From Cyclobacteriaceae bacterium (GTDB lineage: Bacteria > Bacteroidota > Bacteroidia > Cytophagales > Cyclobacteriaceae), in assembly GCA_027533395.1 (NCBI GenBank), contig JAPZUF010000033.1, positions 1-38,838 of the forward strand: a stretch of 38,838 bases of DNA, read 5' to 3'. Below are positions 1-38,838 of the stretch, one piece after another (within the stretch, counting starts at the first letter, position 1; each line of letters begins with the position of its first letter). A model generated the notes under the pieces. It had not been told where the DNA came from. It saw only the letters and a program-made list of their open reading frames with translations, and did no database searches. A program made the translations under genes and the position numbers.

Positions 1-252
1 CCTGTACTGGGAACACTCATTAACTTCTTAGCCATGAAACGAGTAAATACACGAGGTATTAAACAAGCCAACAAGTGCATGTTAATGGCAGCCATTGCCT
101 ACAACATTAAAAAGATGATGAAGTTCAACACACGCAAACCAGTAGCCAAGGTGGTAAGCATAGCGAAAGGATACGAGAAAACTATGATAGACCTGTATTT
201 GACCGTTATTTTTCAATTTATAAAATCAAAAAGTGAAATTTCAGCCTGTTGA
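1..252 (+). CDS. C-terminal end of an IS1182-like transposase (cut by window edge)
   Basis: The frame is open from base 1 to a TGA at 250-252, so this is the last 83 residues of a longer protein whose start lies outside the window. The text GIKQANKCMLMAAIAYNIKK is the kind of C-terminal helix I associate with DDE transposases of the IS1182 group, where a conserved stretch close to RGIKQANKxMLMAAIAYNLKK ends the catalytic domain. The catalytic residues themselves are not in the window. The gene is followed at once by the IS terminal region (to about 348), which recurs inverted at the right window edge. Family assignment rests on recall of this motif. That it is a transposase tail is supported by the repeated end. 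Confidence 0.75.
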   Translation, partial: PVLGTLINFLAMKRVNTRGIKQANKCMLMAAIAYNIKKMMKFNTRKPVAKVVSIAKGYEKTMIDLYLTVIFQFIKSKSEISAC

Positions 253-348
253 CTAAGTTATCAACGTAGTTATCCACAAAAGTATTTTGACAGCTAAATC
301 AAACTTCAATTTTTCTCTCAGGTAGTTGTGCAACAGCTACTGTTGTTG
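200..348 (+). repeat. Right end of the left IS copy; inverted partner at 38690-38838
   Basis: This 149-base segment aligns without gaps to the reverse complement of 38690-38838 with about 20 mismatches (about 87% identity by hand count). The best stretch is roughly 40 identical bases around GTTATCCACAAAAGTATTTT. Similarity stops at 348 (…TGTTGTTG), which I take as the IS border. The segment overlaps the transposase C-terminus, so it is the 3' end of the element. Confidence 0.85.
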
Positions 349-382
349 GCTGCAGTTGAACTTTATTTTTAGTTCGACTAAA

Positions 383-835
383 TCATTTATAGTCAACGTT
401 TTCACTTTTTAACTTATTTGAGAATTCTAACATCCTATTAAATGTTTCTTTCATCTCAGAATTTTTCATTCCTCGATTTTCTATATCATAAAAGGTTGGC
501 TCTGTTTGAACTGAACCAATACTTATTGAATAATTTGGTTTAAACATTCCTTTAAGTACAATTTGATTATCCGAATATCTTATATAAAAATAGTAGCTTG
601 CACTTTTATGTGTTTTCAAAGATGTCTTGACTGTACCCAATTCCTTATTATAATCGGCTATTTCATAGCTATTTTCTAGTAAAGTATTTACTAATTGTTC
701 ACCGTTTTCAATTTTTGTTAATTCATTCTTAATGATAATCTCTTTTGCTCCTTTGGGTACGGCAATATTATTTTGAGCATTTGTTAAATTAAAAGTTATA
801 AAGGAGATAATAAATAAAATAATTTTTGTTCTCAT
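383..835 (-). CDS. Exported protein of unknown function, 150 aa
   Basis: The N-terminus is a textbook signal peptide: MRTK, a hydrophobic core IILFIISFITF, then NLTNAQ with a likely cleavage after Ala20. No lipobox cysteine is present, so the mature protein of about 130 residues is probably periplasmic or secreted. The mature part is polar and beta-rich in appearance (SYYFYIRYSDNQIVLKGMF) and ends in a charged helix. I do not recognise a named domain. Similar small exported proteins with a stretch like ENSYEIADYNKELGTVKT are common in Bacteroidota and uncharacterised. It stands alone next to the IS end, with about 560 bases of non-coding DNA upstream. Nothing nearby suggests a role. Confidence 0.7.
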   Translation of the reverse strand: MRTKIILFIISFITFNLTNAQNNIAVPKGAKEIIIKNELTKIENGEQLVNTLLENSYEIADYNKELGTVKTSLKTHKSASYYFYIRYSDNQIVLKGMFKPNYSISIGSVQTEPTFYDIENRGMKNSEMKETFNRMLEFSNKLKSENVDYK

Positions 836-1394
836 AAAATGAAGATATAATTTAAATGAATAACTAATTTCTGAAAATGTATTTAATTTCTAGTCCGATT
901 AAAAATTTCAAAATTACTTTGTTTTGTTCAATTGCAGCCAACAATTATGTATCAGTATTGCTGATATATTTCTTTTATCAGAAGCGTGTAAACTTTTACA
1001 CGGATAATTTTTACTTTAAATATTGGTCTATGGTGTTGAATGTGGTCCATATTCATACTTGATTTACTAAGTTGTAAATAAACTACTTAATTTATATTCA
1101 AACCTCCGGCACTTCAGTCACACCCAATTATTTACAAGCTTCTAAGCTAAAAACAACGAGTTTTGATTGAAAAATAGTTTTTTACAGAATTATACATTAA
1201 ATTATGGTAAGTCATCCAAATATCCAAATTTATTGAATTCAACAATTTAAAATATGTAATTCAATTATTTTGATTTTCGAAAGTTTCTCTTCAATATTCT
1301 TTAATTAAATTTCTAAGCGAGTCAACACGATTAAACACGCCAAGGAGTTTAAGAACTCTACAGTAAGTTTACCTTGATGTTGCAAATCATTTTG
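836..1394. other. AT-rich intergenic stretch without a convincing gene
   Basis: A 61-codon plus-strand frame (877-1062) is present but has no recognisable content. No tRNA, strong hairpin or repeat is visible. The stretch should hold the promoter of the minus-strand gene ending at 383, but no clear TAnnTTTG element was found before it. Confidence 0.5.
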
Positions 1395-2411
1395 TTATTT
1401 ACATTCATTATCATACTCTTGTTTTGCAATTTTAACTCCTGTGTTTAACGATTTTATTAAATCGGTACATCCAGATTGTGGTTGAATATTATTTTTACAA
1501 ACACCAATTGCATAATACATCATGGCTTTGTCCGAATTTGTTAAGTTAAACTTCAAGGTTATTTCTAAATCTTTTATGGCTTCATAGTCATTAACCAAGT
1601 AGTAATTTGTTAGTCCGCGGATTTTATGAAACTCTAGCGTATTTAATTTACCCTTACATGCATCAAGATACTTAATTGCTTTTTCATAATTTTTAAGATT
1701 AAAATAAGCATGACCCAAAAAGAAATTAGAAGATAAATCTTTTGGTCTTGTTTTTATATAATCATCAATTTCAATATTGGCTATGTTTATATTTCCATTT
1801 TCTATGTAAAGAAAAATTCTATTCTGAATAGCAATTAAATAATCTTTATCAATTTGAATGGCACTATTAAAATCTGCAAGCGCTCCCTTAAAATCTTTTA
1901 TCTTCATTTTAGCAGATGCCCTTACACTATAAATTTCTTTATCAAAGGCATTATACCACAAAGCAGAATCACAATCAGTGATAACACTTTGATAATTTCC
2001 AATGTAGAAATTTGCTACAGCTCTATACTTATAAATAATTGAATCCTGATAGGTGTGTTTACCTACGGCTCTAGTAAAATCTATAATACTTGAATCATAC
2101 TCAAGAAGTGCCATATACGTATTCGCTCTTCTTACGTAAGCGTCAATTAGGTTTGGATTTATTTCAATTGCTTTTGAAAACTCTACAATTGCTTCTTTAT
2201 ACATTCCAAAGTTATACAAATAAGCGCCTTTATATAGTATGTAACCTGTAGCGCGTGGATTTGATTTAATTAACTTTTCATAGTATTCAATGATTTTACT
2301 TTTATCCTTTTTTTTAATGTAATAATTTAAGCTATCTACTGATTCTTCATGTTGACTGAAAGCAATTATACTTTTAAAAAGAATGGAAATCATAAGGGCT
2401 ATTCTAATCAT
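1395..2411 (-). CDS. Exported TPR-repeat protein, 338 aa
   Basis: A signal peptide (MIRIALMISILFKSIIAFSQ) is followed by tandem tetratricopeptide repeats. Clear repeat units include KGAYLYNFGMYKEAIVEFSK, RANTYMALLEYDSSIIDFTR, then SAKMKIKDFKGALADFNSAI and GHAYFNLKNYEKAIKYLDAC, each with the small/large residue pattern of paired helices, together covering about residues 55-315. TPR proteins are protein-binding scaffolds; in Bacteroidota, exported ones are frequent and mostly uncharacterised. The C-terminus has two cysteines (CTDLIKS…NECK) typical of such proteins with a final Sel1/TPR-like cap. It is followed upstream by 255 bases of AT-rich DNA and then the ImmA gene on the same strand. I see no sign that it belongs functionally to the island. 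Confidence 0.8.
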   Translation of the reverse strand: MIRIALMISILFKSIIAFSQHEESVDSLNYYIKKKDKSKIIEYYEKLIKSNPRATGYILYKGAYLYNFGMYKEAIVEFSKAIEINPNLIDAYVRRANTYMALLEYDSSIIDFTRAVGKHTYQDSIIYKYRAVANFYIGNYQSVITDCDSALWYNAFDKEIYSVRASAKMKIKDFKGALADFNSAIQIDKDYLIAIQNRIFLYIENGNINIANIEIDDYIKTRPKDLSSNFFLGHAYFNLKNYEKAIKYLDACKGKLNTLEFHKIRGLTNYYLVNDYEAIKDLEITLKFNLTNSDKAMMYYAIGVCKNNIQPQSGCTDLIKSLNTGVKIAKQEYDNECK

Positions 2412-2666
2412 AAAGTAAAATTAATAATGAGTATAAATTAATTACAATACTTTACTGATAAAGAAGCGAAAAGTAAAAAGAAATTATGGTTTAAAGGATA
2501 TGATAGTAGTTAAGCCAATAAAACACTTCTAATCTAAAGCGAAGGCAAAGTGTAATGTTTACTTATTGAAAATAAGAATAGCCGCTCGTATTAAATAAAT
2601 TTGATGTTTAACAGCCTCGTCTTAGCTTAATTTGATAATTGTAATATATGATGAGTGATTTCATTC

Positions 2667-3482
2667 TTAATCTTCCCAAATAAGACTAAGAGCAAACTTT
2701 AAATGAGGCACTAAAACAGCATATTCAAACATAGGTCTGTCTTCTTTTGGCTTAACTTTGAACCATGTTGATTTTTCTATTTGGTCATAAGATTCGATAA
2801 CGTTGAGTTCTTTTTCCTTAAACATTTGGCCGACAACTGAATCTACAGGTGGACTTAAATTACTTGTAATTCTAGGCACATAATCCACCCAACGAGGTAT
2901 ATATGGATGGTCTTTATCAGCCATTGGTTCTGACATTTTCCACCACCTCACTTTGTTATTTATAACGCAAACAATCATTGCATTTTGATTGCTAGCTCGT
3001 ATCCAATTAAGCAAAACATTTTGTATCGTTACTTGAAACTCATCAGAGATGTTTTCAAACAAATTGGGATTTACCTCTTTTCCTTTAATAAAATTTCTAA
3101 AAATTTTCGTTGGCATGAGAAGTTCTGCCGCAAATTCATTTGCCTCTTTTTCATGGCCTCCCATTTTAAACCAATTAAAAAACTTAAGTTGGTTATCACT
3201 TGAATTTTCTAAGTCTTTATGTAATTCATAATGCGCAAGTTCATGCGCGATAACAAATCTTTTCTTCTTCTTATCTCGCATTAAGCTATTTATAGATATA
3301 ATCCCCTGATTATTGGAGAACATAAAACGGCCATCACATGATTTAAGATTTACTTCTTCATAAAAGCAATCTCTGGCAAGTACTAGGTCAGGTAGTGGAA
3401 GTTGGATTAAACTATTAAGAGAGGTAACAAAAAATTTTTTCTGAAGATATTTAGCTTGAGCTTCTGCTTTCGTTATTAGCAT
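2667..3482 (-). CDS. ImmA/IrrE-family zinc metallopeptidase
   Basis: Residues 77-90 carry the zinc-binding HExxH helix as FVIAHELAHYELHK (H80, E81, H84), and the third-ligand region follows as EKEANEFAAELLMP (E113 the likely ligand). This HExxH plus ExxAN-FA-LLMP pair is the signature of ImmA/IrrE (DUF955) proteases, such as ImmA of ICEBs1, which cleaves the repressor ImmR, and IrrE/PprI of Deinococcus, which cleaves DdrO. About 150 C-terminal residues (KVRWWKMSEP onward) may sense a signal or bind substrate. Unlike ImmA or IrrE loci, no XRE repressor is adjacent. Instead the gene overlaps by 32 bases a 151-residue protein that itself follows a sigma factor, so the three are almost surely co-transcribed. 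Family assignment is strong. The substrate is unknown; the 151-residue neighbour is the obvious candidate. Confidence 0.9.
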   Translation of the reverse strand: MLITKAEAQAKYLQKKFFVTSLNSLIQLPLPDLVLARDCFYEEVNLKSCDGRFMFSNNQGIISINSLMRDKKKKRFVIAHELAHYELHKDLENSSDNQLKFFNWFKMGGHEKEANEFAAELLMPTKIFRNFIKGKEVNPNLFENISDEFQVTIQNVLLNWIRASNQNAMIVCVINNKVRWWKMSEPMADKDHPYIPRWVDYVPRITSNLSPPVDSVVGQMFKEKELNVIESYDQIEKSTWFKVKPKEDRPMFEYAVLVPHLKFALSLIWED

Positions 3483-3906
3483 TATTGTTATTATCCTTTT
3501 TTTCTGTTTCTAGTTTTAACACAATATGATTTATAAGAATATCTTTTATTTCTGCATGACTTAATTCATCAAAATTCTTATACGATAATGCTATTTTTTC
3601 TTTTTTGATATAGTCTTCTATTTTAAAATTTTCATTATTTAATAAACCCTCAACAATTGATAAGGCATTTTCATAATTCTTTTTAAGTATATCAACAAAA
3701 GAACTCTGTTTTTTTTGTGCTAATTTTCTTAGAGCTGCATTTCTAATTTTTATCATAGTTTCCTCTGTTAGTTTATCTAACTCAGGATCATTCGCCATGT
3801 ATTTTTCAGGATTCTTTATTTCATCTTGTTCTGAAAGATAATCCATATATAGGTCTAGCCAAAAATCTTCCTTTTCCATACAATTTATCATATCATATTC
3901 TTTCAC
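3451..3906 (-). CDS. Unknown 151-residue protein between sigma factor and ImmA peptidase
   Basis: An acidic, helical, cytoplasmic-looking protein without signal peptide, membrane segment or helix-turn-helix that I can see. The N-terminus is rich in E/D (EKEDFWLDLYMDYLSEQDE), the middle is a predicted long helix (IRNAALRKLAQKKQ), and the C-terminus is an Asn/Ser-rich tail that overlaps the immA-like start. Two further in-frame ATGs lie at 3891 and 3879. The one at 3891 begins one base after the sigma-factor stop and would suit termination-reinitiation. Position alone suggests a partner of the sigma factor (anti-sigma or stabiliser) and a substrate for the downstream peptidase. This is inference; no motif proves it. 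Confidence 0.75.
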   Translation of the reverse strand: MKEYDMINCMEKEDFWLDLYMDYLSEQDEIKNPEKYMANDPELDKLTEETMIKIRNAALRKLAQKKQSSFVDILKKNYENALSIVEGLLNNENFKIEDYIKKEKIALSYKNFDELSHAEIKDILINHIVLKLETEKKDNNNNANNESRSSS

Positions 3907-4495
3907 TATTTTTTATTTTGTCTATTATACGAGTTAGTCTTGCTTTGCCATTATCATAATCTTTAAATGATAAATTGTAGTAATCACAAATTTCAAATCG
4001 ATCACCATATTCAAAACCCTTTTCTGTCCAAGCTTCTAATAAGGTTAGAACTATTGGGTCTTTACTAAAATGATTTTTAAGCAAAGCTATCAGATATTTT
4101 AGTTTATCTATGTAAGATAGCTGTTCAGAGTTAAGTGTGATAAATTCATGGCTTTCACTAGGGGTAACATTGTCGGTTATAAAGTAATCGAAATTAACAC
4201 TTTCTTCAATTAGTTTAACTCGGTTACTAAACTTTTTACTTTTTAATTCATTTTTAATCCTATTTTTTACGACTATCTGTAAAAAGGAGATTGGATTACC
4301 TATATCTAGGTTTACAACAATTTTGCCATCCATTATGTCAAGGAATATATTTTGAACAATGTCTTGTACATCAATCAGATCAGAATTAGTGAATTTCTTT
4401 AAAAAGTAACGCCCCGTATAAAGTAAAGTTTTGGTATACTTTTTTAATTCATCTTCATTTAATTCATTGATAATAAGCAGATTAGGCTTATTCAT
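3893..4495 (-). CDS. Sigma-70-family (ECF-like) RNA polymerase sigma factor
   Basis: I place the start at the ATG at 4495 (MNKPNLLIINELNEDEL), giving 200 residues; the longer frame upstream is hydrophobic and would run across the tnsA leader. Region 2 is recognisable: VQDIVQNIFLDIMDG matches the core-binding 2.2 helix (…DIVQEVF…), and ISFLQIVVKNRIKNELKSKK matches 2.3/2.4, with the pattern of …WL..IA.N...D..R. A C-terminal segment ending DYDNGKARLTRIIDKIKNS looks like the recognition part of region 4. The gene heads a three-gene unit with an unknown protein and an ImmA-type peptidase and is divergent from tnsA with 113 bases between starts. It may direct transcription of island genes. Family is fairly sure; target promoters are unknown. 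Confidence 0.8.
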   Translation of the reverse strand: MNKPNLLIINELNEDELKKYTKTLLYTGRYFLKKFTNSDLIDVQDIVQNIFLDIMDGKIVVNLDIGNPISFLQIVVKNRIKNELKSKKFSNRVKLIEESVNFDYFITDNVTPSESHEFITLNSEQLSYIDKLKYLIALLKNHFSKDPIVLTLLEAWTEKGFEYGDRFEICDYYNLSFKDYDNGKARLTRIIDKIKNSERI

Positions 4496-4608
4496 AAAGG
4501 TTAGGTTTTTAGGGATAAAACATTTATAAAAAAATATTTTCAGGTTCGCGCAAAAAAATGCTTTCTCAATTGAATAGCATATAGAGGCCTCACTAAAAGC
4601 CTCAATTA
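4496..4608. promoter_or_regulatory. Divergent control region between sigma factor and tnsA
   Basis: Both transcription units start from this 113-base gap. It contains a direct repeat, AAAAAAATATTTTC at 4528-4541 and AAAAAAATGCTTTC at 4552-4565, 24 bases apart, which is about two helical turns. It also contains the palindrome GAGGCCTC (4584-4591) with a second GCCTC at 4599-4603, close to the tnsA ATG. No TAnnTTTG element was seen, so promoters here may use the encoded sigma factor. The 24-base repeats could instead be transposase-binding sites. This is inference from layout. Confidence 0.45.
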
Positions 4609-5289
4609 ATGAAAGATAATAAAATATTAAGTACAAGAAAGGTCCATAGTAATGGCATAACCATTACTGGCCTATTTAATGTGCAAAAACTAAAAGGGAT
4701 TCAGTTTGAATCCATACGAGAAGAATCATTTCTCAAGCTTGCTGAAATGGATGTGTCTGTAACGAAAGTTGTTGATCAGCCTGTTAAAATACACTTGGAT
4801 GATTTTAACTACACTCCAGATTTCTATTTAGAATTCAATAATAGAAGACCGGCTTATGTCGAAATAAAAACCGCGGAGTATTTGAAAAAACTGATCAAGT
4901 TTCATCAAAGTAAAGTTGATCAAATAAAAAATTGGTGCCAATTAAGAAATATAGACTTTTACATTATTCCTATTGATAAAATTCCTGAACCTATCATTGT
5001 CAATACTTTTTTTCTATCTGGATACAAGGAGAAAATTGTTGAAAATTCGATTAAGCAACTTATTCTAAAAAAAATAGTTAAGAAAAAAAGTTTTAATCAG
5101 AAACAACTTATTGAAAGTATATCAACTGAAAATTGTATTGACAAAAGGACTTTACTTGTTCAACTATGGTCATTAGCCTCAAGCGATGAAGTGCTAGTTG
5201 ATATGCGTTCCAACATGAACATTTTTACGAAAGTAAAAAGTAAACAGAAAGACAAAAGTAATTTCTTAAAATTTCCATATTATATATGA
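4609..5289 (+). CDS. tnsA: TnsA-like transposon endonuclease
   Basis: The protein has the order of motifs of Tn7-type TnsA: an N-terminal acidic helix (ESIREESFLKLAEMD, E34 to D48), then VVDQPVKI, then YTPDFYLEF (D71) and YVEIKTAE (E85, K87), the D…ExK core of a restriction-like nuclease fold. A C-terminal part (about 140-226) would correspond to the TnsC-contacting winged-helix domain. TnsA nicks the 5' ends of the transposon so that, with TnsB, the element is excised (cut-and-paste). At 226 residues it is a little shorter than Tn7 TnsA. The stop overlaps the tnsB start as ATGA, so the two are translationally coupled. Catalytic residues appear intact. Confidence 0.88.
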   Translation: MKDNKILSTRKVHSNGITITGLFNVQKLKGIQFESIREESFLKLAEMDVSVTKVVDQPVKIHLDDFNYTPDFYLEFNNRRPAYVEIKTAEYLKKLIKFHQSKVDQIKNWCQLRNIDFYIIPIDKIPEPIIVNTFFLSGYKEKIVENSIKQLILKKIVKKKSFNQKQLIESISTENCIDKRTLLVQLWSLASSDEVLVDMRSNMNIFTKVKSKQKDKSNFLKFPYYI

Positions 5290-7163
5290 AGCTAGTACCG
5301 GGCAAGTCAATTCAATATGGTGGAGAATCATGGTTGATTCTGAAAACATTTGGCTCAAAAGAAATTAAAATCAAAAATGAAGTTACTAAGACAGTAACTA
5401 CGATTCCAATAGATGCTATTGATTTACAAAATCAAGTCAGTACTAGTAATAAACAAGATTTGAAAGTGGATCTTCCATTTGATTCTTATTCAGAGTCAAG
5501 TAAAAAAAGAGCTCATAAGAAATTTCAAATTATATCATCCATATTAAATGGAAAAGTTAAGGGTAGAAATGAGATAGAGCAATTAGCCACAGAAAATGAA
5601 GTTTCAGTTGCTAGTATTTATAATTGGTTAAAAGATTACAAAGCATATGGAGGATTACGTGGTCTAATTGATTCTCCTCTTAAGGGTGGTACTAGGTTAT
5701 CAAGAATAAATAAAGACGTAGAAACCATAATGACTGTTTTCGTAAAAAAGTATTGGAAAGGCGGTTCTACTATCGAGTCAGCGTATAGTGAACTAGTTGA
5801 GCATCTTGAAAATTTAAATCAAAGTGCACCTCATATTAATACGTTTAAAAAGCGAATAAGAGAAGTTGATGAAGCTGAGAGAAATTATCACTATAATGGT
5901 AAAAAACATGCTGATGCAAAGTACAAAGCATCACCAGGTAAGATGCCTGATGGAAATTTTCCTCTAGAAATTGTTCAATACGATTCCACACAATTAGACA
6001 TAATATTAGTTGATGGTGAAGGTAATGTTTTGGGAAAGCCTTGGTTAACAATTGGAATTGACACCAAAACAAGATCAGTACTTGGATTTAATACTTCTTT
6101 TGCTGCACCAAGTTTTTTTAACTTAGGAAGAGCGATTTATGTAAGTGTGTTACCTAAAAATAAGTATTTAGATAAGTTAGGTTTAAATGAATACGAATGG
6201 GATAGGTTCGGAAAGCCTAGAGTAATCTTCACAGATAATGGTTCAGATTTTAGAAGTGAGAATTTTCAGGAAATTTGCAAAGCTTATGGAATAACGCAAC
6301 GATACAGGCCAAAAGGTTCACCCAAAACCGGTGGAATGATTGAACGCTATATTGGTACAATTAAAAATTTCTTAAAGGAATTACCAGGTTATACAAAAGT
6401 AGGTGAAGAGAATTTCAGAAATAGAAAACCGTATAAGGAAGCTAGACTTACAATCAAAGAATTTGAGAAATTATTTACTCTTTGGATTCTCACTGTTTAC
6501 CACGTAAAACCGCATTCAGCTCCATCAATGAATAAATTTTCTCCAAATGAGATGTGGCAAAGAGGACTAGATGGTGATGAGCATCAAAATGGCACGGGTG
6601 TTCCAGAAATGATAACTAATCATGATGCATTTAACATCGATCTATTGCCTACTATTTCAAGAACCATTGGTCGTACTGGTGTATCAATTCATGGTCAAAG
6701 ATATTACGTTCCAATTCTTAACAACTTTGTAAACAGAAAAGAAAAGCACTCAGGTGGAAAACTATCAAATAGAAATCAAAAATATGATTTTAAGTTTAAC
6801 CTGTCGGATATCTCATATGTGTACTTTAAAAATCCTGTCACTAAAAAATTTGATCGTATTGAAAATACCGATTTAAAAATTCAAAAGGCAAGGCCATCTC
6901 TTTACGAATACATCCAAGGTAAAAAGAAGATAGAGAACACTCCCGAAAAAGTAAAGCTTAACTCCATTGCTGCTAAGAAGGCTAGATCGAGTTTAAAAAA
7001 AACTGCTGAATCGCTGGGTTTCAGAAAGTCCAGAGAAATTAAAAAGGAACAAATTGAAAAAACAAGAGTTGAATTCCCACCGAGTTCTACTCCTAAAGTT
7101 CAAACGATTCAGCATGATGAACCTCAAATAAAAATTATTCCATTCGAAACAAAAAGAAATTAA
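5286..7163 (+). CDS. tnsB: TnsB-like DDE transposase
   Basis: A 625-residue transposase of the Tn7 TnsB / Mu MuA type. The N-terminal third contains helix-turn-helix DNA-binding segments, for example EIEQLATENEVSVASIYNWL. The RNase-H-like catalytic core carries D233 (VQYDSTQLD), D317 (FTDNGSDF) and E353 (GGMIERYIG), the last two separated by 35 residues as in DDE35 enzymes of the rve family. A beta-barrel (RYYVPI) and a basic C-terminal tail follow; the tail is the part that usually contacts TnsC. TnsB binds repeats in the transposon ends and makes the 3' cuts and strand transfer. All three catalytic residues are present, so the enzyme looks functional. It overlaps tnsA by 4 bases and is 3 bases from tnsC. 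Confidence 0.92.
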   Translation: MKLVPGKSIQYGGESWLILKTFGSKEIKIKNEVTKTVTTIPIDAIDLQNQVSTSNKQDLKVDLPFDSYSESSKKRAHKKFQIISSILNGKVKGRNEIEQLATENEVSVASIYNWLKDYKAYGGLRGLIDSPLKGGTRLSRINKDVETIMTVFVKKYWKGGSTIESAYSELVEHLENLNQSAPHINTFKKRIREVDEAERNYHYNGKKHADAKYKASPGKMPDGNFPLEIVQYDSTQLDIILVDGEGNVLGKPWLTIGIDTKTRSVLGFNTSFAAPSFFNLGRAIYVSVLPKNKYLDKLGLNEYEWDRFGKPRVIFTDNGSDFRSENFQEICKAYGITQRYRPKGSPKTGGMIERYIGTIKNFLKELPGYTKVGEENFRNRKPYKEARLTIKEFEKLFTLWILTVYHVKPHSAPSMNKFSPNEMWQRGLDGDEHQNGTGVPEMITNHDAFNIDLLPTISRTIGRTGVSIHGQRYYVPILNNFVNRKEKHSGGKLSNRNQKYDFKFNLSDISYVYFKNPVTKKFDRIENTDLKIQKARPSLYEYIQGKKKIENTPEKVKLNSIAAKKARSSLKKTAESLGFRKSREIKKEQIEKTRVEFPPSSTPKVQTIQHDEPQIKIIPFETKRN

Positions 7164-7166
7164 TTT

Positions 7167-8036
7167 ATGCAACATTTAACAAAAGCAACACAAGAATTCC
7201 TAAGTCAAAAACCAGATAAGAATCAATTATTAATGTATTTAGATGAAGATGTCTGGATCAATTACGACATATCAGTAAACTTACTAAATGAAATTTTAGC
7301 ACTTGCAGATGCTAAAAGAAAGCACAGGATGATGAGCATGGCCATTGCTGCTCCACCAAATAATGGCAAAACTTCATTGATAAAAGAAGTTTGTAAAGCA
7401 AAGAAAAAGATTATCAATCCATCAGGAATTGTTTGTCCTGTTATTTCAGCTGAACTTACAAGCAATGTTGACTTAAGAACATTTCTTAATTTAATTAATA
7501 AAGCTATAAACGGGGCAGTTCATTATCCTCAGAAATTAGATAGCCTCCGTGATCATGTTTTAGATTGTTTGTTAAGGTACCAAGTTAAGCTAATTATTAT
7601 TGATGAAGTGCAACTTTTAGCTAACCTAACAACTAAAAGGTTAAGAATGATTTTAGATGAAATGAAGACGATTTCAAATATTGCTCAAGTTTCATTTGTT
7701 GTTTTTGGGTCTGATGAATTAGATGTTATCTTTTCTTATCACCCACACATTAGAAGCAGATTTGTTTTAAGGAATCTTCCGGAATGGCAATATAATGAAG
7801 CTTATTTAAGATTACTGGCTACAATTGAAAGTGAATTACCTTTTTCTGAATCTTCTAATCTTACGAAAAAGGAAACTGCTCTACTGATTCTGGAAAAAAC
7901 GAATGGTACAATTGGTGAGATTTTATCTGTGTTAAAAGAATTGGCAACTATTGCTATACATGAAGGAAAGAATTGCATCGATGTTTTAGATATTCCAAAG
8001 TTAAATTTTCAAACCGCAAAGCCACATTTAAATTGA
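7167..8036 (+). CDS. tnsC: TnsC/TniB-like AAA+ ATPase
   Basis: An AAA+ ATPase of the TnsC/TniB type: Walker A is AAPPNNGKTS (61-70, with G67 K68 T69), Walker B is LIIIDEVQLL (142-151), and FVVFGSDELD followed by SRFVLRNLPEW fits sensor 1 and the arginine-finger region. TnsC forms rings on DNA and passes the target signal from the target selector to TnsA/TnsB. At 289 residues it is near the short TniB/TnsC lengths seen in compact Tn7-like elements rather than the 555 residues of Tn7 TnsC. The stop is overlapped by the next gene, so a physical partner is likely encoded there. Confidence 0.87.
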   Translation: MQHLTKATQEFLSQKPDKNQLLMYLDEDVWINYDISVNLLNEILALADAKRKHRMMSMAIAAPPNNGKTSLIKEVCKAKKKIINPSGIVCPVISAELTSNVDLRTFLNLINKAINGAVHYPQKLDSLRDHVLDCLLRYQVKLIIIDEVQLLANLTTKRLRMILDEMKTISNIAQVSFVVFGSDELDVIFSYHPHIRSRFVLRNLPEWQYNEAYLRLLATIESELPFSESSNLTKKETALLILEKTNGTIGEILSVLKELATIAIHEGKNCIDVLDIPKLNFQTAKPHLN

Positions 8037-8893
8037 AGCGTAAAATTAAGAATAATATCTCGCCAACTATAAAAACAAATGTTAATGGTATTAATACATT
8101 GTTATCCTTGTTTCATGAGGTTGTCAATACCACTGACCATAAAATTGTTTTTAACAAAAAACGTATTTACGATTTTGATGGAAATTTATTTTGTATATAC
8201 GCATACATCGCAAACCATTATGTTAAAAGGAATAATCACCTGCATATATGGCCAACAAACAATTGCTCTGTTAATGCTTTTATGGAAAAGAACTTATTTG
8301 GTTGTACTTCCAATTTTGATTTGATTTTGGCGAATAAATTGTTTTTAGATTGTTCTCGCGTATTCCAAAATGAAAAACAAGATAGATTATCCTTTCTTTC
8401 TTTTTTAACTCATGATCTTATAAAGCAAGAATGGAAATCTACTTTGCCTTACCATTACATTACCCGAATTAAAAAGTTTCTAAAATTGTATTGGGATTTA
8501 ACAATAGAACAAAGTGATATTGGCAATTTGTTAGTGGGGTGTAGCTTTTGTGACGAAATTGTAAGCATAACCATGATTGACACAAGTTTCGATTTAACAA
8601 AATATGCGAATGCATTTAGCCTAAGATCCAACAACGATTATGATGCACTGAAGTGGTTATTGGTTAATGCCTTTTTGAAATCGAAACTTCAAAAGTTGTT
8701 TTATTCCTTTAAAATGTATTGTCAAAAAAATGAAGGAACATTAACAGTGTATTCAGGAAATTATGCTTTGAGTATAAATAAAGTTGGAGAATATCAAATA
8801 AGCGAAACAACCGTGCCGGTTACTGGATTATTAGTAAGTTTTACAATAAAAACAGAAATGATTGAGTTTGAAGACTATGCGATAGCGGCCTAA
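8033..8893 (+). CDS. Unrecognised fourth gene of the tns operon, candidate target selector
   Basis: I place the start at a TTG at 8033 that overlaps the tnsC stop as TTGA, giving 286 residues. The ATG at 7973 would give 306 residues with a 64-base overlap and is the alternative. I do not recognise the family. The protein is rich in Phe, Leu, Asn and Lys, has one CxxC (CSFCDE) but not the repeated zinc-finger pattern of TniQ/TnsD, has no tyrosine-recombinase or Cas-like motif, and no membrane segment. Its position directly after tnsC is where tniQ or tnsD normally stands, so a role in target choice or TnsC binding is a reasonable guess, not shown. Its stop lies 7 bases from the stop of the converging SIR2 gene. 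Confidence 0.8.
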   Translation: MKRKIKNNISPTIKTNVNGINTLLSLFHEVVNTTDHKIVFNKKRIYDFDGNLFCIYAYIANHYVKRNNHLHIWPTNNCSVNAFMEKNLFGCTSNFDLILANKLFLDCSRVFQNEKQDRLSFLSFLTHDLIKQEWKSTLPYHYITRIKKFLKLYWDLTIEQSDIGNLLVGCSFCDEIVSITMIDTSFDLTKYANAFSLRSNNDYDALKWLLVNAFLKSKLQKLFYSFKMYCQKNEGTLTVYSGNYALSINKVGEYQISETTVPVTGLLVSFTIKTEMIEFEDYAIAA

Positions 8894-8900
8894 CAACGAA

Positions 8901-10187
8901 TTAAAAAGGGCGCTCCCTATTCCTCAAACTTTCATATTCTGAAATTAAGTTTATAAATATTTTACCACCATTATTGAAATACTTTTCAAAAAAACTTTTT
9001 GTCCCTGTTGGCAAAAATTCTAATGATTCAGCATTTATTTTCTTGATATTAAATTCGGGCAATTCAGAGTAAAAAGAATTTTTCTGAATGTCCTCAATGT
9101 AGTTTGCGAGATTTTTGTCCGAGATGCCATCGGGATATTGTATTCTTAAAAAATCGTCCTTTGTTAAGAGTTGATTTCCTTTAACCGTCTCAGTTTTTAA
9201 TTGTTCAGGTCCAAATATTGGATTAACGATGATTAATTTTTTAGACGTGCCTTTTACTGCATCAATTAAGAGATTGTTTATATATGGGTCAAAAAAGCTA
9301 TATCCAATTACAAAGATGTAACTCTTGTCTTTTAACTTGCTTCTGAAATGTTGTATCAATGTAAAGAATGGCTCAACTGAAAATGTCTTTGTTCCCTGAC
9401 CAAATATTAAGTAAGGTGAATGCTCATCTTCAATATGCCCTTTTTCTTGTTCGTCTAATTTTTCTTCCTCTTTAAATTCCCCGCTATCAAGTCTTACCCA
9501 ATCCAAAGAACCGTGAAGTTTGTAAAGGTTAATTCTTCCAAAGTCATTTGGTATTTCTTCTTCTTCAAATCCTCTCCACTCTCCGCTAACAAATCCTCTC
9601 CAAGGCTTATTATGATTTTCCGTAAAATAGTTTTCAAGCACCATATCATTATTCAATGAAAAAATATCCATTCTAAATGGCTCATTAGGATAATGTTGTA
9701 GAAAGTCTTTAAGAGGTGATAGAAATGTGTAGTTATTTGGGGTTAACCATTCCCGTATTAGTTTTGATTTAATTTTTCTGTCTAATGAACCAAAAAGAGA
9801 ATCACCATACTTTTCTGATTCAGAAAGAGAATCAAACTCTGATTCTAAAAGAACAAGTTTGTCTGCCCAGTTTCCTGTAATAGGGTAGGGCAAAAAGTTT
9901 TCTCTGTTTTTAACACGTCTAATCAACAAGGCAAGTTCTTCAATATTAGGTATGAATTTGAAGTTCTCTGCTGTTTCAAGTGTTCTCCATTCACTATGAT
10001 ACTCAAGACAAGAGAGTAGAAACTTTAATGCTTCCTTTTCAGGCTTGTTAAAGGTGTCATCATCTTTGCTGCTAATTCTTCTTTTCAAGTCTTCTAACAT
10101 ACCATAGGACAACTTGCAGCCTGAATCATATGATGCACCAGCACCAAAGAAGAAAAGACTTTTATTTACTGCATCAGTTATGTTCAT
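8901..10187 (-). CDS. SIR2-domain NADase-like effector paired with the Argonaute
   Basis: The N-terminal half and more is a SIR2 (SIR2_2-type) domain: the nucleotide-binding loop FFGAGASYDSG (GAGAS at 15-19), the N/D motif FSLNNDMVLE (N179, D181), the catalytic-type histidine in LYKLHGSLDW (H225), and the late motif VIGYSFFDPYINNLL (G295 to D300). In bacterial immunity such domains hydrolyse NAD+ when triggered and stop growth of the infected cell. No APAZ region is visible and the protein is only 428 residues, which differs from the SIR2-APAZ fusions that go with short Argonautes. About 100 C-terminal residues are unassigned. It starts 3 bases after the Argonaute stop, so the two are coupled. 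Key residues are present, so I expect an active NADase. Confidence 0.88.
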   Translation of the reverse strand: MNITDAVNKSLFFFGAGASYDSGCKLSYGMLEDLKRRISSKDDDTFNKPEKEALKFLLSCLEYHSEWRTLETAENFKFIPNIEELALLIRRVKNRENFLPYPITGNWADKLVLLESEFDSLSESEKYGDSLFGSLDRKIKSKLIREWLTPNNYTFLSPLKDFLQHYPNEPFRMDIFSLNNDMVLENYFTENHNKPWRGFVSGEWRGFEEEEIPNDFGRINLYKLHGSLDWVRLDSGEFKEEEKLDEQEKGHIEDEHSPYLIFGQGTKTFSVEPFFTLIQHFRSKLKDKSYIFVIGYSFFDPYINNLLIDAVKGTSKKLIIVNPIFGPEQLKTETVKGNQLLTKDDFLRIQYPDGISDKNLANYIEDIQKNSFYSELPEFNIKKINAESLEFLPTGTKSFFEKYFNNGGKIFINLISEYESLRNRERPF

Positions 10188-10190
10188 AGT

Positions 10191-12209
10191 TTACAAAAAC
10201 CACGGTGTATTATTAACCGTATCATTATTTGGTAATTCACCGTTATAATTAGCTGTAAATTCTGCTATTAATTTTGAATAAATCGTAGTAGCTGGTTGGC
10301 TTCTTTGCTTTAAACCTTTCCAATATAGCCTTGAAAATTCATATACTTGACTAATGAGGTCTCGGTGAGAGAAACCACCAGTATCAGCAAAATGAATTGA
10401 AATTTTTATTGGTAATTCTTCTGCTACACTTCGTAAAGGATTCTTTTGATAACGAGTGTTATTAAAAAGTAGATATTCTGTTTTACTAACCCTCACGTAT
10501 GTTCCGCTTTCAGGCATCCCCGTTGAAAAATCTTTATCAAAGCAAATGTCCATTTGAGATTTACTGTCGTTGATTTCTACAATTGCAAATGGAATATTTA
10601 ACCTTAATTCCTTTTGAATTAAATCTTCAATAGATTTTTGCTCCTTGCCGCTTTGAGGTTTATAATAGTGAATTACCAATCTTTCAGGTGGCAATTCCTT
10701 TTGACTTATAAATTGTTCTATTGCAGATTTTAAATTTCCTATAAGTGCTGTTTCGGAATTTGTTTCAGGAAATCCAAATGTTTTGCCAAGTTGACCATCA
10801 TTTGAAAAGAATACTGCACTACCAATAAACTGATGTTCACCAATAGTCTTTTGATTAAACCCAATTACTAATTCATCTGTTCTTTTCGTTTTTAAACGCC
10901 AAGGAATACCACCAAGTTTTGCTAAAATTCCGATTGAAATATTCGGAAGGAAGTAATGAAAACTGCCTGAGTGAATATTCTTATCCTGAATAAATTGAGT
11001 GGGAATACCCTTTTCTAAGAACTTCCGTTTTATAGTGTAATAAGTTGGGTCCTCGTTTTCATCAAGTTCCTCTTTTTCTTGACTGCTATTTGGATTGATT
11101 ACGATTACAAATAAATCACTGTAATATTCATTGTTTAAATTTTCTGAAATGAAATTATCAATTTTGTTTTTCAAATCTTCTGTGCCGTTATACTGCAATT
11201 TTATATCCGATAATCTAATCGGTATGCCGACATAACTCCATAAACCCGGATAATGCTTTAGACCATTTTTTAAATAAAGATAAAGTTGGTTAGCATCTCT
11301 GCTATTTTCATAAACAAAAATGAATTTTACATCAGTAGCTTTTGGGGATGGTTTATAAATGCCATAGTCTCGCATTCCAGTAACAGCATTTATATCTGTT
11401 TTCTCTTTCCCAAAGAGCATAAGGTTTTCATTGATGTTTACCTTGTTTAAATCTGTTAGGTCAACATTTTTTAAGCCTCCTGCTTCAATTTTAAAATTCT
11501 CTTTGTCAATTGATAATAGATGATTGTTGTAAAAATTTACCAACTGATTGTATAAGGTATTGTAGTTAAATTTTCTAGGTTCGGTGCTGATTCCTAATTC
11601 GTCTCGTTTTTGCTTATTAGCAACTATTCTGCAATTATTGACTCCCTCTTTTCCTGCAAGAGGTTTAACAAAATTGTCTTTAGTATCAATAATTCTGATT
11701 TTATCCGTTGAATGAAATTGCTTTGTTTGATTACTTATTATAGTCTTTTCGCTGCCAATATTAAATGCAATCTCTTTTCTGTGAGTTCGCACTAATAAAT
11801 CATATCTTCTATAGATACTCCAATCATTATTAAAATCATCGATTTTCTCATAAACGCTTAGGTCTTTGCCTTTTGGAAATGGTTCAACAAGAAAGTTTCG
11901 TGCTTTGAAAAAGTTTATTATTTGTTCTCTAACAAACTTAGCTTTGAAATAATTGAAGGGATAATTTTCAGGTTTGATTGTTAGGAAGTCATTGAAAGTT
12001 GGCGGAGTGAAGCTATAATAAATATAATCTTCATCCTTCAATTCCTTTAACCAATTTAAAAGTGTATCGTCTTTTAATCTATTTGATAGGCGTTGCTTAA
12101 AATGTATAAATTGCATCCTGAAAATTAAATTGTCAATTTTCGACAAGTAAAGATTCGGATGCTCCTCTGACAAAATATAATTTACTCTATTTATAATAAG
12201 GTTCGTCAT
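10191..12209 (-). CDS. Prokaryotic Argonaute, long type with inactive PIWI
   Basis: I use the ATG at 12209 (672 residues); a TTG lies three codons upstream. The N-terminal ~280 residues hold an N/PAZ-like part, including YDLLVRTHRKEIAFNIGSEK. The MID domain (about 290-440) keeps the 5'-end pocket: Y390/Y391, K394, Q405 (GIPTQF) and K431 (ILAKLGGIPW). The PIWI domain (about 445-672) has lost its catalytic acids: the first Asp position reads IGFN (N452), the second reads IHYYKP where active enzymes have a RDG-like motif, and the last region reads PATTIYSKL without Asp. It should bind guide and target but not cut. Size and domain set fit the long-B class, whose members work with separate effectors; the adjacent SIR2 gene is such an effector. 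It follows hsdS by 15 bases. Confidence 0.88.
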   Translation of the reverse strand: MTNLIINRVNYILSEEHPNLYLSKIDNLIFRMQFIHFKQRLSNRLKDDTLLNWLKELKDEDYIYYSFTPPTFNDFLTIKPENYPFNYFKAKFVREQIINFFKARNFLVEPFPKGKDLSVYEKIDDFNNDWSIYRRYDLLVRTHRKEIAFNIGSEKTIISNQTKQFHSTDKIRIIDTKDNFVKPLAGKEGVNNCRIVANKQKRDELGISTEPRKFNYNTLYNQLVNFYNNHLLSIDKENFKIEAGGLKNVDLTDLNKVNINENLMLFGKEKTDINAVTGMRDYGIYKPSPKATDVKFIFVYENSRDANQLYLYLKNGLKHYPGLWSYVGIPIRLSDIKLQYNGTEDLKNKIDNFISENLNNEYYSDLFVIVINPNSSQEKEELDENEDPTYYTIKRKFLEKGIPTQFIQDKNIHSGSFHYFLPNISIGILAKLGGIPWRLKTKRTDELVIGFNQKTIGEHQFIGSAVFFSNDGQLGKTFGFPETNSETALIGNLKSAIEQFISQKELPPERLVIHYYKPQSGKEQKSIEDLIQKELRLNIPFAIVEINDSKSQMDICFDKDFSTGMPESGTYVRVSKTEYLLFNNTRYQKNPLRSVAEELPIKISIHFADTGGFSHRDLISQVYEFSRLYWKGLKQRSQPATTIYSKLIAEFTANYNGELPNNDTVNNTPWFL

Positions 12210-12224
12210 TATTGTCAAATTTAG

Positions 12225-13349
12225 TTAATTCCCAACTCCCCCCCTAAACGCCTTTTGGCTTAAACTGCCATACAAATTCTCCAACTCCTGCAAGCTTTGT
12301 TGGTATTGAGTTTTGAGAACTTCTGTTTTTTCTACGATTTGGGCAAATTGGGTTTGGAGTTCCAGAGGTGGAACTGGAATTTTTATCTCTTTAATGCTAG
12401 TTAGACTTAGAAATGTTCTTACTGTATCGGTAATTTTCTTTCTAAATTGACTTTGAACTATGTTGCTATTAATGCAATACTCTAAAAATATTGGCTCAAC
12501 TTTAGATTTATCAGGTGTTATTTTATTGAAGTTTTGGGACATTGTTGCACGTGGTAAGGTTGGTGGAATCAAGAGTGCTTTACCAGATGAACCAACAGCT
12601 ATAATTACAACATCATTTGGTTTTACTTCGCTTCGTTTTAATTCAATCGCCTTTTCTTCGCTAATGTATTTTATATTGCTTAAGTCCAATTTGCCTGAGG
12701 TTATATTGGTTCCTCGTAAAATAGTAACGCCAGTATCTGTATAGTGCTGTGACGTTAGATTTGAACCAAAAGGGCCACTTGATAATGCATATTTTTCTTT
12801 ACTTGCTACTTCCTCAATAAGTTCCCATTCGAAATTTTGACCATTCCCAAACAGCTCCCAAAACGTGCTTTTCAAAAATTCATCCAGCAGGCGGATGCTT
12901 TCTTTGCGTTGGGCTATCAGGCTTTCAGCTTTGCTGAGGATGTTGGCGATGTGGAGTTGGTCGGAATAGTCAGCTACCGGAAGTTTTTTTTCTTTCAAAT
13001 ACTTGAAGTGCCTACTATAACCTTTGTCAACAATCTTAATTGATTTGAGAAAGTAGTAATAAAAAAGTGCATTGTCTTTCTTGTTTTTTAAGGTCAGAAC
13101 TTTTACACCATCAGCTCCAATTGTAAAAGGGAAATCAACATACTTAAATATTTTGGTGTGGTCACCGAATATGATTACGGGAAGATTTTCTGTGACTACA
13201 AGGTTTTCATCATCTGTATAACCACCTATAAATGCTTGACCTTGGTCAATAATTGGAAATATTCCGACATTCTGATAGTCTTCTTTTTTCACTTTCGTGA
13301 AATTAGATGTAGAATCCTTAAAAATGTTTTCAAATAGCTCAAACTTCAT
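12225..13349 (-). CDS. hsdS: Type I restriction-modification specificity subunit HsdS
   Basis: A 374-residue HsdS with the two-fold layout of the family: target recognition domain 1 (about 1-115), a conserved helical spacer (DQLHIANILSKAESLIAQRK, 130-150), target recognition domain 2 (about 175-310), and a second matching helical spacer (LELQTQFAQIVEKTEVLKTQ). SSGPFGSNL and KIPVPPLELQ are typical HsdS phrases. The helices bind two HsdM copies and set the distance between the two half-sites. The first domain is on the short side. The start overlaps the hsdM stop by one base (TAATG). The recognition sequence cannot be read from the protein. The next gene downstream is the Argonaute, an unusual neighbour in the same unit. 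Confidence 0.93.
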   Translation of the reverse strand: MKFELFENIFKDSTSNFTKVKKEDYQNVGIFPIIDQGQAFIGGYTDDENLVVTENLPVIIFGDHTKIFKYVDFPFTIGADGVKVLTLKNKKDNALFYYYFLKSIKIVDKGYSRHFKYLKEKKLPVADYSDQLHIANILSKAESLIAQRKESIRLLDEFLKSTFWELFGNGQNFEWELIEEVASKEKYALSSGPFGSNLTSQHYTDTGVTILRGTNITSGKLDLSNIKYISEEKAIELKRSEVKPNDVVIIAVGSSGKALLIPPTLPRATMSQNFNKITPDKSKVEPIFLEYCINSNIVQSQFRKKITDTVRTFLSLTSIKEIKIPVPPLELQTQFAQIVEKTEVLKTQYQQSLQELENLYGSLSQKAFRGGVGN

Positions 13350-14914
13350 TACATCAACTCTTTTAATTCAGCTAATCTCTTTTGAATATCCGCTTCCATG
13401 CTTTCCAATTTTCCTAAAATCACATTCGGCTTTTCATACACCACTTCTTCATACACTTCTTCTTTGTAGGTGCTCAGGTTTAGGTCGTAGTTATTTTCTA
13501 CAATTTCCTTTTTCGGCACCATAAAGTATTTCTGCTTTCTATCGCTGTCTTTTTTGGCATCTCTGGTTTTGTAGCGTTGCACAATGTCGGGCAAGTCGCT
13601 TTCTGTAATTTTATTTCGCTTGTCGTCTAAGGTGTAGCCATCAGCTTGCATATCATAAAACCAAATTTGGTTTGTTTCTCCGCCTTTGGTAAAAATCAAA
13701 ATAGCTGTGCTTACACCTGCATAAGGTTTAAATGCTCCGCTGGGCACAGCAATCACGGCTTTCAGTTCAGCCTTTTCAATGATCAACTTCCGCACGGCTT
13801 CAAATGCCTTTCCACTGTTTTGTATCACACCACTGGGCACAATTACAGCAGCCGTTCCGCCCATTTTCAGCATATTAAAAATACGTTCTACAAACAGCAG
13901 CTCAGTTTTGGTGGTGGGCAGTTTCAGCCCTTCGTTAATATCGCCTTTGTCAATGTTACCTGTAAAAGGCGGGTTCGCCATGATAATATCGAACTGGCTG
14001 TCTTCGTTGTAAGTTTTGCTTAACGTGTCTTTATAATCAATTTTGGGTTCGTCAATACCGTGCATCATCATGTTCATCAAACCCAAACGCACCATCGTGG
14101 TGTCAATATCATAACCCACAAAACTTTGGTCGAGTATTGATTTTACTTTTTGCGTTAAAACGGCACTGATGGCAGCACGTTCAAAACCATCTTCGTCTTT
14201 GCTCAGTTTGGCAGGGTCTTTCTTGCGAACTAAATCAGTGAGAATGTATTGATACGAACCCAACAAGAAACCGCCTGTTCCGCAAGCAGGGTCGGCAATG
14301 CGTTGCCCTAATTGCGGAGCCACCAATTCAGCCATCAGTTTAATAATGTGCCTTGGCGTTCTGAACTGTCCGTTTTTACCAGCCGTTGCAATTTCACTCA
14401 ACAGCATTTCATACACATCACCTTGTATGTCCTGAAAAGCATGACCGCCTTCGGTGGCATCCTTTTCAATTTCTTTAAAAATATCTTCCACAATGTTGAT
14501 GGCAGAAACCAACAAACTGGCTTTGGGCATAATGAACACCGCATTTGCCATGTGTTTGGTAAATGTTGATGTTTCTCCGTTTAGGTCTTTCAAAAACGGA
14601 AACACTTTCATTTGCACATGCATCAGCATTTCGTCTGCGGGCTTGTGTTTGAACACACTCCAGCGCAATTCGTTTTTATCGATGCTTTCGTTGCTGCCCG
14701 GAATTTGAAATTTGCCTTTGAAACGGCTGGTATATTTCTCGCCTGTAAACTCTGCATCTCTTTCACGTTTGGCTTCCAAATCGTCCAAACGCTTCATAAA
14801 AATGAGATAGGTAATTTGTTCAATAGCCGTTAATGGATTGGCAATACCACCTTCCCAAAAGTTCTGCCAGAGCTTGTCTATAAGCGATTTTAATTGTGTG
14901 TTGTTTTGTAACAT
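13349..14914 (-). CDS. hsdM: Type I restriction-modification methyltransferase HsdM
   Basis: A 521-residue N6-adenine methyltransferase subunit. The N-terminal HsdM helical domain (LKSLIDKLWQNFWEGGIANP) is followed by the SAM-binding motif I IADPACGTGGFLL and the catalytic motif IV DIIMANPPFTGN. Residues after about 480 are helical (LGKLESMEADIQKRLAELKE), the part that packs against HsdS. With HsdS it methylates adenines in a bipartite site to protect host DNA. Full length; all motifs present. The coding DNA is visibly richer in G+C than the Argonaute gene in the same operon: two sample rows at 14281 and 14341 give 57% and 43%, against 32% for the row at 10981. Confidence 0.95.
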   Translation of the reverse strand: MLQNNTQLKSLIDKLWQNFWEGGIANPLTAIEQITYLIFMKRLDDLEAKRERDAEFTGEKYTSRFKGKFQIPGSNESIDKNELRWSVFKHKPADEMLMHVQMKVFPFLKDLNGETSTFTKHMANAVFIMPKASLLVSAINIVEDIFKEIEKDATEGGHAFQDIQGDVYEMLLSEIATAGKNGQFRTPRHIIKLMAELVAPQLGQRIADPACGTGGFLLGSYQYILTDLVRKKDPAKLSKDEDGFERAAISAVLTQKVKSILDQSFVGYDIDTTMVRLGLMNMMMHGIDEPKIDYKDTLSKTYNEDSQFDIIMANPPFTGNIDKGDINEGLKLPTTKTELLFVERIFNMLKMGGTAAVIVPSGVIQNSGKAFEAVRKLIIEKAELKAVIAVPSGAFKPYAGVSTAILIFTKGGETNQIWFYDMQADGYTLDDKRNKITESDLPDIVQRYKTRDAKKDSDRKQKYFMVPKKEIVENNYDLNLSTYKEEVYEEVVYEKPNVILGKLESMEADIQKRLAELKELM

Positions 14915-14922
14915 CTATCTTA

Positions 14923-15267
14923 CTATGTATTGAACTTGTGAATATTAAGTGACTTTAGAAATCTATCTATTTTAACAGCTTCTTCTTTTGAGCTTGTTTC
15001 GATTGTTCTATAATCCAAATCACTCCAATGGCTTAAAACATAAACCCTTTTATCTTCATTGTTTCTGGTTCCAGTTCCATATGGTTTTGGAAAGAAGGAT
15101 TTCATCCTCTTTTGACAAGTTTTGCTCTCACCAAACTGAATAAATTCCTTTGTTTTCCTATTTCTAATTTGATATACACCTGAGTCTTTAGGGCCTTCTA
15201 TTAATCTACAGTTTTCTGGCGAAGGCATTGCCTTCCATTCACTCCATTTTAAGTCTTCCATTTTCAT
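14923..15267 (-). CDS. Small GIY-YIG-like protein inside the hsd operon
   Basis: A 114-residue protein whose ATG directly follows the hsdR stop. Residues 29-55 read SGVYQIRN … FIQFGESKTCQKRM, which fits the GIY-YIG nuclease fold: GVY for GIY (30-32), FG (45-46) for the YIG strand, and R54 in the following helix. A later helix SKEEAVKIDRFL is where the catalytic Glu of the family is expected; here the matching position looks like Asp101 or shifted E96/E97. The YIG tyrosine is Phe. It may be a weak or non-catalytic nuclease-like protein, perhaps a DNA-binding or anti-restriction helper. Family is suggested by pattern only. Confidence 0.65.
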   Translation of the reverse strand: MKMEDLKWSEWKAMPSPENCRLIEGPKDSGVYQIRNRKTKEFIQFGESKTCQKRMKSFFPKPYGTGTRNNEDKRVYVLSHWSDLDYRTIETSSKEEAVKIDRFLKSLNIHKFNT

Positions 15268-18057
15268 CTATGCCGCTAATACTTGTTCAGTTAAACTTAA
15301 AATTTCGTCAATCTCTTTTTGATTGAAAATTCCTCTTATTCCTTCGGGATGAAGCATGGTAAAAGGAGATTCAATCAGGTTTCGTTTACTCACATCACCT
15401 TTTTCCAATACAAAGTTTTTGAGCAAGTCCAAAAATTGCAGTTGTCGGCTAGTGAGGTAACTATGTTTGGCAATAAAATCATCAAATGTTTTGGTAACTG
15501 TTTCGGCAAAAGTTTCTAATTGCTCAATTCCTAAAATATGTTTGATGAATTGCACCAATGCCGCTTTGCGGTGGTTATAAACCTTGCGAAGCAAATCAAT
15601 GGTAATATGCGGATGCTCGTTGTGTAATTCTTCTGCTAATTGTTCGGCTTCATCCGTAGTGATTTCCTGTCCTTGTTTTAGTTTTTGTAAAATCGGACTG
15701 CTTGAAACCAGTTCATTGATTTTCTTTTCTACCAATTCACGGTATTTGGCTACACTCAACGCTTCGTGTTGCGGTCCAAACTCAACAAATTCTTTTTCAG
15801 CAACAATGTCTTTCAGGTTGAATTTTGCAGGAGCTAACGGAATAACCACTTCACGAAATTTCATCAATGGTGAAAGTTTCTGAATCAATTCTTCAAACTT
15901 TTCTTCATTTATGGTTGACCAAAAATGATTGCTTTGTGCTTGTCGAATCAATTCTTGTTCTCTTGCTACAATGTTAATGCTCAAAGGAAGTTCACCAATT
16001 TCTTCAATGATGCTTTCTTTCAGTGTTTCAAACTTTTCGGTTTCACCTGCCAAGTGTGCCAAAGAAACTTCAACAATATCTTTTTCAAATCGCATGGCTT
16101 TGAAATCAACATCTGAAACCGTACGAAGCAAGGGTTTTACCACTGCTTCTAAAAATTCCATTTTGTCAGAAGTCAAGTTGTTCCAAAAGTTTTCATCTTC
16201 TAAACGTTGCAATTCATGCTTAGCTTCCATGATTACAACTGAATGTTGAGGAAGTACTTCAACTTGTTTTCTGATTTTCAGGACTTCCTTATCTACAATT
16301 TCTGAATTGCTCTGTGTTCTGGCTTCTTCAATCTTTTCCAATCGCACACCAAACAAGCGAACAGGTAAAGGAATCTGTCCTTTCAGTTCTTTTCCTCTTG
16401 GATTGAGTTTGAAATACTCAAAATTGTCCCAACAATCGAGAATCAGAAAGTTATCTTTTTGAGTGCACCACGGTTTAATTTTTTCAGGTTCGAGTAAACG
16501 AGTTCCTCTGCCTATCATCTGCCAAAACTTGGTGTAGCTGTAAACGGGTTTTGCAAAAACTAAATTCACCAATTCACGAACATCAATTCCTGTGTCGAGC
16601 ATGTCCACACTTATAGCAATACGTGGCATGTCGTTACTCACAAACTGGTCGAGCAAACCGCCTTTGCCGTAAACTCTTGGGTCTTCACTTATCAATACTT
16701 TAGCTAATTCGCCTTTGTATTCGGGATAAAGTGAATCAAAGATTTCTTCAACTCGTCTTGCATGGGCTTTGCTGATGCAAAAGAAAATCGTTTTGCCTGG
16801 CAAAACACCGTTAGCATCTTTGATGCTTTCTTCCATGAATTCTCGGACAATCAAAGCATTCGTTCCTCTGTTGATTACCTTTTTTTCAATCTCTGTTCCC
16901 TCGTAATTGATTTCTTCAATTTCCTTTCCTTCCAACATGAGTTTCTGTTGGTCTTCCAAAGTAATTGTTCGTTTGTTTATTCCTTCGTCCTGAAATTTGG
17001 TTTTTATTTTCATTACCTGAAAATTGCTCAGGTAGGGTGGGACATGGTTGACTGCTTCTTCATATGAATAAGCAAAAGTTGGAACACCATCTTCGCATTC
17101 AAACAATTGAAACGTGTTGTGGTCAATTACATCTGTTGGCGTGGCTGTTAAGCCAAGCGTAATGGTATTGAAGTAGTCAAGAATTTCCTGATAGGTATTG
17201 TAAATGCTTCGGTGGCTTTCGTCCACCACAATCAAGTCAAAGAAATGCGGACTTAATGATTTTTCTTCATTGCGTATTACGTTCAACATGGTCGGATAAG
17301 TTGAAACATAAATCCGTCTGTCGGTGGCAATTTCTTTTTCTCCTTGTTTAGGCCAGCGTGGTTCGTTTGGTAAATGCTCTTTGAATGCATCCAATGTTTG
17401 GTCACGAAGTGCAATTCGGTCCACCAAGAATAAAACCCTTTCTGCCCAACCTGCTCTCATTAATGCGTCAACCAAAGCAATGCAAGTTCTTGTCTTGCCT
17501 GTGCCTGTCGCCATTACCAACAAGAATTTGCGTTTCCGTTTTTCAACGGCTTCCATCACCGCACGGATTGAAGCAATCTGATAATTCCGTCCTGCAATTT
17601 TGGTATTGATAAGTTCACCTGCTAATTGCTTTCTCGCTTTGCGGATATGGGAATAGCGTTCAAGGTCGTCACGTGTCGGAAAGCCATAGACTTTTTTTGG
17701 TGGATAGTTGTCTAAGTCCCAAAAGTAAATGTCGTGCCCATTGGTATAAAAGCAAAAAGGCAAGTCAATCCCTTGTGTCTGTTTGATGTTGTAGCAATAT
17801 TGTTTGGCTTGTTCTCTTCCGAGTGCAGCGTCTACCGAAGTCTTTTTGGCTTCAACAACTGCAAGCGGTTTGCCGTCTTTGCCCAACAAAACATAGTCGC
17901 TGTATTGGTGTCCTGCGTATGGTGTTGCCGGTTCTTCTACAACTGTCAAGTGAATATCAAATTCCTCAATCACCTGAGTTCGGTCAGTCACATTCCAGCC
18001 CGCTTGTTTTAAGCGGTCGTCAATGATTTCTTTCCTTGTCAGTTTTTCGTTCTTCAC
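15268..18057 (-). CDS. hsdR: Type I restriction endonuclease subunit HsdR (EcoEI-like)
   Basis: A 929-residue translocase-nuclease. The N-terminal PD-(D/E)xK nuclease is seen as SDYVLLGKDGKPLAVVEAKK (D54, E69, K71). The superfamily 2 helicase motor has Walker A MATGTGKTRT (about 182-191), DESH box VVDESHRSIY, motif III LGLTATPTDV, and motif VI WQMIGRGTRL. The C-terminus (about 640 onward) is helical and corresponds to the EcoEI-type HsdR C-terminal domain, which ties it to the HsdM/S complex. It cuts unmodified DNA after ATP-driven translocation. The start is a GTG at 18057, with no better start nearby. It is the first gene of a six-gene minus-strand operon. All key motifs are present, so it should be active. 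Confidence 0.95.
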   Translation of the reverse strand: MKNEKLTRKEIIDDRLKQAGWNVTDRTQVIEEFDIHLTVVEEPATPYAGHQYSDYVLLGKDGKPLAVVEAKKTSVDAALGREQAKQYCYNIKQTQGIDLPFCFYTNGHDIYFWDLDNYPPKKVYGFPTRDDLERYSHIRKARKQLAGELINTKIAGRNYQIASIRAVMEAVEKRKRKFLLVMATGTGKTRTCIALVDALMRAGWAERVLFLVDRIALRDQTLDAFKEHLPNEPRWPKQGEKEIATDRRIYVSTYPTMLNVIRNEEKSLSPHFFDLIVVDESHRSIYNTYQEILDYFNTITLGLTATPTDVIDHNTFQLFECEDGVPTFAYSYEEAVNHVPPYLSNFQVMKIKTKFQDEGINKRTITLEDQQKLMLEGKEIEEINYEGTEIEKKVINRGTNALIVREFMEESIKDANGVLPGKTIFFCISKAHARRVEEIFDSLYPEYKGELAKVLISEDPRVYGKGGLLDQFVSNDMPRIAISVDMLDTGIDVRELVNLVFAKPVYSYTKFWQMIGRGTRLLEPEKIKPWCTQKDNFLILDCWDNFEYFKLNPRGKELKGQIPLPVRLFGVRLEKIEEARTQSNSEIVDKEVLKIRKQVEVLPQHSVVIMEAKHELQRLEDENFWNNLTSDKMEFLEAVVKPLLRTVSDVDFKAMRFEKDIVEVSLAHLAGETEKFETLKESIIEEIGELPLSINIVAREQELIRQAQSNHFWSTINEEKFEELIQKLSPLMKFREVVIPLAPAKFNLKDIVAEKEFVEFGPQHEALSVAKYRELVEKKINELVSSSPILQKLKQGQEITTDEAEQLAEELHNEHPHITIDLLRKVYNHRKAALVQFIKHILGIEQLETFAETVTKTFDDFIAKHSYLTSRQLQFLDLLKNFVLEKGDVSKRNLIESPFTMLHPEGIRGIFNQKEIDEILSLTEQVLAA

Positions 18058-18788
18058 GATAGAAAATTCAACGTTAGTTATATATGGCCATCTTAATTTA
18101 TAAATCTAGTGCTCCTTAATCAATCATAGCTCTTTTTAAGTTATGGTATTAAATTTTTTGATTTAATCAAGATTCAACGAGCAAGGTTCTTTTGTTAAAA
18201 AGTTAAATATAGTCAGACCAAATTACATTTGAAATTTCAAGTTCCTTAAGGATATATGATGCTACTTAGCTTTTATTTATTGAACGATTACCACTATAAA
18301 TACGCAGGTTATAAGTATTGACTTTTAATAGAAGGATTAGAAATTAGGAATCAATTCCTTTGTTATTTCTATTGAAGCTAAGAAGTTGCCACTTACCGAT
18401 AAGTAAATGCAAAAGCCTCTGCAATTCTCAGATTACGATAAACTTTACTAAGCCATTAGGTGCTAATGCCACCTGAGATTGAGTTGAAATTAAAATGGTG
18501 CTGGAACTTTAATTAATAAACCAGATCGAAGTAATAAAATACTGAGGATAAGAATCAAAGGAAAAGGCATTGAGTTAAACTTTTTGTACTTTTTTGAAGC
18601 TTTATTGCCTTTTATGCGCAAGCATTTAAATAATCCTCAGAAGAATTGAATTGGCAAACGAGTCGTCTAATTTATGCTGTACTATTGACTTCAATTTAAG
18701 ACTTCAATTACGATTTTCTGTTAAAATAGCTTTTTTATCAAACTATTGACAATCAAGGCCTTGTAAACAACTTTTCAAGGCAGTACAA
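18058..18788. other. Non-coding stretch upstream of hsdR
   Basis: About 730 AT-rich bases with no convincing reading frame, tRNA or clear hairpin. It must hold the promoter of the minus-strand hsdR operon, but no TAnnTTTG element is evident on that strand in the first ~60 bases. It ends at the first copy of an IS-end repeat. It may be decayed mobile DNA. Confidence 0.5.
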
Positions 18789-18931
18789 TTTAGTTCTGTC
18801 TAAAAATCCAATTTAGTTCTGTTTTGTCCAATATTCAATTGTACCTCGACATTTTCATGGTCATTGTTACGCGAAAAGTTATGGTCAAGTCTAGTGAAAT
18901 CTCCAGTCCAATATTCTAATGTATTACCACA
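18789..18931 (+). repeat. IS-end remnant (type A), split by a nested insertion
   Basis: Two copies of TTTAGTTCTGT lie at 18789-18799 and 18812-18822, 23 bases apart, followed by GTCCAATATTC. After a 69-base insert and a second GTCCAATATTC, the end continues TAATGTATTACCACA to 18931. The joined sequence matches the reverse complement of 35796-35858 almost base for base. Repeats at one-site spacing near a TGT…ACA tip are usual for IS21-like and Tn7-like ends. The element's interior would lie to the left. Confidence 0.7.
18837..18905 (+). mobile_element. 69-base nested IS-end fragment (type B) between 11-base direct repeats
   Basis: Flanked by GTCCAATATTC at 18826-18836 and 18906-18916. The insert holds ATGGTCA twice (18857 and 18881, 24 bases apart) and CTAGTGAAATCTCCA, and matches 36815-36865 in the same orientation. 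No transposase is present. The two ends of the insert are not inverted repeats, so this is a fragment, not a whole element. Confidence 0.6.
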
Positions 18932-19023
18932 TATCCTCACTTCACTCTAAGCAACTACTGTCAAAACTCCATCCAACTAGTGTGATTTCTAGTTAACTAA
19001 TGTAATTCACAGAATTTCAATTT

Positions 19024-19043
19024 CCCACCACTTTCTCCCACCA
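19024..19043 (-). promoter_or_regulatory. Possible second, inverted MraZ box cluster
   Basis: On the minus strand this reads GGTGGGAGAAAGTGGTGGG, with GTGG units 10 bases apart, like the boxes at 19131-19154 but inverted and about 100 bases further from mraZ. It may be an extra MraZ site or chance. Confidence 0.35.
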
Positions 19044-19128
19044 TCTTTTTTCCTTTTAAACCCTTAAATGTGGGGTTTTTAGCTCTTTTTTATTCAAAAT
19101 TTAATCAAATTAACCTCAAAATGTAAAA

Positions 19129-19156
19129 AAGTGGCATAAAGTGGTATAAAGTGGAA
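19129..19156 (+). promoter_or_regulatory. MraZ operator: three GTGG boxes
   Basis: GTGG occurs at 19131, 19141 and 19151, each within AAGTGG or a close variant, in exact 10-base steps (one helical turn). MraZ proteins are known to bind direct repeats of this GTGG/TGGG kind upstream of their own gene. The boxes lie just upstream of the -7 element at 19166, so binding would block the polymerase. Confidence 0.8.
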
Positions 19157-19165
19157 AAACTTTCT

Positions 19166-19173
19166 TATGTTTG
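19166..19173 (+). promoter_or_regulatory. -7 promoter element of mraZ (TATGTTTG)
   Basis: An exact match to the Bacteroidota -7 consensus TAnnTTTG. Transcription would begin near 19180, which argues for the ATG at 19204 and against the TTG at 19171 as the mraZ start. Confidence 0.7.
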
Positions 19174-19203
19174 CTTAGGAGTAAAAGACAACCACTACGT
19201 CTC

Positions 19204-19647
19204 ATGACCTTCTTTACCAGTGAATATGAAGTGAAACTTGATGCCAAAGGCAGACTTGTGCTGCCTGCGCGGATCAAAGCCCAGCTGCCCGATGCGGACA
19301 GTCAGGAATTGATCATTCGCAAAGGCCTCGAGCAACACCTTATCATTTATCCAATGGTAGAGTTCAACAAGGTGTTCTCAAAAATTTCCGGTCTCAACGA
19401 ATTCAACCCTGAGAACCGTTCACTCCAACGGAGCTTCATGGCTGGAATCGTAACAGTAGAAATGGACAACAACGGTCGCATTCTCATTCCCAAAAACATG
19501 CTCAATTACGCCCAGCTCGATAAAGATCTCGTGTTGGTTGGCGTTGGCAACCGGGTAGAAGTTTGGAATCCCAAACTATACGAACAACACCTCATCCAAG
19601 ACCCAAGTGAATTGTCGAAACTGGCAGAGAAACATTTGATTGAATAA
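19204..19647 (+). CDS. mraZ: MraZ, transcriptional repressor of the dcw cluster
   Basis: 147 residues from the ATG at 19204 (MTFFTSEYEVKLDAKGRLVL). The first SpoVT/AbrB-like domain contains LDAKGRLVLPARIKAQL and the second contains MDNNGRILIPKNMLNYA, the twin D-x-x-G-R-(L/I)-x-(L/I)-P motifs that define MraZ. The family forms ring-shaped multimers and represses the dcw operon through direct-repeat boxes, which are visible just upstream. A TTG at 19171 would add 11 residues but lies inside the promoter element. It is the first gene of the division cluster; a 247-base gap separates it from rsmH. Confidence 0.95.
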   Translation: MTFFTSEYEVKLDAKGRLVLPARIKAQLPDADSQELIIRKGLEQHLIIYPMVEFNKVFSKISGLNEFNPENRSLQRSFMAGIVTVEMDNNGRILIPKNMLNYAQLDKDLVLVGVGNRVEVWNPKLYEQHLIQDPSELSKLAEKHLIE

Positions 19648-19743
19648 CAATCATCTTCTACTGTTAGCTATTTATAAATGTGTTGATGAAAAAGTAGAAC
19701 TACACCTTCATCCACTTTTATAAAAACTAACACTAGCCATTTT

Positions 19744-19773
19744 TAAATGAATGTGTTTAAAACCATTCATTTA
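19744..19773 (+). other. Hairpin in the mraZ-rsmH spacer
   Basis: A perfect 10-base stem, TAAATGAATG (19744-19753) with CATTCATTTA (19764-19773), and a 10-base loop. No T-run follows, so it may be an mRNA-processing or stability element rather than a terminator. The rest of the spacer shows nothing clear. Confidence 0.5.
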
Positions 19774-19894
19774 TAAAGCAAGAAGAGAAATGTTATATCA
19801 ATCAAACTCAGCATTAAAATTTCTTATGCCAAAACATAAAGTAGCATACTGAAACACAAGAAGGAAGCAATAGAAAAGCAGTAGAAAACGAAAG

Positions 19895-20899
19895 ATGGTA
19901 AAACAGCATGGTAAAAAAAGTAAACTAAAAACTGAGCAAGATCAGACAAGGGTTGAATACCATACTGAGAGAGGTGAAAAGAAGATTGAAACAGAATATA
20001 ACTACCATCTGCCGGTTATGCTTCACGAATGTGTTGAAGCTTTGCAAATACATAACGATGGCATATATGTAGATGCAACATTTGGAGGAGGAGGACACAG
20101 CAAAGCCATCTTAGAAAAGTTAACTAATGGAAAGCTCATTGTATTTGATCAGGATGTTGATGCAAAACAAGAAGCCGAAAAAATAAAAAGTAGTTCTTTA
20201 ACATTTTGTCAGGCCAATTTTAAGTATCTCAAAAAATACTTGCGATTAAATGGCATCACCAAGGTAGATGGTATACTTGCCGATTTAGGTATTTCTTCAC
20301 ACCAAATCGATGCACCCGAACGAGGTTTCTCAACACGTTTCGATGGACCGCTGGATATGCGCATGGATACCCATCAAAGTTTAACAGCAGCGGATGTTGT
20401 TAATACCTATGCTGAAGAAAAATTGCATAAAATATTAGGCATATATGGTGAATTGAAAAACGCTAGAACAGCTGCACGAATGATTGCAGCTTTTCGCGTT
20501 CAAAAACCATTTAACCGCACGGAAGATTTAAAAAATGCCTTAAATAGTATAGCTCCACGTGGTAAGGAGTTTAAATATTTCGCCCAGGTGTTTCAGGCCT
20601 TGCGCATCGAAGTAAATACCGAAATGCAAGCGCTGGAAGATTTTTTGCACCAATGTGGCGAAGTTATAAAACCAGGAGGAAGATTGGTAATCATGAGTTA
20701 TCATTCACTGGAAGATCGAATGGTGAAGAACTATATGAATAAAGGCAAAATACACGGAGAAGTGGAGAAGGATTTTTTTGGCAACGAAATCAAACCTTTT
20801 CACCAACTAACCCGCAAACCAGTTGAGCCGACAGAAGAAGAAATAAAAATGAATAAGCGAGCACGCAGTGCCAAACTGCGCATCGCTGAAAAAATATAA
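19895..20899 (+). CDS. rsmH: RsmH, 16S rRNA m4C1402 methyltransferase
   Basis: A 334-residue enzyme that methylates N4 of C1402 in 16S rRNA with SAM. Motif I is YVDATFGGGGHSKAIL, DGILADLGISSHQID and RGFSTRFDGPLDMRMD are hallmark blocks of the family, and YHSLEDRMVK plus RARSAKLRIAEK close the domain. About 35 charged residues (MVKQHGKKSKLKTEQDQ…) precede the usual beginning YHLPVMLHEC. I see no better ATG, so either an extension or a non-ATG start further in is used. Second gene of the dcw cluster, as usual. Confidence 0.95.
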   Translation: MVKQHGKKSKLKTEQDQTRVEYHTERGEKKIETEYNYHLPVMLHECVEALQIHNDGIYVDATFGGGGHSKAILEKLTNGKLIVFDQDVDAKQEAEKIKSSSLTFCQANFKYLKKYLRLNGITKVDGILADLGISSHQIDAPERGFSTRFDGPLDMRMDTHQSLTAADVVNTYAEEKLHKILGIYGELKNARTAARMIAAFRVQKPFNRTEDLKNALNSIAPRGKEFKYFAQVFQALRIEVNTEMQALEDFLHQCGEVIKPGGRLVIMSYHSLEDRMVKNYMNKGKIHGEVEKDFFGNEIKPFHQLTRKPVEPTEEEIKMNKRARSAKLRIAEKI

Positions 20900-20911
20900 A
20901 TAAACTTCTTT

Positions 20912-21005
20912 GCCCCACTCCTTTGGAGAGGGGCAGGGGTGAGGCAAAATTAAAAGTTAAACCATGTTCCCCCTCTCCTTTGGAGAGGGGGACTGGGGGT
21001 AAGGC
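20912..21005. repeat. Two tandem REP-like palindromic repeats
   Basis: Copy 1 (20912-20945) and copy 2 (about 20968-21005) share the core CTCCTTTGGAGAGGGG, a palindromic stem CTCC-TTT-GGAG with C-rich and G-rich arms, and a tail GGGGTGAGGC / GGGGGTAAGGC. They fill the rsmH-ftsL spacer and copy 2 ends next to the ftsL start. GC content is far above the surroundings. Such short palindromes are scattered through many Bacteroidota genomes. Confidence 0.75.
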
Positions 21006-21008
21006 TCG

Positions 21009-21392
21009 ATGGAAAACAAATTTAAAATAGAACCAAAAGCAAACGCTGCTAAACCAACCAAACCAGGTAAAGGAAGTAGCGTGTTCTCCGGTATAGAAAA
21101 GGGCTTAAACCTTGAAAGCTATTTCGAAGAAGGTTTCCCCATTCAATACCTACCTAAAATTTTGTTTGTGTTGTTTTTATGTTTGGTCTACATAGGCAAT
21201 ACACACTATGCTGAGAAAACCATCAGACGCATCAACCATATCCAGGCAGAAGTGGAGGACTTGCGTGCCGACTATACCACATTAAAGTCTGATCTCATGT
21301 TTGCTTCCAAACAAAGTGAAGTAGCAAAGAAAGTAAATAACCTTGGTCTAAAAGAAAGCTTAACTCCACCAACCAAAGTTGTAGTTGATTAA
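21009..21392 (+). CDS. ftsL: FtsL-like divisome protein
   Basis: A 127-residue bitopic membrane protein. About 47 cytoplasmic residues are followed by one membrane segment (PKILFVLFLCLVYIGNTHYA, about 50-69) and a periplasmic coiled coil (INHIQAEVEDLRADYTTLKS) ending near LGLKESLTPPTKVVVD. This is the architecture and position (between rsmH and ftsI) of FtsL, which joins FtsB and FtsQ to activate FtsWI septal synthesis. Sequence conservation in FtsL is low, so the call rests on layout and context. The stop overlaps the ftsI start as TAATG. Confidence 0.85.
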   Translation: MENKFKIEPKANAAKPTKPGKGSSVFSGIEKGLNLESYFEEGFPIQYLPKILFVLFLCLVYIGNTHYAEKTIRRINHIQAEVEDLRADYTTLKSDLMFASKQSEVAKKVNNLGLKESLTPPTKVVVD

Positions 21393-23482
21393 TGAACATA
21401 AAAAAGTCCATATTACTCCGAGTACGTATCGCATTTTTGTTTGTGTCTCTTTTTGCCATTGCAGTTGTGGTAAAAACAGGTCACGTACAATTTGTAGAAG
21501 GCGAAAAGTGGGCAGCTATGGGCGAAAAAATATCGTTCGACTATAAGACAGTCAAAGCCACTCGTGGCAATATTTATTCTGATAATGGAAGTTTGTTAGC
21601 GACTTCATTACCATTTTATAAAATTGCTTTTGATCCTACTCAACCCAAAGATGAAGTTTTTAAAGCCGGTGTTGATTCTTTAGCGTGGCATTTATCTAAT
21701 TTCTTTCAGGATAAATCTAAAAGAGATTACAAAGAAATGCTTTTAGATGCCCGTGCTGCAGGAAAACAATACGTTGTGCTAAGTAGAAAGAAAATTGATT
21801 ATCAGGATAAAAAGAGAATGATGACTTGGCCAATCTTTCGTGAAGGTCGTTTGAAAGGGGGAGCCATTTTTGAAAAGATTGATGAGCGTCATAGACCCTT
21901 CTCTAACTTAAGCAGAAGAACAATTGGTTTCGTTAATGAAGATGACAAAGGTGCCGGTCTTGAGTATAGTTTTAATAAATTTTTAGGCGGGCAGGATGGC
22001 TATGCCTATTATCAAAAAATAGCAGGAGGAGCATGGAAACCTGTTTTCGATGCCAATAATGTTAAAGCCATAGATGGCTTCGATTTACAAACAACATTAG
22101 ACATCAATCTACAAGATGTAACCGAAACTGCTTTACACAAAGCCATGATGCAACACAATGCAGATGATGGCTTAGTTGTAGTGATGGAGGTAGCAACGGG
22201 TGAAATCAAAGCTATCTCTAATTTAAGCAGTGATGGAAAAGGCAATTTCTATGAACGTTTCAACTTTGCTACTGCCGGACTTTTTGAACCTGGCTCTACG
22301 TTTAAGTTGGTAACCATGATTGCTCTCTTGGAGGACAGTAACGTTGAGCTACAAGACAGCATTGATACAGGCAATGGTGAAGCGATTTTCTATAATAAGA
22401 GAGTGCGCGACCACGAAGAAAAAGGATTAGGAAGAATTACCGTACAGGAAGCATTCGAACATTCTTCCAACGTGGCAATGGCCAAACTCATCGATAAACA
22501 ATTCGGTAAAAAACCTGAAAAGTTTGTGGATTATGTTGATAGATTAAGATTGTCGCAGCCATTGGGTATTCAAATAACCGGAGAGCCTCAACCTAAAATC
22601 CACAGACCGGGCGAAAAAGGTTGGAGTGGAATTTCTCTCCCTTGGATGGCCTATGGGTATGGTTTTGAAATCACACCGCTTCACACCTTAACCTTATACA
22701 ATGCCGTTGCCAACGAAGGTAAAATGATTAAACCTGTCTTCGTAAAAAATATTTCTAAAGCAGATGAAGTTGAGGAAGACTTCGAAACCGAAGTGTTGAA
22801 TGATAAAATTTGTTCGAAGAAAACTTTAACAAAACTGAAATTAATGTTAGAAGGTGTGGTAGAAAGAGGAACAGCTAAAAATATTAAAGGCACACACTAT
22901 CGCATTGCAGGCAAAACAGGTACAGCCCAAATCTTAGATAACGGTCGCTATACGCAGAAATACGTTACTTCTTTTGTGGGCTACTTTCCGGCACATCAAC
23001 CTAAATATTCTGCCATAGTGTTAATTAAAAATCCACGCGGCTGGCAACAATATGGCAATAGCGTGGCAGCACCAGTGTTCAAAGAAATCGCGGATAACAT
23101 TTATGCGAGAGATATTGCCTTGCACATGCCCATGGAGAAAAAAGTAATTGTTGAAGAAGGCGTTTTACCACTTATTAAAGGAGGCAATCAAGAAGAATTA
23201 ACGATGCTTTGCAATGAACTTGGTATAGCCACGCATTCACAAACAGAAGAAGAGTGGGTGAAATCTTCCAGAAATGGAACTTCTGTAAACTGGAAAAAAG
23301 CCATTGCAGGAAAGGGATTAGTACCCGATGTAACGGGCATGACTTTCCGCGATGCACTTTACTTGTTAGAAAAATCTGGTTTGCGTGTTTTTTATGATGG
23401 TAAAGGAAGAGTGGTAACGCAATCCATTACACCTGGTGCAAGAATCAACCAAGGAGATAGAATCTTTTTAAAATTAGGTTAA
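21392..23482 (+). CDS. ftsI: FtsI/PBP3, septal peptidoglycan transpeptidase with PASTA domain
   Basis: A 696-residue class B penicillin-binding protein. An N-terminal membrane anchor (IAFLFVSLFAIAVVVKTGHV) is followed by the pedestal with KATRGNIYSDNG, then the transpeptidase domain: S302-T-F-K305 (FEPGSTFKLV) as the acylated serine motif, S358-S-N360, and K508-T-G-T. One PASTA domain closes the protein (LVPDVTGMTFRDALYLLEKS, about 635-696), a common feature of Bacteroidota FtsI. It cross-links septal peptidoglycan with FtsW, encoded four genes downstream. Starts and stops overlap with ftsL and murE (TAATG each). Confidence 0.95.
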   Translation: MNIKKSILLRVRIAFLFVSLFAIAVVVKTGHVQFVEGEKWAAMGEKISFDYKTVKATRGNIYSDNGSLLATSLPFYKIAFDPTQPKDEVFKAGVDSLAWHLSNFFQDKSKRDYKEMLLDARAAGKQYVVLSRKKIDYQDKKRMMTWPIFREGRLKGGAIFEKIDERHRPFSNLSRRTIGFVNEDDKGAGLEYSFNKFLGGQDGYAYYQKIAGGAWKPVFDANNVKAIDGFDLQTTLDINLQDVTETALHKAMMQHNADDGLVVVMEVATGEIKAISNLSSDGKGNFYERFNFATAGLFEPGSTFKLVTMIALLEDSNVELQDSIDTGNGEAIFYNKRVRDHEEKGLGRITVQEAFEHSSNVAMAKLIDKQFGKKPEKFVDYVDRLRLSQPLGIQITGEPQPKIHRPGEKGWSGISLPWMAYGYGFEITPLHTLTLYNAVANEGKMIKPVFVKNISKADEVEEDFETEVLNDKICSKKTLTKLKLMLEGVVERGTAKNIKGTHYRIAGKTGTAQILDNGRYTQKYVTSFVGYFPAHQPKYSAIVLIKNPRGWQQYGNSVAAPVFKEIADNIYARDIALHMPMEKKVIVEEGVLPLIKGGNQEELTMLCNELGIATHSQTEEEWVKSSRNGTSVNWKKAIAGKGLVPDVTGMTFRDALYLLEKSGLRVFYDGKGRVVTQSITPGARINQGDRIFLKLG

Positions 23483-24942
23483 TGAAAGAATTGAGAGATA
23501 TATTGTATAGAGTACCGTTAACTTCTACCTATGGAAACATGCAGGTAAAAGTAAGTGCTTTGTCTTTCGATTCTAGAAAAGTAAAAAAGGGTGATGCCTT
23601 CATTGCCGTTAAAGGTCACGCATCTGATGGCCATCAGTTTATAGATAAAGCCATTGATTCTGGTGCTGGCATTATTGTATGCGAGACGTTACCTGAACAA
23701 ATAAAGGAAACTGTTACATACATCACCGTTAAAGATTCAGCTTTTGCATTGGGCATCATGGCTTCTAATTTCTATGATAATCCTTCGGCAAAAGTGAAAT
23801 TAGTTGGCGTAACAGGTACCAATGGTAAAACAACAACAGCAACACTTTTATTCCAACTATTCAGTCGCTTAGGGTATCGCTGTGGTATGTTATCCACAGT
23901 TGTGAATAAAATTGTGGATAAAGAAGTTCCCGCAACACACACGACACCTGATCCTATCCAGCTTAACGCTTTGCTACAAGAAATGGTAAAGGCAAACTGT
24001 ACGCATGTATTCATGGAAGTAAGTTCGCATGCAGTAGATCAGCAACGCATTGCGGGTTTACAATTTGCCGGAGCTGTTTTCAGTAACATCACACACGATC
24101 ACCTCGACTACCACCAAACTTTTGAAAATTACATCAAAGCAAAAAAGAAATTCTTTGATGATTTATCTGCGGAGGCTTTTGCTTTGGTAAATGCGGATGA
24201 TAAACGTGGCATGGTGATGTTACAAAACACCAAAGCGAAAAAGCATTCTTTCGGTCTGAAGAAGATGGTTGATTTCAAAGGAAAAATTCTTTCGAATACC
24301 ATCGAAGGTTTAGAATTAGAAGTAAACGATAAAACAGTTTGGTTCAGGTTGATTGGCGATTTTAACGCCTATAATTTATTAGGTGTTTATGGAACTGCTG
24401 TTTTACTGGGAGAACAACCTGAAGAAGTATTAACGCAATTATCTGAATTAACAGGAGCACCCGGAAGATTTGAATTAGTGGAGCGTGGCGCCAAAGTAAC
24501 TGCCATTGTTGATTATGCACACACACCTGATGCCTTAAAAAATGTGTTGGATACGATTGCTCAGTTCAGAACAGGAACTGAACAAGTCATCAGTGTAGTA
24601 GGATGTGGAGGCAACCGAGATAAAACAAAGCGTCCTTTGATGGCATCGATTGCGTGTCGCTTGAGCGATAAAGTAATTCTTACTTCTGATAATCCGCGTG
24701 ATGAAGAACCAATGGATATCATACGTGATATGCAAACTGGCATTATGCCAACAGAGTTGAAGAAAACATTGGTCATTGCAGATAGAGAAGAGGCAATTAA
24801 AACTGCGATTATGATGGCCAAACCAAAAGACATCATTTTAGTTGCCGGCAAAGGCCATGAAAATTATCAGGAGATAAAAGGAGTAAAACATCCTTTCGAT
24901 GATAAGGAAGTAGTAAGCAGAATGATAAAACTAATTAGCTGA
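23482..24942 (+). CDS. murE: MurE, UDP-MurNAc-tripeptide synthetase (meso-DAP type)
   Basis: A 486-residue Mur ligase that adds the third residue to UDP-MurNAc-L-Ala-D-Glu. The ATP loop is [17 protein letters not shown], the substrate region reads [15 protein letters not shown], and [10 protein letters not shown] and ITHDHLDYH are family blocks. The motif SDNPRDEEP contains DNPR, which marks enzymes that use meso-diaminopimelate rather than lysine, so this organism should have DAP-type peptidoglycan. Full length with C-terminal [10 protein letters not shown]. Overlaps ftsI by one base and lies 7 bases before mraY. Confidence 0.96.
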
Positions 24943-24949
24943 TAAACGC

Positions 24950-26185
24950 ATGTTGTATTATTTATTTGATTACTTAGATAAACAATTTGACCTGATCGGG
25001 GCAGGTGTATTCAAATACATCTCATTCCGTGCCGGCATGGCTGCGTTTATTTCTTTATTGATTACTATTTTCTTCGGCAAAGCGTTAATCAATTATTTAA
25101 GAAAGAAACAAGTAGGTGAAGATATCCGCGACTTAGGTTTGCAAGGTCAGCTGGAAAAGAAAGGAACACCAACTATGGGTGGTATCATCATCATCCTAGC
25201 GATTTTAGTTCCTACTTTATTATTTGCACGTTTAGATAACGTTTATGTTATACTTTTAATTGTTTCAACCATTTGGTTAGGATTAATCGGATTCTTAGAC
25301 GATTACATCAAAGTATTTAAAAAAGACAAAAAAGGATTAGCGGGTCGATTCAAAATTATCGGACAAATTGGTTTGGGTCTGATAGTAGGACTAACCTTAT
25401 CCTTTAATGATAATGTTGTTGTTCGCGAAGTGAAAACTTCTCCTGCACAAATCGCCAGTTTACAAAATGAAAATTTTCAAATTGTAGAAGATAAGATGGA
25501 ATACAAAGATGTTCCTTCCACAAAAACAACCGTTCCATTCTTAAAAAATAATGAATTAGATTATAGCCAGATTTTTCCATTTATTCCGGCAGAATATACT
25601 TGGGTTATTTATACCCTTATTGTTATTGTAATCATAACAGCAGTTTCAAATGGCGCAAACATCACTGATGGTATTGATGGTTTAGCCGCTGGAACTTCCG
25701 GTATTATAGCCATAACGTTAGGCATTTTCGCTTACCTCTCTGGCCGTATTGACTTTAGTTCTTATTTGAACATCATGTACATACCTAACCTAAGTGAGTT
25801 GGTAATTTTCTGTACAGCGTTAGTAGGTGCATGCCTTGGTTTTCTTTGGTACAATGCTTACCCGGCACAAGTTTTCATGGGCGATACAGGAAGTTTAACC
25901 TTAGGGGGTGTAATTGCTGTAATTGCATTGGCAGTAAGAAAAGAATTATTGATTCCTATTCTGTGTGGCATATTTTTAATTGAGAATCTGTCTGTAATTA
26001 TTCAGGTTTCTTATTTCAAATACACGAAGAAAAAATATGGAGAAGGAAGAAGAATTTTCCTCATGTCTCCCTTGCATCATCACTATCAAAAATTAAATAT
26101 TCCTGAAGCAAAGATTGTTACACGCTTTTGGATAGTAGGTATTTTATTAGCCATCCTCACATTAGCTACTTTAAAATTAAGATGA
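24950..26185 (+). CDS. mraY: MraY, phospho-MurNAc-pentapeptide transferase
   Basis: An integral membrane enzyme of 411 residues that makes lipid I from UDP-MurNAc-pentapeptide and undecaprenyl phosphate. Conserved blocks: [14 protein letters not shown], the Asp pair in [53 protein letters not shown], and the histidine-rich loop SPLHHHYQK. It is about 50 residues longer than the Escherichia coli enzyme because of an insert near residues 155-205 ([19 protein letters not shown]…), an insertion I associate with Bacteroidota MraY. The stop overlaps the murD start (ATGA). Confidence 0.96.
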
Positions 26186-27570
26186 AAGAAAAGCTAGTCA
26201 TATTAGGAGCTGGTGAAAGCGGAACAGGAGCAGCCTTGCTTGCTAAAGCAAAGGGATATGACGTTTTTGTGTCGGATGCACAAATCATAAAAGAAAATTT
26301 CAAACAGGAATTGATGGATAATCAAATTCCGTTTGAAGAAGGGCAGCACACTTTTGATTTAATACTGAATGCGAAGTTGGTGATAAAGAGTCCGGGTATT
26401 CCGGATAAAGCACCTATTGTTAAAGAAATTAAATCAAAACAAATTGAAGTTATTGATGAGTTAGAATTTGCTTTCAGGTATTATACAGGTAAAGTGATTG
26501 CCATTACAGGTACGAACGGAAAAACGACAACCACACTTTTAACGCATCATTTTCTTAAAGAAGCAGGTTACTCAGTTGGCTTAGCAGGAAATGTGGGCAA
26601 GAGCATGGCTCGTCAACTGCTCACGCAGCAAGTAGATTGGTATGTAGTAGAAATCAGCAGTTTTCAATTGGATGGTACACAATCCTTTCAACCTGAGATT
26701 GCTATTCTACTGAATATTACACCCGACCATTTGGATCGCTACGAATATGAAATGAAGAATTACATCGATTCTAAATTTCGTATTACTAGAAATATGCAAT
26801 CATCGCAAACATTTATTTATTATGCTGATGATTCCATCCTTGCGAAAGAAGTTTCTTCGCGCGCCATTCCTTCACAAATCATTCCGGTTTCATTGACACA
26901 ACGAAATTTTCTTGTTCATTATAACGGAAGTGAAATGGTTTTTGGATTGAATGCTGCTTTTAAAATCAAACAAGCTGATACAACCTTAAAAGGCCCGCAT
27001 AATCTTATCAATACCATGGCAGCAGTAAGTGCAGCAACCATGGCAGGTGTTAAAGAAGAAGATATCAGAAAAGCATTATCCAATTTTGTAAATGCACCGC
27101 ACAGGTTGGAGAAAGTAGCTACCATTAACGGAGTAGAATTTGTAAACGATAGCAAAGCAACTAATGTCGATTCTGTTGTATATGCTTTAGGCAGTTACGC
27201 TGGTAATTTGATTTGGGTTGTGGGTGGAATTGATAAAGGAAACGACTATTCTTTAATCGAGAAGGATGTAAAAGCTAAAGTTCATACGCTGATTTGTTTA
27301 GGTAAAGACAATAGTAAACTAAAGAATTTCTTTGGCGATAAAGTAAAGAACATTCTCGAAACGCAAGATGTAAAAGAACTGGTTCGCATGGCATTACAAG
27401 CAAGTAGGGTGGGTGATGTGGTATTATTATCTCCTGCGTGTGCGAGTTTCGATTTGTTTAAAAATTATGAAGACAGAGGTACGCAATTTCGAAATGCTGT
27501 TTTGGAATTGAAACGTGAAGTAGAACATAATAAAGATTTGGAATTATCAACTAAAACACCTCAAGCATGA
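26182..27570 (+). CDS. murD: MurD, UDP-MurNAc-L-Ala-D-Glu ligase
   Basis: 462 residues from the ATG at 26182 that overlaps the mraY stop; a longer frame upstream is only the shadow of mraY. The N-terminus has a Rossmann fingerprint ([20 protein letters not shown]), the central domain has the ATP loop [19 protein letters not shown], and [12 protein letters not shown] and [11 protein letters not shown] are MurD blocks; [17 protein letters not shown] closes the protein. It adds D-glutamate in the cytoplasm. The stop overlaps ftsW (ATGA). Confidence 0.96.
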
Positions 27571-28745
27571 CTAGCATAAAATCTTGGGCTGATGAAAATC
27601 TGAAAGGCGACAAAGTCATCTGGGCAGTTGTATTTGCTTTATCGATGGTCAGCATTTTAGTAGTGTATAGTTCAATCGGCACATTGGCTTTTAAAAGATC
27701 GGTAAGTCCTGAAAAGATGTTGCTAAAACATACCTTTCATGTATTTGTAGGTTTAGCTGCCATGTGGTTTGCACATCGTGTAGACTACCGTTATTATTCC
27801 AGATTGTCCAAAATTGCTTTATGGATTTCAATACCATTATTAATATACACTTTTACAAACGGAACAACCATTAACGATGCTGCCCGTTGGATTGCCATTC
27901 CTATCATTGGTACAACTTTTCAACCATCTGATTTCGCAAGCTTAGCACTCATCGTCAATCTTGCCAGCATGTTGGCGAAGCGGCAACAGAATATAGATGA
28001 CATAAAAGAATCATTAATTCCGATTTTATTTTGGTGTGGCATGATTTGCGGTTTAATCGCACTGACCAACTTATCAACTGCTATTTTATTATTGATCACG
28101 TGTATGCTGATTATGTTTATTGGTCGTGTGCCAACTAAATATTTAGCCATGTTGGTTTTTGTGGGCTTGTTGTTTGGAGCGTTAGCCGTTGCTTTTGGTG
28201 TTCGCGGTGAAACAGCTAAAAATCGCATCAAGAATTTTATCAATGGAACTGAACTTCCTTTCCAAGCTAAACATGCACGCATTGCCATTGCAACAGGAGG
28301 TATTACAGGAAAAGGTCCTGGTAACAGCGATCAAAGAAATATTCTCCCTCATCCTTACTCCGACTTCGTATATGCCATCGTTATCGAAGAGTATGGCATC
28401 GTTGGTGGTATTGTTGTCTTGATTTTATATCTCATTCTTTTACATAGAGGAATGAAAGCAGCCTATAATAGTGAGCGAGCTTTCGGAGGATTGTTATCGG
28501 CTGGTTTGAGTTTCGATTTGGTTTGTCAAGCCATGGTAAACATGGGCGTTGTAGTAGGCTTGGGTCCGATTACAGGTCAACCATTACCGCTTATTTCAAT
28601 GGGTGGAACTTCGATGGTATTCACAGGATTAGCATTAGGAATTGTATTGAGCGTGAGCAGAGGCGAACAGCCAGATGAAGTGTGGGATGGCAAAAAACAA
28701 ACAGAAGAATCAACAGATAAAAATATAGAAGCGAAAGCGGCATAA
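27567..28745 (+). CDS. ftsW: FtsW, SEDS-family septal peptidoglycan polymerase
   Basis: A 392-residue polytopic membrane protein with about ten membrane segments. SEDS hallmarks are present: GGITGKGPGNSDQRNILPHP then SDFVYAIVIEEYGIVGG, and near the end QPLPLISMGGTSMVFTGLAL. FtsW polymerises glycan from lipid II and works with FtsI. The C-terminal cytoplasmic tail is charged (GKKQTEESTDKNIEAKAA). Position between murD and murG is the classical one. Overlaps murD by 4 bases; 14 bases separate it from murG. Confidence 0.96.
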   Translation: MTSIKSWADENLKGDKVIWAVVFALSMVSILVVYSSIGTLAFKRSVSPEKMLLKHTFHVFVGLAAMWFAHRVDYRYYSRLSKIALWISIPLLIYTFTNGTTINDAARWIAIPIIGTTFQPSDFASLALIVNLASMLAKRQQNIDDIKESLIPILFWCGMICGLIALTNLSTAILLLITCMLIMFIGRVPTKYLAMLVFVGLLFGALAVAFGVRGETAKNRIKNFINGTELPFQAKHARIAIATGGITGKGPGNSDQRNILPHPYSDFVYAIVIEEYGIVGGIVVLILYLILLHRGMKAAYNSERAFGGLLSAGLSFDLVCQAMVNMGVVVGLGPITGQPLPLISMGGTSMVFTGLALGIVLSVSRGEQPDEVWDGKKQTEESTDKNIEAKAA

Positions 28746-28759
28746 TGAATTAAAATAGT

Positions 28760-29869
28760 TTGAACAAACAAAAACCATATCGAATCATTATTAGCGGGGG
28801 AGGCACAGGAGGTCATATTTTCCCGGCACTAGCCATAGCGAATGAGTTCCGTGAAAGACATCCTGATGCCCAGATTCTATTTGTTGGCGCAAAAGGTAAA
28901 ATGGAGATGACACGCGTGCCTGATGCCGGCTATAGAATAATTGGTTTATGGATCAGTGGTTTGCAACGTAAGCTTACACTTAGCAATTTGTTATTTCCTA
29001 TCAAGTTGATGGTGAGTTACGTTCGGGCTTGGTTCATTGCAAAAAGATTTAATCCCGATGCTGTGGTAGGAACAGGTGGTTATGCCAGTGGACCTATTAT
29101 GCTGGCAGCTACGAAGATGAAAATCCCTACAATTATTCAAGAGCAAAATTCTTTTGCAGGATTAGCCAATAAACAAGTGGCAGCTAAGGCAAGTGTTATT
29201 TGTGTGGCCTACGAGGGAATGGAGAAATATTTTCCTGCAAACAAAATTAAACTAACAGGCAATCCGGTTAGAAAGGATATTTTATCAGCAGTGGATAAGC
29301 GAAAAGAAGCTTTGGCTTATTTCGGTTTTTCAGATATACAAAAAACTGTTTTGGTAATTGGTGGAAGCTTAGGTGCACGCACCATCAACGAAAGCATCAT
29401 GCAAGGTCTGGATAAACTCATCGAAAATAATATTCAAATCATATGGCAGACAGGTAAATCAAATTATCATACCTATAGTCAAACGTTAGCTGAAATGGAT
29501 AGCAGAAAAGTAAGAGCTTACGACTTCATCAAACAAATGGATTTAGCGTACGCAGCAGCTGATGTTGTAGTTTCCCGATCGGGTGCTTTAGCAGTTTCAG
29601 AATTATGCATTGCCGCAAAGCCTGTAATTTTAGTTCCTTCTCCTAACGTGGCAGAAGATCACCAAACCAAAAATGCGATGGCATTGGTAAATAAATCTGC
29701 TGCTAGAATTATAAAAGATACTGACGCTGCTACCCACTTAGTAAACGAAATTTTAAAGTTGGTATTTGATGAACAAGCTTGTCATCAACTCTCAACTTCT
29801 ATCAAAGCGCTGGCTAAACCCAATGCAACAAAAGAAATTGTAAATGAATTAGAGCTTTTAGTAAAGTGA
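28760..29869 (+). CDS. murG: MurG, lipid II GlcNAc transferase
   Basis: 369 residues, starting at a TTG (28760); no ATG fits because the family's first motif ISGGGTGGHIFPALAIA begins only 10 residues in. Other blocks are VGTGGYASGPIML, IQEQNSFAGLANK, VIGGSLGARTINESI and VVSRSGALAVSEL, which together form the lipid I and UDP-GlcNAc sites. It transfers GlcNAc to lipid I at the inner face of the membrane. The weak start codon could lower its level relative to neighbours. The stop overlaps the GTG start of murC (GTGA). Confidence 0.95.
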   Translation: MNKQKPYRIIISGGGTGGHIFPALAIANEFRERHPDAQILFVGAKGKMEMTRVPDAGYRIIGLWISGLQRKLTLSNLLFPIKLMVSYVRAWFIAKRFNPDAVVGTGGYASGPIMLAATKMKIPTIIQEQNSFAGLANKQVAAKASVICVAYEGMEKYFPANKIKLTGNPVRKDILSAVDKRKEALAYFGFSDIQKTVLVIGGSLGARTINESIMQGLDKLIENNIQIIWQTGKSNYHTYSQTLAEMDSRKVRAYDFIKQMDLAYAAADVVVSRSGALAVSELCIAAKPVILVPSPNVAEDHQTKNAMALVNKSAARIIKDTDAATHLVNEILKLVFDEQACHQLSTSIKALAKPNATKEIVNELELLVK

Positions 29870-31251
29870 AATTAGATCAATACGATATCGTTTATTTTTT
29901 AGGAATTGGCGGCATAGGCATGAGCGCACAAGCCCGTTGGTTTATCAAAAAAGGTTTGCGTGTATATGGTTATGATAAAACAAAAACGACACTAACAGAA
30001 GCTTTAGAGCAGGAAGGAATGAAAATTCACTATGATGACGCAATAGCGAACATTGCAAGTGATGTAATTGAGAACAAAAGCAAAACATTGGTAGTGTTTA
30101 CTCCGGCCATTCCGAAAAATCATCAAGAGCATCAATATTTAAAAGATCAAGAGTATACCATCATCAAACGTTCAGAAGTTTTAGGGCTGCTAACGAAGAA
30201 CTATAAAACCATAGCAGTTGCAGGCACACACGGCAAAACCACAACTTCATCGATGGTGGCCCATATTTTAAAGTCAGCCGGAAAAAATATGGTTGCGTTT
30301 TTAGGTGGCATAACGGCCAACTATAATTCTAACCTAGTGATGGAAGGCGAAGTGAATACTGACACCTGGGTAGTAGCCGAAGCTGATGAATTTGATAGAT
30401 CCTTTCTTCGTTTGTTTCCGCATCTGGCTATTGTAACATCAGCTGATCCTGATCACCTCGATATTTATGGTGATCATCAGGCGATGATTGTTTCTTTCAA
30501 AGATTTTATTAAACAAATAGATAAAGATGGTTTATTGGTAATTCATGAATCAGTTGCTGATTTATTAGTAAACAATGAAACAACGATTAAGACAAATACC
30601 TATAGCATTAGCAGAGGAGAGTATTATGCTGAAAACATTGTAGCTAAAAATGGTTTCTTCGAATTTGATTTGCTTGGCTTTAAACAAAAGGAACATGTTG
30701 AATTAGGTGTACCAGGTTTTCATAATGTTGAGAATGCCATCGCGGCAGCAGTTGTTACGCATCGTGCCGGCATCAGCTTGTTTGAAATCAAAAAAGCATT
30801 GGCATCTTTTACGGGTGTTAAAAGAAGATTTGAGTTTATCATCCGTACAGATAAAGTTGTATTTGTTGACGACTACGCACATCATCCCACAGAAATAGAT
30901 GCTTTCCTGAAATCACTTAAGTCGATGTATCCGCGAAGAAAATTGACGGTTATCTTTCAACCTCATTTATATACACGCACAAGAGATTTCATGGATGGTT
31001 TCGCGAAAAGTTTAAGCATTGCCGATGAATTATTACTGATGGATATTTATCCAGCACGTGAATTACCATTGCCTGGTATTACAAGTGAAGTAATTTTTGA
31101 AAAGGTAACAACTAAGAATAAAACTTTGTGCACAAAGGCTACGCTCATGTCTTTATTAAACAATAGAGAATTGGATTTAGTAGCAACAGTAGGTGCTGGT
31201 GATATTGATACGTTTGTTCAACCGATTAAAGAAATGTTGGAAGCAAGATGA
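29866..31251 (+). CDS. murC: MurC, UDP-MurNAc-L-alanine ligase
   Basis: 461 residues, starting at a GTG (29866) inside the murG stop. The first motif IVYFLGIGGIGMSAQARWF is the UDP-binding loop and IAVAGTHGKTTTSSMVAHIL is the ATP loop with the His typical of MurC (GTHGKT against GTNGKT in MurD/E). Later blocks are TSADPDHLDIYG, FVDDYAHHPTEIDAFLKSLK and VIFQPHLYTRTRDFM. It catalyses the first amino-acid addition to UDP-MurNAc. Overlaps ftsQ by 4 bases (ATGA). Confidence 0.96.
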   Translation: MKLDQYDIVYFLGIGGIGMSAQARWFIKKGLRVYGYDKTKTTLTEALEQEGMKIHYDDAIANIASDVIENKSKTLVVFTPAIPKNHQEHQYLKDQEYTIIKRSEVLGLLTKNYKTIAVAGTHGKTTTSSMVAHILKSAGKNMVAFLGGITANYNSNLVMEGEVNTDTWVVAEADEFDRSFLRLFPHLAIVTSADPDHLDIYGDHQAMIVSFKDFIKQIDKDGLLVIHESVADLLVNNETTIKTNTYSISRGEYYAENIVAKNGFFEFDLLGFKQKEHVELGVPGFHNVENAIAAAVVTHRAGISLFEIKKALASFTGVKRRFEFIIRTDKVVFVDDYAHHPTEIDAFLKSLKSMYPRRKLTVIFQPHLYTRTRDFMDGFAKSLSIADELLLMDIYPARELPLPGITSEVIFEKVTTKNKTLCTKATLMSLLNNRELDLVATVGAGDIDTFVQPIKEMLEAR

Positions 31252-32012
31252 AGTGGAGATTACCTATAAAACGTGAAATTAAATTCTTCCTCGCCCTGAT
31301 GGTGTTGTTGGTATTGATTGCCTTCGCAGAGCGCGAGCAATATGAAACCATGGTGAAGCAAATTGGTATTACAATAGAAAATTTCGAGGAGAATCATTTC
31401 ATTGATGAACAAGATGTGCGCAAGCTCATGCAGTTCAAAGATGAAAACCTAATTGGCGCAACGTATGGTAGCATCAACTTAAAAGAAATTGAATCAAAAA
31501 TTAAACAAGATAAATTCATTGAAGACGCAGAACTCTATTCAGACTTAAAAGGTAATCTTTTGGTAAAAGTAGAGTTAAGAAGACCCATCGCACGCATTGT
31601 ACGCAACGATGCACCTGATGCTTACATAGGAGAAGATGGTGTGATTATGCCAGTTTCTGAGAAATATACTGCCCGTGTTCCCCTCATTAGTGGAGCATAT
31701 ACCAGACAGTTATTGGCTATGAAGAATTTATCGGAACATGAGGAGGGAAAAAAAATAATGGAGTTACTGGCTTTTCTAGCTGATAATGAATTTTGGGAAG
31801 CACAAATAGCTCAATTAGATATGAACGCAAAGGGAAAAATTACTTTCTATACACAAGTAGGAGGAGAGCAAGTTGAATTTGGACATGCGGAAAACATTGA
31901 GAATAAGTTTAATAAGTTAATGATTTACTATAAAGATATTTTACCGGCAAAAGGTTGGAATACGTATAAGAGAGTAAACCTCGAATACGAAAACCAAATT
32001 GTTGCAGAATAA
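31248..32012 (+). CDS. ftsQ: FtsQ/DivIB-like divisome protein
   Basis: A 254-residue bitopic protein: a short basic cytoplasmic N-terminus (MKWRLPIKREIK), one membrane helix (FFLALMVLLVLIAFAE), a POTRA-like domain (IENFEENHFIDEQDVRKLMQ to LLVKVELRRPIARIV), and a beta-rich periplasmic part ending KRVNLEYENQIVAE. FtsQ links FtsA/FtsN-side proteins to FtsL/FtsB. Sequence is poorly conserved, but fold, size and place between murC and ftsA make the call safe. The gene is 34 bases before ftsA. Confidence 0.9.
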   Translation: MKWRLPIKREIKFFLALMVLLVLIAFAEREQYETMVKQIGITIENFEENHFIDEQDVRKLMQFKDENLIGATYGSINLKEIESKIKQDKFIEDAELYSDLKGNLLVKVELRRPIARIVRNDAPDAYIGEDGVIMPVSEKYTARVPLISGAYTRQLLAMKNLSEHEEGKKIMELLAFLADNEFWEAQIAQLDMNAKGKITFYTQVGGEQVEFGHAENIENKFNKLMIYYKDILPAKGWNTYKRVNLEYENQIVAE

Positions 32013-32046
32013 TAAACCTAAACAAACAACCACTAACAATAAAAAA

Positions 32047-33363
32047 ATGGAAAGCGAAAAAATAGTAGTAGGACTTGATATTGGAACAACCAAAATCTGT
32101 GCTATCGTTGGCCGTAAAAATGAATTCGGTAAATTAGAAGTGCTTGGCATGGGCAAAGCAGAAAGTGAAGGTGTTGTTAAAGGCATCGTCTTCAACATTG
32201 ATAAAACCGTTTTTGCCATCGAGAAAGCTATCAAGGAAGCAGGCGATCAGGCCGGAGTAGATATTAAAAGAGTAAATGTTGGTATTGCAGGACAACACAT
32301 CAGAAGTTTTGTTCAGCATGGTGGCATTACGCGTACATCAAAAGAAGATGAAATCACTATCGATGATGTTGAGCGTTTAACGCAAGACATGTACCGCATG
32401 GTGGTTCCACCCGGTAGTCAGATTATCCATGTGATGCCCCAAGATTACATGGTGGATTACGAAGAAGGCATCAAAGAACCTGTTGGCATGTCTGGCATTC
32501 GATTGGAAGCTGATTTCCACGTAATTACTGCACAAACCAATGCCATCAACAACATACATAAATGTGTTAGAAAAGCTGGATTAGAAATTGACGATCTTAT
32601 ACTAGAACCGTTGGCATCGAGCCTAGCTGTATTAAGCGATGAAGAAAAAGAAGCCGGAGTTTGCTTGATTGATATTGGTGGAGGTACAACAGACATCGCT
32701 ATTTTCTACGACAACATCATTCGTCATTCTGCGGTTATTCCTTTTGGTGGCAACATTGTAACAAACGACATCAAGCAAGGTTTGATGGTATTGCAACAAC
32801 AAGCAGAAAGATTGAAAACATCTTTTGGGAGAGCCATTGCAGAAGAAGCAAGTTCAAATGAAATTGTAGCCATTCCTGGTATCCGCAACCGCGACACAAA
32901 AGAAATTTCTGTAAAGAATTTAGCGAATATCATTCAAGCCAGAATGGAAGAAATCATCGAGATGGCACACACTGAAATTATTGCTTCCGGTTTTGAAAAC
33001 AGATTAGCCGGTGGTATTGTCATCACAGGTGGAGGCGCGCAGTTGGCCAACTTAAAACAATTAGTTGAATACATGACAGGCATGGATACACGTGTAGGTT
33101 ACCCGAATGAACATTTAGGCAAAGGCAAAATCGAAGTGATTAAAAGCCCGATGTATGCAACTGCTGTTGGTCTTGTGTTATCTGGTTTCCGTTCGTTGGA
33201 TGAACGTGAAGATAAATACAGAGAAGCTAAAGAAGTAGTCCGTGCTGTAAAACAAAAGAAACAAACACCGGTAAGCACATCATCTAAAAATTTCTTTAAT
33301 GATATTCTTACTAAGACTAAGAGTTTGTTGATAGATGATTTAAATGATAAAGATGAGTATTAG
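32047..33363 (+). CDS. ftsA: FtsA, actin-like membrane tether of FtsZ
   Basis: 438 residues from the ATG at 32047 (MESEKIVVGLDIGTTKICAI); a TTG-started longer frame at 31999 overlaps ftsQ and is unlikely. The actin-fold phosphate loops are VVGLDIGTTKICAIVG and ACLIDIGGGTTDIAIFY-like text (GVCLIDIGGGTTDIAIF), and GGIVITGGGAQLANLKQL is the adenosine motif. The C-terminus NFFNDILTKTKSLLIDDL fits the amphipathic membrane-targeting helix. It recruits FtsZ to the membrane. A 144-base repeat-rich spacer separates it from ftsZ. Confidence 0.96.
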   Translation: MESEKIVVGLDIGTTKICAIVGRKNEFGKLEVLGMGKAESEGVVKGIVFNIDKTVFAIEKAIKEAGDQAGVDIKRVNVGIAGQHIRSFVQHGGITRTSKEDEITIDDVERLTQDMYRMVVPPGSQIIHVMPQDYMVDYEEGIKEPVGMSGIRLEADFHVITAQTNAINNIHKCVRKAGLEIDDLILEPLASSLAVLSDEEKEAGVCLIDIGGGTTDIAIFYDNIIRHSAVIPFGGNIVTNDIKQGLMVLQQQAERLKTSFGRAIAEEASSNEIVAIPGIRNRDTKEISVKNLANIIQARMEEIIEMAHTEIIASGFENRLAGGIVITGGGAQLANLKQLVEYMTGMDTRVGYPNEHLGKGKIEVIKSPMYATAVGLVLSGFRSLDEREDKYREAKEVVRAVKQKKQTPVSTSSKNFFNDILTKTKSLLIDDLNDKDEY

Positions 33364-33507
33364 TTGTTAGTTATTCGTTGTTAGTTGGTCGTTGTTAAGT
33401 GAATAATAAATCAAATGATTGAACAACCAACAGTAAATAACAATAATCGAATAACCAATAACAAAAAACGAATAACAAAGAAGTAGACAACCACAAACCC
33501 ACAATAT
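33364..33507. repeat. Low-complexity, imperfect inverted repeat between ftsA and ftsZ
   Basis: The left half carries variants of GTTGTTAGTTATTCGTTGTT, and the right half carries the complement-like ACAACCAACAG and CGAATAACCAATAACAAA. The halves can pair imperfectly into a long AT-rich stem. It may alter ftsZ expression or be a scattered repeat unit; no promoter element is evident in it. Confidence 0.5.
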
Positions 33508-35064
33508 ATGTTCGACTCAGGATATAAATTTGAAATACCGAAGCATCACAAATCAATCATCAAAGTGATTGGTGTTGGTGGCGGTGGCTCTAATGCGGTG
33601 AACCACATGTTTCGCCAAGGCATTAAGGATGTTGAGTTTGTTGTGTGCAATACCGATGCACAAGCACTCAACAGCAGTCCTGTTCCTTACAAATTACAAA
33701 TCGGAACAAACCTTACAGAAGGTTTAGGATGCGGAGCAAATCCTGACGTTGGCCGAGCTGCTGCCATTGAAAGTCGCGAGCAAATCCGCGATATGCTCAA
33801 CGGCACAAAAATGGTTTTTGTAACAGCCGGTATGGGTGGAGGAACAGGAACAGGAGCTGCGCCCATCATTGCTAAAATTGCAAAGGAGATGGATATTCTC
33901 ACCGTTGGTATTGTTACAGTGCCATTTGGTTGGGAAGGAAAAAAGAAATATGCACAAGCATCTATAGGTATAGAAGAGTTGCGTAGCAACTGCGATACAG
34001 TGTTGATGATCTTAAACGATAAGTTGCGCGAAATTTTCGGCAACTTAGCTATTGGTCAGGCATTCGCTCAAGCAGATAATGTTTTAACAACAGCTGCGAA
34101 GGGAATTGCAGAAATCATTACCCTTACTGGCCATGTTAACGTTGACTTCCAAGATGTGCGTACTGTTATGTTAAACGCTGGTGCTGCTGTAATGGGAACG
34201 TCAGAAACACGTGGCGATAATCGTGCACGCAAAGCAGCCGAGTCGGCATTGGCTTCTCCCTTATTAGATAACCGTGATATCATGGGAGCAAAAAGAATTT
34301 TGCTTTCGATTTTCTCAGGAACAGAAGTGGAGTTGTCGATGGATGAATTAAGTGAGATTACCGATTACATCCAAACACAAGCAGGGCAAGAAGCAGAAAT
34401 GATTTTCGGTCATGGTGTAGATGAAACGTTAGGGGATAGAATCCGCGTAACAGTTATTGCAACTGGTTTTGATGCTGAAGCAAAAAAGCAAATTAAGAAA
34501 GAAGACAATAAGAAAGTTCACGACTTAAATAAAAGTCAAGGTTGGTTGTTTGAAGCCAAAGATGCGCCAATGGCTGGCAAAATTGAACCTGAGCTGAGAA
34601 CGAAATCATCTTTTAATGAAGAAGATGAAGAAAAAGAAAATACCAGAGAATTTGTATTTACTCCGGAAAATAAAACTGAAAAACAAAACTTTGATTTTGC
34701 TGAAGAAGAAGATGATGATTTTGGCGATGAAAGTTTATTTGGTATGGAAGATGAATTTGATACCAAGCAAAATGAATTTGGCGATCAGGTAATCAATGAC
34801 GAAGGTATGATGGAGTTGCGCACAACTAAAGAAAGACTTCGTCAACAAGCTGAATTGAGAAAAGCAAAGTTGAAAGAAGCGAAGAAACCTGAAATGACCA
34901 AAGAAGAGTTCAGCGAAAAGTGGACGTTACCTGCTTATTTACGCAGAGGCATGAAAATGCAAGATGTTCCGCATTCCTCTGAACCTTTCATTTCAAAGTA
35001 TAACTTAAATGATGATAACAACATTTTAGGAAACAATAAGTTTCTCCACGACAATGTAGATTGA
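33508..35064 (+). CDS. ftsZ: FtsZ, tubulin-like division GTPase
   Basis: A 518-residue FtsZ. The GTPase core has VIGVGGGGSNAVNHM, the tubulin signature GGGTGTGAAP (110-119) and the T7-loop text VNVDFQDVRTVM. Residues ~330-460 are an acidic, low-complexity linker (EEDEEKENTREFV, FAEEEDDDFGDESLFG) longer than in E. coli, giving the extra length. A motif like the conserved FtsA-binding peptide, LPAYLRRG, occurs near 470, but about 40 further residues (…NNKFLHDNVD) follow instead of the usual few. Last gene of the dcw run, with a terminator about 150 bases downstream. Confidence 0.96.
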   Translation: MFDSGYKFEIPKHHKSIIKVIGVGGGGSNAVNHMFRQGIKDVEFVVCNTDAQALNSSPVPYKLQIGTNLTEGLGCGANPDVGRAAAIESREQIRDMLNGTKMVFVTAGMGGGTGTGAAPIIAKIAKEMDILTVGIVTVPFGWEGKKKYAQASIGIEELRSNCDTVLMILNDKLREIFGNLAIGQAFAQADNVLTTAAKGIAEIITLTGHVNVDFQDVRTVMLNAGAAVMGTSETRGDNRARKAAESALASPLLDNRDIMGAKRILLSIFSGTEVELSMDELSEITDYIQTQAGQEAEMIFGHGVDETLGDRIRVTVIATGFDAEAKKQIKKEDNKKVHDLNKSQGWLFEAKDAPMAGKIEPELRTKSSFNEEDEEKENTREFVFTPENKTEKQNFDFAEEEDDDFGDESLFGMEDEFDTKQNEFGDQVINDEGMMELRTTKERLRQQAELRKAKLKEAKKPEMTKEEFSEKWTLPAYLRRGMKMQDVPHSSEPFISKYNLNDDNNILGNNKFLHDNVD

Positions 35065-35093
35065 TCGTGCCCACATTGGCATAGCCGGCACGA
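35065..35093 (+). other. Hairpin immediately after the ftsZ stop
   Basis: TCGTGCC (35065-35071) pairs with GGCACGA (35087-35093) around a 15-base loop. It lacks a T-run; possibly an mRNA end-protecting or repeat-derived structure ahead of the true terminator. Confidence 0.45.
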
Positions 35094-35210
35094 CAGGTAC
35101 TTTACTCCATTCGTAGTGGTTGTTGGAAGTAAATATTTTTAGCCGGTGCCGGTATGCCTTTATTTTTTGTGTTGCAGGTCTCATGTGCCTGACCATTTTT
35201 TCAACACCCG

Positions 35211-35237
35211 AAAAGCCCCACATAGCAGGGGCTTTTT
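35211..35237 (+). terminator. Rho-independent terminator after ftsZ
   Basis: AAAAGCCCC (35211-35219), an 8-base loop, then GGGGCTTTT (35228-35236) and a further T. A 9-base stem with an A-tract before and T-tract after suits termination on either strand and ends the dcw transcript. Confidence 0.85.
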
Positions 35238-35311
35238 GTTTATAGGCTATTGACGATTTTAGTATCTTGCTAATAATTCTTTTTAAGAGCAAATTCAATT
35301 TTTATTTGCAC

Positions 35312-35319
35312 TAAGTTTG
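35312..35319 (+). promoter_or_regulatory. -7 promoter element (TAAGTTTG) of the truncated hydrolase gene
   Basis: Exact match to TAnnTTTG, 16 bases before the ATG at 35336. Transcription would start near 35326. Confidence 0.55.
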
Positions 35320-35335
35320 TACAACATAAACTATC

Positions 35336-35803
35336 ATGAAGAAAAGATATTGGTTATATAGTTCTCTTTTTTTCTTTGCTGCATTTTATCTCGCAGGTCC
35401 GAAGCCGAAAGAACCAGCGTATAATTCAACGGCTATTGCTGCGTTACCCACTATTTCAGGTGATGCATTAGAAAAGGATGTTGCTCGAAAAGAAAGTAAT
35501 CATAAAGTAAAGCCAGGCAATGAAGCAAGAATTGTTTGGGCAAACGATTCGTTGAAAAACAAAACCAAGTTTTCTGTTATTTATCTGCATGGTTTTTCTG
35601 CCTCTCATGAAGAAGGAAATCCCATTCACTATCGTTTTGCAGAAAAGTATAAAATGAATTTGTATTTAGCCCGATTGGCTGATCATGGCATAGATACAAC
35701 TGAAGCTTTACTGAATTGTACTGTTGACAGGTTATGGAATACCGCTAAAGAAGCTTTGCAAATAGGATTAAGTTTAGGAGAGAAAGTAATCATCCTGTGG
35801 TAA
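35336..35803 (+). pseudogene. Alpha/beta hydrolase cut off by an insertion
   Basis: 155 residues: an N-terminal membrane anchor or signal (YWLYSSLFFFAAFYLAG), then the start of an alpha/beta hydrolase fold with VIYLHGFSASHEEGNPIHYR, the oxyanion-hole strand HGF, and DHGIDTTEALLNCT. The frame ends LGEKVIILW with a stop, just where intact relatives would continue into the nucleophile elbow G-x-S-x-G. The stop lies inside an IS-type terminal sequence that begins at about 35796. The rest of the gene is not found anywhere to 38838. The product would lack the catalytic Ser, Asp and His. Its own promoter is present. It is broken rather than small. Confidence 0.85.
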
Positions 35804-35858
35804 TACATTAAAATATTGGACAAGACAGAACTAAACTGGACTTTTAGACAGAACTAAA
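35796..35858 (-). repeat. IS-end remnant (type A), inserted in the hydrolase gene
   Basis: Begins TGTGGTAATACATTA and carries ACAGAACTAAA at 35825-35835 and 35848-35858, 23 bases apart. It is the near-identical inverted counterpart of 18789-18931 (without that copy's nested insert). The tip begins where the hydrolase reading frame loses homology-like text, so it marks an insertion border. The interior would lie to the right. Confidence 0.75.
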
Positions 35859-36672
35859 CTTTACGACTTTTCTAAAAACCGTATAAATAATTGATTACTA
35901 GTCGTTTATAATAAATGCGTTTTATATAAAAATTCCACCTTTAAAAAGGTTTAAACCCGTGAAAACGGGCATTTTGTACAGGTCCAATTTTCCATGATTT
36001 TATAAATGAGACTTTTTTATTTCTCGTTTTAGGTATTGGCCTTTTATCTAATGATTTATTGCAATAGGCTGATGATAAAGAAAGAAGTTGCCTAAATTTT
36101 GATCTAACAATACGTAATCACAATACCCCATTGTTTTAATCTGGCACCCGATGACGTAGATTACTATAAGTTCATAATCTTTTTAAATGCTTACTTTAAT
36201 TTTCGAACTCTTCCATTTTCTATTTTCAGAACTTAAATTTTTTTACTTAACAATATCCCAATTTCGTATATCCTAAAACCTTGGTATAAAAGAATATATG
36301 CTTTTAAATAAACTTTCATTTACAACTATCCTTTCAATAGATATTTATCAATGCAGATCAATTATATGTTAAGAATTCAGTGATAAAGCTAAAAGTCCAT
36401 TTAGTTTGCTAAAAAAGACAATACGTGTCCTTAATAACCACAGCGTTTCAAATATAAATTGCACTAACTATATTTATATGTTTAAGGTTAGTAGATTGTT
36501 CTCGTTGTTTCTTTTCAATCTGTCGTTTGGAATTTGAAACTTATTGGGAATTCTATTTTTTAACTGCAACTTGATTGTAGTCTGAAATATGATGTACAAA
36601 ACTTTGAAGTAAAACTTTTTAATCAATCACATTGAAAAACGAGCAACTGACAAGGTGGAGATTCCGCGTAAT
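35859..36672. other. Non-coding, IS-derived or decayed DNA
   Basis: AT-rich, without a convincing gene on either strand. No transposase frame remains between the A-type end and the later repeats. The only structure seen is the hairpin at 35956-35969. Confidence 0.5.
35956..35969. other. CCCGT-GAAA-ACGGG hairpin
   Basis: A 5-base GC stem with a GAAA tetraloop, AT-rich on both sides, so it could end transcription in either direction. It stands inside the debris between the hydrolase remnant and the TlpA-like gene. Confidence 0.45.
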
Positions 36673-36704
36673 GTGACCACCTTTTTTCGCGAGCTTGTGA
36701 TCAC
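36673..36704. repeat. Paired GTGA(C/T)CAC sites, possible IS21-like end (type C)
   Basis: GTGACCAC at 36673-36680 and GTGATCAC at 36697-36704, 24 bases apart. Near-palindromic sites repeated at this spacing resemble transposase-binding sites of IS21-like ends. No transposase is nearby. Confidence 0.4.
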
Positions 36705-36814
36705 TTCATCTCGCGTCTGTTATCAGCGGCATCCGCCCTTAATTGACCATTTCCTGACTTGGTTTTGAAGTAATTACGGTGAAATGTCCGATCTAAGTCT
36801 CTAAATAACTAATG

Positions 36815-36865
36815 ATGGTCATGACAGTGCGGAAAGAGATGGTCAGGGCTAGTGAAATCTCCAGT
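36815..36865 (+). repeat. IS-end remnant (type B), second copy
   Basis: ATGGTCA at 36815 and 36839 (24 bases apart) followed by CTAGTGAAATCTCCAGT at 36849-36865; the last 17 bases are identical to 18891-18907. Same orientation as the copy near mraZ. Only this end is visible. Confidence 0.65.
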
Positions 36866-36874
36866 AGCAAATTA

Positions 36875-36902
36875 AAGGATGTGTCCTGTTGGACACATCC
36901 TT
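36875..36902 (+). terminator. Strong 12-base hairpin, terminator-like
   Basis: AAGGATGTGTCC (36875-36886), loop TGTT, and GGACACATCCTT (36891-36902), a perfect stem followed by CAATTTTATT. It is typical of a transcription stop, yet no complete gene now stands upstream, so it may be what remains of a lost gene or IS. Confidence 0.6.
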
Positions 36903-37020
36903 CAATTTTATTGATTAAATTACTTTTTCTGCTGATCTGCCTGAATGCTTTTAATTAAATACAGTATAAACCATTAGAATACGTACAAACTAAATTAACT
37001 TTTCCTTTTTGCACCTTACA

Positions 37021-38433
37021 ATGCTTAAGCAACTAGCACTCTTAATACTACTAATTCCAGTTCATGCAGCTTCACAGGCGCTCATTGAAATAAAAGTAGT
37101 GCCAAAAAACACATCAATAAGATACTTCAAGCCATTTGATAAATTTGGTAACTTTTTCATTCCAAGCAATCTAACACCAAGTGAAAATGGAGAAGTTCAC
37201 ATTAGTGTAGATATTAATAAGCCGACATTCGTTAACCTAATAATAGGCAACGATGGGCTTTGGTTACTGGTTGAACCAAATGATAGAATCGCAATAGTAA
37301 AAAAACCACAAAAAGATGAAAGATTTAACGGGTTGTCAATTACGGGAAACAATTCGATTGGTCATACTTACTACAACACAGTCTTCAATTACTTTCCTAT
37401 GGACAAGGCTCTAGGAATACGAGCCATTTTTGAAAACAAAAAAGTTGATACCAAAATAGTTTTTGAAAAGCTTTCTTCTGAATTCAAGCAACAGCTAAGA
37501 TGGGTGGATTCACTCCGTTATTTGAATCAAATAACAAAGGAATATGCCTTGTACATGAAAACTGAGATAGAAGGAACGCTAGCATGGGAAGTGGGGAATC
37601 TGATCGATAGACACTTTCCTCTTCCAAAATACTCTCAAGACCTTAGAGTAGCAAAGAAAGGGCTATTTTCAATGATAGACCCCACGGATGAGAAATTGAA
37701 ATCCTGTGGATATGGATCTGGATATTATTACACGTATTATGAATTCCTATATAATCAAGAAAAATTACCAGTCGATACTTCAAAAGTAATAATCGAGGAA
37801 TTAAGCTTTTATGCGTTAGCTCCATTAGAATTACAACGACATTTATGGGGACAAGATTTATTTGTTTACAAAAGATCTGCACCAGCAAAATATGATTATT
37901 GTAAACTTTTCAAAAAATACAAATCTATTTTTAAGAGTGGAGACTACGTAGAGTATTTTGAAAATACTGACATCTGCGCTGAGAAAATTGTTGAAAGTCG
38001 GATTAATATTATTGGAGCACAGAATGTTGATTTTTTCTCCTTTTTATCCGAAAATTTTTCGGGTAAAAGGGTATTCATTGATCTGTGGGCAACTTGGTGT
38101 AGCCCGTGTAAAAAAGAATTTTCCAATTACGACTCTTCATTCTATGCATTTATGAAAGAACAAAACATAGAAATAGCCTATGTTTCATTTGATAAGATGG
38201 TTGATAAAGACCTTTGGGAAAAAGACGTAAAAGCCTTCCAATTACAGGGCACTCATGCTATTGCTGATGAAAGATTAGTATCATCAATAATGGAAATATT
38301 CTACCCCAATGAACCACTATCAGTACCTAGGTATATACTTATTAACGAAAACGGAAGCGTGATTTCAGAAGATTTCAAAAGACCTTCAAATGCTACCTTT
38401 AAAGAAACCATCAGCGAGCTATTTAATAAGTAG
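37021..38433 (+). CDS. TlpA-like exported thioredoxin-fold protein
   Basis: 470 residues from the ATG at 37021 (a TTG at 37009 would add four). A signal peptide (MLKQLALLILLIPVHAASQ) sends it to the periplasm. About 330 residues of an uncharacterised N-terminal region (beta-rich start, then helical) precede a thioredoxin/TlpA domain with VFIDLWATWCSPCKKEF, whose CxxC is C360-S-P-C363, and the cis-Pro loop SVPRYILINENGSVI. Such proteins in Bacteroidota are periplasmic thiol-disulfide oxidoreductases, often with a DUF4369-like N-terminus and of unknown partner. Both cysteines and the Trp are intact. It stands alone between IS remnants. Confidence 0.88.
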   Translation: MLKQLALLILLIPVHAASQALIEIKVVPKNTSIRYFKPFDKFGNFFIPSNLTPSENGEVHISVDINKPTFVNLIIGNDGLWLLVEPNDRIAIVKKPQKDERFNGLSITGNNSIGHTYYNTVFNYFPMDKALGIRAIFENKKVDTKIVFEKLSSEFKQQLRWVDSLRYLNQITKEYALYMKTEIEGTLAWEVGNLIDRHFPLPKYSQDLRVAKKGLFSMIDPTDEKLKSCGYGSGYYYTYYEFLYNQEKLPVDTSKVIIEELSFYALAPLELQRHLWGQDLFVYKRSAPAKYDYCKLFKKYKSIFKSGDYVEYFENTDICAEKIVESRINIIGAQNVDFFSFLSENFSGKRVFIDLWATWCSPCKKEFSNYDSSFYAFMKEQNIEIAYVSFDKMVDKDLWEKDVKAFQLQGTHAIADERLVSSIMEIFYPNEPLSVPRYILINENGSVISEDFKRPSNATFKETISELFNK

Positions 38434-38689
38434 GAATTGCAACTTTATAAAGCAAAATTGAATCGCAATGCACCAGGTTTCTGAAACCATCCAAAAAGTG
38501 GCCAAAATCGCATTTTTACGGTTCGTAACTTTACTACCTCAACACATTTTTTGGGTTCAGAACTGTATTAATTAATAATGAGTTCGGAACTTTATTATTT
38601 CCCCACACAATTTATTCTGGGGACTGATTGAATTATTAATCGGAATTGGAGTTTTGATCAAAATATTTGGGTGACGAAAGTACTACGCA
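38434..38689. repeat. Non-coding stretch with GTTC(A/G)GAACT-type repeats
   Basis: Three related pieces, GTTCGTAACTTTA (38521), GTTCAGAACTGTATTA (38555) and GTTCGGAACTTTATTA (38582), lie 34 and 27 bases apart, ahead of TTCCCC…GGGGA near 38600-38622. They look like a worn terminal-repeat array of another mobile element. No gene is seen. Confidence 0.4.
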
Positions 38690-38838
38690 CAACAACGGTA
38701 GCTGTTGCACAACTGCTCATTAGAAAAACTAAAGTTTGATTTAGCTGTCAAAATACTTTTGTGGATAACTAAGTTGATAACTTGATCAACAGCCTGAAAT
38801 TTTACTTTTAGATTCGGTAAATAGAAAAATAACGTTCA
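38690..38838 (-). repeat. 3' end of a second IS1182-like copy, inverted relative to the left edge
   Basis: Reverse-complement match to 200-348 at about 87% by hand count, running to the last base of the window. Its transposase gene must lie beyond the edge, read toward this end on the minus strand. The two copies differ too much to be one recent duplicate. Confidence 0.85.

Follow-up and report, generated by a model that had tools for sequence, protein, structure and literature searches.

How does a Tn7-like transposon find its insertion site when the operon that moves it has no gene for TniQ or TnsD? The question is raised by positions 4609 to 8893 of the window, the whole 38,838-nucleotide stretch of DNA analysed here, where intact tnsA, tnsB and tnsC genes are followed by a gene for a 286-residue protein, here called X. 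According to a survey of the Tn7 branch (Faure et al. 2023, PMC10293859), TniQ/TnsD is ubiquitous there, and it was in genes sharing an operon with TniQ/TnsD that the survey looked for new selectors. Our preferred reading, to which we give a probability slightly above one half (about 0.52), is that the window carries a member of a Tn7-like family whose TniQ/TnsD has given way to X, a domesticated STAS-GHKL protein that now does its job.

The operon and its fourth protein

The initial annotation had described a TnsABC operon with a fourth gene, and all four open reading frames, their catalytic residues and the TTGA overlap of tnsC and X (8033-8036) were found again, on the plus strand:

4609-5289, plus strand: tnsA, endonuclease (Pfam PF08722, TnsA N-terminal domain, 9e-9; D71/E85/K87)
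5286-7163, plus strand: tnsB, DDE transposase (rve 4e-7; D233/D317/E353; X clade of the TnsB tree)
7167-8036, plus strand: tnsC, AAA+ regulator (TniB PF05621, 3e-32)
8033-8893, plus strand: X, predicted STAS-GHKL protein in the TniQ slot, this copy without its ATP-binding motifs (hhalign, SpoIIAB-like fold, motif table)

The combination of TnsA, a DDE-type TnsB and an AAA+ TnsC is that of Tn7-like operons, and tnsA, tnsB and tnsC have no internal stops. The rve match of TnsB (30.7 bits) is slightly below the Pfam cut-off of 32.6, and TnsC has a Walker A of the form A-PPNN-GKT, with alanine replacing the first glycine, and the Walker B IIIDE. The TTG start of X fits the N-termini of its homologs. 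As an extent, 4609-8893 describes the core but falls short of the whole element, to which we also assign a divergent gene trio at 2667-4528, the defence genes carried as cargo at 8901-18057 and, with its terminus at 18931, a right end; the first two consist of:

2667-3482, minus strand: M78 (ImmA/IrrE-type) metallopeptidase, CapP-like, trio member (Pfam PF06114 8e-17; PADLOC capP 7e-51)
3451-3906, minus strand: small trio protein (family in 5 of 8 elements, window included)
3893-4528, minus strand: degenerate ECF-sigma-like protein, trio member (TIGR02985 2e-5, below its cut-off)
8901-10187, minus strand: SIR2 protein of a SIR2-Argonaute pair (PADLOC Aga_SIR2 8e-75)
10191-12218, minus strand: prokaryotic Argonaute (Piwi 5e-14; PADLOC pAgo 6e-115)
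12225-18057, minus strand: type I restriction-modification genes (PADLOC Specificity_I, MTase_I, REase_I), namely HsdS 12225-13349, HsdM 13349-14914 and HsdR 15268-18057

The fourth protein had been taken for either a new kind of target selector or a strongly diverged TniQ, with no Cas, recombinase or TnsE-like feature. Our searches agree on the last point, since no recombinase, TnsE or Cas domain was matched in Pfam, NCBIfam or PADLOC; Pfam gave no match at all, even at E 10, and a sequence search of solved structures returned nothing useful. A diverged TniQ is ruled out by the profile comparison (0.1%, hhalign), the lack of any Pfam match and the GHKL fold of the model. Judged by profile alignment and predicted structure, X appears to be a STAS-GHKL protein that recalls the SpoIIAA/SpoIIAB switch pair. 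The X family aligns with stand-alone STAS-GHKL proteins along its full length at 99.9% (E 8e-32, hhalign), and the window X alone at 89% (E 2e-6). Its model (pTM 0.73, with low pLDDT in the first 110 residues) matches SpoIIAB with a Foldseek probability of 0.99-1.00, yet no match reaches E<=1e-3 (best 1.3e-3), and the 50 matches listed are Hsp90, SpoIIAB, CheA and similar proteins, none with a TniQ fold. For the N-terminal part, which lies inside the profile alignment, the tentative STAS assignment comes from the stand-alone relative L045, with a match of 2e-4 that is slightly below the cut-off.

Foldseek and the profile alignments thus both place X in the GHKL fold, and the motif set of that fold (N box, D-x-G-x-G box, glycine-rich lid) is incomplete. 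The GG-x-GL lid is absent from all eight known X proteins and kept in 10 of 14 stand-alone proteins, D-x-G-x-G is retained in seven of the eight, the N-box E is gone in four, and the window X has lost all ATP-binding motifs. In the tree, the eight X proteins form one clade against the 14 stand-alone proteins (support 100/100). Because the stand-alone proteins closest to X (L210 and L211, which are near-copies) also lack the exact lid, its loss may predate the transposon. The X and TnsB of the window both sit on long branches, so this copy may be decaying.

A family of elements upstream of mraZ

Relatives were found productively with TnsB as the query, while scanning genome contigs with X gave none; a plasmid search had no match with the window X and one stand-alone relative with the X of G122. 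Matching genomes numbered 34; no tns genes were found around three of the weak matches, in G132, G584 and G009, nor in the neighbourhoods looked at in G017 and G082. Among the 80 loci of the TnsB scan, 48 had TniQ profile matches, 5 had X and 27 had neither, on a custom TniQ profile of four sequences (first 180 residues) by which absence is weakly indicated, the Pfam genome searches described below being the real test.

In total, eight distinct TnsABC-X elements were recognised, all from Bacteroidota. X follows tnsC in every one, overlapping it or separated by no more than about 30 bp in seven; the tnsC reading frame of G674 is truncated. The only families common to all eight are TnsA, TnsB, TnsC and X (reading frames of at least 80 aa, BLAST 1e-5, the window element taken as 2600-18931, G033 and G645 incompletely delimited). 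In the TnsB tree, which sampled 18 of the 75 non-X loci, the X-linked rows form one clade against 16 TniQ-linked rows (100/99). TniQ precedes tnsA, rather than following tnsC, in at least five of these 16, and the nearest relatives, L060 and L061, carry TniQ in the very slot held by X. No TniQ-family adaptor gene lies beside tnsABC-X.

Both ends were mapped in five elements of 22-40 kb, all with TGT...ACA ends, TnsB-type site arrays and matching 5-bp duplications; for G033, the right end alone was found. At all eight sites measured outside the window's lineage (six elements and two remnants), the X-side end lies 115-128 bp 5' of mraZ, the first gene of the dcw cluster:

5-bp duplications: G582 GATTT; G122 GAAAA; G583 ATTTC; G674 ATTTA; G664 CAAAA
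End to mraZ start, elements: G033 118, G122 119, G645 119, G583 120, G664 120, G674 128 bp
End to mraZ start, remnants: G652 115, G065 127 bp

These ends adjoin AAAGTGG repeats resembling known MraZ sites, for which the motif AAAGTG[T/G] is reported (PMC8475190). Insertion at the site has recurred, as L082 lies beside the end of another copy and G664 beside a G645-type end. Comparison thus places the elements at a single attachment site, some 120 bp ahead of mraZ. The end nearer to X is the one that faces mraZ, and a 5-bp duplication is present wherever both ends were mapped. As far as sequence can tell, members of this Tn7-like TnsABC-X family home to a single site while having no TniQ of their own.

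The window's lineage departs from this spacing, with 272 bp in the window and 171 bp in G104, although in the window, too, the element's right end precedes mraZ, within the end of another element:

18857-18931: right end of the X element (e2), layout as in other X-element ends
18932-19011: end of a different element (e1), between the X element and the mraZ region, with the terminus TGTGAATTACATTAG
19012-19203: putative target region by sequence, the mraZ promoter with AAAGTGG repeats and inverted copies further upstream
19204-19647, plus strand: mraZ (Pfam MraZ 4e-29)

The terminus of e2 is at 18931, with the first TTGGACT site about 21-27 bp inward, and we infer that it belongs to the window's tnsABC-X because its layout is like that of other X ends and no other end lies between. 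The e1 terminus also occurs upstream of mraZ in G104, and another end of the e2 type lies at 35796 in the window. The window mraZ is 74% identical to that of G122, and the dcw cluster runs on to ftsZ at 33508-35064 (Pfam MraW 2e-99, FtsZ 3e-48), through genes whose names we presume from their sequences. Within the window, the right end alone is secure and no target duplication was confirmed; the left part of the element is cut off by an insertion sequence, an inverted-repeat search for the ends returned only the 74-bp repeats of insertion sequences and short chance matches, and an ends-plus-duplication scan gave eight weak candidates, none of which was accepted.

What may select the site

In the mechanism that we propose, TnsA, TnsB and TnsC would cut and join as in Tn7, and X would do the job of TniQ by contacting both TnsC and a component bound to the target at the mraZ promoter. 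Candidates for this component are the AAAGTGG DNA as such, host MraZ occupying the promoter, and a small protein, Y, encoded in most of the elements. Since none of the eight copies has the lid motif, X probably acts not through ATP hydrolysis but by docking onto other proteins, in the manner of SpoIIAB-type domains and their partners. The suggestion of a new kind of target selector is borne out in so far as insertion goes to one site with no TniQ in the operon; that X itself is the selector, or an adaptor, we infer, with Y and host MraZ as the other candidates. In an unlikely version, X would recognise MraZ on its promoter repeats and pass the nucleoprotein to TnsC; if this host-regulator-guided targeting were true, what the transposon reads would be a complex of protein and DNA at the cell-division operon, in contrast to the DNA sequence or guide RNA that other transposons use.

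The rival that survives best, though we consider it doubtful, is that Y reads the target DNA with X as a mere bridge, or that Y alone selects while X regulates TnsC. Y could be the DNA reader because seven of the eight elements have it (six firmly, and G033 at E 4e-6 when its own sequence is left out of the profile) and the stretches examined of the 75 non-X loci contain no match to it at E<0.1; it is also found in the G652 remnant, and its gene lies either beside X or close to the right end. The window element, the sole one without a visible Y, also departs from the usual spacing. However, Y is small (116-165 aa), varies greatly and matches no known family; a sequence search of solved structures gave nothing useful for it and the plasmid search no match, and the window element sits at mraZ despite having no visible Y, even if an insertion sequence cuts off its left part.

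It is improbable that X is instead a regulatory switch, either an anti-sigma factor or a brake on TnsC, acting in concert with the sigma-like and protease members of the trio while target choice is intrinsic to TnsC/TnsB. The SpoIIAB-like fold would suit such a role, as would the sigma-like gene divergent to tnsA in five of the eight elements (window included, plus a weak match in G664) and the M78/CapP-like family in six, again including the window. Yet X occupies the TniQ slot, the G033 stretch examined has X and the usual spacing but no trio within about 24 kb past tnsA, and a fixed site is not known to arise from TnsC alone. The trio probably sets the timing of operon expression. The sigma-like protein as target reader is likewise weakened by the G033 stretch and by its poor model (pTM 0.37), whose sigma-like matches are weak: sigma factors take the first seven places in the fold search, at E 0.06-0.4, and numerous ferritins rank below them.

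A TniQ acting in trans is very improbable. A separate tniQ elsewhere in the genome, a possibility raised by the initial annotation, does exist in the window genome, which has four such genes (two adjoin a tnsC of their own, and no tnsC was detected near the others), and TniQ genes occur somewhere in five of the eight X genomes; nevertheless, Pfam genome searches gave no match in G033 and G122, each with a listed completeness of 100%, or in G582 (98%, taken as equal to G610 by identical coordinates). The X-less relatives G140 and G164 also have TniQ, so TniQ does not track X. With X in all eight elements, in the slot that TniQ holds in the nearest relatives, and with three genomes free of TniQ, the view of the fourth protein as standing in place of TniQ is upheld. 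That X is unrelated cargo lying by chance behind tnsC is ruled out by its single clade and its same position in every element, overlapping or close to tnsC in seven of the eight, even though stand-alone STAS-GHKL genes do occur as cargo-like genes, such as the two near X in G664.

Significance and relation to known systems

Our analysis suggests that transposons have a new means of locating a safe site, here immediately in front of the cluster of cell-division genes. Precise homing without a TniQ of its own would mean that the TniQ adaptor is replaceable and that a new protein class takes part in transposon targeting, and the minimum that TnsC needs at its target becomes directly testable, since the site is defined, the elements are compact and relatives with TniQ can serve as controls. 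Tn7-like attachment sites elsewhere lie beside glmS, comM or tRNA genes, and the mraZ promoter would be added to them; among the 13 papers that a search of one literature library listed for Tn7 with mraZ, none was on the topic, as judged by title.

The X family shares with Tn7 and Tn7-like elements TnsA, TnsB and TnsC with their catalytic residues, TGT ends, TnsB-type site arrays, 5-bp duplications, a single safe attachment site with repeat insertions and defence cargo, and differs in having a STAS-GHKL protein where the operon would hold TniQ/TnsD and in its site upstream of mraZ. TnsF of Tn6022, as described in Faure et al. (PMC10293859), is likewise a catalytically inactivated enzyme-derived protein recruited for target choice, but it is a dead tyrosine recombinase that works with TniQ, whereas X is a GHKL relative and TniQ is missing. 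Stand-alone STAS-GHKL proteins are related to X along their full length; unlike X, they mostly keep the lid, and their genes have other neighbours, in some cases as STAS-GHKL + STAS-like + PIN. The SpoIIAB/SpoIIAA partner switch has the same GHKL fold and, to go by the relatives of X, a counterpart in the STAS-like N-terminal part, but X appears to fuse both in one protein, has lost the ATP lid and belongs to a transposition operon.

The fourth protein of the operon

In the window, tnsC is followed by a gene for a 286-residue protein, here called X, and by a block of cargo genes.

Operon and cargo genes in the window
4609-5289, + strand: tnsA, with Pfam support
5286-7163, + strand: tnsB, Pfam rve slightly below its cut-off
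7167-8036, + strand: tnsC, Pfam TniB at 3e-32
8033-8893, + strand: X, no Pfam family
8901-18057: cargo, a SIR2-Argonaute pair and then type I restriction-modification genes

The catalytic residues listed for TnsABC in the initial annotation were confirmed with one exception: in the Walker A motif of TnsC, alanine replaces the first glycine. The TTGA overlap it described between tnsC and X is real, and the TTG start of X agrees with the N-termini of its homologs. A Pfam search with window X returned zero matches, even at E 10. Apart from itself, the same query recovered two distant relatives among 196 genomes of the family. Each lies immediately 3' of tnsC in a tnsABC operon and has visible GHKL motifs that are lost from the window copy. 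Structure prediction gave a model of X (pTM 0.73, mean pLDDT 68, first 110 residues low) that matches the ATPase domains of SpoIIAB, CheA and Hsp90 in structure comparison, none reaching E 1e-3; for SpoIIAB, the probability was 0.99-1.00 and the TM-score 0.53-0.57 by target length. Compared as profiles, five X proteins and seven stand-alone STAS-GHKL proteins gave 99.9% (E 8e-32, full length covered), and window X alone gave 89% (E 2e-6) against the stand-alone profile. Against four TniQ proteins the value was 0.1%, which rejects TniQ as the identity of X, including the strongly diverged TniQ that had been proposed. Given the structure match and the contrast between 99.9% and 0.1%, X belongs with the STAS-GHKL proteins and is not a TniQ.

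Near X, the element of genome G664 has two more STAS-GHKL genes (G664:C9:346706-347524 and 347807-348679, locus L206). A three-gene module of STAS-GHKL ATPase, STAS-like and PIN-domain proteins recurs among Bacteroidota and was also found on a plasmid of Deinococcus, its gene names being annotated in locus L056 and assigned by likeness in the others.

STAS-GHKL/STAS-like/PIN modules
L042, 9803-11650
L043, 9517-11342
L056, 7959-9805

TnsABC-X elements and their site upstream of mraZ

A TnsB scan of genome contigs obtained 80 loci, out of 88 relatives. X lies behind tnsC in five of these (L057, L058, L059, L065 and L082), and in the nearest relatives, L060 and L061, that position is occupied by TniQ. 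A profile run against 390 genomes of the family matched 34 of them, which yielded eight distinct elements with a full X (the window and genomes G033, G122, G582/G610, G583/G758, G674, G664 and G645), the two pairs each counted once because their coordinates are identical; L082, a ninth copy with 99.7% identity to the G582 core across 7.7 kb, was left out of the count. Beyond these, G652 holds an X remnant and G674 a second X copy with an internal stop. The tnsC ORF of G674 is truncated, ~1.6 kb short of X (G674:C1:704725-707816, locus L202), so this copy may be inactive. The eight elements form one clade in the TnsB tree against 16 TniQ-linked rows (support 100/99) and in the X tree against 14 stand-alone proteins (support 100/100), with the window rows on long branches in both.

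Among ORFs of at least 80 aa, TnsA, TnsB, TnsC and X are the only families recurring in all eight elements, with the element in the window set to 2600-18931 and those of G033 and G645 incompletely delimited. Of the trio divergent from tnsA in the window, the M78 (CapP-like) protease is found in six elements, the sigma-like protein in five, plus a weak match in G664, and the small protein in five. The company of a CapP-like protease and a sigma-like gene suggests that operon expression may be controlled by damage or stress.

A 7.7-kb core is common to loci L058 and L082, and the DNA flanking it differs on both sides, which revealed the left end; the right end was located 29.3 kb away.

Elements with both ends mapped and a matching 5-bp duplication
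G582: 29,303 bp, GATTT
G122: 27,878 bp, GAAAA
G583: 21,924 bp, ATTTC
G674: 32,486 bp, ATTTA
G664: 40,337 bp, CAAAA

Comparison of the elements shows them at one site upstream of mraZ, always retaining X and with no TniQ in the operon. In every element whose flank was assembled, mraZ adjoins the X-side end, and its start codon lies 118 bp (G033), 119 bp (G122, G645), 120 bp (G583, G664) or 128 bp (G674) from that end; the corresponding distances for remnant ends are 115 bp in G652 (X fragment) and 127 bp in G065 (right end only). The G582 flank also matches the mraZ site, its contig ending 41 bp outside the element. A redoxin-family gene lies on the opposite side in G122, G582 and G674, and in L082 and G664 a newer element is inserted right next to an older element's end. 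AAAGTGG repeats sit between the insertion point and mraZ; in PMC8475190, Mollicutes MraZ is reported to bind direct repeats AAAGTG[T/G].

The window's site and TniQ genes elsewhere

The window's mraZ is at 19204, in a dcw cluster extending to ftsZ, and the right end assigned to its X element (end type e2) is at 18931. The window's lineage sits at mraZ too, but off the usual spacing, since the e2 end is 272 bp from mraZ in the window and 171 bp in G104, a genome of the same genus. In the window, e2 and mraZ are separated by an 80-bp end of a different element (type e1, 18932-19011). Ends of type e1 occur upstream of mraZ in this genome and in a second one (L170, 1081-1170), so the site is apparently shared by at least two transposon families.

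A genome search for the 18-base e2 terminus, allowing up to 3 mismatches and with the reversed pattern as control, found one other close copy in the window's genome (1 mismatch, at 35796; window 35796-35860), the remaining matches having 2-3 mismatches and being about as numerous as in the control. CATCC precedes this copy, and TATCC follows the right end at 18931. The copy interrupts an ORF (35336-35803; no Pfam match), which we take to be hydrolase-like; this ORF lies downstream of ftsZ, with the dcw cluster between it and the right end at 18931. A rearrangement, or the collapse of two copies, could account for this second end, and the left end assignment of the window element is not secure. 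Inverted repeats of 74 bp bound the contig on both sides (window 1-340 and 38698-38838), the left one following an apparent transposase piece, presumably IS1182-like, with no Pfam match. Because of this repeat and transposase piece, the left part of the element was probably cut off at the left contig edge.

A separate tniQ elsewhere in the genome, as considered in the initial annotation, exists in the window's genome (four Pfam TniQ matches, two of them adjoining a tnsC of their own, the other two lacking a detected tnsC nearby), but the whole genomes of G033, G122 and G582 gave 0 matches. From these zero counts, X elements are judged to be independent of TniQ in at least three genomes. The other X genomes have two (G583, G674, G645) or three (G664) matches, and genomes with X remnants only or no X have six (G652), one (G065, G140) or two (G104, G164). 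Large TniQ genes (~480-625 aa) occur at L002 and L004 (window genome, contigs C14 and C16), with no tnsC detected nearby, and are paired 2-6 kb apart in G645:C17, G652:C1 and G664:C5.

Putative role of X and relation to known elements

Since X is the sole non-TnsABC family in all elements and occupies the TniQ slot, we infer that it acts as an adaptor or selector, with the repeat DNA, MraZ and the small protein Y as candidate target-side partners. By BLAST, Y is in six of the eight X elements, and by profile in seven (G033 weak, E 4e-6); the profile found none at E<0.1 in the 75 TnsB-scan loci without X.

Y, L013:12837-13289 and homologs, + strand: 116-165 aa, no known family in a Pfam search

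In the survey of Faure et al. 2023 (PMC10293859), TniQ/TnsD is reported to be ubiquitous in the Tn7 branch, and candidate selectors were looked for in operons that contain it. Tn7-like elements without detected TniQ are already known, because tnsD occurs in 73-97% of elements per clade according to Benler et al. 2021, where 'mraZ' is absent from the main text. In a limited literature collection, no paper joins Tn7-like TnsC with GHKL or TnsC with HATPase, TnsC/TnsB with anti-sigma gives only unrelated reviews, judged by title, and no title concerns Tn7 insertion at mraZ.

At the ATP site, the GG-x-GL lid is absent from all eight X, and 10 of the 14 stand-alone STAS-GHKL proteins have it. The lid may have been lost before the transposon arose, since the two stand-alone rows nearest X, near-copies of each other, also lack it. 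The D-x-G-x-G motif is retained in seven X and the N-box glutamate is gone from four; window X has lost all three features. This motif loss resembles what PMC10293859 describes for other Tn7-like elements, in which enzymes recruited as target selectors, such as TnsF, were inactivated.
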